Shown here: one piece after another, positions 1 through 64,000 of the stretch
Layout of the letters: the number at the start of each line of letters is the position of its first letter
How positions within the stretch are numbered: position 1 is the first letter of the stretch
IMG/VR virus record: IMGVR_UViG_3300009184_000038
Coordinates: 1 to 64,000 of that record
Length of the DNA: 64,000 nt
Reading direction: 5' to 3' (one strand)
From: a virus
Translations under genes and position numbers: made by a program
The notes under the pieces: generated by a model
What the model saw: the letters and a program-made list of their open reading frames with translations, nothing else
What the model was told of the DNA's origin: nothing
The model's database searches: none

Positions 1-467
1 AGCAGGCCGATCGCACGCACTTCGCGCTTGCGAATACCTCTCTGACCGTCCGTAGACCACGAGTCTCCACCGTCTCGCTTGATGGCGAAGGCGAAACTTG
101 ATCCGACGACTGTCCTATCCTTCACCCACTCGATAACGTCGCGGCCGATGGAGGTGTTTTCGTTCGGCGTGATCTCATAACGAAGACCATACGGGTCTTT
201 CGTGAGCTTCATCGTGCCGTTTCCGGTTCGGCCAAGGAGCAGATTGCGGTCGTGATTGAACACGCCGATCACATCCGGCCCCTCGGCGAGCACTTCGTCG
301 AACGCATTCTCATGAATCGTCTCGACGAACCCACCCAGGTTGCGACTTTCGGAGTTAAAGACGGCAGCGTAGCCCGCGATCACAGGCTTCCGCTCGCCAT
401 TGCCCGTGTCTCGGTACTCAACCGTAGCGTCCGAGACCGTCGTGCGCCGCTCAATTTCATTGCTCAT
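1..467 (-). CDS. HK97-type prohead protease, 3' part cut by window edge
   Basis: I translated the reverse strand by hand; 155 codons are present and the frame runs off base 1. The protein reads as a caudovirus prohead protease (peptidase family U35), which cleaves scaffold and capsid precursor during head maturation. It shows the AGYAAVFN start of the fold, FNHD with the likely catalytic His72, the LGRTGNGTMKL strand and GSSFAF with candidate catalytic Ser123/124. The ATG at 467 overlaps the stop of the upstream ferritin-like gene as ATGA, so the two are translationally coupled. Position after the portal matches HK97-like head operons; the capsid gene would be expected next, outside the window. 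Confidence 0.9.
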   Translation of the reverse strand, partial: MSNEIERRTTVSDATVEYRDTGNGERKPVIAGYAAVFNSESRNLGGFVETIHENAFDEVLAEGPDVIGVFNHDRNLLLGRTGNGTMKLTKDPYGLRYEITPNENTSIGRDVIEWVKDRTVVGSSFAFAIKRDGGDSWSTDGQRGIRKREVRAIGL

Positions 468-937
468 GCCGTCACCTGATTCGCGAGGTAGTTTTCCACA
501 CCGATCTGCTCGATAATCTTCCGAATGGCTTCAATGCCGGCCATCGAATCTTCGCTGCCACGGCGAAGCTTCATGAAAATCTTTGCCGTGACTGAGTCGC
601 CAACCGCGATGCACGTCACAAAGCCGGCCCGCTCGACCTCCGCGGCCGTCACGTCGGCGTCGTAGTTCACGTCAAGGATGGATTCAAAGTCGTGCCGGGG
701 CAGTTCGGGCTCGTCGTGCGTCGGCGACGGCTGGACATCGAAGAACTCAAGTCGTTCGGAGAGTTTCTTGATGTGCCCGCGTTCCTCGGCCGCATAGGAC
801 GCCCAGGTCTCGCCCAGCTTCCCGTAGCCCCAGCGGGTCAGGTGAACTGACTGAAGCTCATACATCTCGGCCTGCGAAAAGTGCAGGGCAAGGGAAGCCT
901 GCAATGCGTCGACAACGCCTTCAAGTGGCTGCGGCAT
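464..937 (-). CDS. ferritin-like / bacterioferritin-like protein
   Basis: A 157-residue helical protein resembling the first half of bacterioferritin. It has a first helix with Glu24, then a WGYGKLGETW stretch and an EERGH motif (Glu52, His55) like the Glu-x-x-His iron-ligand helix. The second half is less typical and I see no second Glu-x-x-His, so a full ferroxidase centre is uncertain. It overlaps the portal 3' end by 17 bases and the protease start by 4, inside the head operon. A non-enzymatic morphogenetic role for a ferritin-fold protein is an alternative to iron storage or detoxification. Family call is fairly sure; function is not. Confidence 0.65.
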   Translation of the reverse strand: MPQPLEGVVDALQASLALHFSQAEMYELQSVHLTRWGYGKLGETWASYAAEERGHIKKLSERLEFFDVQPSPTHDEPELPRHDFESILDVNYDADVTAAEVERAGFVTCIAVGDSVTAKIFMKLRRGSEDSMAGIEAIRKIIEQIGVENYLANQVTA

Positions 938-2570
938 CGGTTGTCAGGTGCTTGTCGCACCAGCCTTCTGTGACTGTTTCGTACTTCTGACCGCTGCGAT
1001 GGCACTCAAGCAAGAGTTCCCGCGAGCGGTTCACCCAATCCCCAACAAACTTGTCGATGTCTCGTCCAGTGGCCTCTGCGGCCTCGCGAAGTTCTTCTCG
1101 CATCCGCTGGCTCGTCTGATCGAACCACGTTGCGATCTTCTCGGGCTTGCTGCGGCGCTCGAGAACGCCGTCAGCTTCGACGGCGGCGAGACGGCGAAGG
1201 TTCGTCTTGAACAGCACCTCGGCACCGGCGACCTGTCGGGCATCCTCGGCAGCCGCGGGGGTGTCGGCGGCGGCCGGCTCGGGCGTGTCGGCCACGCCGG
1301 CCGGCGGAGCTGGCGAAGATTCGGTCTGCTTCTGCCCCGTGGGGTTGTCGGCGGTGAACGCCTCGAGCAACTGCATATTTACCTGAATGAACCGCTTCTT
1401 GCCCTGCCCGTCGGGCAGCGGGTTGTAGCCAATCTGCGAGCGAATTTCGTCGATGTCCAAGGCACCGAGGTTCGCCATCTCCCGCAGGAACTGCGAACGC
1501 GCGGCGTAGTCACCGACCATCAAGGCGTTCGTGTCGAACTGGCAGAAATACTGCTTGTCGTCGACTACGAGATCGCGGCGGCACGCCATTTCCCATCGGC
1601 GGCACCACGGGATCAAGCTGAACGTGACGAAGTCGATGGCCGACTGTTCCACAGTCGAGAAACGAACATTCGACAAATCACCGATAAGGTGGCCTGGGAC
1701 GCGGTAGGCACGCGAGACCTCCTCGCATTGGTACCGGCGAGTCTCAACGAGCATAGACGTATCGTTACGCTGCTCGATCTGCTTGCGGTGGAAGCCGAAC
1801 GGCATGACAACGGTTTTGTATGCGTTCATCGGCCCCTGATGGGCGTCGTTCCACTGCTCTCTGAACCGGGCCAGCACCTCTGGCTTGTGGGGCTGGTCGG
1901 TTTCGATGTAAGTGCCGGGCTGTCCGTTGTTCCCGAAGAATGCACCCGAGTGCAGCTCGGTCGCTCGGGCCAGACCGATCGCGTCTCGGGACAGGGTCGT
2001 TGGTACAAAGCCTGTCACCCCGTCTGACGAGAGCCACCGCAAATGAAAAATCTCGTCCTGCCGATACTCAGTGACCTCGATCTTGGGCTGAACCGGCGTC
2101 GTCGGTTCGGTGTAGTAATACCGGAGCTTGCCGTTGGTGAGCCGCTTGACCTCCATCCGCGAAGGATGCAGCGGGATAAGCTCGGTCACGCCGCCCTGCC
2201 GGCCGCCCTTGATGTGAGCGTAGGCGTTGCCCCAGAGCAGGAGCCAGCTTTGCATCAACTCGCGGAACTCGAAGCCCGTCATCCACGAGTTGGGCTGATA
2301 GCAGATGACCTCGTGGAGATGCTGCTCTTCGGCGATTTCCTTGCCGCCGCCGGGTAGGCGGCGGTAGACGTTGAAGGGGAGGCTGGCGATCGACTCCGAC
2401 AGTACGCGAACGCAGGCGAGAACAGCCGTGCATTCCAGGGCCGTCTCGGGCGAGACCGTGACGCCCGATGCCGTGCGTCTGGTATTGGAAATCTCCTCGA
2501 AGATGCGGGACAGATTGCCGCGAAGCTCAATCAGATCGGAGACTTCTTCGTCAATCTTATCCACGTTCAA
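921..2570 (-). CDS. phage portal protein (HK97/lambda-type family)
   Basis: 549 residues, usual length for the Phage_portal family. The N-terminal part has the typical ACVRVLSESIASLPF stretch (about residues 52-66), followed by the WLLLWGNAYAHI segment and the clip and stem region. The C-terminal 120 residues are Ala/Pro-rich then helical. The portal forms the dodecameric DNA channel at one capsid vertex and docks the terminase. The only reasonable start is TTG at 2570, which overlaps the TerL stop as TTGA. No strong Shine-Dalgarno is visible, so coupling from terL is likely. Confidence 0.93.
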   Translation of the reverse strand: MNVDKIDEEVSDLIELRGNLSRIFEEISNTRRTASGVTVSPETALECTAVLACVRVLSESIASLPFNVYRRLPGGGKEIAEEQHLHEVICYQPNSWMTGFEFRELMQSWLLLWGNAYAHIKGGRQGGVTELIPLHPSRMEVKRLTNGKLRYYYTEPTTPVQPKIEVTEYRQDEIFHLRWLSSDGVTGFVPTTLSRDAIGLARATELHSGAFFGNNGQPGTYIETDQPHKPEVLARFREQWNDAHQGPMNAYKTVVMPFGFHRKQIEQRNDTSMLVETRRYQCEEVSRAYRVPGHLIGDLSNVRFSTVEQSAIDFVTFSLIPWCRRWEMACRRDLVVDDKQYFCQFDTNALMVGDYAARSQFLREMANLGALDIDEIRSQIGYNPLPDGQGKKRFIQVNMQLLEAFTADNPTGQKQTESSPAPPAGVADTPEPAAADTPAAAEDARQVAGAEVLFKTNLRRLAAVEADGVLERRSKPEKIATWFDQTSQRMREELREAAEATGRDIDKFVGDWVNRSRELLLECHRSGQKYETVTEGWCDKHLTTDAAAT

Positions 2571-4069
2571 AGCACCATGAGGGTTGGTTCGTCGGTGTTG
2601 CCGTGGTTCTCGCTGCTGGAGATACCGAGGGCCATGATCAGAGAGACCGCGCCGTCGATGCGGGCCGTCGAGTGTGAGTGTTTTTTAGTAGGCTTTATGT
2701 TCCCGGCATCGTCGATCTTGACTTGAACATTCGACATCTGCCACGCCAGAACGGGGTTGCCAGCGTGTCTCAGCCTTTTGCCGACGACGAGTGTCTCGAG
2801 CAGCTTGCTCGGCGCGCTCATGCTGGCAAAGCCCTGTCCAAACGGCTTAACGTCGATTCCCTCCGCTACCAGTTGCGTCGTCAGATGCACCGCGTTCCAG
2901 CGGTCAATGGCGATGCCGCGAACTACATTCTTCTCGCAAAACGAGAGAATGTAATCTCGGACTGTGTCGTAGCAAGTGATATCACCATCCGTCATTCTAA
3001 CAAAACCAGCGTCCGCCCAGGCTTGATACGGCACTCGGTCTTCCTTCGACCGCTTGTGCGCGTTCTCCTCGGGGATGAAGAAGTGGGCGTGAACGTCATA
3101 CGTTCCATCGGCGTCGGGCCAGACCGCCACGAACGCCGTCGTATCGAATGTGCTGGCGAGGTCAACGCCGCACCAGCATGGCCGCCCTGCCGTCGGCCGC
3201 AGCGGCTCGTTGTTGGCGTCCCAGGCACCATGCCTGATCCACTTGGTTTCGGAACGCTGGAATAAATTCAAATGGAGCGTCTTGAAAACAGTCTCGTCTG
3301 CCGGCGAGTCCTTCGCCTTCTGTGCGAATTGATGGAAATACTCGGGTTTCAGCGTAATTCCGTAGTTCGGATTCGCCTTCTTCCACGTCTCCTCGACGAA
3401 CGGGTCGTCCTCGGGATCGGCGGCGTAGATGCACGGCAGGAACGAGTCGTCCTTCAGAACCCCATCGCGAATCTTCACTGCCCGCTGCCAGTCCTTGTAG
3501 CACGGGCCGTCCATGTCGGTGCCGGCCGTCGTGATGTAGATGGTGAGCGGCTGGCTCCTGGCTCCAGTACCCGTTTCCAATACATCGACCAGCTCGCGGT
3601 CGGGAAAGACGTGATATTCGTCGACCAGCACGCAACTCGGGTTGTAACCGTGTTTCGTGCCGGCCTCGCTGGAGATACAGAGCATCGTCGAGTTCTTTTC
3701 GGGGAACACGATGCTGTTGCGGTATATCTTGCACCGCTTCGCCAGCGATGGGCAGCTTTCGACGAACTGCTTCGCCGCGGTATGGAGCAGCGCCGCCTGA
3801 GAGCGGTCGCCGGCCGCGACGATCACCTCGGCCCCCTCGTCATCGCAGCACAACATGAACAATCCAACCGCTGCGGAAATCGCGGATTTTCCGTTCTTGC
3901 GGGGCAAGGCGAGCAGGCTTGTTCGATATTGGCGAAGACCGTCGGCCTTCTTCGTGTTGAAGAGTTTGTCGAGGTACTCGTCCTGCCAGGGTTGCAGGAC
4001 AAATGGCTGCCCCGCAAAGTCACCTCGACTGTGCTTCAGTAAGCCGATGAAATCGCGGATATCAACCAC
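2567..4069 (-). CDS. terL: terminase large subunit
   Basis: 500 residues, HK97-like Terminase_1 family. ATPase half: LPRKNGKS Walker A near residues 55-62 and VLVDE Walker B near 147-151. Nuclease half: CGVDLASTFDTTAF with Asp303 and GIAIDR with Asp389, the RNase-H-fold metal ligands. It packages DNA into the prohead through the portal and cuts it. The start is GTG at 4069, overlapping terS by 8 bases; the stop overlaps the portal start by 4. All key motifs are intact. Confidence 0.96.
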   Translation of the reverse strand: MVDIRDFIGLLKHSRGDFAGQPFVLQPWQDEYLDKLFNTKKADGLRQYRTSLLALPRKNGKSAISAAVGLFMLCCDDEGAEVIVAAGDRSQAALLHTAAKQFVESCPSLAKRCKIYRNSIVFPEKNSTMLCISSEAGTKHGYNPSCVLVDEYHVFPDRELVDVLETGTGARSQPLTIYITTAGTDMDGPCYKDWQRAVKIRDGVLKDDSFLPCIYAADPEDDPFVEETWKKANPNYGITLKPEYFHQFAQKAKDSPADETVFKTLHLNLFQRSETKWIRHGAWDANNEPLRPTAGRPCWCGVDLASTFDTTAFVAVWPDADGTYDVHAHFFIPEENAHKRSKEDRVPYQAWADAGFVRMTDGDITCYDTVRDYILSFCEKNVVRGIAIDRWNAVHLTTQLVAEGIDVKPFGQGFASMSAPSKLLETLVVGKRLRHAGNPVLAWQMSNVQVKIDDAGNIKPTKKHSHSTARIDGAVSLIMALGISSSENHGNTDEPTLMVL

Positions 4070-4544
4070 GCTTGGCTAGAAGAGCGTCCATTGGGTCTTG
4101 CACGACCTTCTCGGCGTGATAGCCCATTCGGGTGCGATCGGCTGGCGTCAGGCCGAGGACAGTCTCAAGCTGCCGGAGTTGCTCGTGGCAGTGATTGCTC
4201 TGGGACTGCCACTTGTTCGGGCGGCTGAAGCGGAGGGAGCCGTCGGGTGCCGTCACCTCGACCCACCCCGAGTCCAGCTTGGCAAGCTGCATCTCGGCGT
4301 CTCGCCAGCGATCCCAGATGATCGAGTATCGCGAGATCACTTCGACATCGCTCTCGGCCAGCGTGCCCATCCTTTGGGTGTAGCCGCAGACGAGGCTGAA
4401 CATCTCCCTGGCTGCCGGCCGCATCCATGACGGAGGGGCGGGCAGCGAGGACAAGGGTGTGCCTAACTCCTCGCGGTAGTTGGCTTCCTCGGAGCCTCGC
4501 AGCTTGAGGAGATGCTTCGGCGTTGGTGCTGGGCCGCGTGCCAT
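4062..4544 (-). CDS. terS: terminase small subunit (P27 family-like)
   Basis: 160 residues from ATG 4544, chosen because it gives the typical family start MARGPAPTPKHLLKLRGS and lies 2 bases after the stop of the HNH gene; a longer frame to 4607 would overlap that gene. Proline-rich linker near residues 33-40, then helical segments ending in the TPADRTRMG stretch typical of P27-type small terminases. It recognises the packaging site and recruits TerL, directly downstream with an 8-base overlap. Confidence 0.87.
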   Translation of the reverse strand: MARGPAPTPKHLLKLRGSEEANYREELGTPLSSLPAPPSWMRPAAREMFSLVCGYTQRMGTLAESDVEVISRYSIIWDRWRDAEMQLAKLDSGWVEVTAPDGSLRFSRPNKWQSQSNHCHEQLRQLETVLGLTPADRTRMGYHAEKVVQDPMDALLAKRG

Positions 4545-4546
4545 GC

Positions 4547-5587
4547 CTAAGAGTATTGCACAGTAGGTAAGGGCCCCGCAAAGGAGTCGGATTTCTTGAT
4601 GTTGCACGCCCAGCAGGCGGCCTGGACATTGTCGGGTCTATGGCCTGGGCCGGAGGGGCCGTAAGACAGGGGCACGATGTGGTCGATCGTGGGGCTGCGT
4701 GGGTGCGGAGTCTCGCTGCCATCGATCTTCGTCCATTTGGAGAGCAGCTCACACTGGCATATCTGGCACGTCCAGTTGTCGCGATGAAGTATCGACTTCG
4801 CTGGAAACGATTCGTAGTGGCAGCCGTATTTAATGCACCTACGTTTGTGTCCGCCAGAATTGATTCCGACATTCAGCGGCGTGCATGTGTCGTTACCCCA
4901 CGAGCTGAACCAGACGGCGATCTGCTCGTCAAGCGTAGCTCCAGGCCGGCTCGTCAGCCTAGCGCATGGAAGGCGAAGTCGCCTCGCCTCGAAGGCACAT
5001 TCTCTGGAGCAGTATTTGCCAGCGTTTCGCCCAGATGTGCGCTTTCGGAATGGCTTTTGACAACAGAGGCACTGCCGCCGCTTCGCCCGCCTTTTGGATG
5101 CCTCCGCTCGCTTTCCCTGGGCCTCCGAGATGGCTTTTTCAGCGCAGGGCCGCGAACAGAACAGGCTTCTTGACCGGCCTGGGATAAAGGCTTTGCCGCA
5201 GCACTTGCACGCTTTTTCGGCGAATCGACTGGGGTATCGGCATTTCTCGCTACAGAACATCGAGTTGATTAACCCGACGAAGCTCACGCCGCATCCGCAG
5301 CACGTCCGATCGTGAACCCTCTTCTTCCGCTTCGCTGCACGGCGGCACGCTTCAGAGCAGTACCTTCGCGACCGCCCACTCGCTCGCGAGTCCTGCGGAA
5401 CGCCGGCACCGCAGGAGACGCACGCAACAGTCGCTGGCTTTAGCGGCCTCCCCTCGGCGGCTCGCTGGCAGCGACGAGAACAGTATTTTCTCGGCTTAAC
5501 GCCGAGCGAGGGGGGGAGCGACGACCCGCAAACAACGCAGCATTTGCCATCCTTGGCGTTTTCTCCGGCGTCTCCACGCACCCACAC
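4547..5587 (-). CDS. HNH endonuclease with five tandem Cys4 zinc fingers
   Basis: 346 residues from a GTG start (no upstream or nearby in-frame ATG). Residues 17-197 hold five CxxC...(Y/F)CSxxC units: C17/20-C36/40, C56/59-C77/81, C96/99-C112/116, C127/130-C144/148 and C173/176-C193/197. The C-terminus is an HNH nuclease: C274/C277, the DHIVPLSYG core with His303, Asn320 and C325/C328. HNH proteins next to terminases assist packaging cleavage in several siphoviruses. Five DNA- or RNA-binding-type fingers in front of the nuclease is unusual. A homing-type endonuclease is the alternative. It is the first gene of the leftward head operon. Confidence 0.85.
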   Translation of the reverse strand: MWVRGDAGENAKDGKCCVVCGSSLPPSLGVKPRKYCSRRCQRAAEGRPLKPATVACVSCGAGVPQDSRASGRSRRYCSEACRRAAKRKKRVHDRTCCGCGVSFVGLINSMFCSEKCRYPSRFAEKACKCCGKAFIPGRSRSLFCSRPCAEKAISEAQGKRAEASKRRAKRRQCLCCQKPFRKRTSGRNAGKYCSRECAFEARRLRLPCARLTSRPGATLDEQIAVWFSSWGNDTCTPLNVGINSGGHKRRCIKYGCHYESFPAKSILHRDNWTCQICQCELLSKWTKIDGSETPHPRSPTIDHIVPLSYGPSGPGHRPDNVQAACWACNIKKSDSFAGPLPTVQYS

Positions 5588-5817
5588 AGTCTACCGCACA
5601 AGACATTTTCTCCAAATCGTCGGGCTGCGGAGGCGACCAGCAAAAATAGTACGCCCCCCGGCGTGCCTTCTCCTTAGGACATGCGGTCTGCCCTGCGCCA
5701 CCCCTCGACCGGGCACCCCCCATTGGGGGGTGCCGCTGACGGGCCACCCCCTGCGCTGTGTCTCCCGCCGAATTCCGTCAAGAATCAAGCAGCGCATGCC
5801 GAATCAATAACCTAGGC
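5588..5817. other. divergent intergenic region between head operon and rightward early genes
   Basis: I see no convincing gene here. It contains a strong GC hairpin (5712-5734), a following GGGCCACCCCC stretch that partly repeats it, and a TTGACG-like hexamer on the minus strand near 5777 without a matching -10. A leftward promoter for the terminase operon is expected here but I could not identify one. Confidence 0.6.
5712..5734. terminator. perfect 10-bp-stem hairpin
   Basis: GGCACCCCCC, a 3-base loop, then GGGGGGTGCC. No T-tract follows on either strand, so this may be a Rho-independent-like stop, a processing signal or a protein site rather than a classical terminator. Confidence 0.5.
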
Positions 5818-5845
5818 TTGACGCACACTGTGCGTCTGCTAATAT
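5818..5845 (+). promoter_or_regulatory. sigma70-like promoter P1
   Basis: TTGACG at 5818-5823, 16-base spacer, TAATAT at 5840-5845. The flanks TAGGC before the -35 and CACACTGTGC after it recur almost unchanged at the promoter near 7835, indicating a shared factor or duplication. It drives the genes from 5896. Confidence 0.65.
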
Positions 5846-5872
5846 CTGTGCATGCGGGCCGCGCGGCCCGCG

Positions 5873-5889
5873 ATCACCAACGAAGAGAG
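5873..5889 (+). repeat. start-leader repeat, family A, copy 1
   Basis: ATCACCAACGAAGAGAG ending 6 bases before the ATG at 5896; the GAAGAGAG part can act as Shine-Dalgarno. Related copies precede the next two genes and the palindrome at 7290. Confidence 0.75.
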
Positions 5890-5895
5890 AAGACG

Positions 5896-6729
5896 ATGAA
5901 AACCGCGAATGCCCCTAGCGTCTTAGGTACCTTTTCCAAAGCTATCCCAACTGCGCGAAGCTTGAATTTCGGTCTATCGGGGGGCGCAAACTGTGAAACT
6001 AGTTGTCGCCACCACCCGATTCATTATTCGGGCGCATTGTCGCACGATGGTCAATGCTATGCCTATGTAGTGGAAGGTAGGAACGATAGGGTACAACTCG
6101 CCGACAAGTTGGGCAGGCATGAGACGATGAAAGCCTCCGAAATCGTCGGGATGGCTTTGGTTGAGTTGTCGCGTCTCAAGCTATACGGAAAAGACTTGCC
6201 CCCTTGGTTTCGATTCTCAACCAACGGCGCAATACCGACTAAAGAGGCTGCGCTTGCCGACCGTCGGTTTATTCCACTACTCCGCGAACTACTGAAATTC
6301 TGCGTTGCCAACGCTATGAAAGTACACTTGCCCGTAGAGTCTGCCGAAAAGGCTGCGTTTTATCGCGAAGTTATTGGTGATCTCGTTACCATTCGCGAGT
6401 CTATTCAGACGCACGATATGAATCCCGACACTATCGCCACCCATGCGATACCTTTGGGCGCATCGTCTTTCACCGCTGGTGAAAATGTCGGCAAGGGGCC
6501 GCACAAGCGTAATCGTATCCTAGCCGCCGCCGCCGCCGCCGCCGCCGCATGGGCAATGCGAACGGGTCGAAAAACCATCGTCTGCCCCGCCGTCAGAGTG
6601 TCTTTCCTATCGCGTTACAAAAATGGAAAAACACGCGAAGAGAACATTGCATGGCGTGAACGCGCGAAGTGTGGCCTCTGCCCCGCGTGCGCCTTGCCGA
6701 ATGTTGACGTAGTGTATCCAGCCCATTGA
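5896..6729 (+). CDS. cysteine-rich phage protein resembling the GP88 family
   Basis: 277 residues. The ATG at 5896 was chosen because it follows the family-A leader; the frame is open upstream without a better start. Features: Cys33/Cys37 and a QCYAY motif (Cys54), a WFRFSTNG segment near residues 104-111, and a C-terminal CxxCxxC (259, 262, 265) before the terminal YPAH. This order resembles the mycobacteriophage gp88-type Cys-rich proteins, whose function is unknown; the link is by pattern only. A nine-alanine run sits at about residues 210-218. First gene of the rightward block. Confidence 0.7.
   Translation: MKTANAPSVLGTFSKAIPTARSLNFGLSGGANCETSCRHHPIHYSGALSHDGQCYAYVVEGRNDRVQLADKLGRHETMKASEIVGMALVELSRLKLYGKDLPPWFRFSTNGAIPTKEAALADRRFIPLLRELLKFCVANAMKVHLPVESAEKAAFYREVIGDLVTIRESIQTHDMNPDTIATHAIPLGASSFTAGENVGKGPHKRNRILAAAAAAAAAWAMRTGRKTIVCPAVRVSFLSRYKNGKTREENIAWRERAKCGLCPACALPNVDVVYPAH
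6523..6549 (+). repeat. GCC trinucleotide microsatellite
   Basis: Eight GCC units plus GCA inside the GP88-like gene, encoding nine alanines. Slippage would change length in frame. Confidence 0.9.
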
Positions 6730-6733
6730 TTGA

Positions 6734-6766
6734 ACCACCACCACCACCAACGAAGAGGGTAAAGCC
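6734..6766 (+). repeat. start-leader repeat, family A, copy 2
   Basis: A run of ACC triplets leading into CCACCAACGAAGAGGG, then TAAAGCC and the ATG at 6767. AGAGGG is a usable Shine-Dalgarno. Confidence 0.75.
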
Positions 6767-6988
6767 ATGCGCGAACGGTTCAATGTAGTTTTGTGGGAAA
6801 AGAGAATGCGACAAGCCATCGCCGATAGGAATGGCGATAGGCTTGCAAGCCTCATGTATGAGAACGATAGGAACGGAGTCTTTTCGTATGATGATTCATG
6901 GGCAGAGGGTTGGGAATACACTCGCGAAGAGTGGATTGTAAGTCTGATCGAATGCGCCGAAACCATGCTGTCGGGAATCAATGACTGA
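6767..6988 (+). CDS. small acidic hypothetical protein, paralogue of next gene
   Basis: 73 residues, start fixed by the family-A leader. Its C-terminal helix (REEWIVSLIECAETML) matches the next gene's RREWIDYLIEECEEVV, so the two are paralogues. Trp- and Glu-rich, no membrane segment, no recognised domain. Such small acidic proteins in early phage regions often bind host proteins; this is only analogy. Confidence 0.75.
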   Translation: MRERFNVVLWEKRMRQAIADRNGDRLASLMYENDRNGVFSYDDSWAEGWEYTREEWIVSLIECAETMLSGIND

Positions 6989-6994
6989 CTAGGA

Positions 6995-7021
6995 ACCACC
7001 ACCAACGAAGAGGGTAACGCA
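6995..7021 (+). repeat. start-leader repeat, family A, copy 3
   Basis: ACCACCACCAACGAAGAGGG followed by TAACGCA and the ATG at 7022. Confidence 0.75.
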
Positions 7022-7276
7022 ATGACTAACGAAGAGACCGCAATGATTGAGCGCATTGAGCAGGCGATAGAAGACCGCGACCCGCGTCGCATGCGGGAAG
7101 CTATCGCCGAATGGGACGGCAAGCCCACTATGTCGGCGAAACAGTTTCGCGATACATTCCAAGGCGCGCGCCGCCGCGAATGGATCGACTACTTAATTGA
7201 GGAATGCGAAGAGGTAGTCGGCATGATAAAAACCAACGATGCCGATGACTACTGGGCGACGCGCGGCCGCATTTAA
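7022..7276 (+). CDS. small acidic hypothetical protein, paralogue of preceding gene
   Basis: 84 residues. N-terminal helix IERIEQAIEDRDPRRMREAI, middle GKPTMSAKQF, then a helix shared with the gene at 6767. Start fixed by the family-A leader. No known domain. Confidence 0.75.
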   Translation: MTNEETAMIERIEQAIEDRDPRRMREAIAEWDGKPTMSAKQFRDTFQGARRREWIDYLIEECEEVVGMIKTNDADDYWATRGRI

Positions 7277-7280
7277 TTTC

Positions 7281-7297
7281 ATCACCAACGAAGAGGG
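7281..7297 (+). repeat. start-leader repeat, family A, copy 4, without a gene
   Basis: ATCACCAACGAAGAGGG as in copies 1-3, but the sequence continues directly into a 32-bp palindrome. The only ATG is in the palindrome centre and opens 16 codons before a stop. Confidence 0.8.
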
Positions 7298-7321
7298 CAG
7301 GCGCATGCGCCTGCCCTCTTC
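7290..7321. terminator. perfect 32-bp palindrome
   Basis: Half-site GAAGAGGGCAGGCGCA followed by its exact reverse complement with no unpaired centre. It reuses the GAAGAGGG of the family-A leader, which would sequester the Shine-Dalgarno. It ends the first rightward gene group, so a transcription terminator, RNase site or symmetric protein site are all possible; only a few T residues follow. Confidence 0.7.
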
Positions 7322-7327
7322 TCCTGC

Positions 7328-7386
7328 GCGGTGGTGTGCGTCTGCTCCTGCCTAGCCGTAGGCGGTGGTGTGCGTCTGCTCCTGCC
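7328..7386 (+). repeat. 25-bp perfect direct repeat, two copies
   Basis: Copies at 7328-7352 and 7362-7386, core GGTGGTGTGCGTCTGCTCCT. The second copy runs straight into the first CCCCCGA repeat. Not part of any credible gene. Confidence 0.9.
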
Positions 7387-7807
7387 CCCGACCGTGGCAA
7401 CGAGCACCGCGCCCCCCGAACATGGGAACCAGCGCACCAGGCGAGCACCCCCGAACGTGGCAACGAGCTGCCACCCCCGAACGTGGGAACCAGCAGCCGC
7501 CGGGCGATCACCCCCGAACATGGAAACGCGCGGCCCGGCCGTGGAAACGAGCAGCCCCCGAACGTGGAAACTCGGGGGTATCACGAGCCGGCCGGCCGCC
7601 TTATCGGCCCTCCTGGGGCATCCTATAGCTGCCATTCTGGCGAAAACTGCCCCCGACCGTGGAAACGGTGGCCGACCGTGGAAACGATGCGCAGCCCCCG
7701 ACCATGAAAAAAATTGTCGCCATCGGGGAGGCTCGAGGTTAGCCCCGACCGACGAATTTTCTCACACTACCAACTGTCCAGGCGGCCCCCGACTGTGGAA
7801 AAACACG
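7385..7807 (+). repeat. gene-free array of about 12 family-B repeats
   Basis: Copies begin near 7385, 7413, 7448, 7474, 7511, 7531 (degenerate), 7555, 7650, 7671, 7695, 7742 and 7786. All are in the same orientation; typical unit CCCCCGAACGTGGAAACGAG. Spacing is irregular (20-95 bases), so this is not CRISPR. Most carry GTGGAAAC or GTGGCAAC rather than the GGAGAAAC of the gene-proximal copies, and none has a start codon at the right distance. The copy at 7555-7578 forms a CCCCCGA/TCGGGGG hairpin; the one at 7650 can form ACCGT-GGAA-ACGGT. The rest of 7277-7923 holds no gene I can support. Confidence 0.9.
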
Positions 7808-7834
7808 CTGAGAAAAGAAAAAAAGATTTTAGGC

Positions 7835-7862
7835 TTGACTCACACCATGCCGACTGTATGCT
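7835..7862 (+). promoter_or_regulatory. sigma70-like promoter P2
   Basis: TTGACT (7835-7840), 16-base spacer, TATGCT (7857-7862). Its surroundings, TAGGCTTGACTCACACCATG, nearly match P1 at 5813 onward. It drives the second rightward gene group beginning at 7924. Confidence 0.6.
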
Positions 7863-7923
7863 TGGGTGATCACGCGGCGACGATTCGCCCGGTTGAACAG
7901 GTGACACGAAAAGGAGACGAGCG

Positions 7924-8409
7924 ATGACGGCAACGGAGACAAGGGTATGGGAAGTGATTCGCGGCTTCGGCCCAATCGATGAGGGGCGTGAAAAGTGTTT
8001 CGACGTTGAACGTCTCAAGCGCAGGTTCACCAGCGAAGCCGATGCTGTGGCATTCGCTGAGTCGCACTACGATGCACGGGTCGGCAAGCTTATGCGGCGC
8101 ATGCCCGACTGGTGGCAATCGTTCTTCGTGATCGTGCGGCCCGCGAAGGCCACCGTGCCGACGGCTGCGGGTCTCGCGCTGGTATTCGACCGTCGCCTGC
8201 GTGACGATATCGGCAGTGATGCCTATGCGGAGGTGATCCGTCGCAATCGCACCCCCGACTATGAGCGGGCCTGCGCATCGCACGACTTCTGCGATGCGAA
8301 CGTGACGATGATCGAAGCCATGATGGAATTCGGCATCACCCCCGACGATGACTTCGGCCATGCCCTGTTCAATGCAGCATGGGATGCATGGCGCGAGAAG
8401 ACGAAGTAA
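7924..8409 (+). CDS. hypothetical early protein
   Basis: 161 residues. Shine-Dalgarno AAGGAGACGAGCG ends at the ATG, resembling the 3' half of the family-B leader. Segments: VWEVIRGFGPIDEGREKCF, a DWWQSFFVIVRPAK core, and a C-terminal part ending in HALFNAAWDAWREK. No domain recognised. First gene after promoter P2. Confidence 0.8.
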   Translation: MTATETRVWEVIRGFGPIDEGREKCFDVERLKRRFTSEADAVAFAESHYDARVGKLMRRMPDWWQSFFVIVRPAKATVPTAAGLALVFDRRLRDDIGSDAYAEVIRRNRTPDYERACASHDFCDANVTMIEAMMEFGITPDDDFGHALFNAAWDAWREKTK

Positions 8410-8413
8410 TTCA

Positions 8414-8462
8414 CCCCCGACCGTAACAACCACCAACGACCACCCCCGAACGGAGAAACGAG
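8414..8462 (+). repeat. family-B start-associated repeats, two copies
   Basis: CCCCCGACCGTAACAACC (8414-8431), an ACCAACGA stretch like family A, then CCCCCGAACGGAGAAACGAG (8443-8462) two bases before the ATG at 8465. GGAG is the Shine-Dalgarno. Confidence 0.9.
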
Positions 8463-8464
8463 AC

Positions 8465-8698
8465 ATGATCACGATGCTTGGACTGGAAACCCGCAGTTAT
8501 ACCTTCAAAGCATTCGGTGCGACCGAAGGCGATGCGCTGCGTGAACTGTGGGCAGCATGGAAGAGGCATGTGAAGCAGTGCAACATCAGTCTGGCCGACT
8601 CATGCTTCCCGACGATTGACCACATGAAACTTGAGGGCATCAGCATCATCAAAATCTACAAGCTGCCCCTCTGCCTGCGGGACGGCGAGACGATCTGA
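8465..8698 (+). CDS. hypothetical early protein
   Basis: 77 residues, start placed by the family-B leader. The sequence (YTFKAFGATEGDALRELWAAW, then DHMKLEGISIIKIYK) suggests a small alpha/beta fold. Function unknown. Confidence 0.8.
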   Translation: MITMLGLETRSYTFKAFGATEGDALRELWAAWKRHVKQCNISLADSCFPTIDHMKLEGISIIKIYKLPLCLRDGETI

Positions 8699-8745
8699 CC
8701 CCCGACCGTAACAACCACCACCACCCCCGAACGGAGAAACGAGCG
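8699..8745 (+). repeat. family-B start-associated repeats, two copies
   Basis: CCCCCGACCGTAACAACC (8699-8716), then CCCCCGAACGGAGAAACGAG plus CG directly before the ATG at 8746. Confidence 0.9.
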
Positions 8746-9240
8746 ATGAACGATACGACATGGTATTCGGTTTATGAGCATAAGGATGCGAGCGGATACG
8801 ATTCGGACTATATGCCATTCAACACGAAGGAAGAGGCAATCGCAGACGCGAAGTCTAACCTAGAATTCGCTGGCGGCATCGGCGGCGAGATTTTCGTGAT
8901 CCCCGTGCCGACCGAATGGTACGCATCGCTGCCCGAAGATGCCGAATGGTCTCTGTGGGATGAGATGGAGCGAATCCCTGCCAGTGATTACATCTGGATT
9001 CACTGCGGCATGGAACGGGCAGAAATCCGCGCGGAACACGAAATGCCGCTACCGCAAGAGACCACCGATATCGTGGACGAGATGCTAGACATGGCAGAAA
9101 TCGTCCATGCGGAGATGAGCGAAATGCTGACGAATGCGGCAGACGAGATCACGCGGCTGCGTGAACAGGTCAACGAGACGCATCGCATCATTCATGAGCA
9201 GAATATTGAGATCATCAAGATGATGAGCGCGAAACGGTAA
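8746..9240 (+). CDS. hypothetical early protein with C-terminal coiled coil
   Basis: 164 residues, acidic. N-terminal WYSVYEHKDASGYDSDYM stretch, then a long helix from about residue 105 (IVDEMLDMAEIVHAEM through EITRLREQVNETHRII), likely a coiled coil. Start fixed by the repeat leader. No known family. Confidence 0.8.
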   Translation: MNDTTWYSVYEHKDASGYDSDYMPFNTKEEAIADAKSNLEFAGGIGGEIFVIPVPTEWYASLPEDAEWSLWDEMERIPASDYIWIHCGMERAEIRAEHEMPLPQETTDIVDEMLDMAEIVHAEMSEMLTNAADEITRLREQVNETHRIIHEQNIEIIKMMSAKR

Positions 9241-9246
9241 CCACCA

Positions 9247-9268
9247 CCCCCGAACGGAGAAACGAGCG
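9247..9268 (+). repeat. family-B start-associated repeat
   Basis: CCCCCGAACGGAGAAACGAG plus CG, abutting the ATG at 9269; identical to the copies before 8746 and 9498. Confidence 0.9.
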
Positions 9269-9424
9269 ATGACGAATCTGACCTTGCAACAGGCCCGCGA
9301 TGCTGTGCGGCGTGAATATCTTCTCGTTGGCCTGGATGCCGACGTGGAGATCGAAGGGTTCGCCGACATGGATGCCGACCAACTCCGCGACGAGATCACC
9401 TACCTTGCCGACTATCAAGGCTAA
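9269..9424 (+). CDS. small hypothetical early protein
   Basis: 51 residues, too short for many gene callers but placed behind a perfect repeat leader. Acidic; two helices LQQARDAVRREYLL and DADQLRDEITYLAD. No known family. Confidence 0.75.
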   Translation: MTNLTLQQARDAVRREYLLVGLDADVEIEGFADMDADQLRDEITYLADYQG

Positions 9425-9448
9425 AGACTACTGTAGACGACTTCAGAA

Positions 9449-9497
9449 CCCCCGACCGACGAAACGATACCACCACCCCCGAACGGAGAAACGAGCG
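9449..9497 (+). repeat. family-B start-associated repeats, two copies
   Basis: CCCCCGACCGACGAAACGAT (9449-9468) and CCCCCGAACGGAGAAACGAG plus CG (9476-9497) before the ATG at 9498. Confidence 0.9.
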
Positions 9498-10142
9498 ATG
9501 CTGACGAAAGATATCAAACTAGGAATGCAGGCCCGCGTGAAGATTGGCGACCGTCTCGCGGTCGTGACCGTGACCAACAAAGCCAACTACAGCGGCGGCC
9601 GACGGCAGGAATGGTTCTGCCGAACGCACGATACCGGGCGCATGATCACCGCGACGGCTGCGCGGCTGCGGCCCATGCCCGGAACACCAGAGAATGCGGC
9701 GGCGCATGCCCGACGGCTGAAAGCGGCTGAGAAGCGATGCGCGGCGAAGCCGAACGTCTCCACCCCCGAACACACTCCAGTGCTCGTCGCCCCGCAGCCC
9801 GTGCCTGGAGTGTTCGCGGTGGCGAATCCCGCCCGCCCGATTGAACGCATGGCCCGGTTCAATCATGAGGGTATCGCCCGGATTCTGGACGGCATCCATG
9901 TCGGCGCATCGTGGCGGGACGCCTGCCGCGCCGTCTTCAAGGTGGTCGGCAAGGGCGGGAGGCTGCGAGGGATGCCGCTGCCGATGCGGCGTGGGTGCTG
10001 GCAGGCAGTCGCCGAAATCCATGCCGACAACCTCGCGGCGTATCGCGAGGTGATGGGACACAAGCCACTCCCGACCGTGGAAATGATCACGGCTGCGATG
10101 CGTGGAGACGAGGCCGCGCGGCGAGCGGTGCTGGCGAGCTGA
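9498..10142 (+). CDS. hypothetical early protein
   Basis: 214 residues, basic. N-terminal beta-rich part (GMQARVKIGDRLAVVTVTNK), Ala/Pro-rich linker near residues 65-115, then a helical domain ending in MITAAMRGDEAARRAVL. A CCCCCGAACA stretch within the linker codes TPEH, a possible coding remnant of the repeat. Function unknown. Confidence 0.8.
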   Translation: MLTKDIKLGMQARVKIGDRLAVVTVTNKANYSGGRRQEWFCRTHDTGRMITATAARLRPMPGTPENAAAHARRLKAAEKRCAAKPNVSTPEHTPVLVAPQPVPGVFAVANPARPIERMARFNHEGIARILDGIHVGASWRDACRAVFKVVGKGGRLRGMPLPMRRGCWQAVAEIHADNLAAYREVMGHKPLPTVEMITAAMRGDEAARRAVLAS

Positions 10143-10153
10143 TCGAATGCGAT

Positions 10154-10176
10154 ACCCCCTGGTGCGTTACCTGGGG
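10154..10176 (+). terminator. GC hairpin between early genes
   Basis: CCCCC T GGT, loop GCGTT, ACC T GGGGG: a 5+3 bp stem with one T-T mismatch directly after the gene at 9498 and before the next repeat leader. No T-tract; may attenuate or protect the mRNA end. Confidence 0.45.
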
Positions 10177-10217
10177 GCCGACCGTGGAAACGATAAACCC
10201 GAATAAGGAAACGAGAG
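10177..10217 (+). repeat. family-B start-associated repeats, two copies
   Basis: GCCGACCGTGGAAACGAT (array-type variant) then CCCGAATAAGGAAACGAGAG ending at the ATG at 10218; AAGGA is the Shine-Dalgarno. Confidence 0.8.
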
Positions 10218-10676
10218 ATGTACGGAACAGTGAGACTCGAGGCTGGCGGATTTTGTATCGACGATGAGCGTGAAGCGATGGTGCAGGATTTTCTGAACCG
10301 CACCGGCATCACCATGCGGGCGACGTTCGTGGAATACGCTCCATTCTTCGATGATGAAGACAAGCCGCGATGCATCTGGAGAGTGTCGATTCGCCTGGAT
10401 CGTCGCGGATTCTCCGTCCGATTCGGTCAGTCGATCGTCGCCAGCGAACAGGGGCTGCCGCCGACTGCCGCCGATGTTCTCGCCTGCCTGCCGCACAGCG
10501 ACCCCGGCAGTCTTGAGGAGTTCATCGACGAGTATGGCGAGTGCTGCGCCGACGAGATGCCTATGCGGAAGTATCGCCGAATGGAGCGGGCCTGGAAGGA
10601 AACCCGTCGCCAGTGGCGGCAGATCGAACGTGTCTTCGGCAATATCGTCGGCCTTGACGAGCTGGATTCGTTTTAA
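10218..10676 (+). CDS. conserved phage protein of unknown function
   Basis: 152 residues. Contains WRVSIRLDRRGFSVRFGQS, then PTAADVLACLPHSDPGS and EEFIDEYG, ending with the helical IERVFGNI. This order of motifs (RFGQS, DVLACL, DPG, EEF, then a long helix) is one I know from many siphovirus hypothetical proteins near early or replication genes. Its biochemical role is not established. Confidence 0.8.
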   Translation: MYGTVRLEAGGFCIDDEREAMVQDFLNRTGITMRATFVEYAPFFDDEDKPRCIWRVSIRLDRRGFSVRFGQSIVASEQGLPPTAADVLACLPHSDPGSLEEFIDEYGECCADEMPMRKYRRMERAWKETRRQWRQIERVFGNIVGLDELDSF

Positions 10677-10721
10677 CCCCCGTGCATGAGAACCAATAAC
10701 CCCCGTAGCAGGAAACGAGAA
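10677..10721 (+). repeat. family-B start-associated repeats, two copies
   Basis: CCCCCGTGCATGAGAACCAA and CCCCCGTAGCAGGAAACGAG plus AA before the ATG at 10722; AGGA serves as Shine-Dalgarno. Confidence 0.85.
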
Positions 10722-10922
10722 ATGAAACCGATGCTCCCCTGGTGGTCGTGTTCAGCAACGATCCTCGAGTTCGATCCCGTCTTTGGAGAATACGTCGATA
10801 ACACCATCGATCATGACACGCGGGCCGCGACTGCGGAGGAGGCTGAAGAGGATGCCCGCGAAACGTGGAGCGATCACGGGTACAACCCCGAGCGAGTAAA
10901 GGTGCGGAGGGTCGAAGGATGA
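10722..10922 (+). CDS. small acidic hypothetical protein
   Basis: 66 residues. WWSCSATILEFDP start, then TRAATAEEAEEDARETW and a basic tail. Stop overlaps the next start as ATGA. No known family. Confidence 0.7.
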   Translation: MKPMLPWWSCSATILEFDPVFGEYVDNTIDHDTRAATAEEAEEDARETWSDHGYNPERVKVRRVEG

Positions 10923-11209
10923 ACGCCTACCAACTCTCCCCCCGCGTGACGCTCCAGCCTGGCGATCGATTCCGCGCGAGCGGCGGCCCCTACTGGAAGT
11001 GCGGCAGCGAAACGATACCGATGGCAGCTCGTGGCTTATTCACGCTCGTTGAGGTGCTCCGCAGGAGGAGCCGGGTCTACCTCCTCGCGGTCGGGCGGGA
11101 GGGCTACTGCCTCCTGCACGTCGAAGGCAGGAGGAAAAACAAGTCGATGCCGAATCTCGTCTGCCGGCCGTATCGGATTCGGCGGGCGGCCAGCCAGAAA
11201 AATCCTTGA
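10919..11209 (+). CDS. hypothetical early protein, basic
   Basis: 96 residues, coupled by ATGA to the gene before. SPRVTLQPGDRFRASGGPYW followed by beta-strand-rich, Arg-rich sequence; looks like a small SH3-like or beta-barrel protein, but this is a guess from composition. Confidence 0.65.
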   Translation: MNAYQLSPRVTLQPGDRFRASGGPYWKCGSETIPMAARGLFTLVEVLRRRSRVYLLAVGREGYCLLHVEGRRKNKSMPNLVCRPYRIRRAASQKNP

Positions 11210-11226
11210 GCCCAACGAAAGACCGC

Positions 11227-11255
11227 TTGACTACTAGCCAATCTTTCTTTAGGAT
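11227..11255 (+). promoter_or_regulatory. sigma70-like promoter P3 with overlapping operator-like palindrome
   Basis: TTGACT (11227-11232), 17-base spacer, TAGGAT (11250-11255). GACTACTAGCC (11229-11239) overlaps the -35 and differs at one base from the palindrome GGCTACTAGCC at 12806. Confidence 0.6.
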
Positions 11256-11294
11256 TGCCACAGAACGAGACGATACTAGCAGGGGCCGCGGTGG

Positions 11295-11339
11295 CCCCGA
11301 CCGGCGAAACGAGAAAACCCCGACTAGGAGAACGCGACG
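11295..11339 (+). repeat. family-B start-associated repeats, two copies
   Basis: CCCCGACCGGCGAAACGAG (11295-11313), then CCCCGACTAGGAGAACGCGA plus CG before the ATG at 11340; AGGAG is the Shine-Dalgarno. Confidence 0.85.
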
Positions 11340-11609
11340 ATGGGAGCCGTGAAACGATTTTACGAAGACTGTGCCGAGGCAGGCCGATGCCCGCTCTCGA
11401 CGGAGGCTTTCGGATATCTGGACGACCTGGAATGCGAGCGAGATATCGACTGGATCGGCTACTGCGAGCATGACTATGTCGGCCGTGACGGTCGACTGTA
11501 CGTCGAGGAGTGCATCACGATGGAGTCGGCCCGCCGGCTTATTGCCGAGGGGCTGGCGCACCCCGAGATCGTGAATTTCGTGGAGTGTTTCGGAGATATG
11601 TGCGTCTGA
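11340..11609 (+). CDS. small acidic hypothetical protein
   Basis: 89 residues. Cys- and Asp/Glu-rich (RFYEDCAEAGRCP, DDLECERDIDWIGYCEHDY). First gene after promoter P3. Ends within the start region of the next gene. Function unknown. Confidence 0.75.
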   Translation: MGAVKRFYEDCAEAGRCPLSTEAFGYLDDLECERDIDWIGYCEHDYVGRDGRLYVEECITMESARRLIAEGLAHPEIVNFVECFGDMCV

Positions 11610-11800
11610 CGGGATTCCCCGCCGACACGAACGAGTACGAGTTCGTCATTACTTCCAGCCGCATCGTCGGCCAGCTCGTGATGCACGACCATGAGGATGG
11701 CACTGCGGAGTATGACACTCCGTTCACGATGACCCTCGCCGGCCTCCACAACTTCCTGCGGCAGTTGCCGCGCCATGCGAATGCGTTTGCTATCGACTGA
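11600..11800 (+). CDS. small hypothetical protein, GTG start
   Basis: 66 residues from GTG 11600, chosen because GGAG lies 4 bases upstream and it overlaps the previous stop by only 10 bases; an ATG at 11510 would overlap far more. Sequence TNEYEFVITSSRIVGQLVMH then DTPFTMTLAGLHNFLRQLP. No known family. Confidence 0.6.
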   Translation: MRLTGFPADTNEYEFVITSSRIVGQLVMHDHEDGTAEYDTPFTMTLAGLHNFLRQLPRHANAFAID

Positions 11801-11836
11801 ACCAGACCTAGCACCCGCGCTCGAGGGCCGCCGCCA

Positions 11837-11874
11837 CCCCCGAGCGTGATAACCCCGAGCGGCGAAAGCAGAGG
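11837..11874 (+). repeat. family-B start-associated repeats, two diverged copies
   Basis: CCCCCGAGCGTGATAACC and CCCCGAGCGGCGAAAGCAGA, then GGACACG and the ATG at 11880. GAGG near 11871-11874 is the likely Shine-Dalgarno. Confidence 0.75.
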
Positions 11875-11879
11875 ACACG

Positions 11880-12338
11880 ATGAAGACGAAGACCCCAAAG
11901 AAGCGGCTGACCGGCAAGGCCGTTGACCGCGAAATCGATGAAGAGCGAGCCCGCCTGCGGAAGTACCTCGCGAAGCTCACGCTGGAGAAGCCAAGGAGCG
12001 ACGACAGCGGCTATGAGTATCGGCTGCCGCTGACGTTTCGGATGTTCACGATCGTGTATCAGATCGACAAGGCAATGGTCGGCACGCCCGACTACATGGG
12101 CATCGCCGGATGGTGGAGCTACGAATACAAATTCGACCTGCGCGAGGCGACGAATAAGGAGCGGAAGAAGGCGCACGACGCCATCCTTGCCGCCGGCCTT
12201 CCGTTGGACGGCGAAAGCCAGGAGCACGCCCAGATCGTCGCCTGGGCAACGAACAACGGCAGGATGGCTGCCAAGGCAATGGGCGGCAAGTGGTCGCCGT
12301 ACCGTGGCCCCCGACCGGCGAAACGAGGTGCGACATGA
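11880..12338 (+). CDS. hypothetical early protein, lysine-rich N-terminus
   Basis: 152 residues. Basic N-terminal helix (KTKTPKKRLTGKAVDREIDE), a WWSYEYKFDLREATNKERKK segment and a helical C-terminus. Its last codons are encoded by a family-B repeat (12308-12328), giving the PRPAKRG tail. Stop overlaps the next start as ATGA. Confidence 0.7.
   Translation: MKTKTPKKRLTGKAVDREIDEERARLRKYLAKLTLEKPRSDDSGYEYRLPLTFRMFTIVYQIDKAMVGTPDYMGIAGWWSYEYKFDLREATNKERKKAHDAILAAGLPLDGESQEHAQIVAWATNNGRMAAKAMGGKWSPYRGPRPAKRGAT
12308..12328 (+). repeat. family-B repeat inside the end of a gene
   Basis: CCCCCGACCGGCGAAACGAG followed by GTGCGAC and the ATG at 12335: a start-associated copy that is also coding for the upstream gene. 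Confidence 0.85.
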
Positions 12339-12616
12339 AGAAAGACGACCGCGTGATGCGGGACTATGTGATGGGTGGCAACTACGTTGGCACCGTCGCG
12401 ACGATCTGCTCCCTCCGCGAAAACGGGTGGAGCGTCGAAGAGATTGCTGCACAGATGCCGATCATCGGCAAGACTTGTGGCAACGAGGCGATACGGGCAG
12501 CCGGCTTGAACGGTGGGCCTCGAGTTAGTTCGCTCTACGAGCACATGAATCTGTTCGGAGAGCAACTGTGTGAGAGACTGCGTGAACTGCGGACGATGGA
12601 TATTTCCACCAACTAA
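12335..12616 (+). CDS. hypothetical protein with helix-turn-helix-like stretch
   Basis: 93 residues. ATICSLRENGWSVEEIAAQMPIIG resembles the first helices of a small HTH (WSVEEIAAQM). Could be a DNA-binding early regulator; no clear family. ATGA-coupled to the preceding gene. Confidence 0.6.
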   Translation: MKKDDRVMRDYVMGGNYVGTVATICSLRENGWSVEEIAAQMPIIGKTCGNEAIRAAGLNGGPRVSSLYEHMNLFGEQLCERLRELRTMDISTN

Positions 12617-12629
12617 GGAGACCCCGTAC

Positions 12630-12806
12630 ATGAAAAACAGACTCAATCCCTACGAGGCCGGCTGGCTGACATTTCTGGTCAGCTCCGGCATCGCCAGCGA
12701 GGCCGACTGCCGTGCCGCGATGAACCGCGTGGCCCAGGAAGCCCTCGACGAGATCAATCGCCTGCGGGCGAAAAAGAAGGCTGGAAAACGTCGCAAGGAT
12801 CGATAG
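12630..12806 (+). CDS. small hypothetical protein with basic tail
   Basis: 58 residues; GGAG 10 bases upstream of the ATG. YEAGWLTFLVSSGIASEADC, then a helix and a Lys/Arg tail (KKKAGKRRKDR). Possibly nucleic-acid binding by charge alone. Its stop codon touches the operator-like palindrome at 12806. Confidence 0.65.
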   Translation: MKNRLNPYEAGWLTFLVSSGIASEADCRAAMNRVAQEALDEINRLRAKKKAGKRRKDR

Positions 12807-12839
12807 GCTACTAGCCGATGGTTTGATTAGCTACTAGGA
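12806..12839 (+). promoter_or_regulatory. operator-like palindrome and half copy
   Basis: GGCTACTAGCC (12806-12816) is a perfect 11-bp inverted repeat around one base; AGCTACTAGGA (12829-12839) keeps the core CTACTAG. They lie in the gap before the gene at 12870. No clear -10 box is visible here. Confidence 0.45.
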
Positions 12840-12869
12840 ACGATTTCACCTGAAGAAAGGAGGCTCAGA

Positions 12870-13178
12870 ATGAGCCGTTCAGTGGGCGATTCGGTATGGC
12901 TCTCGACAACGCACGTCGCGTTTGACGGTGAGGCCAGAGCACACATTGTCCCGGCCACCGTGGCTGGCGTGTTTGAGAACATCGTGATGGTCAAGATGCC
13001 GAGCGGTATGGTCACTTCGGCGAGGCAGGGCGTGGATTCGCTCTGCGACAGCGAGGCAGAGGCATGGGCTCTCGCTGCCCGCGAGTTGTCCGAGGCCCGC
13101 GATCGCGTCCAGGCGGCGATCGACAATGCCGTCGCCAAGGCGGCCAGCAGTCGCGTCGGGGAGGCTGTCGCGACATGA
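12870..13178 (+). CDS. hypothetical early protein
   Basis: 102 residues; AAAGGAGG 6 bases before the ATG, the strongest Shine-Dalgarno of the block and without the repeat. Beta-rich N-terminal half (VWLSTTHVAFDGEARAHIV), helical Ala-rich C-terminus (ELSEARDRVQAAIDNAVAKA). Unknown function. Confidence 0.75.
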   Translation: MSRSVGDSVWLSTTHVAFDGEARAHIVPATVAGVFENIVMVKMPSGMVTSARQGVDSLCDSEAEAWALAARELSEARDRVQAAIDNAVAKAASSRVGEAVAT

Positions 13179-13321
13179 ACCCCCGTGCGTGGAAATGGGT
13201 CATGGATGACCTGATCCGCACCCTCGTGCTCGTCCGACTCGGGCAATTGCTCGGGTCGGAGAGCACGGCGGCGCGGGCCGTCCACGACCTCGTCGAGGCT
13301 GTTTTTTCGATTGTCAGATGA
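13175..13321 (+). CDS. small hypothetical protein with repeat in its start
   Basis: 48 residues, ATGA-coupled. Codons 3-8 are a family-B repeat (CCCCCGTGCGTGGAAATGGG at 13180-13199), coding PRAWKW. The rest is one amphipathic helix (IRTLVLVRLGQLLG). Weak candidate because of its size. Confidence 0.5.
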   Translation: MNPRAWKWVMDDLIRTLVLVRLGQLLGSESTAARAVHDLVEAVFSIVR

Positions 13322-13350
13322 TTGGTATGACGCATAGAATGTCACCCGTA

Positions 13351-13373
13351 CCCCCGAGCATAGAAACTAGAGG
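13351..13373 (+). repeat. family-B start-associated repeat, last upstream copy
   Basis: CCCCCGAGCATAGAAACTAG then AGGAG, which is the Shine-Dalgarno for the ATG at 13382. A second ATG at 13376 abuts GGAG too closely to be used. Confidence 0.8.
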
Positions 13374-13381
13374 AGATGACG

Positions 13382-13750
13382 ATGCTTTACGTTCTAGGCG
13401 ACTCAAGTGAGCCGCGGCAGTTTAGGCGAAAAGATGGCGAGTGGACGCCGAACATCGACGATGCCGAGCATATGACCATCGAAGATGCCATCGACAAGCA
13501 GGCCGAGCTGATCGACGACCCCCGCATCATCAACGTATGCGAGGCACCGCTCATGCACGAGGCGATGTACGCGGACATGGGCCGTCGGTTCGACGAATTG
13601 CAGGAGCGGCTTCGCGAGCACGAAGTGTTCCTCGAGTACGAGATCGGCGAGGGCGACGAGACGACTTGGAAGATCACGTTTGAGCGGGCTGGCGTGGCCC
13701 TCGTTCTCAAGCTGGAAGACCCGAACTCTTTTGAAATGGTGGACGCATGA
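13382..13750 (+). CDS. acidic hypothetical early protein
   Basis: 122 residues from ATG 13382 (six bases after GGAG). Acidic helices (HMTIEDAIDKQAELIDDP, RRFDELQERLREHEVFLEY), C-terminal beta strands ending in NSFEMVDA. Overlaps the next gene as ATGA. Function unknown. Confidence 0.75.
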   Translation: MLYVLGDSSEPRQFRRKDGEWTPNIDDAEHMTIEDAIDKQAELIDDPRIINVCEAPLMHEAMYADMGRRFDELQERLREHEVFLEYEIGEGDETTWKITFERAGVALVLKLEDPNSFEMVDA

Positions 13751-14028
13751 ACGACGAGTTTAAAGACTATCTGACGATCATCCAGACAGCCAAAGCCGTA
13801 GGCTGCTCGCGGCGAACGCTGTACCGAGTCGTTGAGCGGATCGGCACCGACGAGATCGTGACCGTGGCATTCGGCAAGCGGCTCGTCCACAAGTCGAAGG
13901 TTGCCGCCATCAAGGCCGCCTATATGCCCCTGGGGAGTAAGAAGCACTCAATGGCTGCTCGTGCCTGGGGGTCGGCCGGCGGGACGCAGAAGCGAATCAA
14001 TCGCGAGAAGGCAGCCAAGAAAGCCTAG
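13747..14028 (+). CDS. putative HTH DNA-binding protein
   Basis: 93 residues. AKAVGCSRRTLYRVVERI (about residues 15-32) is a good helix-turn-helix, preceded by a short N-terminal helix and followed by a basic, Ala-rich tail (KRINREKAAKKA). A plausible early regulator. It ends the rightward block and overlaps the convergent HNH gene by 4 bases. Confidence 0.7.
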   Translation: MNDEFKDYLTIIQTAKAVGCSRRTLYRVVERIGTDEIVTVAFGKRLVHKSKVAAIKAAYMPLGSKKHSMAARAWGSAGGTQKRINREKAAKKA

Positions 14029-14312
14029 CTCGAGTCGCGGGCCGTGCGCCGCGCATGGCAGGAGTGGCACGTTGTCCTTAAATTGCTCATGGACTCATCA
14101 CCCCCTTTCGACTTCTCGACGATATGGTCGATGTCGGGGCTGCCGGTGACGAGCAGCCCGCACAACTGGCAGATGCCCATGTCGCGGGCGATCACGGCAA
14201 GCCGGGTGCGCCGCCACGCCGCAGAGCAGTAGCCGCGGGCCGCCGCCGTCGGCCGCTCCTGCCCCCGTGCAGGGGAACGATCAGGACGGTACGTCGGGAT
14301 TCTTTTCGGCAC
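14025..14312 (-). CDS. small HNH endonuclease
   Basis: 95 residues from GTG 14312, with GGAG 7 bases upstream. HNH motif: C48/C51, DHIVEKSKGGDES with His63, Asn78, then C82/C85 and His86. A free-standing nuclease of the homing or packaging type. Convergent with the rightward block. Its N-terminal coding region includes a family-B repeat on the plus strand (14262-14282). Confidence 0.85.
   Translation of the reverse strand: MPKRIPTYRPDRSPARGQERPTAAARGYCSAAWRRTRLAVIARDMGICQLCGLLVTGSPDIDHIVEKSKGGDESMSNLRTTCHSCHARRTARDSS
14262..14282 (+). repeat. isolated family-B repeat inside the HNH gene
   Basis: CCCCCGTGCAGGGGAACGAT on the plus strand, same orientation as the rightward block but about 230 bases past its last gene and within a leftward gene. 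Confidence 0.65.
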
Positions 14313-14625
14313 GAGCCTGCTCCTGCCAGCCGACCATGAGTACCTGATGGGCCTGCCTGCGCCGCCACCACTCGATGATCGCCTTGACGATCAGTTGGGC
14401 GAGCACGCTGATCAGGATCGCGGCGATGACCGAGCCGTACTGATCGCGAGCCCGTAGGCGTAAACGAGCGGAGAGCACCTCTGCCATGCGGTCGGGCGGC
14501 GCGTCGGTTGGGAACTCCTCGACCGCCCACTCGACGAGCCGGTCGCGGAGGGCGGGGTGAGCCGACAGCCGGATACCGCCTGCGCGGTTGACGTAGGTTT
14601 TCAGCGTTTCGTATTTGGCGGGCAT
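14281..14625 (-). CDS. single-span membrane protein, possible lysis accessory
   Basis: 114 residues from ATG 14625 (AGGA upstream; a further ATG at 14640 is less well placed). Soluble N-terminal 70 residues, then one membrane segment (SVIAAILISVLAQLIVKAII) followed by WWRRR. Overlaps both neighbours. With the lipoprotein and protease upstream it may belong to a lysis group; this is inferred from context. Confidence 0.65.
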   Translation of the reverse strand: MPAKYETLKTYVNRAGGIRLSAHPALRDRLVEWAVEEFPTDAPPDRMAEVLSARLRLRARDQYGSVIAAILISVLAQLIVKAIIEWWRRRQAHQVLMVGWQEQARAEKNPDVPS

Positions 14626-14879
14626 GTGCCGTCCTTGCATGGAGCGGAGGACGACGTGACTTTGTTGCCCTTACAGACGGGGCATACGGTGCGAACGGTT
14701 CCGTCAGTCAGATAACCAAGGCCGCGGCAATTGCTACAAACACCAGACGGAGCTGGAGCTGGCTTCGCCTGCGACATGAGCGAGTATCTGCCGGCCACCG
14801 CGACGAAAGGTCGGAGGTCTTCGGTGGCGCTCGAGCAGCCGCAGAGCAGGGCGGCGAGCATGAGGATGCACTTATACAT
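14601..14879 (-). CDS. small lipoprotein with DnaJ-like zinc motif
   Basis: 92 residues. Hydrophobic signal ending in the lipobox LCGC (Cys15), then a linker and CSNCRGLGYLTDGT...CPVCKG, the CxxCxGxG pattern of DnaJ-type zinc ribbons. Overlaps the protease gene by 8 bases, start ATG 14879. An outer-membrane-spanin-like role is possible from the lipobox and context, but the zinc motif is not typical of spanins. Confidence 0.7.
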   Translation of the reverse strand: MYKCILMLAALLCGCSSATEDLRPFVAVAGRYSLMSQAKPAPAPSGVCSNCRGLGYLTDGTVRTVCPVCKGNKVTSSSAPCKDGTCPPNTKR

Positions 14880-15870
14880 TGCCGGCGGCTCCGTAGGTCG
14901 TGTGCTTGCGACGAGGCCAGCCTGCAACGCTTGAGAGTGCGATGCACTGGCACTTATCGATCGTGTCCGCGAGTGCCCAGAAGCAACCCTCGGGAATGAG
15001 CAGATCGGTGCCGAGCACCTTGCGGCTCCCTGAGTTCCAGCGGCTCCACGAATTGCACCACGCCACCAGGGCCTGACCGTATTTCTTGTGCGTCTCAGGG
15101 CGGTCGTCATATCCGACGAAAGATTGACTGTGAGCCCAGCGGCCAACCTGACGACTTACACCGTCTTCATTTCTTGTGTTCTCGAATCCAAGCGACGAAC
15201 AGTTAAACACGCCGAACCCAGACGCGAGGAAGTCGCGAACTTGGCTTCTGCCGCGAAGGAACGTCGCCGTCCTCGCGACATATTGCTTGCTCTCGCGAAG
15301 CCACGCATCGCCTGGAGGAGTCGCGCCGCCAAGCTTGATTGTCTTCTCGGTGTAGCGAGTCAGATCGATCTTCAACTCTGGATATGGCTTGCGGATCAGG
15401 AAGCCTTTCTCGCAGGCGACCTTCGCGGCTTCAGAACACACCCAGCCGTCCGAATTGAAGCCCCGCCAGGAAAAAAGGCTCTCCGCCGCGATAACTGATT
15501 CGCGAATACCTTCAGGCGGCAACTCAGGAGCACCCTCGAGTCTGCCCGTCACCTCATCGGGTTTGTTGTCGTATATTTCTGCGCTAAGGCTCCCGAGCAA
15601 CGCCCGAGAGCATCCCCATGAGACGCAATCCCCCCAAAGTTGACTTGGCCCCGGCAGGCTCCCAGGAAACACCGCATCAATCGTTCGCCACAGCGTCGAA
15701 AGCCTGCCAGCCCCGGCCTCTTCCAGCCCCCAGTCATACGCGACGTTCGCGCCATTGGGATCGCCACCGTATCTCAACACATAGTCGGCGAACACCTCGT
15801 CCGCACGCGGGTCTTTACGGCAGCCGACAAAGCCGCTCGAGTAAGCAGCCGATGGGTCGAAATCACTCAT
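14872..15870 (-). CDS. papain-like (C1-type) cysteine peptidase
   Basis: 332 residues. SQLWGDCVSWG gives Gln77 and nucleophile Cys82; WAHSQSFVGYDD gives His247; WCNSWSRWNSGSR gives Asn273, the NSW motif of papain-type enzymes. Order and spacing fit the Cys-His-Asn triad. There is no signal peptide. It sits between small membrane proteins and a lipoprotein, where siphoviruses often place the endolysin, so it could attack host envelope protein; a virion-maturation or structural role is the alternative. Confidence 0.75.
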   Translation of the reverse strand: MSDFDPSAAYSSGFVGCRKDPRADEVFADYVLRYGGDPNGANVAYDWGLEEAGAGRLSTLWRTIDAVFPGSLPGPSQLWGDCVSWGCSRALLGSLSAEIYDNKPDEVTGRLEGAPELPPEGIRESVIAAESLFSWRGFNSDGWVCSEAAKVACEKGFLIRKPYPELKIDLTRYTEKTIKLGGATPPGDAWLRESKQYVARTATFLRGRSQVRDFLASGFGVFNCSSLGFENTRNEDGVSRQVGRWAHSQSFVGYDDRPETHKKYGQALVAWCNSWSRWNSGSRKVLGTDLLIPEGCFWALADTIDKCQCIALSSVAGWPRRKHTTYGAAGNV

Positions 15871-16357
15871 TGCCGTTCACCCTGAAGGCGTGGGCGAGCA
15901 CGTTGCAGGCGGCGAGCAGCTTCTCGCCAGTGGCCTTGTCGATAGCCTTCACGTCGGCACCGACGGCGTTGAAAAAGACGGAGTCGATCGCCTTGTCAAG
16001 GCCGGGGTACTTGCCCACGTTTTTCTTCTGAATGGCAAGCTGGAGCGAGCCGGCGTGGAACACGGTGAACTTGTCGGTGTCGCCGATGATCGGAGCCGAT
16101 CGCTCGCCGTCCTGCTTCAGCACAAACGCCGTCGCGTCATAGAACGCCGCGAGATACTGCCGGTCGGAGGGCAGCATCTTCGGCAGGATCGCCTTTAGCT
16201 CCGTCGCCCAGGCGAGCTGCTCGGCCGAGGGCTTCGCCGCCACGGCGACGGCCGCGGCCGGCTGCGGAAGCTGCGGCCACGTCACGCTCATGTTGCCGCC
16301 GCGCCACGCGAAAAACAGGATGACAGCAGCCACGATATGCCTCGCTTCGACTTTCAT
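15863..16357 (-). CDS. membrane-anchored hypothetical protein
   Basis: 164 residues. N-terminal hydrophobic segment (IVAAVILFFAWRGGN), Pro/Ala-rich linker, then a helical domain (LKAILPKMLPSDRQYLAAFYD). Likely anchored in the inner membrane with the rest outside. ATGA overlaps with both neighbours; part of the same operon as the peptidase. Confidence 0.7.
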   Translation of the reverse strand: MKVEARHIVAAVILFFAWRGGNMSVTWPQLPQPAAAVAVAAKPSAEQLAWATELKAILPKMLPSDRQYLAAFYDATAFVLKQDGERSAPIIGDTDKFTVFHAGSLQLAIQKKNVGKYPGLDKAIDSVFFNAVGADVKAIDKATGEKLLAACNVLAHAFRVNGNE

Positions 16358-16626
16358 TTGTCGCTCCCCGCCACCAAGGCCAGCGTCAGTGTGTCAATAG
16401 CTGCCCGCTGCGGGCTCTTCTCGTCGCCCAGGAGGCCCGTGCTGTTCAGACGGGTGCGAACCAGGGCAAGGTTGGCAATGGCTTCCTGATAGCTCACAGA
16501 GTCGCCCATCGAGGGCACAGGCACCGCCGGCATCCTGCCCCAGATCGACTTGACCACGGCGACGATCTTGGGCCACGCGAAAACAATCGCCGCGACGATT
16601 GCGGCACCAACTTGCTCGTATGTCAT
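16354..16626 (-). CDS. small membrane protein, holin candidate
   Basis: 90 residues, one N-terminal membrane segment (GAAIVAAIVFAWPKIVAVV) followed by a soluble helical part. Size and place before the peptidase are compatible with a holin, but a single span is not diagnostic. Confidence 0.6.
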   Translation of the reverse strand: MTYEQVGAAIVAAIVFAWPKIVAVVKSIWGRMPAVPVPSMGDSVSYQEAIANLALVRTRLNSTGLLGDEKSPQRAAIDTLTLALVAGSDK

Positions 16627-16916
16627 TTGATTTCCTGTGCCACGATTGCGAACCAGTTAACGAGGGCAAGACCCTCGGGTGTCTTGATGACGGCCTCGAC
16701 CAGAGTCAGGAGGTCGTTGTCTTTGTCGGTAGGTGTTTTGTCGGCGGCCATCCGAAGGGCGGCGATGATCGCGACGGCCTTCTCGGCTGGCGTCTTCGCT
16801 ACGGCGACGGCCTCAAGCTTCGCTAGCAGGGGAGCCCACTGAGCCAGGAGCGCGATCTTCCCCACGAGTGACAACGCACCGTAAGCATCGCCGAACGTCT
16901 CTTCATTTGCGGCCAT
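16623..16916 (-). CDS. hypothetical helical protein
   Basis: 97 residues, Ala/Leu-rich amphipathic helices (VGKIALLAQWAPLLAKLEAV). ATGA-coupled to the membrane-protein gene. No domain recognised. Confidence 0.6.
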   Translation of the reverse strand: MAANEETFGDAYGALSLVGKIALLAQWAPLLAKLEAVAVAKTPAEKAVAIIAALRMAADKTPTDKDNDLLTLVEAVIKTPEGLALVNWFAIVAQEIK

Positions 16917-17085
16917 TGCGATTCCGCTCCAGAAACTCTTGGTAATCCCGGCTAGCCGTCCGACCCTCGCTCGTCAGCTTGCCGCGAGAGTACGGTTGAT
17001 CGCGAACGAAGACCATCAACGGAGTCGAGTCGTTGCCGCGGCGACTCTCGAACTCTCGCTTGTCGATGTCTTCGTCGTCAGTCAT
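16903..17085 (-). CDS. small charged hypothetical protein
   Basis: 60 residues from ATG 17085, which overlaps the previous stop as TGATG (a TTG one codon earlier is less likely). Strongly charged, no hydrophobic segment. Overlaps the next gene by 14 bases. Confidence 0.55.
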   Translation of the reverse strand: MTDDEDIDKREFESRRGNDSTPLMVFVRDQPYSRGKLTSEGRTASRDYQEFLERNRNGRK

Positions 17086-17279
17086 CAATCATCACCGTGA
17101 ACCATGAAGTTCACGCCGTCGTAGGCGTCGTCGAATACTGCCCTGGCGAAATCGCGGGCCTCTGACCGGCCGATCTTTCGTCCGAACGTCCAAATCTCGT
17201 CATCGACGATTTCGTCGCCTTTGCTGATCGTCAGCCGCGCTTCCGTCGGAGCTATCACCAGCCGTACTTCTGCCAGCAT
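17085..17279 (-). CDS. small hypothetical protein
   Basis: 64 residues. AAAGGAG 9 bases before the ATG supports this start even though it lies within the 3' end of the gene at 17200-17553 in another frame. Beta-strand N-terminus (EVRLVIAPTEARLTI) and acidic C-terminus. Unknown. Confidence 0.6.
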   Translation of the reverse strand: MLAEVRLVIAPTEARLTISKGDEIVDDEIWTFGRKIGRSEARDFARAVFDDAYDGVNFMVHGDD

Positions 17280-17553
17280 CGATGATGTCTCCTTTGGTAG
17301 TGTTCATTCTACCAAGACGAAGCTCCCTCTCGGCGGGATGCCAGCCCGCCCGAATCTTCGCGCATTCCAGGCGAATCTGGGCCGGCGTCGGCAGATAGCA
17401 CTCTGGTGCCGTTCGCTCGGGCAAGCATAAAAACGCTGCTGCCGCAGCGAGGTCGTCTGCCGTGAAATCCAGTTCAACGCAGATTTCTTCTGCCGTTGAG
17501 TCGCCCTTCCAGAGCCGTCGCAAACTACGCTTCTGGTTGGCGGTCAATTTCAT
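17200..17553 (-). CDS. hypothetical HTH-like regulator, paralogue of 19870-20205
   Basis: 117 residues. First helices LRRLWKGDSTAEEICVELDF resemble a small HTH; the stretch AKIRAGWHPAERELRLG matches AAIRATWTPAEREARRVG in the gene at 19870, so these are paralogues. The last 27 codons overlap the gene at 17085 in another frame and are low-complexity; the true end may have drifted. Confidence 0.65.
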   Translation of the reverse strand: MKLTANQKRSLRRLWKGDSTAEEICVELDFTADDLAAAAAFLCLPERTAPECYLPTPAQIRLECAKIRAGWHPAERELRLGRMNTTKGDIIDAGRSTAGDSSDGSAADDQQRRRNRR

Positions 17554-18419
17554 GGCAGGATGGCGATGTACCTCGAGCCGGGGTTCATGAAGAGCTGGTA
17601 GCCGGCCTTCTGCATGGCCTTGTGTAGCGGCACATGCTCACAGTCGCTGCCGTCGTAGACGCCGGCTAGGAACGCCTCTCTGCGGTAGAGGCAGAGGCCG
17701 CCGAACGCGGAGTTCATCGGGATCGGCGGCGAGCCGGCCGGCGGGAGGAGCGCATGGAACCAGTTGTGATCTCGGCGATCCTCCCACCAATTAAGCCTCG
17801 CCGCCCACGCATCGTACCCCGCGATCCCAAAGCCGCCGCCCTCCTGGCGGACGAACAGCGAGTAACTCGCCATCGCCCCCGGCTCACGCCGATGGAAAGA
17901 CTCACCCATCATCTCGCAGAACCAGCCGAGGCTGTTGAGCACGCCGTCGACGCTGAACCCGCCGTGCGGGTCGGTGTCCAGCACCATCACATAGCTCGCG
18001 TCAGCGGCATTTAGCCGTACCCACTCCTGGCAGCGGGCGCGGCATTTTGCCAACCGCTCCGTCCGCTCGGGCTCAAAGCCTCGAGCATCCAGGCCGCCGA
18101 GGGTGTCGTGATCGACGGTCACCCACTGGCGAATGGCGAAGTCGTCGAGCACGGCGGCCGTCTCGTCAGTCGAATCGTTCTCATAAACGTAGTAGACGCA
18201 GTCGCGCCACAACCCCGCCAGCTCGTCGACGAGTCTCAACGTGTTCTTTAAGTGCGGCATCGAGTTGCGGGCGATGCTGACGATCGCCAGCTTGCGGCGG
18301 CGGGCCTCGACGCGGCCGAACTCAACCCGCTCGCGGAAGCCGGCAGCGTATTTCTCGCCGATAGACCAGAAATCCTCTGGCCTGCTGATCTTCATGCCTG
18401 GGCAGTAGGTGAACTTCAC
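17550..18419 (-). CDS. glycosyltransferase-like protein
   Basis: 289 residues from GTG 18419, overlapping the previous stop as GTGA. KLAIVSIARNSMPHLKNTLR, VYENDSTDETAAVLDDF and VMVLDTD (DxD-type metal site) give a GT-A-fold nucleotide-sugar transferase, similar in layout to mannosyltransferases of the CMT1 type. The DTDPHGG motif and GGLCLYRREAF stretch support an intact enzyme. It sits with a second transferase and a methyltransferase, suggesting a modification cassette acting on phage DNA, virion protein or host glycan; the target is not visible. Confidence 0.7.
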   Translation of the reverse strand: MKFTYCPGMKISRPEDFWSIGEKYAAGFRERVEFGRVEARRRKLAIVSIARNSMPHLKNTLRLVDELAGLWRDCVYYVYENDSTDETAAVLDDFAIRQWVTVDHDTLGGLDARGFEPERTERLAKCRARCQEWVRLNAADASYVMVLDTDPHGGFSVDGVLNSLGWFCEMMGESFHRREPGAMASYSLFVRQEGGGFGIAGYDAWAARLNWWEDRRDHNWFHALLPPAGSPPIPMNSAFGGLCLYRREAFLAGVYDGSDCEHVPLHKAMQKAGYQLFMNPGSRYIAILP

Positions 18420-19033
18420 GATATAGCCTTGATCATGGCGGCCTTGCGGTCGGGGAAACACGTCGCGTGGAAGAAGCGACCGCCATCGACCCCACGGGGG
18501 TCGTTGACGTGCGGATTCCACTCATACGGCAACTCAGCCCAGGCTCGGCCCGCCGGCGCCGCGACGGGGGTTGCGTCGGGATCGCCGCCGAGGGCGGCGA
18601 TCAGAGCCGCCTGCTCCCACCAGCAGGCAGATCGGCGAAAGCCGTTGAGCGGCCAGAGGCTCTCAAGCATCTTGGCGGCCTCGGCCCGCACGAGCCATAC
18701 GCCGCAGTTCGGGACGGCTCCGTCTCCGGTGTTGTGTATCACCATCCCCATCGGGGCGGCGGCCGGCAGATCGTCGAGGATATCCTTGTCGTACTCGAAA
18801 ACGGCGACATCGGCGTCCAGCCAGAGCACGGCGTCGTAGCCGCCCCGCAGGAGAGAGACGATCAGTGGTATCTTGCCCCACGAAACGTGCCGACCGATGC
18901 CAGCGAACTGCTGCCCCGACGGGACGAACAGGTCATACCCATGCGTCTGCGCGTACCACGCGAACGTCGGCAGCGACACGTCCAGCAGCTCGGCCATCGG
19001 CCCGAGGCCGAATGTCGTGAGTACCTTCTTCAT
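18416..19033 (-). CDS. GT34-like glycosyltransferase
   Basis: 205 residues from ATG 19033 (ATGA with the previous gene). WGKIPLIVSLLRGGYDAVLW followed by LDADVAVF is the core of the galactosyl/mannosyl transferase GMA12/MNN10 family, with LDADV as the metal-binding DxD. Later NCGVWLVRA and the WEQAAL stretch match the acceptor side. Short for the family but the core is complete. Confidence 0.78.
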   Translation of the reverse strand: MKKVLTTFGLGPMAELLDVSLPTFAWYAQTHGYDLFVPSGQQFAGIGRHVSWGKIPLIVSLLRGGYDAVLWLDADVAVFEYDKDILDDLPAAAPMGMVIHNTGDGAVPNCGVWLVRAEAAKMLESLWPLNGFRRSACWWEQAALIAALGGDPDATPVAAPAGRAWAELPYEWNPHVNDPRGVDGGRFFHATCFPDRKAAMIKAIS

Positions 19034-19548
19034 TTCCACCCCATGAAAAGCACGCGACCTTTACCGTCGGCGTCGGTCGCCGTATGCGAGAACTTCGCCG
19101 CCACCGCGGCCTGCATCTCAGGTGTGAGCTGCTCGTAGTCGTGGATCGCCAGACCGCTCGCGATCTCGGCACACCCGAGGTACTCGAAGAGCGCCGCTGG
19201 CCCGTGAACCGCGTCGTGGAAGATGAAGTCGAACTGCCCCGGCAGGCAGGAGGCCAGGAAGCCGCCGGCACTGGATGCCACAGGATTGATGTTCGTCAGC
19301 CCAAGCGTGGCCCAGTAGACCGTCCGCATGGCCTCCGAGACCGTGTCGCACAGGTCGACGGCGGTGATCGTGCTCCTGGGAGCCGCCCAGGCCATTGCCG
19401 CGGCCGACCTCCCCTCGTGGCTGCCTAGCTCAAGGATACGCCACGCCTGACCTTCGACGGCCTCGCAGAGCATCCGAATGTGCTTGCGGTCTGTCGTCAT
19501 CGGGTGCGAGTCGTCAAGGAAATCGACGAATTCACGCCAGCCTGTCAT
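19030..19548 (-). CDS. class I SAM-dependent methyltransferase
   Basis: 172 residues from ATG 19548. RILELGSHEGRSAAAMAW is motif I, ITAVDLCD the acidic end of strand 2, FDFIFHDAVHG motif IV. Closest in style to Methyltransf_24-type enzymes found in sugar or cephalosporin-hydroxylase-like clusters, not to DNA methyltransferases. ATGA overlaps on both sides. Confidence 0.78.
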   Translation of the reverse strand: MTGWREFVDFLDDSHPMTTDRKHIRMLCEAVEGQAWRILELGSHEGRSAAAMAWAAPRSTITAVDLCDTVSEAMRTVYWATLGLTNINPVASSAGGFLASCLPGQFDFIFHDAVHGPAALFEYLGCAEIASGLAIHDYEQLTPEMQAAVAAKFSHTATDADGKGRVLFMGWK

Positions 19549-19838
19549 TGAAGAGTCTCCAGAAACGCCTTGGCCTCGGCCGCCGAGGTGACGACGGCCA
19601 CAGGGCATCCTGCCGATGCGAGTTCCCGCATCCGGTGATTCTGGATTTTCGTCGGCTCTTCGCCTGGGCGTTTGCACTCGAGCCAGACGGCTCGACCATC
19701 CTTGATCATGAGCACGTCGGGCACGCCCGACATGGTGAATGCGTTCCCGTGGAACTTCGTCACCCAGAAGCCCGAGGCGCGTCCTTGCGCCATAACTTTT
19801 GCAACTATGGTTCGCTCCAGGGGAGCTTTCCGCTGCAT
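19545..19838 (-). CDS. VRR-NUC domain nuclease
   Basis: 97 residues. SGVPDVLMIKDGRAVWLECKRPG gives the PD-(D/E)xK set Asp41, Glu54, Lys56, followed by the conserved Gln66. Stand-alone VRR-NUC proteins are frequent phage Holliday-junction or flap nucleases near replication genes. First gene of the four-gene coupled cassette. Confidence 0.88.
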   Translation of the reverse strand: MQRKAPLERTIVAKVMAQGRASGFWVTKFHGNAFTMSGVPDVLMIKDGRAVWLECKRPGEEPTKIQNHRMRELASAGCPVAVVTSAAEAKAFLETLQ

Positions 19839-19869
19839 TCCTTGATTGTCTTACACGGTGGCTTGACGG

Positions 19870-20205
19870 TCAAGTCGAAAAGACGTACTGCTCGCTGTGG
19901 AAGTAGAAGTGCGGAGCCTCGACAGGCTTGCGTCGGCAGCCGACTCGTCTGGCCTCGCGCTCTGCGGGCGTCCACGTCGCGCGGATGGCGGCGGTCGCTG
20001 CGGCGATCTCTTCCAAAGTCGGGTCGGGCGTCTCAGTGTTCCTGGCTGCGCTGAATCGATGCGGCCGGATGCCCAGCGCGTGCTTGCGGGCGAGGTTGAA
20101 CAAGTGGCCGCGGGTACAGCCGAGTTCAGCACAAATCTGATCGCTCTTCATCTCGCTCTTCCAGAGACGGGCAAGTTGTTTCAGGTCAATCGGCGGGCAG
20201 TGCAT
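19870..20205 (-). CDS. HTH-like hypothetical protein, paralogue of 17200-17553
   Basis: 111 residues from ATG 20205, supported by AGGAGG 7 bases upstream. KQLARLWKSEMKSDQICAEL then a recognition-type helix GHLFNLARKHALG; C-terminal TWTPAEREARRVG shared with the paralogue. Likely a small DNA-binding protein. Confidence 0.7.
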   Translation of the reverse strand: MHCPPIDLKQLARLWKSEMKSDQICAELGCTRGHLFNLARKHALGIRPHRFSAARNTETPDPTLEEIAAATAAIRATWTPAEREARRVGCRRKPVEAPHFYFHSEQYVFST

Positions 20206-20304
20206 GAGGTTTCCTCCTTGAAGAATGGGACTACGGTCGAACAATATTCGGGTCGAAGATGTCGCTGGCTGCGACAGGTTCAGCGGACGTGTCGTCATTT
20301 GGGT

Positions 20305-20616
20305 TTATTTGAGCCGCTCCAGCAGCGAGCGGAGCGTGGCGATCACGGTAGCGTCGTTCTCGCCGTGCATTGACGCCTCGATCGCCGCCCGCTCCTCGTC
20401 GGTGAGCGTGAAGTTCAACTCGCAATGCTGCGTCACCGTGCCGCGAACGTGCGGGCACACCGTTTCGCAGCCTTCTACTGCACCATTTCGCAGCCGCTCA
20501 ATCTCGTCGGCCGCTGCCTCAAACAACTCTCCCCCGTGAGCGAGGTGCAGGCCACGCCAGTGGCGAAGCCGAGAGACGATGTCTCCCTCGTAGGCCCGTC
20601 GGTCAATGGTGTTCAT
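20305..20616 (-). CDS. hypothetical protein of the LLERLK-tail family
   Basis: 103 residues from ATG 20616 (AGAGG upstream, ATGA with previous stop). RLRHWRGLHLAHGGELFEAA in the middle, then LTDEERAAIEASM and the tail LRSLLERLK. The LTDEER...LRSLLERLK pattern recurs in five neighbouring genes. Function unknown. Confidence 0.7.
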   Translation of the reverse strand: MNTIDRRAYEGDIVSRLRHWRGLHLAHGGELFEAAADEIERLRNGAVEGCETVCPHVRGTVTQHCELNFTLTDEERAAIEASMHGENDATVIATLRSLLERLK

Positions 20617-20711
20617 TTCATCCTCTCGAGCAGCCTGCGGAGCGCGGCCGCCTGGCACATCCAGCACCGAGTCCACCGACCGCCGCACCTGTGGCACACG
20701 CCTCGGTTCAT
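20613..20711 (-). CDS. 32-residue zinc-knuckle-like peptide with LLERMK tail
   Basis: ATGA-coupled on both sides, which argues it is translated. CHRCGGRWTRCWMC gives two CxxC pairs, followed by the family tail LRRLLERMK. It looks like a reduced member of the neighbouring family. Confidence 0.55.
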   Translation of the reverse strand: MNRGVCHRCGGRWTRCWMCQAAALRRLLERMK

Positions 20712-21112
20712 TTGAGACGCTCCAGCAGCGAGCGGAGCGTGGCGGCGTGATTGCTCCAGTTGTTTGACCACGGGGCGAGGGGGCCGTCGCCAATCTGCGA
20801 GAACCACTCAACCGCCTCCCGCTCGTCTTCTCTGAGCCGCAGCAGCTCAATCTCATCCGCCATCGCAGTCGCATATTTCACGCCGCACCCAGCCTCGTCT
20901 TCGGGCCATGTGGGATTGAGGCCAGCGCGATCCCACGCGGCTTCAATGGCGATCTCGTCTTCAGCCCGCCGTGATGGCAACGCATAGAGCGGGACGACCG
21001 TCCAGCCCCACTCTCTGGCGGCGGCGTCTGCCTGCTCCTTCAGCAAGTAGACCGCAGAGCTTTCGCTGCCATCAGTGGCAACGGCAATCCATGCGGCGGG
21101 TTCTTTGCTCAT
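20708..21112 (-). CDS. hypothetical protein of the LLERLK-tail family
   Basis: 134 residues from ATG 21112 (AAGG upstream). AAWIAVATDGSESSAVYLLK resembles the next upstream gene (IAWCVVDEKRSPIDLSHVYR), then IELLRLREDEREAVEWFSQ and the tail TLRSLLERLK. Unknown function. Confidence 0.7.
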   Translation of the reverse strand: MSKEPAAWIAVATDGSESSAVYLLKEQADAAAREWGWTVVPLYALPSRRAEDEIAIEAAWDRAGLNPTWPEDEAGCGVKYATAMADEIELLRLREDEREAVEWFSQIGDGPLAPWSNNWSNHAATLRSLLERLK

Positions 21113-21365
21113 TTCGCACACCTTGCAAAACACGTTTTGGAATCCACAGCTTTGTTGGCCCTTTTTGTTTCTTTCCTCGCGGCGAAAACACTTTTGATGG
21201 CCCAGCGAACAACGGCATAACCCGCACCGGCCCTACGCTATAGCCAGCAATGAAATCGCCCCACCACATGGCTTCTGCTTTTGTCCTGTAGACGTGCGAT
21301 AGGTCAATGGGTGAACGCTTTTCGTCTACAACGCACCATGCAATGGGTTTCCGTCTTACTGCCAT
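21072..21365 (-). CDS. hypothetical protein related to 20708-21112
   Basis: 97 residues. KPIAWCVVDEKR, YRTKAEAMWWGD and VRVMPLFAG correspond to segments of the downstream gene (EPAAWIAV, LLKEQADAAA, VVPLYALP). Basic C-terminus. It overlaps the downstream gene by 41 bases. Confidence 0.65.
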   Translation of the reverse strand: MAVRRKPIAWCVVDEKRSPIDLSHVYRTKAEAMWWGDFIAGYSVGPVRVMPLFAGPSKVFSPRGKKQKGPTKLWIPKRVLQGVRNEQRTRRMDCRCH

Positions 21366-21383
21366 AGCGTCACTCGTTTGATG

Positions 21384-22106
21384 TCATTTGCGCATACGCG
21401 CCAGAAATGCCTTCAGTGTTGCCGCGACCTCCTCGTACTTGGCATCCGCCGTGAGGCGACTGTAAGCCAATGCAATCGCCTCTCGCTCTGCGTCAGAAAG
21501 AACTCGCGACTCCAGCAATTCGATGTGCCGCGCCAGTCGGTACATCACGCCAGCCGTCTGTCGCGACCACTGATCGAACGTCTTGCAGACGCCTTGCAGA
21601 TTCTCAGCCGCCTGATAAGCGATGCCAGCCATGCCGACGGTGCCCTCGCCATGCACACTACCCTCGCTTGGTGTATCGTCCCGATCCGTATTAGTGTTCG
21701 TGCGTTTTTCGTCGCCTTCATCATATGATGGGCTCTCCCATTCCGGCCGCAGCCTGACGAGCAGCGACCGCATTACGCCGTAGACGCTCATGCTGGCGAT
21801 TCTGCCGTCCTCGACCACACACTCAATCGCATCAATCTCGGCTTCAGAAAGATTGCCGGTGCCCATAGCGGGTAGCGTCACGGGTTTATCAGTCCCGCCG
21901 CATCCGCCCCCATTCCCCAGTGGAACTGAGGATTCAGATGGGTCTGTACGGGCTATCGCTTCCGGCACAGCGTCATGATTTGTTCGCCCCCGCTCGCGGA
22001 TCATGGCGTCGGCCATTTCGTAACACGATTTTGCAATCTGCTCGTAGCCGAGAACGCCCATCCCGCGAGTTAAAGCTGCGGCGGCGAAATAGTCACGGTC
22101 AGTCAT
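21384..22106 (-). CDS. hypothetical protein of the MTDRD / LLERLK-tail family
   Basis: 240 residues from ATG 22106 (ATGA with previous gene). N-terminus MTDRDYFAAAALTRGMGVLG and YEMADAMIRERGR match the next gene; the C-terminus LSDAEREAIALAYSRL and TLKAFLARMRK is the family tail. A second internal copy of the tail pattern (LSEAEIDAIECVVEDG, MRSLLVRLR) suggests internal duplication. Confidence 0.7.
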   Translation of the reverse strand: MTDRDYFAAAALTRGMGVLGYEQIAKSCYEMADAMIRERGRTNHDAVPEAIARTDPSESSVPLGNGGGCGGTDKPVTLPAMGTGNLSEAEIDAIECVVEDGRIASMSVYGVMRSLLVRLRPEWESPSYDEGDEKRTNTNTDRDDTPSEGSVHGEGTVGMAGIAYQAAENLQGVCKTFDQWSRQTAGVMYRLARHIELLESRVLSDAEREAIALAYSRLTADAKYEEVAATLKAFLARMRK

Positions 22107-22561
22107 TTCAGTCGCTCCAGCAACCCGCAAAGCAGTCTTTTGTATTTTTCGCGGTTGTGGCTCTGAGTCAATCTGGTCAGCGGCTTTCGCAATTCCGCAA
22201 AACACTCAATCGCCTCCCGCTCCTCGTCGGTGAGGGCTGGTGTATTGCCGGTGCGAGGCAGCCCACGTTCGACTGACTCGCTTTGCGCCAGTAAGCTCCG
22301 CTCGGGCTCCCGAGTGCTTTGCTGGACGCACGCTTCCGGCACAGCGTCATGAGCTGGATGGTAGTATACAACGTCGCCAGTAGACAGAACCGCCGTGCGT
22401 GGTTGCGGCGTTGGCGAAGTTCGCTCCCGCTCACGGAGCATGGCGTCGGCCCACTCGTAGGCGCGAGCCGCGAAGCTGGGCATGGCGCATTCAGTTCGGT
22501 CGCCGTCGTCTGCAAGCAGGCCCGTCAACGCCGCTGCGGCAAATATGTCTCGGTCAGTCAT
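22103..22561 (-). CDS. hypothetical protein of the MTDRD / LLERLK-tail family
   Basis: 152 residues. MTDRDIFAAAALTGLLADDG, YEWADAMLRERERT, LTDEEREAIECFAELR and LLCGLLERLK. Paralogue of the gene at 21384. ATGA-coupled to both neighbours. Function unknown. Confidence 0.72.
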   Translation of the reverse strand: MTDRDIFAAAALTGLLADDGDRTECAMPSFAARAYEWADAMLRERERTSPTPQPRTAVLSTGDVVYYHPAHDAVPEACVQQSTREPERSLLAQSESVERGLPRTGNTPALTDEEREAIECFAELRKPLTRLTQSHNREKYKRLLCGLLERLK

Positions 22562-22875
22562 GTCGGCTCCTCCATCGGCACGAACTGGAGATCAAAGAGC
22601 TTCCCGTCACGATTTCGATAGACCATCTTCGATATCGACTCGTCTCTATTTCGCCACACCGCCATCATCCCCGGCACCACGCCCCACCGATTCGGGTTGT
22701 CTGCGTAGCATCGACAGGCTCTGAAGATGCGGCCGCTGTGCGTGTTAATCAAAAACGACCCGTCAAATCCCGCATACGCTGGCGTGACGCACGGCTCTGA
22801 CTTGGCGGCTGGCTGCGAGGCGACCGCGCCTGCGGCGAATGACGAGAGCCACGAGAAGAAACTGCGGCGATCCAT
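22558..22875 (-). CDS. exported protein with Tat-type signal
   Basis: 105 residues from ATG 22875. MDRRSFFSWLSSFAAGAVAS is a twin-arginine-type leader (RRSFF, hydrophobic run, Ala-x-Ala-like end). The mature part has FRACRCYADNPNRWG and WRNRDESISKMVYRN; no known domain. Confidence 0.65.
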   Translation of the reverse strand: MDRRSFFSWLSSFAAGAVASQPAAKSEPCVTPAYAGFDGSFLINTHSGRIFRACRCYADNPNRWGVVPGMMAVWRNRDESISKMVYRNRDGKLFDLQFVPMEEPT

Positions 22876-23285
22876 CACTTCACCTCCGGTGTCGCGCCGC
22901 CAAGAAAATTCATCTTCTTTAACGTCAGCGTGATTGCACTCTCTATTGATTTGCGGTCTTGGTCAGTGAGCATGAATTTGGCTTCAGGTGGCTCGGGCAG
23001 TGGCATCCAGTGCGAAGCACACCACGCTCCGCGCTCGGTAGAGAACCAGCCGCCACGCTTGTTAAATGTGGCTTCGCCAACCTGTCCAGTCATGCCGCCA
23101 CCTTCAAAGCAGGCGATCACACTTTGCCCGTCTTCGGGCAGTTGCTCCGAAACAGGAATCCAGCAGCGTTCTTTTCGCAGCCGCTTGATTTCAACAACAG
23201 CATCTTCCAGAAGCGGCGGCGCGTCTGTGTCCCAGAACGTGTCGTGCCGAAATGACTCCTCTATGCGTTCGACGATGTCAGTCAT
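22875..23285 (-). CDS. DUF551-containing protein
   Basis: 136 residues. CWIPVSEQLPEDGQSVIACF (about residues 41-60) and SHWMPLPEPP (about 90-99) are the two ends of DUF551, a small domain common in phages with no established role. C-terminus has LTDQDRKSIESAI, related to the LTDEER motif of the adjacent family. Confidence 0.85.
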   Translation of the reverse strand: MTDIVERIEESFRHDTFWDTDAPPLLEDAVVEIKRLRKERCWIPVSEQLPEDGQSVIACFEGGGMTGQVGEATFNKRGGWFSTERGAWCASHWMPLPEPPEAKFMLTDQDRKSIESAITLTLKKMNFLGGATPEVK

Positions 23286-23614
23286 TCGGCACCTCGTGTT
23301 CCTTGTATGACTCGACTCCTCAGTCTTTCAAGTTCCTCTTCCGCCCTTGCGAGCCTCACCGCCACCGCCCGATACGGATCAGGCTGAAAGCTGTCGCCGG
23401 TTCTCTTGTGGACGAACTCGCCGCAGATGCTGTCTCGCGACGTGCGAGGGTGCTTCCACTCCAAGGCTCCCAGCACCGGGATAGACGGCGGATAGCGGTA
23501 GCACTCGCCGACCTTCTCGTCGCCGTCCACGGCAAACCATCCACAGTTCTCGCAGACTTTGCGGCTCTTGCCCTGCTCGTCGGCGAGCTTCTTGATTTGC
23601 TCGAAGTCTTTCAT
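23282..23614 (-). CDS. hypothetical Cys-containing protein
   Basis: 110 residues from ATG 23614 (GGGGAAAG upstream, ATGA with previous stop). KVCENCGWFAVDG (CxxC), ECYRYPP, then SICGEFVHKR, a pattern of small zinc or [Fe-S]-like modules; C-terminal coiled coil (LARAEEELERLRSRV). Confidence 0.68.
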   Translation of the reverse strand: MKDFEQIKKLADEQGKSRKVCENCGWFAVDGDEKVGECYRYPPSIPVLGALEWKHPRTSRDSICGEFVHKRTGDSFQPDPYRAVAVRLARAEEELERLRSRVIQGTRGAE

Positions 23615-23865
23615 GTCTTTCCCCAGTGAAACATCATGACTCCGATTGCCATGCACGACAGGCCAATAGGCATCGACATGAACAGCCAGACAAACGGCAA
23701 CGCAGCACCGGCACTCAAGTCTTTATCGATCGGACACGCAAGGACGTTGATGATGTACCAATTTAGGTACGGCTGGTTGAGCGTGAAGAGCGGGGCGGGC
23801 CACGCCACCAAGCATGCGCCGAGGCATAGAAGGACGAAGCCGATGAAGGTGGCGAGACTCTTCAT
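23611..23865 (-). CDS. two-span membrane protein
   Basis: 84 residues from ATG 23865. Membrane segments FIGFVLLCLGACLVAWPAPL and VWLFMSMPIGLSCMAIGVMM. Small size and two spans would also fit a holin, but it lies far from the peptidase. ATGA coupling on both sides. Confidence 0.62.
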   Translation of the reverse strand: MKSLATFIGFVLLCLGACLVAWPAPLFTLNQPYLNWYIINVLACPIDKDLSAGAALPFVWLFMSMPIGLSCMAIGVMMFHWGKT

Positions 23866-24215
23866 GCCCAAGTCACCGTGATCCTCATGAGTTCGCCCGC
23901 AGTCACAGCGTAGCTCACGTTGATTGGGCGCAGCTTCTTGGTGTATGTCTCGACCATCAAAGTGTCGTCCCCATTCTTGCCGCCGGGGGCGTGAACGTAC
24001 TCGACCTCGCAGTGCATTAGGCCGTCGTAGGTCTGGTGGCATGAGATCGAGGTGACGTGACACTCCTTGAGCATCGAGAGCAGATCGTTCTGCACCGCGA
24101 GCGGCTTAGGCAGTGCCTTGCCAGTCGCGACCTCTGTTCCAGTCGGCAGCTTCACGCCACTGGCGATAGCCGTCGTCACTGCCATCAGCGAACCGAGAAA
24201 GCCTCTGCGATCCAT
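23862..24215 (-). CDS. exported protein with Tat-type signal
   Basis: 117 residues from ATG 24215, overlapping the upstream stop as TAATG. MDRRGFLGSLMAVTTAIASG is a twin-arginine-type leader. Mature part: LSMLKECHVTSISCHQTYDG and HCEVEYVHAPG. Second Tat-type leader in this cluster; no recognised domain. Confidence 0.65.
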   Translation of the reverse strand: MDRRGFLGSLMAVTTAIASGVKLPTGTEVATGKALPKPLAVQNDLLSMLKECHVTSISCHQTYDGLMHCEVEYVHAPGGKNGDDTLMVETYTKKLRPINVSYAVTAGELMRITVTWA

Positions 24216-24373
24216 TACTTCACCTTCCCTTTCGGCGCTTTCCAAAACTTAGGGTCGTCGAACTTCTTGAACATCTCTAGCAGCATCGGCCTTTCGATCT
24301 TCTCCCAACACTCCTTCGCGAGCTTTTCGTCGTCGCGGCACCACCAGTACGGGTCGATTGGCTTCTCGCTCAT
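24215..24373 (-). CDS. small hypothetical protein
   Basis: 52 residues read by hand. MSEKPIDPYWWCRDDEKLAK, LLEMFKKFDDPKFWKAP and a Lys-rich tail. The start is ATGA-coupled to the upstream gene and the stop TAATG-coupled to the next, so it is very likely translated. Confidence 0.68.
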   Translation of the reverse strand: MSEKPIDPYWWCRDDEKLAKECWEKIERPMLLEMFKKFDDPKFWKAPKGKVK

Positions 24374-24594
24374 CGGCCCTTCTCCATCTCAATGATCCTC
24401 TCATCAAGCGTCTTATTGACATCCCGCAACGCTTCGATCAGCACCCGCTGCTGCTTGTTCTCCTTGACCAACGCATGGAGCCTGTTCTCGCGATGCGCAT
24501 AGGTGCCCCGATGCCGCTCAAGCTCGGCCTGAAGCTCGCGAACGACGCGGCGATTAAAAAGCCAGTCAGTAAGCTGACCAATCATGTAGATCAT
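24370..24594 (-). CDS. small coiled-coil protein
   Basis: 74 residues. Hydrophobic N-terminus (MIYMIGQLTDWLFN) then a continuous heptad helix (VVRELQAELERHR through TLDERIIEMEKGR). Possibly membrane-associated at its N-terminus. ATGA-coupled. Confidence 0.65.
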   Translation of the reverse strand: MIYMIGQLTDWLFNRRVVRELQAELERHRGTYAHRENRLHALVKENKQQRVLIEALRDVNKTLDERIIEMEKGR

Positions 24595-24791
24595 GTTCGC
24601 TCCCAGGCGTTGACGGTCTCACTGTGACGCATGATCTGTTTGACCCGGTGGCCGTCGATCACCTCGTCCTTCCGGTAGACGTGGATGACGGCCCCAGCGG
24701 CCAGCGGCATCTCGATGCACTCGCGAAGCACGGGGCGGATAGCACCGTCGAGCGGGCCACCGACGAACTCGAGCTGGATGAAGTCTTTCAT
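24591..24791 (-). CDS. conserved small phage protein (GGPLDG type)
   Basis: 66 residues from ATG 24791 (an in-frame start at 24800 is possible). LEFVGGPLDGAIRPV and VIHVYRKDEV match a family of small phage proteins with a GGPxDG motif near the start and a Tyr-rich strand later; no function known. Confidence 0.72.
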   Translation of the reverse strand: MKDFIQLEFVGGPLDGAIRPVLRECIEMPLAAGAVIHVYRKDEVIDGHRVKQIMRHSETVNAWERT

Positions 24792-24857
24792 GGTTCTCAC
24801 TCGCGGGCCGGGGGCGGCGGCAGACGAGAACCGCCGCCCCCAGCGTGGCGAAGACGA

Positions 24858-25187
24858 TCAGTTGCCGCTGTAACGGAGGACGGCGAACCAGCCGCGGCGA
24901 GCCGGCGAGTAGCTCACGCCGCGTTCGACGATGCGGAGGCGGCCTCGGACGGCCTCGGAGTAGAAGCAAGCCGACTTCTCTGCGGCACTCGGGCTGACGG
25001 TCGAGAAACCGATGCCCTCTTTTTGGTTGCCCCTGAGAACTCGGCAATGCCTGAGCAAGCCCGTGCGGGCACAATCATCAGCCGTCTCCTGGGCACTGAC
25101 CACGGTGGTCGTCGTCACGATGACGTTCTCGGCCGAGGCGATTGTGGCGCAGCAGGCCACGGCGAAAGCAAGAAAAAAGGAACGCAT
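24858..25187 (-). CDS. secreted hypothetical protein
   Basis: 109 residues from ATG 25187: AGGAGG lies 7 bases upstream and the start gives a clear Sec signal peptide (FFLAFAVACCATIASA, cut before EN). A longer frame to 25259 would run through the promoter at 25231. Mature part: DCARTGLLRHCRVLRG, IGFSTVSPSAAEKSACF and a C-terminal ARRGWFAVLRY. Role at the envelope unknown. Confidence 0.75.
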   Translation of the reverse strand: MRSFFLAFAVACCATIASAENVIVTTTTVVSAQETADDCARTGLLRHCRVLRGNQKEGIGFSTVSPSAAEKSACFYSEAVRGRLRIVERGVSYSPARRGWFAVLRYSGN

Positions 25188-25230
25188 AGTCAATCCTCCT
25201 TGAAATGAAACGGGACACAAACCGGCAGGC

Positions 25231-25259
25231 ATTGTCTGCAACAGTAGTGTGACTGTCAA
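25231..25259 (-). promoter_or_regulatory. sigma70-like promoter on minus strand
   Basis: TTGACA (25259-25254), 17-base spacer, GACAAT (25236-25231), upstream of the secreted-protein gene. Best consensus -35 in the window. Confidence 0.65.
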
Positions 25260-25468
25260 GACTGATCCAACCCTTCGACGAACTTCCTCATCTCAGTCGC
25301 GTAGACCTCGACCGACTCTGCCAAGAGATAAGAAGCAGTCGCCAGACCGTGAGCATCAACTTGTTGCGCAGCCTTCGCAGTCGCCTTAATAGCCGGAATC
25401 GTCGTAGACAGCATCCTCTCAATGTTCATCATTCGCATAGCGATGAGGATTTTGTCTTCGGGTGTCAC
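25256..25468 (-). CDS. small helical hypothetical protein
   Basis: 70 residues from GTG 25468, overlapping the previous stop as GTGA. All-helical (NIERMLSTTIPAIKATAKAA, ESVEVYATEMRKFVEGL). Its end overlaps the promoter at 25231-25259. Unknown. Confidence 0.62.
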   Translation of the reverse strand: MTPEDKILIAMRMMNIERMLSTTIPAIKATAKAAQQVDAHGLATASYLLAESVEVYATEMRKFVEGLDQS

Positions 25469-25869
25469 TTGCGTGCCTCACGCCACGTCCCGTCTGGCTT
25501 CCGGTCGAAGCTCGCGTAGAGAATCCCCAGGCGGCTGGCGAGCGATACCATCGCCGGCCGGAACACGGCGACGAACTCGTGATCGCGGAACACGCCTTCC
25601 GTCCGCAGGCCGGCGGTGCAGAGCGTAGCCACGCCGCGGCGGCGGTAGGCCGGCGATACGAACGCCTCGAGCGTCGGTATCTCATTCCATGCCTCGCTCC
25701 TGGCCCAGCCAATGATCTCGCCTTGATCCAGGCAGATGGCGATCGTGCCGGTCACGGTGCCGCCGAGCAGTGCCCGCTGGAACTCGCTTTCCGGTCGCGT
25801 CAGGTGGTCGGCGATGAATCGACGCTCTGAGGGTCGCAGAAGGTCGGTCTTGAGAACGAATAGCTCCAT
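25465..25869 (-). CDS. GNAT-family N-acetyltransferase
   Basis: 134 residues. GEIIGWARSEAWNEIPTLEA then FVSPAYRRRGVATLCTAGLR, the acetyl-CoA pyrophosphate loop (RRxGxA) of GNAT enzymes. The C-terminus is short but complete for small phage members. Start ATG 25869 overlaps the phoH stop as TAATG. Substrate unknown. Confidence 0.82.
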   Translation of the reverse strand: MELFVLKTDLLRPSERRFIADHLTRPESEFQRALLGGTVTGTIAICLDQGEIIGWARSEAWNEIPTLEAFVSPAYRRRGVATLCTAGLRTEGVFRDHEFVAVFRPAMVSLASRLGILYASFDRKPDGTWREARK

Positions 25870-26543
25870 TACTTTTCAAGCTCCCGCAGCACGCCCTCGA
25901 TGATCGGGTGCCTGACAATGTCTGTGCCCTTGAACTCGACGACGCCAACGCCCTTCAGGCCCGACAACCGCTGCATCACGTCGATCAGACGCCGCTCGCT
26001 CCTGGGGAGGTCGGACTGGTCGGCATCGCCCGTGACGATGATCTGGCTGCCCGTACCGAGGCGGGTGAGAAAGAGCTTGAGTTGCCCGAACGTCGAATTC
26101 TGTGCTTCATCAAAAATCATGACAGAACGCGAGAATGTGCGGCCTCGAAGGTATGCGAGAGGCGCGATCTTCACCGCGCCGCTGATGCGGTCGCGGGTAT
26201 GGCCGCGCTTGCCGGCGATCCGCTCGAGCGCGTCGAAAAATGGCACGAGGTACGGGCCGACCTTCTCTTCTGCACTTCCAGGCAAGTAGCCGAGCTGCTC
26301 CGTCGCCACCGACGGTCGTGTGATCACGATGTTCTCCACCTTGCCGTCAACGAGCTGCTGGACGGCGTAACCGCTCGCCAAGTGTGTCTTCCCCGTGCCG
26401 GCTGGGCCGAGCACGAACGTAATCACGCTCCTGCTGATCACCTCGAGCGCGTGAGCCTGGGCCTTCGTGCGTGCGGCGTAGCCCTCCGGCGGCGGCGGCA
26501 GTGCGGGCTTCTTCTTGGATTGGCGTTCGCGCTTTCGGTTCAA
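25869..26543 (-). CDS. phoH: PhoH-like ATPase
   Basis: 224 residues from TTG 26543, chosen because GGAG lies 7 bases upstream and TTGA overlaps the methyltransferase stop. Walker A GPAGTGKT at 46-53, ITRPSV at 73-78, Walker B VMIFDEAQN at 141-149, then IVTGDADQSDLP. Basic N-terminal tail. PhoH proteins are common in phages; RNA-related helicase or nuclease-linked roles are proposed but the phage role is unsettled. Confidence 0.92.
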   Translation of the reverse strand: MNRKRERQSKKKPALPPPPEGYAARTKAQAHALEVISRSVITFVLGPAGTGKTHLASGYAVQQLVDGKVENIVITRPSVATEQLGYLPGSAEEKVGPYLVPFFDALERIAGKRGHTRDRISGAVKIAPLAYLRGRTFSRSVMIFDEAQNSTFGQLKLFLTRLGTGSQIIVTGDADQSDLPRSERRLIDVMQRLSGLKGVGVVEFKGTDIVRHPIIEGVLRELEK

Positions 26544-28966
26544 GTGTTGTCTCCTTTAGTGGCCTTATTAATGCGGTAACCGAGCCAGACCATGCACGGC
26601 ACGGCCATGCTGTTTCCGAGGGCGCGGTAGCGGGGGCCGTCGGCGGCTGGCTTCTTGCGGAAGATGATGTCTGTGTGTCCTGCGGGGAAGCCTTGCAGAT
26701 ACTCGCACTCGGATGGCGTGAGGCGGCGCACTTGCATGGAACTGCGGACGCTGGCGTCTGCGACGAACGTGTCCTGTGAGTCACGGCCACTTCCGAACAC
26801 CCCGCCCTTGCCCTGCGCACCAGCGGAAATCGCATACGCTGGGTCTGGGAATCCAGACGGAGTCGGCAAGCACACATTGACCGCGTCGGCTCGCCCGCCG
26901 CCGCCTGGATTCGTTAGGGAAGGAACGACGCCGTCCTTCATGATCTCCGGCACCTTGACGCCGTCCCGCGAGCGATTGGCGAAAGCCACAGCAACCATGT
27001 GCTTCGGCGGCTCGTGCCGCTCGTCCCAGCCATTCAAGCAAGCAGAAACGGCGGCCTCTTCGTATCGCGGAGCCTCTTCCTTACTGTGCGGGTTCGTCGC
27101 CTTGACGTAGGCGACGGCAGGCTGCGCGATATACGTCTGCTGGTGGCTCCCAGGCTCTGCACTGCACACGCTGGCGACATCAAGAATGCGAACCTCTTCT
27201 CGCTGGTTTTGGGTGAATGCGACGGCGTGCGGCTGACTTGCGTCCATCGTCGGAGAAAGCTCCTCCAGCGGATTGAAAGAGGGGTTCCGCAGTCGAACTC
27301 GTCCCTCCGCATCTGCACTAGGAGTTTTTGCGACCCCCTCTCTCCCGGCGTCACCTCGCAGCCCGTAGGCGACGGCCAACTGGCCGCCAGCGTTTGCGTT
27401 GCCGTCAACGTGCTGCATCGCCCGCATGGTCGGCGACAGCTCTGCGGTAGCATCGCCGCTGTAGTCCTTGGCCGTAAACGCGACGGCAGGCGTGTTGCAC
27501 CGCTGGAGCGGGCCAGTGCCCTCTTCTGTGATGCCCAGGCTATCATTGGCCTTGCCGTAGCCGCCGCCGTTCTGCCAGTTGAATCCCACGGCGTTTGCGG
27601 GCTGCGCGATCACGCATGACGGTCGGCTCGGCCTGTCTTCTCCCTCGGCCCGCAGCGTGCCCGCTATCTCGTCTTTCATCCAGAAACCTTGGCCGCTCTC
27701 CCGCATTGCGTGAGCCTGCGCGGTAGCACAGACAACCGTATCCTGATCGCCCTTGTCCGCATCGGCCGAAAGCGGCGGCGCGATATCTGATGGCTTGCCG
27801 TCCTTGCCTCGCGTGAAATGCGATGGCTTAAAGCAAGTCGCCTCGTCAAAGACACCCCCTGTGGTAACGATCGGCGTTTGGCCTTCGTCCACCGTCGTGT
27901 TCATGCCCTTGTGCATTCGATGCGTCAGCGGGTTGGCGACAGACGGCAAAAATGCGACCGCTGTATGCGTCCTGTCCGTTAAGCCCCCCCCCCTGTGAGC
28001 ACCATCAGAGAGAGTTCCAACAACATTAGGAACGCCGACAACTTCTCTCTCACCAAAAGCCGCAGAACCGCAGCCTTTGAAGTAGTGCGAGTCCAGCGTG
28101 CCTGCACACTGCCCGCTGATCCCCACCGCCGCCGGCCCCCTAGCGACCATGCTGCCAGCCACGCCGTCCTGCGTGATCTGCGGCTTGTACTGAGCATTCA
28201 CTCCTTGGTTGAACATGGCTCGGTCAAGGTAGCACGGCTCACCACCGACTCGAGGGCGTCCTTCAGTGCCGGCGGCAGCTCCTTGCCCCGCTTTGCTGCG
28301 CGACGGAGGATTCCCTCGCACGCTTTCGCGGAGAGAAAGTATCTCGGATGGACAGGCGTCGTCTCCAAGACTTGCGACAAGTTCACAAGGCACGGCAACG
28401 AGAAAGACTCGCCTACGCCTCTGAGCCACCCCAAAGAATTGGGCGTCAAGGATTCGATAACCCACTCGTCGGGTTTCTCCACAAACATAGCCTGCTTTAG
28501 GCCACTTACCTGTTTCAGTTTGAGGGGCTTCATCGCACCCAGCGAGCGCTCCGATGAGGCATCCAAAGGCGTTGTCCTTTGTTGAGAGGAGTCCAGGGAC
28601 ATTTTCGTAAACAGCAATTGCTGGCGGTCTTCCATGACGCTTTCTCACTTCATCTATGTGGTTCAGTAGCCTAACGTAGGCTAGCGTGATATTGCCTCTA
28701 TCATCATCCAGACTCTTGCGGAGACCGGCCACGCTGAACGCCTGACACGGCGGGCCTCCGACGAGGAGGTCGCACTCCGCAAGAATTTCTTCGGGCCATT
28801 CGGCGAACTTCGTCATGTCGCCGAGGTTCGGCACCTGGGGCCAGCGAGCCGCGAGCACGGCAGACGGGAACGCCTCGATCTCGCTGAATGCCAGCGGCGT
28901 CCAGCCAAACCCGTGGAATGCGACAGTGGCGGCCTCAATGCCGGAACAGATGCTGATGTAGTTCAT
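26540..28966 (-). CDS. DNA cytosine-C5 methyltransferase with a very large inserted region
   Basis: 808 residues. Catalytic half: ISICSGIEAATVAFHG (motif I), GGPPCQAFSVAG with Cys74 (IV), ENVPG at 121-125 (VI), AQRRRRVFLV (VIII). The C-terminal motifs IX-X appear only at 747-790 (RRLTPSECEYLQGFP, ALGNSMAVP). The roughly 530 residues between them consist of loose repeats built round VAGTL/VAPxL and AVAF-like blocks. This region should hold target recognition; normal enzymes have 80-150 residues here. Likely protects phage DNA from restriction. ATGA-coupled upstream. Confidence 0.9.
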   Translation of the reverse strand: MNYISICSGIEAATVAFHGFGWTPLAFSEIEAFPSAVLAARWPQVPNLGDMTKFAEWPEEILAECDLLVGGPPCQAFSVAGLRKSLDDDRGNITLAYVRLLNHIDEVRKRHGRPPAIAVYENVPGLLSTKDNAFGCLIGALAGCDEAPQTETGKWPKAGYVCGETRRVGYRILDAQFFGVAQRRRRVFLVAVPCELVASLGDDACPSEILSLRESVRGNPPSRSKAGQGAAAGTEGRPRVGGEPCYLDRAMFNQGVNAQYKPQITQDGVAGSMVARGPAAVGISGQCAGTLDSHYFKGCGSAAFGEREVVGVPNVVGTLSDGAHRGGGLTDRTHTAVAFLPSVANPLTHRMHKGMNTTVDEGQTPIVTTGGVFDEATCFKPSHFTRGKDGKPSDIAPPLSADADKGDQDTVVCATAQAHAMRESGQGFWMKDEIAGTLRAEGEDRPSRPSCVIAQPANAVGFNWQNGGGYGKANDSLGITEEGTGPLQRCNTPAVAFTAKDYSGDATAELSPTMRAMQHVDGNANAGGQLAVAYGLRGDAGREGVAKTPSADAEGRVRLRNPSFNPLEELSPTMDASQPHAVAFTQNQREEVRILDVASVCSAEPGSHQQTYIAQPAVAYVKATNPHSKEEAPRYEEAAVSACLNGWDERHEPPKHMVAVAFANRSRDGVKVPEIMKDGVVPSLTNPGGGGRADAVNVCLPTPSGFPDPAYAISAGAQGKGGVFGSGRDSQDTFVADASVRSSMQVRRLTPSECEYLQGFPAGHTDIIFRKKPAADGPRYRALGNSMAVPCMVWLGYRINKATKGDNT

Positions 28967-29106
28967 TTCTTCTTTGCCTTTTCCTTGGCGTTTTTGGCGA
29001 TATCAAGAGCGATGGCGACTGCCTGCTTGTGCGGACGACCAGCCTTCATCTCAGTCTTGATGTTCGCGCTGATTGTCTTCGGGCTATACCCCTTTTTGAT
29101 TGGCAT
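28963..29106 (-). CDS. small basic phage protein (DUF6496-like)
   Basis: 47 residues read by hand: MPIKKGYSPKTISANIKTEM, AGRPHKQAVAIALDIAKNA and a Lys tail. This pattern fits a small family of phage proteins with KGYS...ANI..E...G.P..QAVAIAL. Stop overlaps the methyltransferase start as ATGA. Function unknown. Confidence 0.75.
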   Translation of the reverse strand: MPIKKGYSPKTISANIKTEMKAGRPHKQAVAIALDIAKNAKEKAKKK

Positions 29107-29206
29107 TCTTGCCCTCCACGATGATTCGGAACTCGGAGCACCCGCACTTCGGACATGGCCCGTTGGTTTTCTTTGGCTCGTTGCAGCGATTGCAGAAGCG
29201 GTTCAT
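29084..29206 (-). CDS. small zinc-ribbon protein
   Basis: 40 residues. FCNRCNEPKKTNGPCPKCGC gives two CxxC pairs, a minimal zinc ribbon. The start is ATGA-coupled to the HNH gene; the 3' end overlaps the next start region by 23 bases. Confidence 0.65.
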   Translation of the reverse strand: MNRFCNRCNEPKKTNGPCPKCGCSEFRIIVEGKNANQKGV

Positions 29207-29835
29207 GGGAGTAGCCATTCTTCAAAGCCCCGCCACCCGATCTGAGCAGCCCACTGAACGCTTACGCCGCTAGGGAACTTCAGCCGTCCGTGCTTGTGAA
29301 TCTTGCTGTGACAGTCGGAGCACACTGTCAGGAGATCGGAAAGCTCTTCTCTGAATATGCTTTCGTATGCAACGTGATGGCACTGAATCTCTTCAGAGTC
29401 TCCGCACAGCACACACATCATTGAATCGTGCTCAAACCTTGCCGAACGAACAATCTGCCAATGCGGTGTCATGTAGTAAGCCGAACGCATCTCTGGAGTT
29501 ACTCTTGCAAGCGATGGCTTCTGCCTCGTGTCGGGCATGAAGTAAGGAGAGGCGTGGCTTCCGTCGCCCTTAATCAAAAAACCATGTGCATTTCGCAACT
29601 GCTCAACAACAGGCGCTAGCCTGCTGCCATCGCTCAGTTCGCTTTCGTAGACGCTTTTTTTCAAAAGGTCGCCTGACCTTAGTCGAGCAAGAACGTCGCA
29701 TTGAGCTTCGTCTCGCTGATGAAAGTCACGAGCTGTGTTTTTCAGCTCTTCCGCTGCCTCAAACGGAATGCAGGCAGACAAACACGAATCGATGCTGTTT
29801 TCGTATCCCATAATGCCCCCTGCCTCTGTGGTCAT
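29203..29835 (-). CDS. HNH endonuclease
   Basis: 210 residues from ATG 29835 (GAGGAAAGGG upstream). N-terminal 120 residues without a known domain; C-terminal TPHWQIVRSARFEHDSMMC, VLCGD, CHHVAYESIF, DLLTVCSDCHSKIH: a complete HNH motif with two CxxC pairs. Homing-type nuclease or recombination nuclease. Confidence 0.85.
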   Translation of the reverse strand: MTTEAGGIMGYENSIDSCLSACIPFEAAEELKNTARDFHQRDEAQCDVLARLRSGDLLKKSVYESELSDGSRLAPVVEQLRNAHGFLIKGDGSHASPYFMPDTRQKPSLARVTPEMRSAYYMTPHWQIVRSARFEHDSMMCVLCGDSEEIQCHHVAYESIFREELSDLLTVCSDCHSKIHKHGRLKFPSGVSVQWAAQIGWRGFEEWLLP

Positions 29836-30047
29836 TGCCCTTTCCTCTCCTCAAGCCAGTCAGCCGCCTTCTCAAGCCACGCGGCGACTCTCCGCAGGGC
29901 TTCTGGGTTTTCGCTGTAGTCGGGATCGCCTTCGCACGGCGGGAGCGTGTCGAACATGACATCGACATACGGCGTCGAATGCTCCTCGTCGCGACAGGTC
30001 AGCGAAAACCGCTCGTCGTCGATGTCGATTGGGGACGGTGGTTTCAT
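29832..30047 (-). CDS. small acidic hypothetical protein
   Basis: 71 residues. DIDDERFSLTCRDEEHS, CEGDPDYSENPEALRRVAAW, then a Trp/Glu helix. ATGA-coupled both sides. Unknown. Confidence 0.65.
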   Translation of the reverse strand: MKPPSPIDIDDERFSLTCRDEEHSTPYVDVMFDTLPPCEGDPDYSENPEALRRVAAWLEKAADWLEERKGQ

Positions 30048-30160
30048 TCGTCATCCCCCGTCATGTAGGGAAGCAGGCTGAAGTAAAAAACCGCCCCGAC
30101 GGCCACGAGCAGAGTCGTGACGTTAAGCCAGAGGCTCATGTGTGATTCGATTGGGGTCAT
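30044..30160 (-). CDS. 38-residue membrane peptide
   Basis: MTPIESHMSLWLNVTTLLVA, VGAVFYFSLLPY and a short acidic tail: one membrane span. Start overlaps the upstream stop (TGATG) and its stop overlaps the next start (ATGA). Confidence 0.6.
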   Translation of the reverse strand: MTPIESHMSLWLNVTTLLVAVGAVFYFSLLPYMTGDDE

Positions 30161-30402
30161 CACTCACCTCGCAGATAGCCGAGCCATGTGCGGGCCGGCT
30201 TCCGCAGCTCTTCGACCTCGTCGAGAAGGCTGTTGAGTGCCTTCTCGGCGTTCTCGAGGCGAACGGTCAGGGCCGCGACTGACTTCGTCAACGCGACGGC
30301 CATGCGGTCGGTCGATTCGCCTTCTTCGCGAAGGTCGTGAACCGCCTGGGCGATACCGGCGATCGTCTTTTCAACGCTGCACTCGGGCTTTTTCTTTGCC
30401 AC
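30160..30402 (-). CDS. small coiled-coil protein, GTG start
   Basis: 80 residues from GTG 30402 with GGAGG 7 bases upstream; a longer open frame lacks a start signal. Lys-rich start, then a heptad helix (VALTKSVAALTVRLENAEKA). Unknown. Confidence 0.65.
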   Translation of the reverse strand: MAKKKPECSVEKTIAGIAQAVHDLREEGESTDRMAVALTKSVAALTVRLENAEKALNSLLDEVEELRKPARTWLGYLRGE

Positions 30403-30452
30403 CAGAAATCCTCCGTGAATGAAACAACGAACGAGAACAGAAAGCCGGTCGA

Positions 30453-30641
30453 TCACGACGCGGCCTCCTCCGTTTTCGGAGGGGCGCGGTAGATCAGTTC
30501 CTCGCGGATGATCTTGACGTGCTTGGGTGCGTCGATGACGAGCCTGACCGTCTTGCCTACGACAGACTCGACCGTGATCTCGATGCGAGGCCGATCCAGA
30601 ATGAGCTTCTGGCCGGGGCGACGAGTTAAGCAAAGTGCCAT
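30453..30641 (-). CDS. csrA: CsrA/RsmA-like RNA-binding translational regulator
   Basis: 62 residues, normal CsrA length. LTRRPGQKLIL (strand 1), IEITVESVVGKTVRLVIDAP (strands 2-4 with the IDAP turn) and VKIIREEL with Arg46 corresponding to the conserved RNA-binding Arg44 of CsrA. CsrA dimers bind GGA in mRNA leaders, often over the Shine-Dalgarno. The replacement of MLVL by MALC at the N-terminus is a mild change in an RNA-contact strand. It stands alone just before the replication operon's small genes. Confidence 0.9.
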   Translation of the reverse strand: MALCLTRRPGQKLILDRPRIEITVESVVGKTVRLVIDAPKHVKIIREELIYRAPPKTEEAAS

Positions 30642-30674
30642 GTGGGAATCCTTTCCGCTGTGGTGATCAGTAGC

Positions 30675-31151
30675 CTAACGAGTGGTGCCAGTAGCGTCCA
30701 GATGTTTTTTGCACATCTCGCGAACCGTCGGTCGCGGGTGGTTGTCGATTGCCCATTTTAGGTAGTCCAGGCCACGCGGCTGCTTCTCCACCTCTGGTAG
30801 CGTGAGGCCGGCGAACCGACCGTCACGCAGGACGAACTCCTGATCCCTCGGCTTCAAGTGCCCCTTGATCGCTCGCACCCACTGGCCGGTGCCACAGAAG
30901 ACGCACGACACATACCACTCGCCGCCGTCCTCGTAGAGGATGTCGTGGAGTTGGGTGCCGCAGGCGGCGTCTGCGCAGTCGTAGGTGTGATCGATCATGC
31001 CGATTGGCAGGATCGCTCGTGGAGCAATTCCCCCTATATAAATAGGGTCTTTTTTGGGTTTCTCGGGTTCAATTGGATGGGCCGCGGCCGGTTGCGCGCG
31101 GGAGCGTTTTCGGGTCGGCTCATCTGGCGAAATGTCGAATAGCAGGGTCAT
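30675..31151 (-). CDS. zinc-binding protein with ExoX-C-like domain
   Basis: 158 residues from ATG 31151 (ATGA with the helicase stop). Middle: CADAACGTQ and CVFCGTGQW, a zinc site. C-terminal FVLRDGRFAGLTLPEVEKQ and YLKWAIDN resemble the small domain found at the C-terminus of exodeoxyribonuclease X. Replication- or recombination-associated by context. Confidence 0.68.
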   Translation of the reverse strand: MTLLFDISPDEPTRKRSRAQPAAAHPIEPEKPKKDPIYIGGIAPRAILPIGMIDHTYDCADAACGTQLHDILYEDGGEWYVSCVFCGTGQWVRAIKGHLKPRDQEFVLRDGRFAGLTLPEVEKQPRGLDYLKWAIDNHPRPTVREMCKKHLDATGTTR

Positions 31152-32839
31152 ATGGGCATCTCCATGCGGAACTTCTCTCGGGGGTCGTGGGCCACAATCA
31201 ACTTCTTTCGCGCTCGAGTAACGGCGACGTACTCGATTCGCCGCTCCTCGTCGTGACGGTCTTCGCTGCGTTCCTCGCCTTCGCGGATGCGGCGGCCGAC
31301 GCTGGTCAGGATGATCACGTTGTCGGCCTCCATCCCCTTGGCCGAATGCACCGTCCCGATGCGAATCTTCGGGTTGGCGACGGCTTCGATGCCCCACTGC
31401 TTCGCGGCTCGGCACCATGTCGCCCCGCCGTCGATCAGATCGCCCCAGGTGCCGGCGGCGATCTTCTCGCGGAGGTGGTCGGTGGCCCCGACATCGCCAA
31501 GCTCCTCGGGAAAGAGGGCGTCGTAGCGATCTTTCACGCCCCGGTTCCACTGTGTTTTCGCCCCTCGAATCAGCCACGTCTTCTCGTCGCGGCCGTCGCC
31601 TTTCTTGCTGATTGTCGCACTCGGTAGCAATTCAATGGCCTGTGTCCACTCCTCGGCACTGGCGGGCTGGCCGTTCTGGAGCTTCCACAGGCCCGTCATG
31701 CCAGCATCGCGGTTGTAGGCTCCCTGCTTGGCCTTGATCTTCCGAAACGGAACACCGACATCGTCAAGGATCGTGGCGATCTTGCCGACGTGCCGATTTG
31801 TCCTGGCGATGACCAGCGTCTCATCCTTCGGCGACAGATCGCTCAGATCGTCCTCGAAGTTATCGCTTTCGATGATCTCGCCGTCGTGGTCGGCGGCCTC
31901 GACGCCGCGGTTCCAGTACCCCTTGGTGAGCCTCTGGAGGCAGTCCTCGCCAAGCTGGAGGATCGGCTTCGCACAGCGGTAGCTCTTGGGCATGATCTCC
32001 TGCCGATCGACCTTCCAGCCCATGAAGAACTCGCTCGACGCCCCGGCCCATGAGTAAAGAACCTGAAACGGGTCGCCGACGAGCCACGCCCATCGGCAGG
32101 AGTCGCCGGTCACGAGCCGCCGGCAGGCCATGTCGAGGAGGCGGCTGGCGTCCTGCGCCTCGTCGAAAATCCAGCCGACGACTTCGTTCGGCACCGCGCC
32201 CTCGGGCGTGACCATCTCGGGGCCGGTGGCCGGGTTGTTGGCGACCCCGACGAACCGGGCGAGCATATCGGTGAAGTCGAGTCGGCCGTCCAGACGCTTG
32301 GCCGACTCGTACATCTCGATGCGACGGATCACCTCCTCGGCCGTCGGGCCGTCGGGCTCCCACTCGTAGGCGGCCTCGGCGATCTCGCGCAGGGGGGCGA
32401 CCATGCTCCTCGCCAGCGACCAGTAGTTGAGGGCCGCCGCGGCGATGGGGTCGCCCGTGTAGATGCCGATGCCCCCCTCGGAGTCCTCGTCCACGCAGTA
32501 GGACACGTCGCTGCCGAGGGCTTCGCTGATCCACTTGTCGTCGGCCTTGCTGCCGCCAATGACCTCGCCCTTCTGGATGCCGAGCTGCCGGTAGGCCACG
32601 CTGTGGGCGGTGCGGAACCAGCCGTGCCGCTCGAGTTCCGACTGCTGCATTCCCCAGGCCGCAGCAGCACGCCCAGCAGCCTCGCTGCGGGCCGCCCGCG
32701 TAAAGGACGAGAAACCGATGGCGAACGGATTACCGCCCACCTCCGGCCTCGCCAGAGCCTTCTCGGCGGTGTTGATCATCAGCCTTGTCTTGCCCGTTCC
32801 GGCTGATCCGACCGCCCGAAGAACCTTCAAATCGTCCAT
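31148..32839 (-). CDS. UvrD/Rep-like superfamily 1 helicase
   Basis: 563 residues from ATG 32839, five bases after AGGAGG. Motif I GSAGTGKT at 11-18, II IFDEAQD, III LVGDPFQVLYSW, IV SYRC, V TVHSAKGMEADNV, VI EYVAVTRARKKL. Shorter than host UvrD, as usual for phage versions. The 145-base leader upstream holds a CCCCACTAGCGGGG hairpin near the start and the palindrome CGAAATTTCG. Likely unwinds DNA in replication or recombination. Confidence 0.92.
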   Translation of the reverse strand: MDDLKVLRAVGSAGTGKTRLMINTAEKALARPEVGGNPFAIGFSSFTRAARSEAAGRAAAAWGMQQSELERHGWFRTAHSVAYRQLGIQKGEVIGGSKADDKWISEALGSDVSYCVDEDSEGGIGIYTGDPIAAAALNYWSLARSMVAPLREIAEAAYEWEPDGPTAEEVIRRIEMYESAKRLDGRLDFTDMLARFVGVANNPATGPEMVTPEGAVPNEVVGWIFDEAQDASRLLDMACRRLVTGDSCRWAWLVGDPFQVLYSWAGASSEFFMGWKVDRQEIMPKSYRCAKPILQLGEDCLQRLTKGYWNRGVEAADHDGEIIESDNFEDDLSDLSPKDETLVIARTNRHVGKIATILDDVGVPFRKIKAKQGAYNRDAGMTGLWKLQNGQPASAEEWTQAIELLPSATISKKGDGRDEKTWLIRGAKTQWNRGVKDRYDALFPEELGDVGATDHLREKIAAGTWGDLIDGGATWCRAAKQWGIEAVANPKIRIGTVHSAKGMEADNVIILTSVGRRIREGEERSEDRHDEERRIEYVAVTRARKKLIVAHDPREKFRMEMPI

Positions 32840-32984
32840 TTGATCCTCCTGATCCCCCACTAGCGGGGCGTAAGATGGGTAAACCTAGATTTTCCGTCCA
32901 CAAAAACCGCTTTACGTCTGAACTTTTTGGTGCCTGGACGTGGATTCCCCGGATTTTACGAAATTTCGCGGACACCCTAAGTCC

Positions 32985-34793
32985 TTATCCAGCAATGACT
33001 TCCGACTCAATCCGCAGAATCCGCGTCTCGGCGCGATGTTTTTCACCATTTTCGATGGCCGCCTCCCCCGTATTAAGCGGCAAGTTCTCAGCCCCCCCTT
33101 CGGCCAGTGATTCGATGGCCGCGATCCACTCTGGCGTGAACACGACGTAGCTCCTTTTCGTGGTGCCGAACGTGTGCCGGCCCTCCCTGAAGTCGCGGGC
33201 CTTCATGCGGTCGCAGAGCAGACGCTTAATCCGAATCCGCTCCCCGGCTGCCACGTCGTGGGCTCGTCCGATCTCCTCCCACGTCTTCACCCAGCCCAGC
33301 CACATCTCGCCGGGGGTCACCCATCTGGGCCTGCCCGACCGCTCGGGCTCGGGCTTGTCCTCGCTGGCCGGCTTCGCGCGTGCCAGCGTCTCGAGCAGAT
33401 AGGCAGCCAGCGTGGCATACCGCAGGCTGGACGTGCCGACGTGTACGTCGTCGGTCTTCTGCTTCTCGATGAACAGCTTCTCGAAGAGGCCGGTCAGCTT
33501 CGGCCGCTTGCTGTTGCCGTCCTGGCCTCGCCAGATGGTCTGCCACTCGCCGATGTCGCCGTGCAGGATCACTCGGCGGGTTGACTCGAATATCTTCTTC
33601 GCCACCATCTTCGCCGACTCAAACTCAGCGAACGAGAATGCGATCTCGCCCTTGCATGGCGTGTTCTTCCACTGCGGGACGCACAGGATAATCTCGGCAG
33701 GGTCGGAGCAGATGACGCGAATCTTCCAGTCGCCTGGAGTCCACTCGCCGTCCTTCCAGCCCTCGACCGCAGCCCACTTGAGCCCGTGCATGGCGTAGCC
33801 GCTGACGGGAGCCTGCTGCCGCTTGCCCTCTTCCTCCTCCTGGGCGATCTTGTCGGCGACGGCCGCCAAGCTCTCCTCGGTTTCGGGCATGGAGTCGCCG
33901 CGAGCCTCCATCTTTCGGCGGTACTCGACGCACGAGTAGAAGAGCGTGCGAATCTGGGCCGGCGTCTTCGGCGGCTTGCATCGCCGCTCGTTGACCAGCT
34001 CAATCTCCATGAGCATATCGGCCTGGGCAGCGCCGCTGAGATACCTCGCGTGACTGAACACCTTGCTGGTGACGTAGCTCAAGAGGTGCGGGTGCCTGCC
34101 GCCCTCCTTAATGTCGCCGTGGAGCACGGCCCGCGATGACACGCCGGCCGACTCCCGCGTGCTCATATCAACGTCGTTGACGATCGCCCGCAGGAGCACG
34201 TCGGGCAGCGGGGCGAAGTCAACGTCGTCCATCGACAGACCCGGTTTCCAGCGATACTGCACGCCGCTCCAGTGCCAGCTCGGCGGCAGCACGCTCTGCG
34301 CGTCCAAGTCGCCCGTGCCCAACCGCACCTCCAGGCCACCGGGCTTCACGACCGCGGGGCAGCCGGAGAGGCGATCGTCCCACTTGAACAGCCGGTGCTC
34401 GGAGCGGCCTGAGACGTATGTCGGCGTCTCGATCTCCGTCAGACCCATCGTCTCGGCGTGTGCCTTTGCTTTCTCGTCATCCCACTCCATGTCGATGACG
34501 CCGCTGCGGGGGCCGAGCAGGATGCCGATGTTGAAAGGCTTCCCCGTATCCTTCGCCTCCTCGACCCAGTCGAGCAGCGTGTCTTCGTCGGCAGCGGCTC
34601 GGTCGCCCCACGCCTTGCCTCGCGGGTGCTTGCCGCACTGCATCTGGGCCGCGCCGCCGATCTTGTGATCGGGGTTGCCGCAGGCGCACGACCCGTCGGG
34701 CATGATGCCGTAGTCGCGGACGATCTTGCATCCCTTCGACTGCGCAAGCGCGCCCTCCTTGAACACGGCATCACCATCGAACTCGAAAGCCAC
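32985..34793 (-). CDS. bifunctional DNA primase/polymerase (Prim-Pol)
   Basis: 602 residues from GTG 34793, with AAGGAGG five bases upstream; an in-frame start at 34877 has no signal. CGKHPRGKAWGDRAA (Pro-rich entry of Prim-Pol), NIGILLGPRSGVIDMEWDD with the metal-binding Asp101 and Glu103, then GLEVRLGTGDLDAQSVLPPS. The C-terminal half has no clear helicase motifs. Probable replication primase, next to two helicases. Confidence 0.88.
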   Translation of the reverse strand: MAFEFDGDAVFKEGALAQSKGCKIVRDYGIMPDGSCACGNPDHKIGGAAQMQCGKHPRGKAWGDRAAADEDTLLDWVEEAKDTGKPFNIGILLGPRSGVIDMEWDDEKAKAHAETMGLTEIETPTYVSGRSEHRLFKWDDRLSGCPAVVKPGGLEVRLGTGDLDAQSVLPPSWHWSGVQYRWKPGLSMDDVDFAPLPDVLLRAIVNDVDMSTRESAGVSSRAVLHGDIKEGGRHPHLLSYVTSKVFSHARYLSGAAQADMLMEIELVNERRCKPPKTPAQIRTLFYSCVEYRRKMEARGDSMPETEESLAAVADKIAQEEEEGKRQQAPVSGYAMHGLKWAAVEGWKDGEWTPGDWKIRVICSDPAEIILCVPQWKNTPCKGEIAFSFAEFESAKMVAKKIFESTRRVILHGDIGEWQTIWRGQDGNSKRPKLTGLFEKLFIEKQKTDDVHVGTSSLRYATLAAYLLETLARAKPASEDKPEPERSGRPRWVTPGEMWLGWVKTWEEIGRAHDVAAGERIRIKRLLCDRMKARDFREGRHTFGTTKRSYVVFTPEWIAAIESLAEGGAENLPLNTGEAAIENGEKHRAETRILRIESEVIAG

Positions 34794-34824
34794 GGGAACC
34801 TCCTTGTGTTGTGTGCAAAGAATC

Positions 34825-34860
34825 CCCCGCGGAGCCGCCACTGCTGACGGCCCCGCGGGG
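34825..34860. terminator. GC-rich hairpin in the 215-base gap before the primase gene
   Basis: CCCCGCGG (34825-34832) pairs with CCGCGGGG (34853-34860). Plus-strand TTT follows; leftward the next bases are GATTCTTT. A second hairpin (34955-34981, CCCGCTGG/CCGGCGGG) lies nearer the upstream gene. The gap 34794-35008 has no gene I can support; it may be a leader, terminator or replication site. Confidence 0.5.
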
Positions 34861-35008
34861 TTTAATGTCGCCATCACAGGCCCGTGAGAGATGCACGGGT
34901 GATCTGCGACGACTTCGCTGGGTTACAAAGCCACGCCAACGCATAGGCTGCCGGCCCGCTGGGACGATGTTGACCGGCGGGTTTCGTCGCCGGCCCGACA
35001 GCGAAGAA

Positions 35009-35791
35009 CTACTCGTCGCCGATGTCGGCAGCGTTCACGGTGGCCCCGGCGGGCGGCGCGCTGAACATCTGCGTCAGGGGCTTGTGGTAGACCGCTTCGG
35101 CCACCGCACCCTGATCCTCACTGATCGTGCCAACTACGCGCGGAACGATCTGCGAGTAGGGCTGACCGCCAGCGTTCTTGATTTTCTGGAGCTTCAGCCC
35201 GATGACGCACTCGTAGAGGAACGACGGCAGCCGCTTCTTGAACGGCAGCCAGTTCGCCAGCGACCCCGGCCCGACGGTCACGAGGATCGGCCACGTCTCA
35301 CCATCGCGAAGGACGGCGAGCACGCGGCTTTCCTTGACCTTCCGCGAACGGCCGCCGCCCTTGCCACTGCCCCATCCGAACTCGGGGCCGGTGGAGAGCG
35401 CCGCCCAGTCGAACTTTTTGTCGCCGATGCGATACCGTTCCAGAGCCTTGGGATCGCAATCACCGAGATCGTCGGAGACGCGGTAGCCGACGATCAGATC
35501 GTGCGTCACGATCACCGGACGCATGTCCGACGGATCATCTTTCGGCCACAGCGTGCCGCGGCGGCCCTCGGCGACGAGAAGACCGACGATCTCCTCGGTC
35601 GTCTCCACGTTGCCTTGGTTGTCAATGCTCCAGACCGTGCCACCTCCGGCCGGCGTGGGAACGCGGATCAAGTCCTGCTCCCTCATCGGCTCGCCCTCCA
35701 GGTTCGCCTGGATGATCCTGGCCTGCCGACTCGTCGGCGACAGCGCGGGGTAATCGATCACCTTCAAACTCGTCGAAATCGCTGTGCTCAT
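35009..35791 (-). CDS. conserved phage replication-associated protein
   Basis: 260 residues from ATG 35791 (AGGAGAAACCC upstream). VWSIDNQGNVETTEEIVGLL, LWPKDDPSDMRP, WGSGKGGGRSRKVKESRVLA, then TVGPGSLANWLPFKKRL and QPYSQIVPRVVGTI. This layout is one I know from hypothetical proteins beside primase or helicase genes in diverse siphoviruses; a ssDNA-binding or annealing role is a guess. Confidence 0.75.
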   Translation of the reverse strand: MSTAISTSLKVIDYPALSPTSRQARIIQANLEGEPMREQDLIRVPTPAGGGTVWSIDNQGNVETTEEIVGLLVAEGRRGTLWPKDDPSDMRPVIVTHDLIVGYRVSDDLGDCDPKALERYRIGDKKFDWAALSTGPEFGWGSGKGGGRSRKVKESRVLAVLRDGETWPILVTVGPGSLANWLPFKKRLPSFLYECVIGLKLQKIKNAGGQPYSQIVPRVVGTISEDQGAVAEAVYHKPLTQMFSAPPAGATVNAADIGDE

Positions 35792-35861
35792 GGGTTTCTC
35801 CTAGAGCGTTTATCGATCCATCAACCAGCCGCGCGGGCAACGCGCCCGCGCGGCAACTTCA

Positions 35862-36314
35862 TCAGCCGACCGTGACGTGCCGCAGCACAGGCCGGATGTA
35901 CTCGCTCACGAGGCCGGCGAACGCCGTGCCGTCAGCCCAAGGCTCGCGGGCATCCTTTCCCGCGGCTTTGTGCATCTCCTTGAGCACAGACTTCAGTTGG
36001 CTCGTGTTGACGCCAATGAGCTGCTTCTCCATCCCTGCCGCCCGTGCCGCAGCCAACACCGCATCCTTGTTGTCAGCCGTGGCGGAAACGGAGTGATCCC
36101 ACTCCACCCGCCAACTCCGTCCAGCGACTCGAACTCCGTCGAGCCTCCCAGCCGTCATCTCCTCGACGGCGATTTCTGCGAGCGACTCTCGCCGCTTCTT
36201 GAGTTCCTTCACGACCAGCTCGGCCACGTCGATTTCGCGGTCGATCTGGGCGATCTTTTCAAGCGCGCTCGAGAGCGGCGTTGTGTCTTGTCCGGTAGGA
36301 ATTGCAAACGACAT
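35862..36314 (-). CDS. hypothetical protein with N-terminal coiled coil
   Basis: 150 residues from ATG 36314 (AAAGGAAG upstream). Helix EKIAQIDREIDVAELVVKEL, then SWRVEWDHSVSA and DAVLAAARAAGMEKQLIGVN. The DKEAVLxAA and VNxSQL type segments recall phage proteins of unknown role in recombination operons. Overlaps the helicase gene by 56 bases. Confidence 0.68.
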   Translation of the reverse strand: MSFAIPTGQDTTPLSSALEKIAQIDREIDVAELVVKELKKRRESLAEIAVEEMTAGRLDGVRVAGRSWRVEWDHSVSATADNKDAVLAAARAAGMEKQLIGVNTSQLKSVLKEMHKAAGKDAREPWADGTAFAGLVSEYIRPVLRHVTVG

Positions 36315-37650
36315 CGATGACTTCCTTTCTGTTAGAGAGAGCTTCATACACGCGGCCGTCTGCCGTTGTCTTATTCTGTAGGTAAGCAACTAGGCTGAAA
36401 AACCGCGTGTTTCGTTCCTGCCCAGGCCGATGGAGGCGGGCGATTGCTTGCAGCCACTCGGAGAGCGAGTGGCCGAGACTGTAAAAGATGCCGACGGCGG
36501 CCCTGGTGAGATCAATTCCGATTCCGCCTGACTGAATCTGAGCAACCAGTACGGCGGTCTCACCGGCCTGCCACGCGGCAAGGGAGTCCACTTTACCCGA
36601 CAGCTCGCTCACGGTGCGACCCAGTTGGTTGCAAACGTGCAGGACACTGTCGATATCCGACCGAAACCGGCAGAAGACGACCAGCGGCTCGTTCTCGGGC
36701 ATATCCTCGAGCATCTCCGCGAAGGCGGCCCGCTTCGACGGCGTCTCGTCGATCTGCCGCGCCGCGACGGTATCGTCGAGTCGCATGAAGCCGCTGGTGG
36801 CCTGGAGCATCCGCAGCAGGCCGACCATCGCGTTCGATGGCGTGATGTAGCCGCCATCGACCTCCGCACAGAATTCACTCTCGAGCTGCGTGTAGACTTT
36901 GGCCTCCTTGGCCGTCATCTCCACGGGCACCTCAATGTGATGGATCGGCGGGAGGTCGAGGACATCCTCGCTCTTCCGCTGGAATGTCGTCGCCGCCACG
37001 CGGGCAGCGAACTGCTCGCGGTTTCGCCAGCCGATGACCATGCCGGGGATCGCGGGATTCACCACGGCGTAGGTGGCCTTGAAGAGCGTGTAGGTCGTGC
37101 CGAACGTCGGGCACTCCGGCGATTCGACGGCCCGCCACGTTCCGTAAGCGTCGAGAGGCGACTGAGCCAGGAGCGTGCCGCTCAATCCGATCCGCTTCGC
37201 GGTCGGGTTTTTCTTGCAGAGCTTGGCCGCCCACTTACTGGCCGCGCCAGACGGCGACTTGAGCCTGTGAACCTCGTCCCACACGAGGCATTCCCAGGAC
37301 AGCTTTTCAACTTCCTTGATTCGCCAGAGCGATTCGTAGTTGCCGACAACGATCACGGGCGATGTGTCGGCCATCGCTGCCATCAGCATTCGGCCTTTGT
37401 CGGCCGAGGTGCCGCGGTCAAGCAGGAGCACGCGAATCTCAGGCATCCACATTCCCGCCTGCTTCGCCCAGGCGGGAATCACCGCCTTCGGGCAACCGAC
37501 CAGAATGCGGCGAATGCTGCCAGCGAGCATCATCCGCTTGATTATTTCCAGCGTGGTGCGGGTTTTGCCCGCCCCCATGCCGATCCACAACAGAACGTCG
37601 CGGCGGCCGTCGGCCCAGTCGATCGCTTCCTGCTGATGTACCCAGAGCAT
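36259..37650 (-). CDS. SNF2-like superfamily 2 helicase
   Basis: 463 residues. Walker A GMGAGKT (24-30), IVVGNYES, DEVHRLKSP at 125-133, SGTLLAQSP, then QIQSGGIGIDLTRA and QAIARLHRPGQ (motifs V-VI). Typical compact phage helicase of the replication module. Start ATG 37650 has GGAG about 10 bases upstream and the promoter at 37678 above it. Confidence 0.92.
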   Translation of the reverse strand: MLWVHQQEAIDWADGRRDVLLWIGMGAGKTRTTLEIIKRMMLAGSIRRILVGCPKAVIPAWAKQAGMWMPEIRVLLLDRGTSADKGRMLMAAMADTSPVIVVGNYESLWRIKEVEKLSWECLVWDEVHRLKSPSGAASKWAAKLCKKNPTAKRIGLSGTLLAQSPLDAYGTWRAVESPECPTFGTTYTLFKATYAVVNPAIPGMVIGWRNREQFAARVAATTFQRKSEDVLDLPPIHHIEVPVEMTAKEAKVYTQLESEFCAEVDGGYITPSNAMVGLLRMLQATSGFMRLDDTVAARQIDETPSKRAAFAEMLEDMPENEPLVVFCRFRSDIDSVLHVCNQLGRTVSELSGKVDSLAAWQAGETAVLVAQIQSGGIGIDLTRAAVGIFYSLGHSLSEWLQAIARLHRPGQERNTRFFSLVAYLQNKTTADGRVYEALSNRKEVIDVVCNSYRTRHNAALERA

Positions 37651-37677
37651 CCTGCTGCACTCCTTTGCGTGGGCAGG

Positions 37678-37707
37678 ATAATAGGCTACTAGTCAACGAT
37701 CAGTCAA
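37678..37707 (-). promoter_or_regulatory. minus-strand promoter with operator-like palindrome in the spacer
   Basis: TTGACT (37707-37702), 18-base spacer, TATTAT (37683-37678). GGCTACTAGTC (plus-strand 37684-37694) lies in the spacer and matches the 12806 palindrome at 10 of 11 bases. It drives the SNF2-like helicase and the replication operon. Confidence 0.62.
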
Positions 37708-38252
37708 GCGAGGTTTCGATGCCGCCCTTTTTTCCTGCCTGCCTCTTGGAGACGGCGGGCCAGGGAAGCGTTGGCTTCGCAGGAGGCTCGCGAGAAAATC
37801 CAGCATCGGCTGCGGTTGTTCCTCGTGTTGACGAGGATTCTGGCGACGAGATCGCCTTGCTGTGCTAGTCGAGTCGGAAACGTCCAATGGACGCCCATGA
37901 TCTCGGCAGCCTCGCCTGTGCTGATAGCGTCACCAAACGCAATCTGATTTTTCACCGCCGCGAGGAGCTTGAGCATCGGCGGCCGGAGGTCGATACCCGC
38001 TCGAGGCCGCTTGCCGCTGCCACCCTGCTTGAGTTTCTCGGCGTAGTCTTCCCAATCCTTCTCGCACTCAGCGAGCGAGTACACCGTGAAGACTCGCTCT
38101 GGGTCGCTAACGACCGGGGATGCCAGGGTGCGAGTGGTCAGGAGCCCCTTCTCGGCCATTCGGTGCGGCGTCGTCCAGTGGACGCCTAAAACACACGCCG
38201 CCTCCCAGCTTCCGAGTGCCTGATCGATCTGCTTTGCTTTTGCCTTTGCCAT
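37704..38252 (-). CDS. protein with two tandem HTH domains
   Basis: 182 residues from ATG 38252. Two similar units: SWEAACVLGVHWTTPHRMAE and STGEAAEIMGVHWTFPTRLA, each followed by a beta-wing-like strand (RVFTVYSLAECEKDW; SRCWIFSRASCEAN). This is like a duplicated excisionase/MerR-type winged HTH. Next to the integrase it could be a directionality factor or a phage repressor. The frame is open upstream to 38708 but lacks start signals. Confidence 0.75.
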   Translation of the reverse strand: MAKAKAKQIDQALGSWEAACVLGVHWTTPHRMAEKGLLTTRTLASPVVSDPERVFTVYSLAECEKDWEDYAEKLKQGGSGKRPRAGIDLRPPMLKLLAAVKNQIAFGDAISTGEAAEIMGVHWTFPTRLAQQGDLVARILVNTRNNRSRCWIFSRASCEANASLARRLQEAGRKKGRHRNLA

Positions 38253-38340
38253 CTCTCGGTCTCCTGGCGGGCAAGCCGCCAGAGAAGCATATTCCTCGGG
38301 ATCGCCCAGAAGGACGATTTTGCCCAAACGCCACGGCTCC

Positions 38341-38379
38341 CCACTTGACGCGAAGTGGAGGATAGGGGATTTTAAGTGG
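38341..38379. promoter_or_regulatory. putative operator with three AAGTGG half-sites
   Basis: CCACTT (38341-38346) faces AAGTGG (38353-38358), and a second AAGTGG follows at 38374-38379. It lies in the 193-base divergent gap between the double-HTH gene and the small rightward gene at 38446, which has no other visible content. Confidence 0.4.
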
Positions 38380-38445
38380 GAACGCCACCCCCGGCGGTCA
38401 ACGGCCAGCAATACGCAGTCCGTCCGAAAAACATGGAGGTTGCCG

Positions 38446-38649
38446 ATGCGGAGGTTCAAGGTGATATGCGAGTGGACGGGAGACGTGAGCATGGATGCTG
38501 ACGAATTGATCGTTTCTGCCGACAGCAAAGAGTCTGCCATCAAGAAAGCGAAAAAGAAATGGAGGTTAAACATCGGCGCGAAATGGCCCGACGCGCGTCT
38601 GGGGAAAGTTTTTATCTTCACGCCGGCAAGGCAGGCAAAGTCGACATAG
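38446..38649 (+). CDS. small hypothetical protein
   Basis: 67 residues from ATG 38446 with GGAGG five bases upstream. FKVICEWTGDVSMDADELIV then SADSKESAIKKAKKKWRL: a short beta-alpha module with a Lys-rich helix. Divergent from the double-HTH gene and ahead of the integrase; function unknown. Confidence 0.7.
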   Translation: MRRFKVICEWTGDVSMDADELIVSADSKESAIKKAKKKWRLNIGAKWPDARLGKVFIFTPARQAKST

Positions 38650-38668
38650 GCCGAACCCACTCGTCCAC

Positions 38669-38692
38669 CGCGCCCCACCAAGGGGGGGCGCG
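38669..38692. terminator. 8-bp-stem GC hairpin
   Basis: CGCGCCCC (38669-38676), 8-base loop, GGGGCGCG (38685-38692), between the small gene and the integrase. No T-tract. Confidence 0.45.
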
Positions 38693-38746
38693 CCCACCTA
38701 GACTTCAAGCATCGGCGTGGTACTCCTTTTGACGGAGAGTCACCCC

Positions 38747-39601
38747 ATGCGATTGCTTCAAGTGCTTCACGATTTCTACGCGCCGCTGACGGGAGTCAGC
38801 GACCGCACGATCACCCTCTACAGCTACACGCTTCGTGCGTGGGGGGAGGTTCTCGGGCGACCGCCTGAGACCACAGATTTAGAAGAGCTGTCGGTCGCGC
38901 GGTTCTTGGCTCACCGTGTTCGCACGATGTCGGCCGCGACGGCCGCGAAGGATAAGGCCCAGGTCACCGCCATCTGGGGGTTCTGCTCGAGGCGTAAAAT
39001 GTGCGAGACGTGGCCTCAGACTCCCAGGATCATCGTGCCCGAGCGGGTGCCGGAGTGCTGGATGACGGACGAGCTTCAGCGAGTGATCGACTCCGCGAGG
39101 CAGGAGCCGTACAGCTACTGCGGCTTCTCTGGCTCGCTGGTGTTCCCCGCGATGCTCCTGACCGCTTACTCGACGGGGGAACGCATCGGCGCGATCATGG
39201 GCCTCAAGTGCCGCGACGTTCGCGGTTGCAGCGTTATCTTCAGAGCGGAGGATCGCAAGGGGCGTCGGCGGGACATTTTCCGCGACATTAGCGTAGCCTG
39301 CGCCGATGCGCTCCTGGCTGTTGCCCGCGGGCCAGAGGATACCGCCATCCCGTGGGATCGGCACCCAACCTACGTCTACAACCGGCTGAAGATCATCCTC
39401 AAACGAGCCGGCCTGCCGCACGGCCGCAAGGACAAGTTCCACAAGGTCAGGAAGACGACCGCCTCCTACTACGAGGCGGCCGGCGGCTCTGCCCAGCGTC
39501 TGCTTGATCACTCGAGCCCAGCGGTCACGAGGAAATACCTAGACCCCAGGATCGTCAGCCCAGGCGTGCCTGCCCCGAGCGTGCTTCCCAAGGTGGTCTA
39601 G
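38747..39601 (+). CDS. int: tyrosine recombinase / integrase
   Basis: 284 residues from ATG 38747 (GGAGAG upstream). SAM-like N-terminal core-binding domain with the TLYSYTLRAWGEVLG helix, then the catalytic domain with Arg146 (TGERIGAIMGLK), Lys171, His232-x-x-Arg235 (FHKVRKT), His255 (LLDHSS) and Tyr264 (RKYLDP): the full active set. It integrates the phage into the host chromosome. One of only two rightward genes outside the 5.9-14 kb block. No attP core could be identified. Confidence 0.93.
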   Translation: MRLLQVLHDFYAPLTGVSDRTITLYSYTLRAWGEVLGRPPETTDLEELSVARFLAHRVRTMSAATAAKDKAQVTAIWGFCSRRKMCETWPQTPRIIVPERVPECWMTDELQRVIDSARQEPYSYCGFSGSLVFPAMLLTAYSTGERIGAIMGLKCRDVRGCSVIFRAEDRKGRRRDIFRDISVACADALLAVARGPEDTAIPWDRHPTYVYNRLKIILKRAGLPHGRKDKFHKVRKTTASYYEAAGGSAQRLLDHSSPAVTRKYLDPRIVSPGVPAPSVLPKVV

Positions 39602-39726
39602 GAATCGGAGTTCCACTCATCAGACATATCTCCGATGGTCTCGGCAGCGAACATGAGAGCCTGTGCGACTACGGCTATGGCAATTGCTATGGCTGCTAAT
39701 AGCTTCGATATCAAGTTTGAACCCAT
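39598..39726 (-). CDS. 42-residue membrane peptide
   Basis: MGSNLISKLLAAIAIAIAVV, then AQALMFAAETIGDMS and an acidic tail: one membrane span. Its start overlaps the upstream gene by 16 bases and its end meets the convergent integrase stop. Confidence 0.58.
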   Translation of the reverse strand: MGSNLISKLLAAIAIAIAVVAQALMFAAETIGDMSDEWNSDS

Positions 39727-39983
39727 GTCGCAGTCTTCTCGTCCAGCGTCCATCCTTCGCCGGGGCAGGGCGGCACGAACACGTCAAGCGGCTCGTAGTA
39801 GCGGTAGCCGATTGCGGCGTAAACGCCGCGAATGTTTCCGTTGTAGCTAGTCCGAAGGCACCTCTGCCCACGAACGGCTGCGTAGTGGGACTCCCAGTCG
39901 ACGCCCTCGTTTTCGTCCCGCCCGACGATCACTTCTGTGACTGTGTTCGTGCCATCATTCGAGAGGAATGCGTAGTGTGCCAT
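39711..39983 (-). CDS. conserved tail-associated phage protein
   Basis: 90 residues. MAHYAFLSNDGTNTVTEVIV, CLRTSYNGNIRGVYAAIGY, DVFVPPCPGEGWTLDE. A common small protein near tail-fibre genes of cyanophages and other aquatic phages, with a fixed SYNGNIR...YAxIGYxY...DxFxPPxP pattern; probably a virion or fibre component, role unknown. Confidence 0.85.
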   Translation of the reverse strand: MAHYAFLSNDGTNTVTEVIVGRDENEGVDWESHYAAVRGQRCLRTSYNGNIRGVYAAIGYRYYEPLDVFVPPCPGEGWTLDEKTATWVQT

Positions 39984-39984
39984 T

Positions 39985-40836
39985 TTAGTTGAACGTCACA
40001 GTGTCGGTGCCAGCCGTGATAGTGAGAGTAGTCAGATTCCCCGTGGTAGACGAGGACGTGGTGAGTCCAGCCCCGACTGTCACTCGCAGCCGAGCGTCGT
40101 ACTGCACAACGACGACGCCGCTGCCGCCGTTGCCCGCAGCGTTATTGCTAGCACTGCCGCCGCCGCCACCGCCGGTATTTGCGCTACCGGCAACGCCGAC
40201 GTTTCCAACTGTGGAGTTGCCGCCGCGACCGCCGCCACCAGCACCGCCAGACGCTAGGTTGCTGGTGTTGTTACTGCCGCCGCCGCCACCACCGCCGTAT
40301 TGCAATCCAGTAATTGCCGAGGTGACACCAGCACCACCAGCACCACCGACGGCCCCAGCAGCGTTTGCGCCGTTGGCAGATGCACCACCACCGCCGCCGT
40401 GACCGCTACTGGCTGTCCCAGCCCCTCCATTGCCGCCGCCGCCAATGCCGATGCCAATAGCTGAAGTGCTTTGTGCGCCACCGCCGCTCGCGCCGGTCAT
40501 GCCGATCCCCATAAGGCTGTTGGCAGTCGTCGCGCCGCGTGTGCCGCCTGCCCCGCCGCCGCTGCTGAGTATCGCGTCAAATCGCGAGGACGAACCACCG
40601 CCTGCGCGAGTGTCCACGGCGGTCGTTCCTGCTCCACCCGCGCCAACTCGCACCGACAGTGGCGTCCCTAGCGTAATCTGCACGGCCTGCTCAATGACGT
40701 TGCCAGCACCGCCACCGCCGCCCTGATGTCCGCCACCACCACCGCCGCCAACAACGAGAACTCGCGCAATCACGCTAACGCCAGAGCGCAGCCGCGAGGC
40801 ACTCACCAGCGACGATGATGCGGCAGCGATTGTCAT
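39985..40836 (-). CDS. glycine-rich tail adhesin
   Basis: 283 residues. VLVVGGGGGGGHQGGGGGAG opens a long Gly-rich core (about residues 27-235) with many GGGG runs, like polyglycine-sandwich adhesins of phage fibre tips and Gly-rich baseplate proteins. C-terminal SGVVVVQYDARLRVTVGAG is the standard strand closing such domains. Likely host-recognition tip. ATGA-type overlap with the upstream gene. Confidence 0.78.
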   Translation of the reverse strand: MTIAAASSSLVSASRLRSGVSVIARVLVVGGGGGGGHQGGGGGAGNVIEQAVQITLGTPLSVRVGAGGAGTTAVDTRAGGGSSSRFDAILSSGGGAGGTRGATTANSLMGIGMTGASGGGAQSTSAIGIGIGGGGNGGAGTASSGHGGGGGASANGANAAGAVGGAGGAGVTSAITGLQYGGGGGGGSNNTSNLASGGAGGGGRGGNSTVGNVGVAGSANTGGGGGGSASNNAAGNGGSGVVVVQYDARLRVTVGAGLTTSSSTTGNLTTLTITAGTDTVTFN

Positions 40837-41162
40837 GTAATCTCGACCCCAAACGCCGAGAACGCCACGTTCGCCGACGCAGCGTAGACCGAGACTACAT
40901 CCGTCGCAGCCAGCGTTATGCCGAGCGTGAGGGTTGCCGTGTCATTCGCAGGAAGTGCAGCGTCATAGGCGAGGTACTGCGAGGTCGCGATCGATGCACC
41001 GGCCGGTCGCACGGCGATCCGGTATGTCGTCGCGCTGCTCGCTGTGTTGCAAACCGTGATGGTCGAGCAGATAGCCTGCGTGGATGATGGCACCGTGTAG
41101 AGGGTCGATAGCGTCGTCGCGGAAGGATTTGATTGCCCAAGAACTTTATGCGTCTGCGGCAT
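40833..41162 (-). CDS. conserved phage virion protein
   Basis: 109 residues. KVLGQSNPSATTLSTLYTVP, RIAVRPAGASIATSQYLAYD, TATLTLGITLAATDVVSVYA. This pattern recurs in many aquatic phage virion proteins next to fibre genes. Beta-rich; probably a fibre or decoration module. Confidence 0.8.
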   Translation of the reverse strand: MPQTHKVLGQSNPSATTLSTLYTVPSSTQAICSTITVCNTASSATTYRIAVRPAGASIATSQYLAYDAALPANDTATLTLGITLAATDVVSVYAASANVAFSAFGVEIT

Positions 41163-41163
41163 C

Positions 41164-41673
41164 TCAGCCTCCCATCAGCAGAAAAGGATGTATCGGAACG
41201 AAGTCGAGCCGTGCCTGCGAGAGCGTGCCAATTGCGAGATCGGAGGCTGAGATCGCCACAGTCCCAGTGCGGCCCGCCACGCTGACGACATTCGCAGAGA
41301 CAGTGCCGCTAATCACAGACAGACCCGCCCCAACCACCACGCCGCCCAAAGACGAGGTGGTGGCATCTGGCAGCGTGTAGCTTGACGATCCGCCGCCCCC
41401 GCCGGAAACGCCGACTTCAACGTAGACGCCGTCTGTGAATTGATGGAGCCTAGACGTGTTGGAGGCGAGGTACAACACATTCGGCAGACCGACTGCGGGA
41501 AACGAACTCGTGGTTGCGTAGCTGGCAATTGACGAGAACGTCGTCACCACCCCAGCCGCAGAGCGGAAGAACAACCGACCGTCCGCTTGGTTCACGGCGA
41601 GAACGCCATTTCCCAGCGATGCCGGAGTATTTCCGGACGTGTTGCTGTAGAGGTTGCGAACTGTGTTTGCCAC
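41164..41673 (-). CDS. tail-fibre-type protein
   Basis: 169 residues from GTG 41673 (GGAAG upstream). NTPASLGNGVLAVNQADGRL matches the start module of the genes at 41676 and 45719 (repeated G-E-x-A-(Y/V)N-xxDG motif of fibre adaptors). Then a Gly/Ser linker (GVSGGGGGSSSYTLP) and a small C-terminal domain (LDFVPIHPF). Confidence 0.75.
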   Translation of the reverse strand: MANTVRNLYSNTSGNTPASLGNGVLAVNQADGRLFFRSAAGVVTTFSSIASYATTSSFPAVGLPNVLYLASNTSRLHQFTDGVYVEVGVSGGGGGSSSYTLPDATTSSLGGVVVGAGLSVISGTVSANVVSVAGRTGTVAISASDLAIGTLSQARLDFVPIHPFLLMGG

Positions 41674-41675
41674 TG

Positions 41676-42383
41676 TCAGAAGCTTCCTGAATCGATAACA
41701 AGATTGTCGATGGAGCCGCCAGTGATGTTCACGTTGCTCGAACTCTGCTGGCTCATCGAGCCGAGGCCGAGGTTTGTGCGAGCCGTGGCCGCATCGGTCA
41801 AGTCGCTGAGGTTCGAGGCCTTGGCAAGCTTGCCGCCGATGGTTGTCGAGATCGTCGTGGAGAAGCTGGCATCCGAGTTCAAAGCGGAGGCCAGTTCTGC
41901 CAGTGTGTTTAACGCTTCTGGTGCCCCATTCACCAGCGATGACACAGCCGCCGACACGAAAGCCGTCGTGGCGATCTTGGTCGAGTTGTCTCCGGCCGCT
42001 GGAGTCACAGAGGCAGGCATTCCCGTGAACGTCGGAGACGCCAGCGGCGCATAGGTGCTGCTCGCAGAAGACTGCGTGAGATAGGTGCTGCTCGCAGAAG
42101 AGATCGTCAGGTAAGTCGTCGCGGCGTTTGCCGTGGTCAAGTAGTTGGCGAGTTGCGAAGACACGTCAACGGCCGCGACAGCCGAGGTGACATAGCTCTT
42201 GGTTGCGAACACCCCGTCGCCGCCGATGGCGATCACGCTTGTGGCGTTGCCGTCCTGCCCTAGACCCTTGCCATACCAAACCACACCATCGACCTCATTC
42301 ACGGCGACTTCGCCGTTGAGAAGAGTTGCTGGTGCGCCAGCGTTGCCCGATACTCTACGCTTCAGCCTAAGACGATTTGCCAT
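41676..42383 (-). CDS. tail-fibre-type protein
   Basis: 235 residues from ATG 42383 (AGGAG upstream). Start RLRLKRRVSGNAGAPATLLN, GEVAVNEVDGVVWYGKG is the adaptor module, then a repeated TYLTISSASSTYLTQSSASS region and a trimeric-fibre-like shaft (FTGMPASVTPAAGDNSTKIA, ALNTLAELASALN). Paralogue of 45719-46015 and of the start of 41164. Confidence 0.78.
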   Translation of the reverse strand: MANRLRLKRRVSGNAGAPATLLNGEVAVNEVDGVVWYGKGLGQDGNATSVIAIGGDGVFATKSYVTSAVAAVDVSSQLANYLTTANAATTYLTISSASSTYLTQSSASSTYAPLASPTFTGMPASVTPAAGDNSTKIATTAFVSAAVSSLVNGAPEALNTLAELASALNSDASFSTTISTTIGGKLAKASNLSDLTDAATARTNLGLGSMSQQSSSNVNITGGSIDNLVIDSGSF

Positions 42384-42392
42384 GATTGACTC

Positions 42393-42680
42393 CTAAAAGT
42401 TTTGTCCATCCAAAATCAGATCGCCTTCTGGCTTGTTGCGCCACTTGCCGTTCGAGTAACGAATCAAGTCTCCTTCCGCGACGTTGTTCAACTGCACGTC
42501 ACTCGCCGCAGACAGGGCATTGCCGGGAGGGCCAATAACACCCTGCGGCCCCTGCGGCCCGATGCCGCCTCCGGCCGTTGCCTCGACGACCGACGAGCCG
42601 ACGCTCGCGGAGATGACGCCGCTGCCACTGACGGTCGCCGTAATCGGCTGCGACGAAACACTCGCTGTGATGCTGCTCAT
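42393..42680 (-). CDS. short collagen-like fibre protein
   Basis: 95 residues. N-terminal ITASVSSQPITATVSGSGVI and then GPQGPQGVIGPPG, a collagen-like triplet run, ending in GDLIRYSNGKWRNKPEGDL. Resembles the first 80 residues of the giant protein at 46025, as part of a duplicated cassette. Confidence 0.75.
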   Translation of the reverse strand: MSSITASVSSQPITATVSGSGVISASVGSSVVEATAGGGIGPQGPQGVIGPPGNALSAASDVQLNNVAEGDLIRYSNGKWRNKPEGDLILDGQNF

Positions 42681-43000
42681 GCGTAGACCTCCACAGTGCC
42701 GCTCAAAGCCGTTCGCTGCACGCTGCCGGGAGCCGTCCAGTCAAGCTGCCATCCGTATGTGCCAGCCGCGAGCGAGGCGGTCTGCGTGTCGGTGAGACTC
42801 ACAGAGACTTGCCCTGCGGCAGCGTCAGCCAAGGTCGTCGTGAAGGGCATCACGGTCGCTCCTGTGACGAGACTCGTCACGGCGGCTGAGACTGAGTAGG
42901 AAGCCAGCGAGACGTTGAAGTCGATGAGCGTCGAGAAGTCTCCTGACTTCTTGAACGCCAGATTCATTGTGCCCGGTAGCAGGCTGAATGTGTTGCTCAT
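42677..43000 (-). CDS. BppU-like baseplate / fibre adaptor
   Basis: 107 residues. FSLLPGTMNLAFKKSGDFST, then QVSVSLTDTQTASLAAGTYG and WQLDWTAPGSVQR: the layout of the N-terminal domain of phage BppU-type baseplate proteins. Paralogue of the gene at 54940-55305 (FTLLPGELNLRAVRGDEWN). ATGA overlaps both sides. Confidence 0.76.
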   Translation of the reverse strand: MSNTFSLLPGTMNLAFKKSGDFSTLIDFNVSLASYSVSAAVTSLVTGATVMPFTTTLADAAAGQVSVSLTDTQTASLAAGTYGWQLDWTAPGSVQRTALSGTVEVYA

Positions 43001-43161
43001 TGTGCTGCCTCTTCGATTGCCTCGATATCACGCCGCCGATCAGTCGCCATCCGAACCACCGCTTGAGCCTCTGCGAGGGCTCGTGGCAATACGCTCGCCG
43101 CCCGCCAGAGACAGTAGCTGCCGATGGTTGAGCAGATGAAGAGTTCGAGGATGTTGCGCAT
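42997..43161 (-). CDS. 54-residue hypothetical protein
   Basis: MRNILELFICSTIGSYCLWR (one weak membrane helix), then ALAEAQAVVRMATDRRRDIE. Lies 3 bases after the fibre gene and ATGA-coupled to the next. Unknown. Confidence 0.62.
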   Translation of the reverse strand: MRNILELFICSTIGSYCLWRAASVLPRALAEAQAVVRMATDRRRDIEAIEEAAQ

Positions 43162-43164
43162 GGT

Positions 43165-44340
43165 CTATGAAATCCAGAGCCGGAACTTTCCTTTTGAATT
43201 AGTACTGGAAGCAGTCCAATCCGCTGTTGAACTGTACGAAGTGCCTGTCGTTGAACTCAATTTGATGACATCTCCAGCGGTAACACTTATAGTCCTGCGC
43301 GCTCCGTGTGTGCCGAAAAATGTCTGACTGCCCACAAATGCTGTAGATAGAGTGCCGTTTCGCACATACCTCACCATGTCAGGGATTTCCGAGCCGTCAT
43401 TCTCTCTGCCGCCGAACTCAACTGTAAGAGTGCCAGAAACCCCGCAAGTAAACTGCCAAACACGGTAAGTATTTGCGCCGTATCCCCAACCCCAATCAAT
43501 TCCGTTTGGGGCAGCCGCGTCACTGGTTTGAAGCGGGCTTGCTGCTGTTCCGCTGCCGCTCCATGAGTACGCTGTCCCGACATCAGCGGTGCCGCTAGAG
43601 GGACTGACTGTAAGGCTCGCCGCACTCGGCGTGACGCTGCTGCTCGCCGCCGTGAAGGTGCCAGTACCCGCCGCACTCACGCCCGCAACTCGCACGGTAT
43701 ACGCCGTGCCGTTAGTTAAACCCGTCAGCGTGTAGCTAGTGCCGGTGCTGCCGGTAGACACAGTCTGGGCAGAGCCGCCCGATGGCGTGTATTCGACGGT
43801 GTATCCAGTGATTGCAGAGGTGCCGGGCGCAGACGGTGCCGTCCAAGACAAAGCGATCTGCGCGTTGCCTGCGGTGGCCGCGAGAGATGTGGGTGCATTG
43901 GGTGGAGTTCCAGCGCTAGGCGTGACGCTGCTACTCGCCGCCGTATAAGCACCCGTGCCTACGCCGTTGACCGCCGCCACGCGGAATCGATACGCAGTGC
44001 CGTTCGTCAGCCCCGTGACGGTCGCGCTCGTCGCGGTCGATGCAGCCGCCGAGAACGTCGTCCACGTTGCACCGTTGTCGCTACTAAACTGCTCACGGTA
44101 GTCGGTGATCGGTGCTTGCGCGATCACGCCAGTGGGTGCAGTCCAAGACAGTAAAGCCTGCGCGTTGCCGCCGGTCGCCGTGAGGCCGGTCGGTGCAGGG
44201 GGCAAGAACAAATCCCACCGGGAGTCTGCGGCTCCGGCCGATGCGACGAGTTCCCACGCTGATCCTGTCCACGACCACGTCCTTCCGTTGGCCGCGTATG
44301 TCTGTCCGACTGTCGGAGATGCTGGTGGAGAGAGCGGCAT
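43165..44340 (-). CDS. tail-fibre protein with two fibronectin type III domains
   Basis: 391 residues from ATG 44340, overlapping the upstream stop as TAATG. N-terminal module (MPLSPPASPTVGQTY, WSWTGSAWELVAS) shared with the gene upstream. Two FN3 domains (about 55-240): PTGLTATGGNAQALLSWTAP and PTSLAATAGNAQIALSWTAP, each ending in VTP. C-terminal beta domain (LTVEFGGRENDGSEIPDMVR, ISVTAGDVIKLSSTTG). Likely a receptor-contacting fibre. Confidence 0.83.
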   Translation of the reverse strand: MPLSPPASPTVGQTYAANGRTWSWTGSAWELVASAGAADSRWDLFLPPAPTGLTATGGNAQALLSWTAPTGVIAQAPITDYREQFSSDNGATWTTFSAAASTATSATVTGLTNGTAYRFRVAAVNGVGTGAYTAASSSVTPSAGTPPNAPTSLAATAGNAQIALSWTAPSAPGTSAITGYTVEYTPSGGSAQTVSTGSTGTSYTLTGLTNGTAYTVRVAGVSAAGTGTFTAASSSVTPSAASLTVSPSSGTADVGTAYSWSGSGTAASPLQTSDAAAPNGIDWGWGYGANTYRVWQFTCGVSGTLTVEFGGRENDGSEIPDMVRYVRNGTLSTAFVGSQTFFGTHGARRTISVTAGDVIKLSSTTGTSYSSTADWTASSTNSKGKFRLWIS

Positions 44341-45710
44341 TAGGCGATACCCCATTTAGTCTTCAAAAACGTGCTGATCTGCCCGATTGCGGTGGACGAA
44401 ATCTGCTGGTCATACAACGCGACCTCGCAGATATAGCCCTTCCACCGCTGGTCGGTTGACTGCGAGCCGAGGTTTGCGTAGCCAATAGTAAAACGGTCGC
44501 TTCCAGATGCGGGCGTCAACGTCCCACCGTCCTCTGAGTAGTATGTCAAGCCTACTGCCGTGCCGTTGACATACATCGCAGACGATGGAAGGTTGCCGCT
44601 AGGTATAGACATAGCTATGACGGCAAACGTGTTGTTGTAGGCCGACGAAGGGCTGAGTTGAGAGAAATATGTATTATTTTGCTGCCATACAAAAAGCGCA
44701 GCGTAGTCGTGCCTTACTTGCCATCTCCAGCCAGTATACAAACCCTGCGTCTTTGCAATCAGCGTGCCATAATTGTTCGCGTCTACTTTGGCGACGATGA
44801 ATATCGTGCCGCCGGTCGATGTCAGGCCCATTCCATCGACGCCGTCAAGGCCGAGTCCGATCAGCCCGCCTCCATCGACGCCGAACTGAAGAACTGAACG
44901 GCCATTCTGGAAAGACGATCGAAGAGTCGGGCCTGTGTAGGCCGCATTGATTGCATCCGCTCGCAGCGTGGCGTGCCGACCGTTCCCCGATCGGTCTTCC
45001 CAGCGTTTCACGACGCTGTCCGCCGACGCGACTGATCCGCCAGAAACCGCCCCATAGAGCGTGCTGGATTCTGAGGCGTCATACCGTGCAAACAGACCAG
45101 AAGTCGTCTGGATGATGTCGCCCGAGGCAGGAGTCACGGCACTGCTCGCAGACGAAAACGCACCCTGCCCGAGGCTGTTCGCTGCGGCCACGCGGAACAC
45201 ATACGCCGTACCGTTGGTCAGACCCGTCACCGTCGCAGTAGTGCTGGTTGAAGTCCCGTCGCTGAAGGTCGTCCACGACGAGCCCGAGTTGCTGCTGAAC
45301 TGAACGACATAGTCCGTAATCGGCACTGCCGAAAGCACGACTGTAGGTGCCGTCCACGAAACGGTCGCTTGTGCGTTGCCGCCTGCCACAGTCACGCTGG
45401 TCGGCGCGGCTGGCGTGAACAATGCTTGAAGCACTGTGTCTGTGCCGTCTCCACCAGCACTACCACCGCTCACGCCCAACTCAAGGTAAGCACCCTGCCA
45501 TTGGTAGGCGCGAGACGTGTCCGTTGCCAGATAAATCACTCCGCTACTCCCCGTCGCGGGGAATGCGAAAACCGTCGCGGCAGCGACTACTCCGCCGCCA
45601 CCGCTCGCGGCGACGAGTTCCCACACATTGTTTCCCGCGTAGCGGTACTCTCGCGAGTTTTGCGTTGACAGTGCCCCAACTGATGGGTTGCTTGGGAAGC
45701 TCAGTGGCAT
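44340..45710 (-). CDS. tail-fibre protein with FN3 and LamG-like lectin domain
   Basis: 456 residues (AGAGG upstream). Start MPLSFPSNPSVGALSTQNS and WELVAASGG as in the downstream gene; one FN3 domain (APTSVTVAGGNAQATVSWTA); then a concanavalin/LamG-type domain (VVKRWEDRSGNGRHATLRAD, GTIFIVAKVDANNYGTLIAK, DQRWKGYICEVALYDQ). Lectin fold points to host-glycan binding. Confidence 0.83.
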   Translation of the reverse strand: MPLSFPSNPSVGALSTQNSREYRYAGNNVWELVAASGGGGVVAAATVFAFPATGSSGVIYLATDTSRAYQWQGAYLELGVSGGSAGGDGTDTVLQALFTPAAPTSVTVAGGNAQATVSWTAPTVVLSAVPITDYVVQFSSNSGSSWTTFSDGTSTSTTATVTGLTNGTAYVFRVAAANSLGQGAFSSASSAVTPASGDIIQTTSGLFARYDASESSTLYGAVSGGSVASADSVVKRWEDRSGNGRHATLRADAINAAYTGPTLRSSFQNGRSVLQFGVDGGGLIGLGLDGVDGMGLTSTGGTIFIVAKVDANNYGTLIAKTQGLYTGWRWQVRHDYAALFVWQQNNTYFSQLSPSSAYNNTFAVIAMSIPSGNLPSSAMYVNGTAVGLTYYSEDGGTLTPASGSDRFTIGYANLGSQSTDQRWKGYICEVALYDQQISSTAIGQISTFLKTKWGIA

Positions 45711-45718
45711 GATTACCT

Positions 45719-46015
45719 CTAGTTACCGATCTCGACATAGACGCTGTTCGCTGTGTCCCAGCGAAGCGCACGTCCAAAATCCGTGAGGATATAAATGGTG
45801 TTGCTGGCACCGACAGCAGGCAGAGACCCCGCCACAGCGACCTCGACGATGTTCGCAGAGCCGCCAGAACCGCCGGCACCGACGACGGCTGGCCTGTTAG
45901 CGGCGTTACCCGCGAACAGCTTGTTGTCTGCCGCGTTGTAGGCCAGTTCGCCGTAACTGAGAGTCGGCGTCGAGCCTGCGACGTTCGAGCGTTTTATTTT
46001 GATGATCTTTGGCAT
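45719..46015 (-). CDS. small tail-fibre adaptor-type protein
   Basis: 98 residues. KIIKIKRSNVAGSTPTLSYG, ELAYNAADNKLFAGN is the adaptor module shared with 41676 and 41164; a Gly/Ser linker and FGRALRWDTANSVYVEIGN end it, similar to the giant protein's TRKLYRWSGSAYVEI. Confidence 0.75.
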   Translation of the reverse strand: MPKIIKIKRSNVAGSTPTLSYGELAYNAADNKLFAGNAANRPAVVGAGGSGGSANIVEVAVAGSLPAVGASNTIYILTDFGRALRWDTANSVYVEIGN

Positions 46016-46024
46016 TGTTATGTT

Positions 46025-49000
46025 TTACCATGCCGTAAGGGCAGCAACGAAGTCTGTGCCTGCACTTACGCTTGCCCAATTTATCTGCGGGCCGATCCGA
46101 GTCGGCGACAGCACAACCGAGACCGAGTTTCCACCAATTTGAGCGCTCCTGTTGCTGCCCCAGCCCCACAGCTCGCCTTCTGCCGTGGTCGCGAAGGCGC
46201 ACTCGCCGCTGACGGAAACGCTTGACCAAGTTTTACCGAGTCCGATCTGCGTCGGAATGACTCGGGGGTCGGTCGTCCCGTCGCCAATCCCGTAACTGCC
46301 ACCGCCCCACCCCCAAAGGCCGCCGCCAGATGTGATCGCATATGAAATTGCGTTACGCGACGAACCTCCGACCCAGTCGCTTGATGTTCCGATTCGGACG
46401 GGTGAGGTTCTGGGCGAGATTGTCCCGTCACCGACTGCGCCAGAGGCGTTGTAGCCCCAGCCCCATAGCTGGCCGGTCGTCGTTATGGCAAAAGAATTGT
46501 CGCCTCCAGCAAAAACTTTTGACCAATTCGTTGCCGAACCAATTCTCACAAGGGTTTCTGTAGGGTTAGTCGTTCCGTCACCGACTTGGCCGAAATTGTT
46601 GTATTCGCCGAGACCCCAAAGTTCACCAGCCGAGTTGATTGCGAAGATCGTAAACCCTCCGCAGGCGACAGCAACCCAATTGCTTGCCGACCCTATCCTT
46701 CGAGGGGTATCCGGCGCTCCCTGCAAATCAACTCCCCAAGAATAAAGAGCGCCCCCAGCAATTCCCGCGGAGTGGTAGTCGCCAGCAGAAACAGAAGTCC
46801 AATTTGAGGCCGAACCGACGAAGAATGGGGAGTTCTTGTTATCTCGCGAGCCGAGGCCAAGCTGCCCATAACCGTTGAGCCCCCAGGCCATCAAGCGTCC
46901 AGTTGTTGTGATCGCTAGCGAATGATACCTACCGGCAGCGATACTCGAGAATCGAATTGAGGAAAACGATATCAGCCCCGACGGCGGCGGCGGCGGGACG
47001 ATGTTGTATGTGCCGCTTCCAAGCTGCCCCTGCGCGTTGTTGCCGCCCCATGCCCAGACCTGACCGGATTCGTCGGGTACGGACAGCGGAGCAGGAGCGC
47101 TCGTGAGCGATGTCGAGAACGTGGAGCCCGAGAGGCCAGACGTTGCCGTCACAACAACCCTATACACGTCGCCGTTGTCGCTCGCATATTTCAAGTTATT
47201 CAGAGACAGAGTCGCGGATGCTCTTCCTGGCAAGTCGACGAAGCTTCCAACACCTTTCGTCTGCTTCTGCCACTGATACGAGAGAGCAGAGAAAGGCGAC
47301 GTTGTGGCCGATACGAGAAAAGTAGCTGCACCATACAGAGACGTTTGAATCGTCGGCTGGTATGTGATACTCAGCGACGGGCTGGGGACGTTGAGTGTGG
47401 CTGTTCTGCTGAAAACGGTGGGCGCTCCGCTTGCGGAGATCGCTGCCCGATAAGCGTCTTGATCGTTCACTGACGCAGTGAGTCCTGACAGCGAGAGCGT
47501 CCGACTCGTTGCAGAGGGAATGTCGGCGAACAACGACGATCCAGGCTTCTTAACTTGCCACTGGTAAAAAACGGTCGCGAGATTCGAGGAAGTTGCGTTA
47601 GTTGAGAAAACAGCCGAGCCAGTAAGAGACAAGAAATCTTGAGGCTGCTCTGTGATATTTATGTCCGCTGACGGAACATTCAATACTGCGATCCCGCTCG
47701 TCACGCTGACGCCGGAACCATCTGCTGACGAGACGACGACACAGTATTCGTCGCCATTATCGGCGGCTGGCGTCAGCCCGGTCAGGCTCAAAACGCTGGC
47801 GGTCGCTCCGGCAACGTCAGTAAACGTGCTTGACCCGCCCTCCCGTTTTCTCCACTGATACCGGAGCGAGCCATACGAGATGGTCGCCGTAACAGAAAGG
47901 GCCGCAGTGCCGCTGTAGGTCAATACACTTTTCGGATCGGACAGCACCGTGATGGCCGGCAGTGGCACGGTCAGGGTTGCGGAAAAGCTCGTCGCGCCGA
48001 TCAAGCCGTTTGTACCCGAAATCACAACCCTATAAACGTCGCCGTTGTCTGTGACTGCCGATAGCCCTGACAGGAAGAGGTCGGGCGAATTAGAGCCTGG
48101 AATGTCTATGAAAGGCCCAGCGCCAGACTCTTGTTTTTGCCATTGCCACGCCAGCGATGAAGAGCCGACCGTTCTTGTAAGGACAGAAAATCTCGCCGTC
48201 CCGCTAGAGGCAAAAACAGACGCCGGGTGCGAGATGAACTCAACGTAAGGCGTGGGCAAGACGGTGAGGGTTGCTTCATTGCTATACGCTGCCGCCGCCC
48301 CTCCTGTCGCCGACACTATCACGCTGTAAGCGTCTCCTGTATCAAACACGGGGCTTAAACCCGTCAGGGCAAGCGTAGCGCCCGTCGCGCCGGGCACGTC
48401 TGTGGAAGTCACGCTGCCCGACTCTCGCTTCCGCCATTGGTATGAGAGAGTCGCCCCTCCGGTCACGCTTGCGGCCACAGAGAATGTTGCGGAGCCTCCG
48501 ACGGACGATTGCGAAGACGGCTGACTCGTTATCACGATTACCGGCACCACTGCGAACGACAGCTTCGCTGCTTGGCTAGTGACGGATGCTGCGCCACCTG
48601 TTGCCGAGACGACCACGCGATACCAGTCGCCGTCATCGCTCGCGGACGAGAGCCCCGTTAGCGGCAGGGTTCTGGATGTCGCGCCGGTCACGTCCGAGAA
48701 CGGGCCTGCGCCCGACTCTTGCTTCTGCCACTGATATGACAAAGTGGCCCCGCCGGTCACGGTGGCGGTTGCGGCGAACGTAGCCGCATTGCTAGCCGCC
48801 TGCTGGCTGGTGGGTTGCGAAGTGATTGCGATAACAGGCAAGGAGATCACCGTCAACGACGCCGCCCGCGACGTTACGCTCGCTGCCCCGCCAGTCGCAG
48901 AGACAATGCAGCGGAATTTGTCTCCGTTGTCGCTGGGGGATGCGGGGTAGATCGACAGGCTGGCACTCGTTGCGCCGGATATGCTCCCGCCATTGGATAC

Positions 49001-52000
49001 ATCCACGAAAGCCCCCGCCCCAGACTCCTGCTTTTGCCATTGATATGACAGCACAGAGCCGCCCGTGACTGAAGAAGACACAACCAAAGTCGCCGTGCCC
49101 CCCTCGGCGACCGAAGCGTCCGCGGGGCTGTTGCTCTGAACAGTGATTGCGGGAACAGGAACGCTCAGTGCGGCAGAAAGACTCGTAACCGAGACCGCGC
49201 CGTCTGTTGACGAAAGGACAACCCGGTATACGTCTCCGTTGTCGTTGGCGTAAGTTAGCCCAACCAAGTCGAGGCTCGCACTGGTGGCACCGGAGACAGC
49301 CACGAACGGGCCAGCGCCAGACTCTTGCTTTTGCCACTGATATGAAATTGTCGCACCACCCGTAACGGACGCAGAGACGCCGAAAGTCGCTTCGCCAGAG
49401 ACGTTTGCAGTGCGACTAGACGGTTGTGACACAATGGTGATGACCGGAGAGGCTACGGTGAGCGTAGCCGCACCGCTGGTGACGCTAGTCGCTGCCCCCG
49501 AGGCAGAGGCAACGACCTGATACAAGTCGCCGTTGTTCGTGGCGTTTGTCAGCCCGGTCAGCGCGAGTGTTGAACTCGTGGCTCCTGGTATGTTTGCAAA
49601 GCTACCAACGCCCGCTGCCCGTCGCTGCCACTGATACGAGACCGTTGGGGTGAAGGTGGCTACGGCAGTAGCGGTAAAGGTAGCAGAACCACCCACCGCG
49701 ACTTGGCTTGAGGGCTGCGAAGTAATCGTTATTACTGGAACGGGCACCAGAACAGCCACGGCCGCGCTCGTGACACTCGTTGCTCCACCAGTGGCTGAGA
49801 TTACAACGCGATATAGGTCGCCGTTGTTCAAGGCGTTCGTGAGACCCGACAGCGACAGCGTGTTACTTGTGGCACCGCTTACGGTGACGAAGTCGCTGAC
49901 GCCATAAGCCGATCGCTGCCATTGATAAGAAAGCAGTGCCACTGCCGAAGCAGAGGCCATAACCGAAAAGGATGCTGCACCACCGTTGGCAGTCTGGGGG
50001 GCTGGCTGCTGTACGATGGCGATCACGGGCAGCGGTACGATCAGCGCCGTCGCGTTGCTGGTGACGCTCGCTGCTCCGCCAGTTCCAGAAACCACGACGC
50101 GGTAGGCGTCTCCGTTGTCGTTTTGGTTTGTCAGCCCCGTGAGCGTCAACTGAAACGATGTCTTCCCGGCGATGTCTGCGAAATCGCTTGCCCCATTCTC
50201 GCGTTTCTGCCATTGATATGAGACCGTAACGCCTGCGCTTGCGGCAGCGGAAATATCAAGCAATGCCTGACCGGAAGATGTATTTGTGGTTTCCGGCAAT
50301 CTGCCGACAGTCAGCTTCGGATACACAATCGCGGATTCGCTTGAATATAGAGCGGCTGCACCGCCAGTCGCGGATACAGCTACCCGATAAACATCCGAGT
50401 CGTTGTCTGCCGTCAGGCCGGTCAAGGACAGGGTTGACGATGTCTCGCCGGCAACGGTCGCGAAGTCGCCGACTCCGTACCTCTTTCGCTCCCACTGGTA
50501 TGAAAGCGTTGCGCTTTTCGTGACAGAAGCGACCACGGTAAGCGATGCCACGCCGTTGATCGCGACCCTCGTCGCCGAGGGCTGCTGCGAGATGGTGATG
50601 AAGGGCGCGGGGACGGTAAGGGACACGGCGTTGCTCGTCGTCGTCGTCGCGCCGCCGGTCGCGGACACGACGCAGCGATATCGAGAGCCGTTGTCGGCAG
50701 GGGTTGTGAGGCCCGTGAGGGTCAGCGTTGCGCTCGTGGCAGTTGGTATGTCAGCGTAAACGCTCGACCCAGACGCGGCTCGTTGCCACTGGTAGAAAAT
50801 CGCGGAACCAAGCGTGGCGGTCGCCGTAATCGAAAAAGTGGCTTCTCCAGTCAAGGAGGCGACGGCTGCTGAAGGCTGCGAAGTAATCGCCAGGACAGAC
50901 GAGGGGACGCTCGCTGTGAGTGTCGCAGAAGCACTATTCACCGTGCTGAAGCCAGACTTTGAGAATACAGCGCGGTATCTTGACCCGTTATCGCCAAACA
51001 TCGGCCTAAAAGAGAGCGACGGAGATGTTGCCCCAGCGATAGTTGACCAAGTCGCCCCCGCGTCGAGGGATTTTTGCCATTGGATAGACGGGACTCCAAA
51101 GGGAGTCGTCGCAGACGATGAGAACGTCGCTGATAGCACGCCTCCAAAGTCAATGACAGCAGCCGATCCGTTTAGGATGAATCCGCTGCTCGACTTGGCA
51201 TACTTGATCGCCTTGTTGCCGACGACCTGTCTCTCTGTCGTGAACTGAGGCAGCGAGCTTCCCCTGCTTGTCCAAGTGAGGCCGTCAAGACTGGTGTAGA
51301 AGACTGGCACGCCCGCAGAGCTTCTTCCGTTCGCCATGAAGCCACCGTCGACCGCCGTGATTGTGTCGGCCTGCTGCGCGGCTCCGCCAGATTGGCGAAG
51401 AACCCAATTCAGCCCATCGTTGCTGCTCGCGATTCCAGTCGCCGTCAAGGCTGCATATCTTCCGTCGCGGAACGCTATTCGGCTAATCTCTAAATTAACA
51501 CCGCCGAAGTCCCACGATCCGTCCGGTCGCTGCGCGTAAATTACGCTACCGAAACCGCTTGCCGCTGGCCCTACGATGACGAATCGCCTTCCGTCATGCA
51601 CGGCATGAGTAAGCGTGGAAGCAAAGATGCCCGTTCCTGACGGCGACCCCACGCCAGCGTTCGTTACTTCATAAATCGCATCAAAGTTGGCACCAGTCAG
51701 TAGAATTTTCGATCCGTCGCTTGAAACGCATATCTCTGGAACGGTGGAAGACGTTGTTGCCGATACGGAAGTCCAAGAATTCCCATTGCGCGAGAATAGG
51801 ATGCGGCCTGCGCCTTGGTAAGCAAAGAACCACCCTCCTCCGCTTTCAACGAAATAGAGATCGGAAGTCACCGATGAAGATGACGCAAGAGACGACGTGG
51901 TGCTTGTCCAGTTAATCCCGTCAGTGCTTTTCGCGGAAACGATCGTAGCTGACCTTGGAAGAACCGTTAGATAAACTCCGTTTCCATGCACTACTCGCGA

Positions 52001-54943
52001 CCACACGCCAGCGTGTGGAAGTACATCCAGCCGGGAGGCCCACGTCACGCCGTCGTCACTTGTTGCTAGGTAATCGCCAGCACTCGCGTCGGCTGGCGTT
52101 GCGAACCACTTATCGTTCGCGACCGACACGCTGCTCCAAGACCCCGATGGAAGCGTAAATGTACGAGTCGAGTACGCGGACGAAGCGGCAGTTGTGTTGC
52201 TCGGTTGCTGCGTGACCGTGATTGTGTCCGCAGGCACGGTCAGGGTGGCCGCACTCGACCGAACAGTGCTCCAGCCGCTCTTCTCGAACTTCGCTCTGTA
52301 TCGCTTTCCAGAGTCGCTGCTCGTGAGTCCAGTCAAGTTCAGCGACGAGTTTGTCTGCCCGCTCAAGTCCGAGAAGTTCGCGCCGTCGCTTGAGACTTCC
52401 CACTGAATCGTCGGTGCCCCCGCGGGAGACGTTGCGGCAGACGAAAAGGAGGCAGAGTAGTTCGGCGTCGTGCCAGCAACCGGCTGGCCTGTCTGGCTGG
52501 CTGGCTGCGTCGTCACGCTGATTGGTGCCACGTTCAGCGTGGCCGCATTACTCGTTACGTCAGGGTAGCCGCTTGACGACACGATGCAGCGGTATCGCCG
52601 ACCACTGTTGCCGGTCTCGGTGACCGCACTCAGCGAGAAGCTTGCCGACGTGGCTCCGCTCACACTCGTCCAATTCGTTCCGTCTGGAGACGATTGCCAC
52701 TGGTAGGTCAGGCTCGTCCCAGGGGTCGTGGCAGAGACGGCGAAGCTAGCTGATGTGCCGTTAGTCAGGGACACGCTCTGCGGCTGAGTCACAATCGAGA
52801 TCGCCGCCGCTATCGTCAGCGTGGCCTCGCCGCTCGTGAGCGTGGCCGTCGGAGTCAGCTCGACGGCCACGGCCGGGAACCAACCGCCGACTGCCGAGCC
52901 GCCCGTGCCAGACGAGCCTGTCGAAATCACGACGCGGTACTTGTCGCCGTTGTTGGCGGCGTATGAAAGCGAGTCAAGAGATAGAGTGGCCGACAGCCCA
53001 GTTGCGATGTTCGACCAAGCGCCAACACCACCAGCCTGACGCTGCCACTGATAGAGCAGTTCTGCGCTCTCAGTGGCTGATGCCGTGACGATGAACGTAG
53101 CAGCACCAGCCACTGCCGTCTGATCAGCCGGCTGCACCGAGATCGAGATCGTCGGAGTCGTCCAGTCTTCGATCGCAGCCCGCCGCCACTGGTTCACGTC
53201 GTTGGCGACGTAGACGTAGTCTGAGTCGTAGCTGAGAGCACCGGCCTTTGTGACCGCCGTTGTCGCCGTCGGCGCGGTTGACCAAGCTATCCCGCCAGCC
53301 TCAATCGTGACGGCACCTGTCTTGCCGTTGACGCTCTGGACGGGAGCCGCCGCAGCCGCCCGAGCCGACGTGAAGTAGAGGTTCGTCGTGCCTTCGATCA
53401 CCGCGTCGGTTGAGCCTGGGCTGCTGGCGATTTCGACGTAGGCCGACCCGCTCCATCTGTAGAGCTTGCGAGTGTCGACAGTGACGTAGAGCTTTCCGCT
53501 CTCGCCAGTTATGGAAGCCAGCGCGGAGAATGTTGCCGCTTCGACGATGTCGTCGACATAGCTCGGGAGGAGGCTGCTCGAGATTTTTCCAGAGCCGTCA
53601 AGCGTCACATAGGTGCCAGCCGGCTGCTTTAAGTCCAACGCCGACTGTAATCCGATCACGTCGCTTACGGCGTGCGAATGCGTGGAGGGAGCGAAGGTGG
53701 CTGGCACGCCCGTCAGATTGCCGTAGGCAATCACAGGCACCGGATGGACGTGGTCGGCTCTGGACGCCGTGAGAGCTGAACCACCCCGCGCTACGCCGAG
53801 CGGCTGGGGGGTCTCGTCGGCGAGGTTCGCGGTTCCGTCCGCTCCACGAGGGATGGTGAAGTTCAACGTCACCGTGCCGCCGCTCGCCACCGTGTCGATC
53901 TTCGCAGACGAGCCAGCGGAGCCAGTTGCCACCGTTCCGACTTGTACCGTCGTGAACGGGCCACCCGGCCCCTGCGGCCCCTGCGGGATGACGAACGAAA
54001 TCTGCTGAGACGGAGCTGCGCCCGTGATGGTCACGGCAGCGGTCGTCCCCGTCGTGACTCCTGCAACGCTCAGTGAGTTCGCCGGCCCCGCCGGCCCCAC
54101 GTCTCCCTGCGGCCCTTGGATTCCAGTTGCTCCTTGAGGCAGCACCAGATTCAGCGTCTGCGTCGGTGCCGTGCCGGTGATCGTCGCCGCGGCGTCAGGC
54201 CCAGTGATAACCGTGCCGATCTTGAGCGACGATACCGGCCCCGCCGGCCCCTGCGGCAGCACAAACGAGAGCGACTGAGACGGGGCCGATCCCGTGATAC
54301 TCACGGCTGCCGTGGCACCCGTGGTGACGCTACCAATCGACAGCGAGTTCGATGGGCCAGTTGCTCCTGGCTGAAGCACAAACGAGAGCGACTGAGACGG
54401 TGCCGATCCCGTAATGCTGACGGCCGCCGTCGCGCCTGTGGTGACGCTGCCAATCGACAGCGAGTTCGCTGGCCCCACCGGCCCCTGCGGCAGCACGAAT
54501 GAAAGCGATTGAGACGGAGCTGCCCCCGTGATGCTCACGGCAGCCGTTGTGCCAGTGCTCACGCTACCGATCGACAGCGAGTTCGCCGGCCCCGCCGGCA
54601 GCACAAACGAGAGCGACTGGGACGGTGCCGATCCCGTGATGCTGACGGCCGCTGACGTTCCAGTGCTGACGCTGCCGATCGACAGCGAAGTCGCCGGCCC
54701 CGTCAGGCCAGTGGCCCCGCGAGGCAGCGAGAAATTGAATTTCGCGGCGAATGCCGAGCCGACGTTCGTGACGGTCGCCGTCTGGGTCGCGTCGATCGTC
54801 GTGACCGTTCCAGCCTCGATCGTCGCCGCCGCACCGCCGCCGCCGCCGCCTTGGGCTCCGACATTGACGTTGACCGTGTCGCCGTTACCCACGACGCTGT
54901 TGATGCTCGTCGAGCCGACGACGACAACGCTGATTTCGCTCAT
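46025..54943 (-). CDS. giant modular tail adhesin (collagen-like, 17 Ig-like, Asp-box and RCC1 propellers)
   Basis: 2972 residues. Modules by approximate residue: 1-80 starter like the gene at 42393; 40-360 eight SLSIGSVTTGxxAAVSITG / SLSFVLPQGPxGP units, a collagen-like phage pattern; 370-590 shaft (HVHPVPVIAYGNLTG, LPSYVDDIVEAAT); 590-2620 seventeen Ig-like domains of about 95 residues marked by I-x-Q-P, YQWQ and A(D/N)NGDxYRVVxSATGG. Domain 4 is split near 925-1265 by a region with five Asp-box motifs (SxDGxxWxS), a beta-propeller type. 2620-2972: seven RCC1 blades (GxLWxWGxNxxGQLGDGT). Probably surface-exposed host-binding fibre. No protease or hydrolase site seen. Confidence 0.9.
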   Translation of the reverse strand: MSEISVVVVGSTSINSVVGNGDTVNVNVGAQGGGGGGAAATIEAGTVTTIDATQTATVTNVGSAFAAKFNFSLPRGATGLTGPATSLSIGSVSTGTSAAVSITGSAPSQSLSFVLPAGPANSLSIGSVSTGTTAAVSITGAAPSQSLSFVLPQGPVGPANSLSIGSVTTGATAAVSITGSAPSQSLSFVLQPGATGPSNSLSIGSVTTGATAAVSITGSAPSQSLSFVLPQGPAGPVSSLKIGTVITGPDAAATITGTAPTQTLNLVLPQGATGIQGPQGDVGPAGPANSLSVAGVTTGTTAAVTITGAAPSQQISFVIPQGPQGPGGPFTTVQVGTVATGSAGSSAKIDTVASGGTVTLNFTIPRGADGTANLADETPQPLGVARGGSALTASRADHVHPVPVIAYGNLTGVPATFAPSTHSHAVSDVIGLQSALDLKQPAGTYVTLDGSGKISSSLLPSYVDDIVEAATFSALASITGESGKLYVTVDTRKLYRWSGSAYVEIASSPGSTDAVIEGTTNLYFTSARAAAAAPVQSVNGKTGAVTIEAGGIAWSTAPTATTAVTKAGALSYDSDYVYVANDVNQWRRAAIEDWTTPTISISVQPADQTAVAGAATFIVTASATESAELLYQWQRQAGGVGAWSNIATGLSATLSLDSLSYAANNGDKYRVVISTGSSGTGGSAVGGWFPAVAVELTPTATLTSGEATLTIAAAISIVTQPQSVSLTNGTSASFAVSATTPGTSLTYQWQSSPDGTNWTSVSGATSASFSLSAVTETGNSGRRYRCIVSSSGYPDVTSNAATLNVAPISVTTQPASQTGQPVAGTTPNYSASFSSAATSPAGAPTIQWEVSSDGANFSDLSGQTNSSLNLTGLTSSDSGKRYRAKFEKSGWSTVRSSAATLTVPADTITVTQQPSNTTAASSAYSTRTFTLPSGSWSSVSVANDKWFATPADASAGDYLATSDDGVTWASRLDVLPHAGVWSRVVHGNGVYLTVLPRSATIVSAKSTDGINWTSTTSSLASSSSVTSDLYFVESGGGWFFAYQGAGRILFSRNGNSWTSVSATTSSTVPEICVSSDGSKILLTGANFDAIYEVTNAGVGSPSGTGIFASTLTHAVHDGRRFVIVGPAASGFGSVIYAQRPDGSWDFGGVNLEISRIAFRDGRYAALTATGIASSNDGLNWVLRQSGGAAQQADTITAVDGGFMANGRSSAGVPVFYTSLDGLTWTSRGSSLPQFTTERQVVGNKAIKYAKSSSGFILNGSAAVIDFGGVLSATFSSSATTPFGVPSIQWQKSLDAGATWSTIAGATSPSLSFRPMFGDNGSRYRAVFSKSGFSTVNSASATLTASVPSSVLAITSQPSAAVASLTGEATFSITATATLGSAIFYQWQRAASGSSVYADIPTATSATLTLTGLTTPADNGSRYRCVVSATGGATTTTSNAVSLTVPAPFITISQQPSATRVAINGVASLTVVASVTKSATLSYQWERKRYGVGDFATVAGETSSTLSLTGLTADNDSDVYRVAVSATGGAAALYSSESAIVYPKLTVGRLPETTNTSSGQALLDISAAASAGVTVSYQWQKRENGASDFADIAGKTSFQLTLTGLTNQNDNGDAYRVVVSGTGGAASVTSNATALIVPLPVIAIVQQPAPQTANGGAASFSVMASASAVALLSYQWQRSAYGVSDFVTVSGATSNTLSLSGLTNALNNGDLYRVVISATGGATSVTSAAVAVLVPVPVITITSQPSSQVAVGGSATFTATAVATFTPTVSYQWQRRAAGVGSFANIPGATSSTLALTGLTNATNNGDLYQVVASASGAATSVTSGAATLTVASPVITIVSQPSSRTANVSGEATFGVSASVTGGATISYQWQKQESGAGPFVAVSGATSASLDLVGLTYANDNGDVYRVVLSSTDGAVSVTSLSAALSVPVPAITVQSNSPADASVAEGGTATLVVSSSVTGGSVLSYQWQKQESGAGAFVDVSNGGSISGATSASLSIYPASPSDNGDKFRCIVSATGGAASVTSRAASLTVISLPVIAITSQPTSQQAASNAATFAATATVTGGATLSYQWQKQESGAGPFSDVTGATSRTLPLTGLSSASDDGDWYRVVVSATGGAASVTSQAAKLSFAVVPVIVITSQPSSQSSVGGSATFSVAASVTGGATLSYQWRKRESGSVTSTDVPGATGATLALTGLSPVFDTGDAYSVIVSATGGAAAAYSNEATLTVLPTPYVEFISHPASVFASSGTARFSVLTRTVGSSSLAWQWQKQESGAGPFIDIPGSNSPDLFLSGLSAVTDNGDVYRVVISGTNGLIGATSFSATLTVPLPAITVLSDPKSVLTYSGTAALSVTATISYGSLRYQWRKREGGSSTFTDVAGATASVLSLTGLTPAADNGDEYCVVVSSADGSGVSVTSGIAVLNVPSADINITEQPQDFLSLTGSAVFSTNATSSNLATVFYQWQVKKPGSSLFADIPSATSRTLSLSGLTASVNDQDAYRAAISASGAPTVFSRTATLNVPSPSLSITYQPTIQTSLYGAATFLVSATTSPFSALSYQWQKQTKGVGSFVDLPGRASATLSLNNLKYASDNGDVYRVVVTATSGLSGSTFSTSLTSAPAPLSVPDESGQVWAWGGNNAQGQLGSGTYNIVPPPPPSGLISFSSIRFSSIAAGRYHSLAITTTGRLMAWGLNGYGQLGLGSRDNKNSPFFVGSASNWTSVSAGDYHSAGIAGGALYSWGVDLQGAPDTPRRIGSASNWVAVACGGFTIFAINSAGELWGLGEYNNFGQVGDGTTNPTETLVRIGSATNWSKVFAGGDNSFAITTTGQLWGWGYNASGAVGDGTISPRTSPVRIGTSSDWVGGSSRNAISYAITSGGGLWGWGGGSYGIGDGTTDPRVIPTQIGLGKTWSSVSVSGECAFATTAEGELWGWGSNRSAQIGGNSVSVVLSPTRIGPQINWASVSAGTDFVAALTAW

Positions 54944-55305
54944 GGGGCCACCGCCGTGACGCTGCCGCTAATGATTGTTCGGGTGATCTCGCCGGGGGCA
55001 ATCCAGCGGAGATACCAGCGGTATGTCTGCGTCGGCGACAGCAGCTTGGTCTGCGCCTCAGAGAGTCCGATCACCATCGACCCCGTCGTCGGGTCTGGTA
55101 TGCCGATGGTCGGCTGCGTGATCGTAGTGCCGACGCCGCTCAAGGAGCCAGCGCCACCGCCCTCAGTGGTCGTGTCGCTTTGATAGATGTAGCTTTCCCA
55201 GGAATAGCCTGAAACATTCCGCTGGAGCGAAATGGAAATATTCCATTCATCTCCGCGAACCGCTCGCAAATTTAATTCACCTGGGAGCAGCGTGAAATCA
55301 GGCAA
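54940..55305 (-). CDS. BppU-like baseplate / fibre adaptor
   Basis: 121 residues from TTG 55305 with GAGG six bases upstream. FTLLPGELNLRAVRGDEWNI and YRWYLRWIAPGEITRTII correspond to the gene at 42677. ATGA-coupled to the giant adhesin, which it probably connects to the baseplate. Confidence 0.78.
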   Translation of the reverse strand: MPDFTLLPGELNLRAVRGDEWNISISLQRNVSGYSWESYIYQSDTTTEGGGAGSLSGVGTTITQPTIGIPDPTTGSMVIGLSEAQTKLLSPTQTYRWYLRWIAPGEITRTIISGSVTAVAP

Positions 55306-55313
55306 TTTTCACC

Positions 55314-55622
55314 TCAGTTCGTGGCCGATTCGCCAAACTGGCCCGACTTCTTAACAACCGCCTGCTTGATCTCTCGCTGGTCGGTCGCAATCGCCTGGAG
55401 GGTTTCCGCCTGCTTGAACTGGGTCTTGCCGATCTCGTCCAGAGTCTCTCGAGTTGAGTCCAGAAACTCGGTGTGAGACTTCACAATTGGCACTACAACC
55501 GTGCCGTGGAGCGTCACCGCGGCCTCTCGCATGAACCAGATGGCGACGGCCAAGAGGACAAGGGGCACTCCGAAACGCTCGGCCACGCGGAACGCGGCCT
55601 CCACGAAAGATTCGCTGCTCAT
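55314..55622 (-). CDS. membrane protein with coiled coil
   Basis: 102 residues. Membrane segment FGVPLVLLAVAIWFMREAAV, then a heptad helix (ETLDEIGKTQFKQAETLQAI). Similar in layout to small holin-associated or spanin-like phage proteins; no decisive family. Confidence 0.65.
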   Translation of the reverse strand: MSSESFVEAAFRVAERFGVPLVLLAVAIWFMREAAVTLHGTVVVPIVKSHTEFLDSTRETLDEIGKTQFKQAETLQAIATDQREIKQAVVKKSGQFGESATN

Positions 55623-55663
55623 CTGCGACTCCGCGACGACGAAAGATAGGCCGGTAGCCTATT

Positions 55664-56206
55664 CTAAATTGTAGCAGCGAAGAGCTGGCGTCTGAGGTCA
55701 TCCAGAGAGCCGGAGTTGTCGATGGTTCTGGCGATCATGTGGTCGCTCACCCCCGCCTCGCTCTGGTGGGCAGCGGCCTCGTCGGCAAGGCACCGCCAGC
55801 CCGGTCGGGCTACCCGCCACACCTCGCCGCCCGCGTCGATGACTGCCTGGGCCTCGTTGTCGAACCGCACGTCGGTGATGACGACGCCGCGCCCGACGGC
55901 CATCTCAGGCTTTGCTCGTTCCATCGTGATGCGAATCCAGATTTCTGGATGAATGGTGCCGCGCCCCCACTCGGTGCCGAGCGTCTGGAGCATCTGCCTG
56001 GGCGACTTTCCGAGCCACGGGATGATGGCCTCTTTCACGTCGCGATCCTTGAGTCTGGCGATCGGCAGACCAGTAATTGTCGAAAGACACTCGTAGAGCG
56101 GGTCGGCGAATGCCATCTGCACGAGCGCGCCGCCGTCGGAATCCAGAAGGAATTCTGCCACAGTGTTCTTTCCTGCCCCAGCCGGCCCGCAGAGTCCAAT
56201 CAGCAT
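55664..56206 (-). CDS. deoxynucleoside monophosphate kinase
   Basis: 180 residues from ATG 56206. GPAGAGKNT (7-15) is the P-loop, followed by QMAFADPLYECLSTI, LGTEWGR and VVITDVRFDNEAQAV, the signature stretch of T4 gp1-type dNMP kinases. It raises dNDP supply for phage DNA. Partner of the adjacent deaminase. Confidence 0.87.
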   Translation of the reverse strand: MLIGLCGPAGAGKNTVAEFLLDSDGGALVQMAFADPLYECLSTITGLPIARLKDRDVKEAIIPWLGKSPRQMLQTLGTEWGRGTIHPEIWIRITMERAKPEMAVGRGVVITDVRFDNEAQAVIDAGGEVWRVARPGWRCLADEAAAHQSEAGVSDHMIARTIDNSGSLDDLRRQLFAATI

Positions 56207-56679
56207 GAGAAATCCCTCCCGTCGAAACGAACCGTGACCCCCACCGTGTCTGCCAAGAGTCTCTGGCTCACGCACGCCTCGGCCAGAATCTTTTCAGCAA
56301 GCTCCACCTTGAGCAGCCATCGCCCAGGCGTGGCGTTGCGGAGGGCGATCAGGCCGACGACTTCCTTGATGCCCGCCATGACGATCGCCCTGGCACAGTC
56401 AGTGCAGGCGAACCAGGGGCAGTAGAGTGTCCCGCCGGCCGTCGCCGCACCCGCCGCGGCGGCCTTGTAGATCGCCGCCCTCTCGGCGTGCTCAATGAAG
56501 TCGTACTTGAACGGCCGCTCGAGCCGGTGCGAGGGGCGGGCCACCCCAGGCGGGACGCAGTTGGCGGCGTAGACGGTCTGGCGGCTCGTCACGAGCACGG
56601 CCCCGTTCTGAGTGTCTTTGTCGTGAGAGTGCTGGACGGCATAGCGGCAGGCTTCTCGGAGGTAGTCGATGTCGGTCAT
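56200..56679 (-). CDS. dCMP/cytidine-type deaminase
   Basis: 159 residues from ATG 56679. Zinc site His64-Ala-Glu66 (FIEHAERAA) and PWFACTDCARAI with Cys92 and Cys95. Deaminates dCMP or a related nucleotide to feed dTMP. The deaminase and the kinase overlap, forming a nucleotide module placed inside the tail operon. Confidence 0.87.
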   Translation of the reverse strand: MTDIDYLREACRYAVQHSHDKDTQNGAVLVTSRQTVYAANCVPPGVARPSHRLERPFKYDFIEHAERAAIYKAAAAGAATAGGTLYCPWFACTDCARAIVMAGIKEVVGLIALRNATPGRWLLKVELAEKILAEACVSQRLLADTVGVTVRFDGRDFSC

Positions 56680-57851
56680 TTTGTCGGCCCCGCGACGTGC
56701 ATGGCGGTGAGGCCACCCTCGGGGAGGTAGATGAAGGTTTCCATGCCTCGCCGAGAGCCCAGGTAGCCACTGGCCGCGTGCCACTCGTCGGCAGGGGCGA
56801 TGCTGGGGGCAGTCCGCAGGGTTACAGAGTCCTCTGATGCGATCATCTTCTCGGCGGCCTGCCCGTGCAGATGGCCCGTGTGGTATTCCCGATACCAGCA
56901 CTCAGCCCACTGCTTCGATGCCTCGATCGCCATCAGTGCTGGAAGTCGCTTTCGTGCGCGATCCCCGTGTGTTGCACCCAGTAGCGTCCCGCCCCATGAG
57001 ACGTACTGCCGGCGGGTGTAGTCATTCGACACCGCCACTCGCTCATCGTTGCGGAACCGCTCGCACAGGATTCGGCGAAACGCGGTCGACAGCATTTCGT
57101 CGTGATTGCCTGGAACGACGAGCACGTCGGTCTGAGCTGTTCGAGAAGCACGCTCGACAACCCCGATCAGAGCGCTGCACCCCGTGTTCCAGACTTTCTG
57201 AATTCGCCCGTCGTTGTCCTGGGGAGTCCCTGCCGTCGTCGCTCCCGCTGGGCCGTCGGAGTTGAAGAGGTCGCCGAGGAACAGGATCGTCCGTTTCGCT
57301 GGCTTGTAGGAGTCGCCGATGTCGATTAGCTCGTCCGTTGTTTCTCGGATGATCGTCTCGGCGATGTTCACGTCGAAGTCAGAATCACCAGTCGATTTTG
57401 ACCAGCAGTACCTACCAATATGGGCATCCGCGATTACCAGAACTTGCCAGAGGTCGCCTCGATCTTTCTTCTTGATTGCTTTCTGCTTCGTCCTGGGCAG
57501 ATTGGCACCCGCGATCATCGCCTCGACAGCTTCTCTGATACCTGGGCCAGCCTTGGGCTTGAGACGCACCCACACGCGGTGCAGCTCGGTCACGGTCGGC
57601 TCGCCATCGTCGCCGGCCGTCGCGACTTCCCATTTGGTCGCTTCAGATGCAGCTACATCGTAGGCCCGCATATCAGCTTCGATGTGCTGAAGGAGGTCTT
57701 CGACCGTCTTGATTCGCCGGCTCGTCGAACGCGCCTCGAGCACGTCGCCCTCGCGCCGCTGCGATACTTGTTCCGCGTCGGCGGCCGGCTTCGGCGTGGC
57801 GGCGGCTGCCGCGGCCGAGAGGATGTCGCCTGTCAGCCCTGCGTCAGCCAT
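56676..57851 (-). CDS. calcineurin-like metallophosphoesterase
   Basis: 391 residues from ATG 57851 (AGG upstream). N-terminal helical region, then LVIADAHIGR (DxH), LFLGDLFNSDG, VVPGNHDEML, ATHGDRARK and YHTGHLHGQ, the full five-motif metal site. C-terminus ALHVAGPTK type tail. Acts on nucleic acid or nucleotide; phage versions often sit beside an HTH protein, as here. Confidence 0.9.
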   Translation of the reverse strand: MADAGLTGDILSAAAAAATPKPAADAEQVSQRREGDVLEARSTSRRIKTVEDLLQHIEADMRAYDVAASEATKWEVATAGDDGEPTVTELHRVWVRLKPKAGPGIREAVEAMIAGANLPRTKQKAIKKKDRGDLWQVLVIADAHIGRYCWSKSTGDSDFDVNIAETIIRETTDELIDIGDSYKPAKRTILFLGDLFNSDGPAGATTAGTPQDNDGRIQKVWNTGCSALIGVVERASRTAQTDVLVVPGNHDEMLSTAFRRILCERFRNDERVAVSNDYTRRQYVSWGGTLLGATHGDRARKRLPALMAIEASKQWAECWYREYHTGHLHGQAAEKMIASEDSVTLRTAPSIAPADEWHAASGYLGSRRGMETFIYLPEGGLTAMHVAGPTK

Positions 57852-58078
57852 CTTTGCACCTGTCGCCATTTGGAGGGTGTGTAACCGCGTGCCGTGAGCT
57901 TCTCGACGATCGTCTTCGCCATCTGGCTGGCCGAGACGCCGGTCGAGCCGGAGGTCTTTCGCCACTGATCACGCACCGCCAGAACGGCGTCTTGATGCTC
58001 GCTTGACAGACCTTGGAACCAGCTTTGGTTTGCTGGCGACGGCTTTGCGCTTTCCAGAATCTCCGCTGCCAAGTCCAT
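57833..58078 (-). CDS. small HTH-like protein
   Basis: 81 residues from ATG 58078 with AAGGAG upstream. HQDAVLAVRDQWRKTSG, VSASQMAKTIVEKL and GYTPSKWRQVQRWL give three or four helices of a small DNA-binding type. Overlaps the phosphoesterase start by 19 bases; the pair may work together. Confidence 0.68.
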   Translation of the reverse strand: MDLAAEILESAKPSPANQSWFQGLSSEHQDAVLAVRDQWRKTSGSTGVSASQMAKTIVEKLTARGYTPSKWRQVQRWLTQG

Positions 58079-58187
58079 CCGGCTTCTCCTTGAGGTGAAT
58101 CCACCCGTCGTCGTCTGGAATGCCGCCCCCCTCGACCTGTTCGTCGTCGTCATCGGAGAAGACGAAGTCTTTTGGTGGTTTCGGCAT
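57969..58187 (-). CDS. hypothetical acidic-basic protein, doubtful end
   Basis: 72 residues from ATG 58187. PPKDFVFSDDDDEQVEGGGI then a Lys/Arg-rich tail. The last 110 bases overlap the HTH gene in another frame, so the true reading may end earlier or the gene may be a short leader. No strong Shine-Dalgarno. Confidence 0.42.
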   Translation of the reverse strand: MPKPPKDFVFSDDDDEQVEGGGIPDDDGWIHLKEKPDGLGSGDSGKRKAVASKPKLVPRSVKRASRRRSGGA

Positions 58188-58219
58188 GGCCTACAGTCTC
58201 TCTTAGTAGTCTGTGGGGG

Positions 58220-58648
58220 TCAATGCTGGTTCTTGCGTGCATTCTTGATAGCACGATTTACTAGGAATCTGCCAGCAGCGTCCAGAAACGGCAGGCCGCG
58301 TTTTTCCGCCTGGACTCTAAGGTGAGCCACGATCTCGTCCATGCGAAGCTCGCATTCATCGCAGCCCCAGGCGTTCATCTGATGCGCCATCGCATTGCAG
58401 GGGCATGTGTCGGTTGCTGTGATTCTAAAAGGCCACCCCGCCAGGAGCTTTTTCAGCTCCGCGCCTGGGCCGTTCGCCATCCTGACCAGCTCGCTGAAGT
58501 CGCTTTCCTTGGGCGACAACCTTGAGCTAAGAGGGAATGCGGCGTGGCTCGTATCTATCGTCCACAGGTCTCCGTCTTGCGACACAACGCACGGCATAAC
58601 CTCGTCAAGAGAGTAGCCGCGCTCCTCGCAGCGGGATTCAAGGTGCAT
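58220..58648 (-). CDS. conserved tail-operon protein
   Basis: 142 residues from ATG 58648 (in-frame 58681 is possible but overlaps the previous gene). MHLESRCEERGYSLDEVMPC, VVSQDGDLWTIDTSHAAFP is a pattern I know from small proteins in aquatic-phage tail operons. CPCNAMAHQMNAWGCDEC gives Cys pairs, possibly a zinc site. Function unknown. Confidence 0.7.
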   Translation of the reverse strand: MHLESRCEERGYSLDEVMPCVVSQDGDLWTIDTSHAAFPLSSRLSPKESDFSELVRMANGPGAELKKLLAGWPFRITATDTCPCNAMAHQMNAWGCDECELRMDEIVAHLRVQAEKRGLPFLDAAGRFLVNRAIKNARKNQH

Positions 58649-58662
58649 TCTGTGACATTTGA

Positions 58663-58905
58663 CTATGGCAGGGGATTGCATGGGTTTGGTGCGCAAGGCA
58701 CTCCTTGTCCTAAAAATACTTCGCCGCTTCCGCTGCAAGCGCACGGCCTGGTTTGCCTGCAAATGACCCTGTTGCTACAGCACGCGCCAGACTGACCGCA
58801 CTTGCCTTCGCATTCCTGCTGGGTTGAATACCGCGAGCCATCGGTTTTGCCGTGAATGACGCTGCCACCACCGATCGGTAATTCGTCCGCTTTATAGCAA
58901 GGCAT
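58663..58905 (-). CDS. cysteine-rich small protein
   Basis: 80 residues with 12 Cys: CEGKCGQSGACCSNRVICRQ and CACSGSG, then PCAPNPC. Disulfide- or metal-rich. It lies between the Cys-rich gene at 58923 and the tail operon; probably a virion accessory. The start has no clear Shine-Dalgarno. Confidence 0.6.
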   Translation of the reverse strand: MPCYKADELPIGGGSVIHGKTDGSRYSTQQECEGKCGQSGACCSNRVICRQTRPCACSGSGEVFLGQGVPCAPNPCNPLP

Positions 58906-58922
58906 TTTATGGTATCCAGTAA

Positions 58923-59486
58923 CTATTTGCTGATGGTTACGTCAACGCAGGCGTAAACGCTCCACTGCCTGCCAGCGCCAGTTACTTTTATTGCAGAGCC
59001 ATTTCGGAGTAGCTCAAAGGCCGCCCGAATATCAAACCGCCGCCCTACGTTGGAACAAATGTCATAATCACCCAAGAAGACGCCCTCCATGCTCATGTCG
59101 CCGCCGGAAAAAAAGAACCAGTAGAATGTGCCCAGCGTTGGCGGCCAGCGGCCAGCGGTCATCCTGATGCTGACGCCCTGGGAGTAACTGTAGTTCACGC
59201 AGTTGCCAGCAATTGCGCCTTCAATCAATCGATTTGTTCTCGGCTCAAGTCGCTTGAACGGCCCGTATACGTCTTGCTTCAGGGAGTAAGACCCTTCAAT
59301 GGTGGCAAATCGAAAAAGGTCTGGCGGTGCGTACAGTCTTCCGCCTGAGAATTCACCGCCAACGTCATTTTGATCGCAATAACGAAGATTACTGAACGCG
59401 AGTGTAATAGAGCTGGGTGGTGTACTACCGTTTGGACAACAACAGTCAACACATAGCCAGCCGGGGTCGCAGCAAGGACACGCCAT
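58923..59486 (-). CDS. tail-operon protein with Cys-rich N-terminus
   Basis: 187 residues (GGAG upstream). CPCCDPGWLCVDCCC at 3-17, then a beta-rich domain (SITLAFSNLRYCDQNDV, SMEGVFLGDYDICSN, AIKVTGAGRQWSVYACVDVT). Possibly a receptor-binding or carbohydrate-binding jelly roll; not recognised at family level. Confidence 0.68.
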   Translation of the reverse strand: MACPCCDPGWLCVDCCCPNGSTPPSSITLAFSNLRYCDQNDVGGEFSGGRLYAPPDLFRFATIEGSYSLKQDVYGPFKRLEPRTNRLIEGAIAGNCVNYSYSQGVSIRMTAGRWPPTLGTFYWFFFSGGDMSMEGVFLGDYDICSNVGRRFDIRAAFELLRNGSAIKVTGAGRQWSVYACVDVTISK

Positions 59487-59487
59487 G

Positions 59488-60393
59488 TCAAATCTCCAGA
59501 GATATGAAGGTGGCCGTGTAAGTTCCTGTCATTATCGTTGCGGTCTCCGTTTTGGCCGAGGCCAGAATCGTCGCGGATTGCGTGTTCGCCAGCGACACGA
59601 TCGTCGCGGTCTGCAACGCCCCCGCAGTCCTGAAAGTCGTCGTCGTGGGGTCGTTGGCGACCTTGAACGTCGTCGTCTGCGGGTTGTTGGCGACCTTGAA
59701 CGTCGTCGTCTGCGGGTCGTTTGCCGTCTTGATTTTTGTCCTAGCGGTATTGACTGTGATGCTACAGTTAGAGGTATTTAGATAGGCGCTGACGCTTGCA
59801 ATAATATCGACCTCGGAAACAGACGACACATACGTTAGGGACTTCTCTGTGACCGAACTGACGTGCGTGAGTGACAACTCCGTGATCGAACTGACGTGCG
59901 TTATCGTCCTTTCCTCACCTGCGCCAGCGAAGTTTATGGTCTTAGTATCTGCGGAGCTAATGAATGTTATTGTTTGTGGATTAGCCGCGCCTATGTAAGT
60001 GATGTCCCGCGTGGCCGTTGCCATGATCGCCGTCTTCGACGACATCTGGAACGAGACGAGATACCACTGGGTGCCGTCTTTGGCGATGTTGACGATGCGG
60101 CTGGTCGCAGTGCTCTGCGGAGACGGCAGGCTGACGAGCTTGTTCAGGACGCTGACGGTGTTTGGCGTGCTGGTGATGCCGTAGAACTTCACGCTCTTGG
60201 AGGAATCGATGGGCCATGCGCCGGTGGCCGTGCAGACGCGGAAGACTTTTGGCGAAAAGCTAGTGCCGCCGTCTTCCAGCGCAGTCGGAATGCGGCTTAT
60301 CGGCCCACCGAAAGGGATGGACTCCACCTTCGCGATCGTGCTTTTCAGCTTCTCGCGGAGACTCTCTCCGATAAGGTATTTGCCGTCAGGCAT
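59488..60393 (-). CDS. tail structural protein with 12-residue beta repeats
   Basis: 301 residues from ATG 60393, TAATG with the upstream gene. N-terminal half without repeats (ESLREKLKSTIAKVESIPFG). C-terminal half (from about residue 130) is a run of short beta units: TITFISSADTKTINFAGAGE, and later FKVANNPQTTTFKVANDP with 36-bp DNA period. Looks like a beta-solenoid or needle-like shaft in the tail tip. Confidence 0.72.
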   Translation of the reverse strand: MPDGKYLIGESLREKLKSTIAKVESIPFGGPISRIPTALEDGGTSFSPKVFRVCTATGAWPIDSSKSVKFYGITSTPNTVSVLNKLVSLPSPQSTATSRIVNIAKDGTQWYLVSFQMSSKTAIMATATRDITYIGAANPQTITFISSADTKTINFAGAGEERTITHVSSITELSLTHVSSVTEKSLTYVSSVSEVDIIASVSAYLNTSNCSITVNTARTKIKTANDPQTTTFKVANNPQTTTFKVANDPTTTTFRTAGALQTATIVSLANTQSATILASAKTETATIMTGTYTATFISLEI

Positions 60394-61487
60394 TAGGAGA
60401 ACCACCGAATGCCGAAGTTGGAGAAGTTGCTTCCGAACGCCATCTCTGGCTGGATGCAGATGCGGTTGATCAAAACCTTCTGGGATATCGGAAATGCTCG
60501 CGTGTTCCGCGGGGTGCCGTCGTCATTGAGCGCCACGGGCTGCGCGGATGGCCTCTGAGTCCATCCGCCTTGGCTTGCGGGAACCGTAACCATCGCCCTT
60601 GTTCTTTTGGTTTGAGTTCCAAAAGCGTATGTTTGTGGAGTTCCTTCACTGTTAAGCTGAACTTTTCCGCTCTCGTCATGCTGAAGAGTCAGGGATTCGA
60701 TGTCAACTTGATCTGGAGACGACAGGCCGTAGTTAATGATATTAAACCCAGTCTGCGGCACGGCCATGTCCCATCCGATTGCCTGAAAACCATCTCGCGT
60801 GATCGTCCAGTGCGCTCGCACGGCAAAGCAGAATGTCACCTTGAACCCGCGAAACGTCGTGTCGCCGAACTGCTCGACCACGGCGCTCGAGGAAATACTT
60901 TGCAGCATACAGCAGTGAATCCCGACTGAGAGATTGCTGAAGTTGAATGCGTCACTGTTCACATAGCCGCAGTAGGCGAGCAACTGGCTCATGTCGCTAT
61001 AGGAATACTGGTCGATGTTGATGTTCACGACCGGCTCAAGCCGCGTCACGCCGTCAACGAGATCGCCGACTGGGTTGACCGCTGGAATCCATGAGCCAGA
61101 CACGCCGCCCGACACAGGCGCTCCGCCCCACGCTGCGATCTCTGTCAGCGACGTAGTCATCGAATAGAGCGCGGGCCGCTGAGTCGGTGGTTGCCGCCCG
61201 GGGTCTGTGCCGCCGATGCCTGCGGTCGTCCGATATTGAGCCGTGACGATCCGCACCATGCGGCTCTCGCCGTCTGCCTTGACATCCAGGCTGACGCACG
61301 GGATCGGGTTAGCCGACCCAAGCGGGTCGCCGATGTTGACGCCGACGGCCTGCGAGATGATGAACGCCTCGTCTGGCGAGTTAAGGAGAATCTTCCACGT
61401 TCGCGTTGCCTGATCGGCCAGCGAGCCGCCTTCCGCGCTGCGGCTGAAGGATTTGCCCTGCGCGAGTTCGGTAACCATCTTGGGCAT
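60393..61487 (-). CDS. tail / baseplate structural protein
   Basis: 364 residues, TAATG with the gene upstream. VTELAQGKSFSRSAEGGSLA, RTWKILLNSPDEAFIISQAV, then GSWIPAVNPVGDLVDG and VTFCFAVRAHWTITRDGF. Directly follows the tape-measure candidate, where distal tail or baseplate hub proteins sit. No family recognised. Confidence 0.7.
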   Translation of the reverse strand: MPKMVTELAQGKSFSRSAEGGSLADQATRTWKILLNSPDEAFIISQAVGVNIGDPLGSANPIPCVSLDVKADGESRMVRIVTAQYRTTAGIGGTDPGRQPPTQRPALYSMTTSLTEIAAWGGAPVSGGVSGSWIPAVNPVGDLVDGVTRLEPVVNINIDQYSYSDMSQLLAYCGYVNSDAFNFSNLSVGIHCCMLQSISSSAVVEQFGDTTFRGFKVTFCFAVRAHWTITRDGFQAIGWDMAVPQTGFNIINYGLSSPDQVDIESLTLQHDESGKVQLNSEGTPQTYAFGTQTKRTRAMVTVPASQGGWTQRPSAQPVALNDDGTPRNTRAFPISQKVLINRICIQPEMAFGSNFSNFGIRWFS

Positions 61488-64000
61488 TAGAGGAGGACTC
61501 CTGGGTTGTTGGCCTTGAGGTCGTTCCTAATGTCCTCAAGGTATCCCGACTGCTTCTTCAGCTCTGCCAAATTCACGTCCTTCGCCGAGTCGTCGCCTCG
61601 AATGAGGCGAGTGAGTTCGCTGGCACCCTGGCTCGTGGATACGTCGGAGACGTTGAGGGCAGCTCGGGACGGGCCTTGGAGCATGGCGGTCTGCCGCTCG
61701 TCTTGGAATCCCTTGAGCATGGGGGCGACGGATTCCATCTGATTTCGGAATGCTTGTCGGAGGAACTTGTTCGGGTCTTCGCCGGCCGCTCTCATTTGGG
61801 CGGCGCGTTCGTTGATGTCGGCCCCTGCGCCTTCGGTGTATTCCTTGCGGAACCGCTCGCGGTCGGTCAGGCCGAGGTCGCGCCCGCGGAGGGCGCGGTC
61901 TCGTTGGTTCTGGGCGATCCGCTCGTCGTCGATGGCCTTTCGTTCGTCGCGGGTGCCGGCGTCTATGGCACCCTCGTTCTCGCCGCGCATCCTGCGGTTC
62001 TCTTCCTGAATGCGATCTCTCTCTGCTATCTCTAGGCCGGTTAGCCCCCCCTTGGCCTCCTTTTCGGCTAGATCAGCCAAACGCCTGTCATTCGCCGCGA
62101 TCGATCTGTTGTTAGCCGCGACGGCCGGGTCTTTATCAATCTCTTTTCGCCGATTGTCCAGATTGTCCTGCAACTCCTGGGCGCGCTGGCGGTCGCTGCG
62201 GAGCCGTGCATCGGCCTCGTCTCGCTCGCGTCGGTTCTTCTCGTTGGGGTTATTGATGTACCGCTGCTCGGCCTCTGCCGCCTGCCGCTCGCTGTCGGCG
62301 ATGATTTGATTCGTGGCATCCATGCGCCGCTTGAAAGTCGGGTCTTCGGCGGCTCGCTGACGACCCTTTTCAAGCTCCTTCTCGCGAGCCAAGATGCCGT
62401 TGTTGATGGCGTCAAGCTGCTTGCGTTCGGCCTCCGTCAGCCGGGTGGTTATCATTTCACGCTGCCGGATCAGCTCGATCTCTCGCTTTGTCGCGGCATC
62501 CAGCTCCGCGCTCTCTGCCTGATTGAGACCGCCGCCGATCCTGTCTTTTGCCTCAAGTTCTTGACGGCGTTGATTAATCTCCTCGAGTTCGCGGTTGACC
62601 GGCCGCATAAACGGGCTCTGCCGAATCGCGCGACGACGATTGTCCACGTCTGCCTGGGCGATTCCGACCGCTGCTCGGTCGTTGATCAACCGCTCCTCTG
62701 CCGCGTCCCGTGCCTCGCGGCCGCCGGCACGCAGTGGGTTCTCCTCGAACGCCCGCTGCGCTGCATCCGCGCCCTGCTCGGATCGCTGCAACGCCGAATC
62801 GCCGATTTTGCGAATGCGGGTCAGTGCGGCCTCGATGCCAGCGGCGGCCTCGGCCAAGGCGGCGGCGGCCTCGGAGGCTTTCTGGGAAAGCTCAAGGCTA
62901 GCTCCAGCGGCGCTGCTTGCGGCCTCTGCGGCTCTCAGGTCTGCTTCGGCCTTTTCGACGGCAGCGTCGGCAGCCGCTGTGTCGCCGCCGGCATCCATAA
63001 CTTTTTGCAGCTCTGCCCTGGCGTCCCTAAGTTGCTGCTGCCTATCACCGACGCTTGCTGCGCTCCTCTCCACGTTCCGGCGTGCCACAAGCTCTGCGTC
63101 GGCCGCCGCGCGGCCTCTCGCGATTAGGCCCGCGCGTTCGTTCCTGAACCGCTCGTTGCCCTCGAGCGATGCCGTCGCTTGAGTGAGCCGCTCGCCGCCC
63201 ATCGACCGACCAAGACGCACTTCCCTGGCTCTTGATTCCGTTTCGGCCTGCTTGATGCGGACTGCGGCAACTTGCTTCTCGGCGTCCTTCGCCAAGGCTT
63301 CTCGCTGCGCTGGATCGCTCGTCTCTGCCGCCATCTCAACCGACCGCGCGAGTTTTGCATTCGCTTCCGTCAAGTCTGAGGCAAGCGAGTCAAGCTCTTG
63401 CTGGAACCTTGCAGCCCCTGGGACGCCGCGGCTAATCGCGTCGGCAACATCTTCTTGAGACTCGCGAATGAATCGCGCGGCCTCTTCTGACGCAGACGCA
63501 ACCTTCAGGGCCATGTCGTCAATGGCCTTCTGGAACGGCGATTCAAGCTGGTCTAGGAGCGACTGGAGTCTGCGAACGGTCTCGCCGAAGCCGTACTCTC
63601 CCCTGTCGGCCTGCGGCTGCAACTGGCCGATAAGTTTCTCAATGACATCTCGCTGCGACGAATACGAGTCATCGACCCCTGCCGTCATTTCTCTAGCGCG
63701 GCGCTCTCGCTCTTCTTGAGGAACGGCCTCGCGGCCGGTCGTTGTTCTACGAGTCTGTGGGATGTTCCTAAGAACTTCCTGAAACAACACTTCGCGAAGC
63801 TGGCCCGCTCCGTTTATCTCGCCCGTACCAGACCTTACGCCGATATTCGGGGCGGCGGGAAGCTGCGGCGGACGGTTCGCAAGAACCCTCGGCAAATCCC
63901 GGTTGATTGCCTCGGCCTGTTGAATTCGCCGCGACAGGCCGATGCGAACCCCTTGGTCTGTTTCTGTCTCAAGCTGCTTCCTGTCTCGGGATATGTTCGC
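61487..64000 (-). CDS. tape-measure-like coiled-coil protein, 5' part cut by window edge
   Basis: The frame runs off base 64000 (reading upstream gives NISRDRKQLETETDQGVRIG), so a TTG start near 63895 is not needed; 837 residues are visible. Almost all is charged helix with long runs of Arg/Glu/Ala (ERRAREMTAGVDDSYSSQRD, RAEADAELVARRN type), heptad-like, with breaks by Gly. Ends in YLEDIRNDLKANNPGVLL. Length, position before tail-tip genes and composition fit the C-terminal part of a tail tape measure, which sets tail length; an internal virion protein is an alternative. Confidence 0.75.
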   Translation of the reverse strand, partial: ANISRDRKQLETETDQGVRIGLSRRIQQAEAINRDLPRVLANRPPQLPAAPNIGVRSGTGEINGAGQLREVLFQEVLRNIPQTRRTTTGREAVPQEERERRAREMTAGVDDSYSSQRDVIEKLIGQLQPQADRGEYGFGETVRRLQSLLDQLESPFQKAIDDMALKVASASEEAARFIRESQEDVADAISRGVPGAARFQQELDSLASDLTEANAKLARSVEMAAETSDPAQREALAKDAEKQVAAVRIKQAETESRAREVRLGRSMGGERLTQATASLEGNERFRNERAGLIARGRAAADAELVARRNVERSAASVGDRQQQLRDARAELQKVMDAGGDTAAADAAVEKAEADLRAAEAASSAAGASLELSQKASEAAAALAEAAAGIEAALTRIRKIGDSALQRSEQGADAAQRAFEENPLRAGGREARDAAEERLINDRAAVGIAQADVDNRRRAIRQSPFMRPVNRELEEINQRRQELEAKDRIGGGLNQAESAELDAATKREIELIRQREMITTRLTEAERKQLDAINNGILAREKELEKGRQRAAEDPTFKRRMDATNQIIADSERQAAEAEQRYINNPNEKNRRERDEADARLRSDRQRAQELQDNLDNRRKEIDKDPAVAANNRSIAANDRRLADLAEKEAKGGLTGLEIAERDRIQEENRRMRGENEGAIDAGTRDERKAIDDERIAQNQRDRALRGRDLGLTDRERFRKEYTEGAGADINERAAQMRAAGEDPNKFLRQAFRNQMESVAPMLKGFQDERQTAMLQGPSRAALNVSDVSTSQGASELTRLIRGDDSAKDVNLAELKKQSGYLEDIRNDLKANNPGVLL

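Follow-up and report, generated by a model that had tools for sequence, protein, structure and literature searches.

The window analysed here is a 64,000-nucleotide stretch (positions 1 to 64,000) of the virus record IMGVR_UViG_3300009184_000038, a record of 74545 bases referred to below as G000. Its first genes, all on the minus strand, form part of a head operon, within which lies an open reading frame for a bacterioferritin-like protein:

3..467, minus strand: prohead protease, N-terminal 155 amino acids (PF04586, E=2e-30), the remainder lying at G000:73356-74543
464..937, minus strand: bacterioferritin-like protein of 157 amino acids with an ATG start (Pfam, PDB profile, AF2 model)
921..2570, minus strand: phage portal protein, the upstream neighbour (PF04860, E=6e-87)
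2567..4069, minus strand: terminase large subunit, head operon context
4062..4607, minus strand: terminase small subunit, head operon context

The bacterioferritin-like gene shares 17 nt with the portal gene, and its stop codon shares bases with the protease start (465-467); the coupling to portal and prohead protease described in the earlier note is therefore confirmed, with both genes overlapped and both neighbours identified by Pfam. Because the protease is cut by the contig end and its missing part is found at the record's other end, also on the minus strand, G000 appears to be a near-complete, circularly permuted genome. Elsewhere on the minus strand of the window lie a 2972-aa ORF at 46025-54943, in the tail/structural half, two fibronectin type III proteins at 43165-45710, possibly tail or surface proteins, and an 808-aa protein with a C-5 cytosine DNA methylase domain at 26540-28966.

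The open reading frame at 464-937 is a real gene and not a chance ORF, because close relatives keep it in the same place and its dN/dS lies well below 1. Pairwise values of ~0.02-0.28, mostly <0.2 and close to those of the portal gene, indicate that it is under purifying selection. The product matches PF00210 (Ferritin; E=8.7e-10, 39.1 bits against a curated Pfam cut-off of 24.5), and by sequence its closest counterparts among solved chains are bacterioferritins (Bfr; 4am2, E=3e-8); no matching family was found in PHROGs. Structure prediction, which the earlier note had proposed as a check, gave an AF2 model (16 relatives as input, mean pLDDT 88.5) in which four long helices are followed by a short fifth one, the arrangement of a Bfr subunit, and the best structural matches of this model are nearly all bacterioferritins (Z ~23-24, rmsd 1.2-1.5 Å, ~155 residues). 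The description of the protein as bacterioferritin-like with a Glu-x-x-His helix thus stands, the helix being that which carries E52-R-G-H55.

Alignment to Bfr, in which phage numbering equals Bfr numbering plus one, locates the residues of the metal site and its surroundings as follows; counts here and below refer to 101 distinct phage sequences spanning the site, unless another total is given:

881..883, minus strand: H19 codon, at the Bfr Glu18 position in helix A, invariant (101/101)
773..784, minus strand: E52-R-G-H55 codons (Bfr E51/H54), with R53 replacing the haem ligand Met52, by alignment to Bfr
689..697, minus strand: R81-H82-D83 codons, a motif at the start of helix C, invariant (101/101)
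653..655, minus strand: D95 codon (Bfr Glu94, helix C; D or E in relatives), by alignment
632..634, minus strand: E102 codon (Bfr Leu101), 102/102
545..556, minus strand: codons 128-131, S-E-D-S replacing the Bfr helix-D ExxH (E127/H130), by alignment

The R81-H82-D83 motif occupies what we take, by the alignment, to be the position of the Bfr ferredoxin docking residues. Among the Bfr di-iron ligands E18, E51, H54, E94, E127 and H130, only E51 and H54 (as E52 and H55, each in 101/101) and E94 are retained, the last as D in 40 and E in 61 distinct sequences. Bfr E127 is replaced by S128 in 101/101 and Bfr H130 by S, A or G at position 131, such that helix D reads S-x-x-S/A/G in all relatives and the second ligand set, which the earlier note had thought missing, is indeed absent. 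Y26, equivalent to Bfr Y25, is present in 101/101, and the haem ligand M52 has given way to R, F, L or Q at position 53, Met being absent in 101/101. Put in terms of the four motifs described for Bfr/Ftn proteins, namely E-x6-Y, ExxH, E-x6-L/I and QxxE/ExxH (PMC12120770), the phage family has H-x6-Y, ExxH, [DE]-x6-E and S-xx-[SAG].

Because H19 and E102 appear jointly and invariantly, these substitutions argue for a metal site that has been rebuilt, not one simply lost or decayed. The conserved residues suggest that H19, E52, H55 and D/E95 likely form a mononuclear 2-His/2-carboxylate site, with E102 as the probable second-shell partner of H19. Di-iron four-helix bundles have internal pseudo-symmetry, on account of which residue 102 should approach residue 19, and by this analogy a Glu-His pair (E102-H19) at a single metal is plausible. 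The protein represents a phage-specific branch of the Bfr fold, kept by purifying selection, whose metal site is unlike that of any Bfr inspected in this analysis.

Compared with the bacterioferritins of Escherichia coli (1bcf), Pseudomonas aeruginosa (BfrB) and Azotobacter vinelandii (1sof), the phage protein shares the four-helix bundle and short C-terminal helix and keeps E51/H54, Y25, W35 and the NYL C-terminal motif. However, it is only ~18-25% identical to them and phage-encoded, has Glu18 changed to His, Leu101 to Glu and Glu127/His130 to Ser/Ser, lacks Met52, and does not keep the ferredoxin docking residues. Relatives of Bfr type are carried by 46/294 Planctomycetota genomes, and many of these (e.g. 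L288, L289, L291) have in common with the phage family the loss of the helix-D ligands, with an SE[DE]S motif; in contrast to the phage protein, the bacterial SxxS forms keep Glu18 and the haem Met52 and have Tyr at 101. The planctomycete sequences L288-L294, L297, L300 and L304-L306, with S/T-x-x-S for the helix-D ExxH and with Glu18 and Met52 intact, constitute an unusual bacterial Bfr group in their own right. In a tree for which Planctomycetota were searched, the phage family forms a long separate branch whose point of attachment speaks neither for nor against an origin in the planctomycete SxxS clade. Close-family patterns applied to GTDB representatives brought up no bacterial relative. 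One contig assigned by binning to a Planctomycetaceae MAG encodes a portal relative (59%) and lacks the bacterioferritin-like gene, a weak hint as to the host. Matches in INPHARED include two Acinetobacter 'phage' records as well as MT835709, which was set aside since it appears to be bacterial DNA encoding an ordinary Bfr. Among proteins of other phages, BFVD entries A0A8D9C9X5 and A0A8S5ME27 (ferritin-like/Dps-like) resemble the present protein in being virus-borne and of ferritin-like fold, at 11-18% identity.

These comparisons bear on whether the gene supplies an ordinary auxiliary bacterioferritin that stores or detoxifies iron for the infected cell. Sequence and fold are nearest to Bfr, and the SxxS found in helix D of Planctomycetota Bfrs makes that loss alone compatible with a working cage. 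Nevertheless, the changes of Glu18 to His and Leu101 to Glu and the loss of Met52 extend to all phage sequences, H19 or E102 is found in 0/30 of the planctomycete Bfrs inspected, and the alignment indicates that the Bfd-docking residues are not kept. Ordinary storage is argued against because the ferroxidase and haem residues are lost, and we consider this account quite improbable. Storage of iron for the host cell, one of the roles entertained in the earlier note, is likewise unlikely in its classical sense, the helix-D di-iron and haem ligands being gone in 101/101.

The distribution of the gene, which was followed through uncultivated phages represented by metagenomic sequences, bears on its relation to the head. 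In the first scans, every close relative was located in the portal/protease region. A wider profile search identified 213 contigs encoding the protein; in 61 of the 71 loci of the wider scan, portal and protease stand beside the gene, and in ten neither was recognised by the models used, although some contigs recur across scans under different locus numbers, such that locus counts do not equal independent phages (residue counts, as given above, were taken over distinct sequences). Three of these ten were inspected: L278 has the gene behind a UvrD-type helicase and in overlap with an N6/N4 DNA methylase gene, and in L252 and L246 tyrosine integrases lie nearby, accompanied in L252 by CsrA. On a portal tree of 81 rows, the gene is present in 53 and absent from 28, which requires at least 6 changes of state; it is therefore not kept with portal and protease throughout the clade, as a conserved head-morphogenesis gene would be. 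L066 and L067, whose flanks are near-identical, differ by a base-precise deletion of the gene, after which L066 has just small pieces of either gene end; L039 retains a 3' remnant, and L048 shows a clean absence. Relocation of the gene was considered and discounted: in 11 gene-less records, many of them fragments, no ferritin was found elsewhere, and four gene-bearing control records were positive.

Where the gene is present, its versions can differ far more than their surroundings. Between the window and L031 the portal is 98% and the protease N-terminus 95% identical, compared with 51% for the bacterioferritin-like protein; the corresponding figures for portal and bacterioferritin-like protein are 96% and 50% in L016/L053, and 97% (over 341 residues) and 58% in L010/L072. 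At the DNA level, the flanks in swap pairs are mostly 82-100% identical, with a few lower windows, and the inside mostly 43-77%, the shift falling near the gene borders. These profiles indicate that versions only 50-58% identical have been exchanged between phages at the borders of the gene.

The head context is therefore real, yet not obligatory, and the gene is no conserved part of the head. Since portal and protease flank the gene at most loci, it may have some link to the head, including the virion binding raised in the earlier note. In its strongest form, such a link would mean that the Bfr fold has found a new use, either at the portal or in the prohead interior, as an assembly factor or as packaged cargo. 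Encapsulins contain ferritin-like cargo. The fixed portal/protease position in all close relatives and in most loci of the wider scan, the gene overlaps with both neighbours, and weak fold matches in BFVD to proteins named prohead protease all agree with this proposal, as does the report of host bacterioferritin in CsCl-purified virions of phage AXL1 (PMC9206674). Against it stand the clean deletions and swaps amid conserved neighbours, the other genomic contexts (L278, L252, L246), and the capsid ORF of G000, which appears to carry an N-terminal scaffold-like region, with no scaffold gap evident. A head-building role is disfavoured because the gene is deleted from an otherwise intact operon, swapped at ~50% identity between neighbours of 95-98%, and found beside a DNA methylase gene; reuse for assembly, as the earlier note had suggested, loses ground for the same reasons, and we judge a head-associated function unlikely.

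Because host-acting accessory genes show deletion, swapping and varied context of this kind, we favour, with a probability of roughly 0.45, an exchangeable accessory gene whose product is a haem-free Bfr-type subunit with a rebuilt site, which would handle metal inside the infected cell and might do so together with host Bfr. The gene would be a discrete phage-specific unit passed between phages and located, in this clade, in the head operon. Its subunit would lack haem and have the di-iron ferroxidase centre rebuilt to hold one metal. Its most likely target is iron or another metal inside the infected cell, where it would work as an oligomer of its own, become part of the host's bacterioferritin shells or compete with them.

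A specific form of this accessory reading holds that the protein is a poison or light-chain-like subunit that enters host Bfr cages and changes or blocks iron storage. Planctomycetota genomes carry Bfrs, a need to suit different hosts would agree with the exchange of divergent versions, and in Magnetospirillum ferroxidase-deficient Bfr subunits work in mixed 24-mers (PMC6529640), a precedent that also favours the broader accessory reading. Bfr2 of Magnetospirillum gryphiswaldense is, like the phage protein, a Bfr-type subunit with altered ferroxidase residues, but it is a haem-binding partner of Bfr1 encoded in a bacterial operon, whereas the phage protein is without the haem Met (PMC6529640 for Bfr2). 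Moreover, most of the residues that E. coli Bfr is reported to need for oligomerisation (K33, Y45, D56, E60 and E128; PMC6529640) are altered, K33, Y45, D56 and E60 being changed or variable in the phage family and only E128 kept, which would speak against easy cage formation. We regard the poison-subunit form as rather unlikely.

A related and similarly speculative proposal is that of a protein with a rebuilt mononuclear 2-His/2-carboxylate site (H19/E52/H55/D-E95 plus E102) that near-identical phages exchange as an allelic cassette because it has to match, and would commandeer or inactivate, the cages in which different hosts store their iron; this, too, is unlikely. Tail proteins and host regulation dominate the discussion of phage interest in host iron. 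If host iron storage is the target, the gene would offer a direct, testable case of a phage handling host iron with its own ferritin-like protein.

Finally, a HiPIP-like four-cysteine domain, possibly 4Fe-4S, is found in the C-terminal region of the prohead protease in many of these phages; in G000 it lies outside the window (G000:C1:73494-73766, minus strand). The domain, which occurs also in L003, L007, L023 and others, has a PDB profile match to 3h31 (E=1.5e-4) and is recognised by Pfam HIPIP in 21/26 members (best E=1.7e-4); its AF2 model, at a pLDDT of 45, is not reliable. First counts of the domain against the bacterioferritin-like gene, 41/11 with the gene and 4/19 without it, suggested that the two were linked. 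As a specific partner of the gene it was nonetheless rejected, in that only 1-2 of 5 independent contrasts agree on the portal tree and the domain has a much broader distribution, being encoded by at least 589 viral contigs, with no copy of the gene in the stretch examined at 55 of 77 inspected loci. A prohead protease that bears an iron-sulfur-like domain seems unusual by itself, and a literature search for work joining ferritin-like proteins or HiPIP with prohead protease found nothing relevant. Fusion of ferritin to the protease in gene-less phages was also considered, and Pfam detected none in nine proteases, six of them from gene-less phages. In BFVD, three proteins of uncultured Caudovirales phages named 'Prohead protease' (A0A6J7WIS1, A0A6J7XDU5 and A0A6J7WPK9) give a weak ferritin-like fold match and may be ferritin-protease fusions.

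Follow-up and report, generated by a model that had tools for sequence, protein, structure and literature searches.

The question raised by this locus is how a phage may open its host cell when a papain-like protease is found in the place of an endolysin. The window, i.e. the whole stretch of DNA analyzed here (64,000 nucleotides), comprises bases 1-64,000 of a 74,545-bp IMG/VR record, the remaining 10.5 kb of which were fetched and read as well. The first-pass annotation had described a candidate lysis group of membrane proteins, a lipoprotein and a protease, and proposed proteolysis as main lytic activity, in case the host is a planctomycete with protein-rich envelope layers. We read the gene group as a lysis cassette that belongs to a tailed phage of planctomycetes and whose main degradative enzyme would be a C1-type cysteine peptidase and not a peptidoglycan hydrolase; we give this reading a probability of roughly 0.6.

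The membrane proteins and the lipoprotein were indeed found beside the protease at the places initially assigned to them, in genes with overlaps of 4-40 nt (Table 1). From 17553 down to 14025 the genes overlap by 4 to 80 nt, which is consistent with one translationally coupled unit in a tight operon. The topology of c1 appears i-spanin-like, and c10, which has no family match in Pfam or PHROG, is a holin-like candidate judging from its sequence. The small lipoprotein carries a DnaJ-like CxxCxGxG...CxxC motif (CSNCRGLGY...CPVCKG) and gave a weak match to the DnaJ zinc finger (E 0.035) as well as a PHROG spanin match at E 0.11 that spans its signal-like N-terminus only; it is a candidate for an o-spanin-like protein by position, or for an exported redox or metal protein. 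The single-TM protein encoded after it resembles the jumbo-clade protein c190 by eye only, and the HMM drew no such link. The HNH endonuclease gene that closes the run is probably a passenger. In several distant members, the protease is followed by a protein of the c41 type; the window homologue is located far off, and c41 has no holin family match. Among holin and spanin families, none matched the cassette proteins above cut-off. Upstream of the cassette, weakly glycosyltransferase-like and methyltransferase-like genes (17550-19677) are kept in relatives, and another glycosyltransferase-like gene is situated in the head region of the 74.5-kb record (70580-71308).

Table 1. Positions of the cassette genes, the protease residues and related features; coordinates refer to the window unless a locus is named.
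Feature	Position	Strand	Basis or remark
Papain-like (C1-type) cysteine protease (predicted), 332 aa	14872..15870	minus	ORF, catalytic residues, model
Gln77 codon	15642-15640	minus	
Cys82 codon	15627-15625	minus	
His247 codon	15132-15130	minus	
Asn273 codon	15054-15052	minus	
c1, 164 aa, N-terminal hydrophobic anchor and ~110-aa soluble domain	15863..16357	minus	HMM homologues
c10, 90 aa, one N-terminal TM segment	16354..16626	minus	homologue in 100/104 loci
c3, 97 aa, hydrophobic/amphipathic	16623..16916	minus	homologue in 58/104 loci
Small lipoprotein, 92 aa, lipobox LCGC, start 14879	14601..14879	minus	sequence
Single-TM protein, 119 aa, alternative start 14625	14281..14640	minus	sequence
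HNH endonuclease, last gene of this overlapping run	14025..14312	minus	PF01844, E 1e-10
Distant c41 member, single-TM, holin-like topology	55314..55622	minus	HMM, E 1.1e-11
Intein-split protease genes	L005:4561-6759; L029:4518-5915; L030:4166-5563		
Matrixin with peptidoglycan-binding domain, ~200-kb phages	L089:8286-9095; L120:7778-8629		

The catalytic triad initially proposed for the protease was found with exactly these residues and numbers, Cys82 within QLWGDCVSW, His247 within WAHSQ and Asn273 within CNSW. In an alignment of 69 divergent representatives (31-87% identity), Gln77, Cys82, His247 and Trp275 are invariant (69/69), and Asn273 is present in 64 sequences and replaced by Gln in the other five. 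This residue set and its order correspond to the oxyanion Gln of papain followed by the catalytic Cys, His and Asn. The AlphaFold model calculated from the same alignment reached a mean pLDDT of 93.5 and a pTM of 0.92, and Cys82 begins a helix (82-101) in it. The top Foldseek matches of the model were xylellain (3OIS) and cathepsin B (E ~1e-9 to 1e-7, TM-score 0.41-0.59). The predicted fold is hence papain/cathepsin-like, of the full two-domain C1 type and not of the CHAP or NlpC type, and the window protease is a putative peptidase. At the sequence level, no match was obtained in Pfam, PHROG or PDB, and when the PDB sequences were searched with phmmer and with profiles, only chance matches came up; the protease therefore seems to combine a C1-like predicted fold with a position outside any described sequence family.

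A papain-fold enzyme could also simply be the usual endolysin, cutting stem or cross-bridge peptides of the peptidoglycan in the manner of CHAP and NlpC/P60 enzymes, which belong to the same superfamily. Peptidoglycan hydrolases with a papain fold are known (PMC10318531), the host peptidoglycan is of the DAP type (PMC4432640), and in the jumbo clade described below a matrixin neighbour bears a peptidoglycan-binding domain. However, the model shows the two-domain fold of papain and cathepsin B, the CHAP and NLPC_P60 HMMs miss the protease, and it has no wall-binding domain, so that we regard this explanation as unlikely.

Two further lines of evidence concern the protease. The dN/dS of the protease (0.08-0.13) is close to that of the terminase TerL (0.09-0.11) and below the values of the adjacent cassette genes. 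Moreover, the protease of L005 is interrupted by an intein of 398 aa that comprises Hint and LAGLIDADG domains (PF14890, E 3.8e-11) and that of L029/L030 by a 131-aa mini-intein. Both start with CFPAGT, end with VHN and sit directly before Cys82 (CFPAGT...VHN|C), so that the Hint splicing domain, the Cys at the first position, the His-Asn end and the Cys at +1 are all in place. Inteins favour conserved active-site positions in important proteins, hence the insertion sites independently mark Cys82 as a key residue. The full intein and the mini-intein occupy the identical position in different phage clades. Altogether, the invariant catalytic columns, the TerL-like dN/dS and a gene order kept in more than 100 loci confirm that the protease signal goes beyond chance.

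The gene order was followed in IMG/VR, where successive scans gave 6, then 30 and then more than 80 loci, and a profile of distant members added 113 candidates; the counts given here refer to 104 distinct loci whose upstream sequence spans 1.5 kb or more. In 103 of them, the gene just upstream of the protease encodes a c1-type protein. TM proteins of the c10/c76/c102/c324 type occur in 100 loci, with the link of the jumbo groups c190, c76, c102 and c324 to window genes resting on a combined profile, as their own HMMs gave no match in the window. The HMM of the downstream lipoprotein family matched in 86 loci, the CxxCxGxG motif is present in 76, and c3 is found in 56 of the 62 loci outside the jumbo clade. 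The carriers range from contigs of ~35-75 kb up to jumbo phages of ~205 kb, and different TM proteins with holin-like topology adjoin the protease in different elements. Terminase relatives without a protease were inspected for a replacement gene; the contigs examined are fragments that stop close to the terminase and thus say nothing on this point, and the one contig that is near-complete has the protease. Neither the window protease nor that of the jumbo clade had a tblastn match among the 50,697 phage records of INPHARED.

Jumbo contigs of up to 205 kb share the set c102-c1-protease-c5, and 40 of the 42 jumbo-clade loci encode a matrixin upstream, beside the cassette. In two examples, L089 and L120, the Pfam family Peptidase_M10 was matched with E 4e-19 and 2e-19, and PG_binding_1 was matched in L089 (4e-9, over cut-off) and L120 (0.002, below cut-off). 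The latter domain was detected in ten out of ten large genomes, eight times over cut-off, and in none of 29 other records. The two-TM protein c179 near the jumbo matrixin weakly matched Phage_holin_10 (E 0.0012, below cut-off). In L080/L029, an exported Thioredoxin_2 protein (E 2.5e-8) is encoded beside the cassette.

Despite several searches, a classical lysin was not recognized. In agreement with the first-pass annotation, which had seen no recognizable peptidoglycan hydrolase in the window, Pfam applied to the predicted genes of the record gave none, in the case of one gene set among the matches listed (best 25 of 41 families), and a Pfam recheck of ten of the less clear proteins gave none either. 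A muramidase or amidase was also sought in the missing 10.5 kb, where a classical endolysin would, on the annotation's own terms, count against its proposal; no classical endolysin was found. Six-frame searches with Amidase_2, Phage_lysozyme, SLT, NLPC_P60, M23, CHAP and M15_4 in 39-40 records, including ten of about 194-205 kb, yielded nothing above cut-off, while the named control genomes gave matches. Weak matches to Amidase_2 (G008), NLPC_P60 (G007) and M23 were below cut-off and not counted; many of the M23 matches fall in a jumbo protein of 1460-1490 aa that by eye resembles an RNA polymerase subunit. The absence of classical lysins accordingly refers to these seven Pfam families and to the Pfam scan of one genome, in records that are mostly classed as linear and may be incomplete, and novel lysins could be among the remaining ORFs without assigned function.

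The left end of the record encodes the portal, the terminase and an S78 prohead protease (PF04586), and the missing 10.5 kb contain genes for capsid, head completion and tail tube-like proteins as well as the remainder of the tape-measure-like genes. The record thus appears near complete in content; end repeats were not found in its 74,545 bp. A tyrosine-recombinase-like integrase (38717-39601, E 4.5e-6), whose plus-strand gene is surrounded by genes on the minus strand, makes a temperate phage possible. Further genes of the window include a CsrA-like regulator (30453-30641; CsrA match with E 5e-15 in the gene set containing this ORF), a tail protein of 2,972 aa that contains Ig-like domains and, at its C-terminus, a propeller of RCC1 repeats (46025-54943) and two small proteins with Tat-signal-like starts by eye (22558-22878, DRRSFFSWL; 23862-24245, DRRGFLGSL). 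This layout bears on the idea that the papain-like enzyme is a virion component, acting either as a protease in maturation or, once ejected, in opening the envelope at entry. In favour of such a role, the cassette of L080/L029 follows a weakly P22-portal-like gene, and in chromosomal elements it stands just before the terminase. The window genome, however, already encodes its own prohead protease, for which reason the role of a prohead protease was rejected, the protease gene lies outside the structural module, as the cassette lies outside head and tail modules in most relatives, and TM and lipoprotein partners are atypical of virions. A virion component is therefore very improbable.

The planctomycete host received support from two sides. 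All three matches of the protease in a collection of 84,980 species genomes are Planctomycetes MAG contigs, and homologues were detected in 12 of 392 Planctomycetota genomes (E 1e-134 to 4e-6), most of them on multi-megabase contigs. Gln, Cys and His are kept in all 12 of these chromosomal proteins, and c1 homologues are found upstream in at least five cases. Several have their own N-terminal TM segment, which by its sequence would place the catalytic domain outside the cytoplasm. In the islands L285, L286 and L287 (G181, G399 and G393), a terminase large subunit gene is located near the protease; that of L285 was recognized by Pfam and by similarity to the TerL of a Thermus phage, and those of L286 and L287 share 85% and 56% identity with the L285 gene. 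Here the cassette is followed by an exported thioredoxin-type protein (WCPYC or WCPHC), and the islands resemble prophages or elements derived from them. L285 and L286 are flanked by the same host genes, one of which is U32-peptidase-like by eye; hence their element may be a domesticated prophage or gene transfer agent that is passed on vertically.

The chromosomal copies might have a function for the host, and papain-like enzymes are common effectors. It is therefore conceivable that the protease targets the host, other phages or host defences, for example in takeover, superinfection exclusion or counter-defence, and plays no role in lysis. In this regard, and also against the lysis reading, the cassette of several relatives is situated beside DNA-metabolism genes or an RNA-polymerase-like gene and not in a textbook late region, and sigma-factor-like genes are also found nearby. 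In one clade (L117:5173-5697 and homologues), a sigma-70-like protein, perhaps a late-transcription factor, is encoded directly after the cassette. Nevertheless, the fixed membrane-anchored partner, the exported CxxC protein downstream and the N-anchored homologues point outside the cytoplasm, and such a role would leave these phages, including the 200-kb ones, without a visible lysis enzyme. We consider a function apart from lysis quite improbable.

Proteolytic lysis is thus favoured because the envelope-type partners are fixed while holin-like and exported companions vary, and because self-anchored chromosomal variants exist and no other lysis enzyme is visible. In the proposed sequence of events, small TM proteins, c10 and perhaps c41 at 55 kb, would permeabilise the inner membrane, and the protease, which has no signal peptide here, would then be let into the periplasm. 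The anchored c1 and the small lipoprotein would work in the envelope beside it, and the lipoprotein or other exported CxxC proteins would perhaps hold the catalytic Cys in its reduced state or cleave disulfides. Finally, the protease would cleave protein layers of the envelope or peptides of the wall, upon which the cell would burst. We infer the peptidase activity, the holin role, the periplasmic action of the window copy, its substrate and lysis itself; the substrate may be protein layers, wall peptides or envelope-stabilising proteins. Older work described a proteinaceous planctomycete wall surviving boiling in SDS (reviewed in PMC3422733). Planctomycetes possess, however, DAP-type peptidoglycan sacculi that are disrupted by lysozyme (PMC4432640). 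Hence, the planctomycete part of the initial host premise stands and its protein-rich wall is weakened, a cut in wall peptides is as open as one in protein layers, and the lysozyme sensitivity speaks against proteolytic lysis, because a classical lysin would work on such a wall.

The matrixin with PG_binding_1, the exported thioredoxin-type proteins and the homologues with N-terminal TM segment form a common extracytoplasmic theme. It might be that planctomycete phages from ~50-kb siphophage-like to ~205-kb jumbo forms share a lysis free of murein hydrolases, consisting of the papain-type peptidase, an anchored partner, an exported redox protein (CxxC or thioredoxin-like) and, in the jumbo clade, the peptidoglycan-binding matrixin, with the envelope opened by proteolysis and disulfide cleavage; this generalization is tentative, and we would sooner doubt it than rely on it. 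In any case, the family makes one cassette recognizable at over 100 distinct loci, in addition to prophage-like chromosomal copies. No paper was found in the literature on planctomycete phage lysis or on such a system, and phage exit from planctomycetes appears undescribed. If true, a proteolytic lysis cassette would reveal how the unusual planctomycete envelope is held together, inform the long-standing debate on protein walls in this phylum and provide enzymes for opening planctomycete cells.

Compared with known systems, the protease shares with the C1A peptidases of clan CA (xylellain 3OIS, cathepsin B) the predicted fold, the order Gln-Cys-His-Asn, the Cys at a helix start and an NSWG-like motif, whereas it is only ~15% identical, has its own N-terminal region and large insertions, and belongs to a phage-borne family mostly without signal peptide. 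Foldseek also placed the model with unnamed or 'Peptidase C1A' phage proteins; the BFVD entries 'Peptidase C1A, papain C-terminal' from uncultured Caudovirales have the same predicted fold at 10-16% identity. The tight group of small TM protein, N-anchored protein, enzyme and lipoprotein is similar to the lysis cassettes of Gram-negative phages (holin, endolysin, i-spanin, o-spanin), but the enzyme here is a predicted C1-type protease, c1 and the lipoprotein have no significant spanin homology, and an exported CxxC or thioredoxin-like protein belongs to the set. A cysteine peptidase that lyses a host with an unusual wall is known from the pseudomurein endoisopeptidases PeiW and PeiP of archaeal viruses, which differ in family and substrate and are likened here by description only. 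Mycobacteriophage LysA proteins reportedly use N-terminal peptidase domains in lysis. Papain-superfamily peptidase domains likewise serve lysis in CHAP and NlpC/P60 endolysins (PMC10318531). In LysA as in the CHAP and NlpC/P60 endolysins, a peptidoglycan peptidase is linked to further lytic or binding domains, in contrast to the stand-alone, predicted C1-type enzyme of the window.
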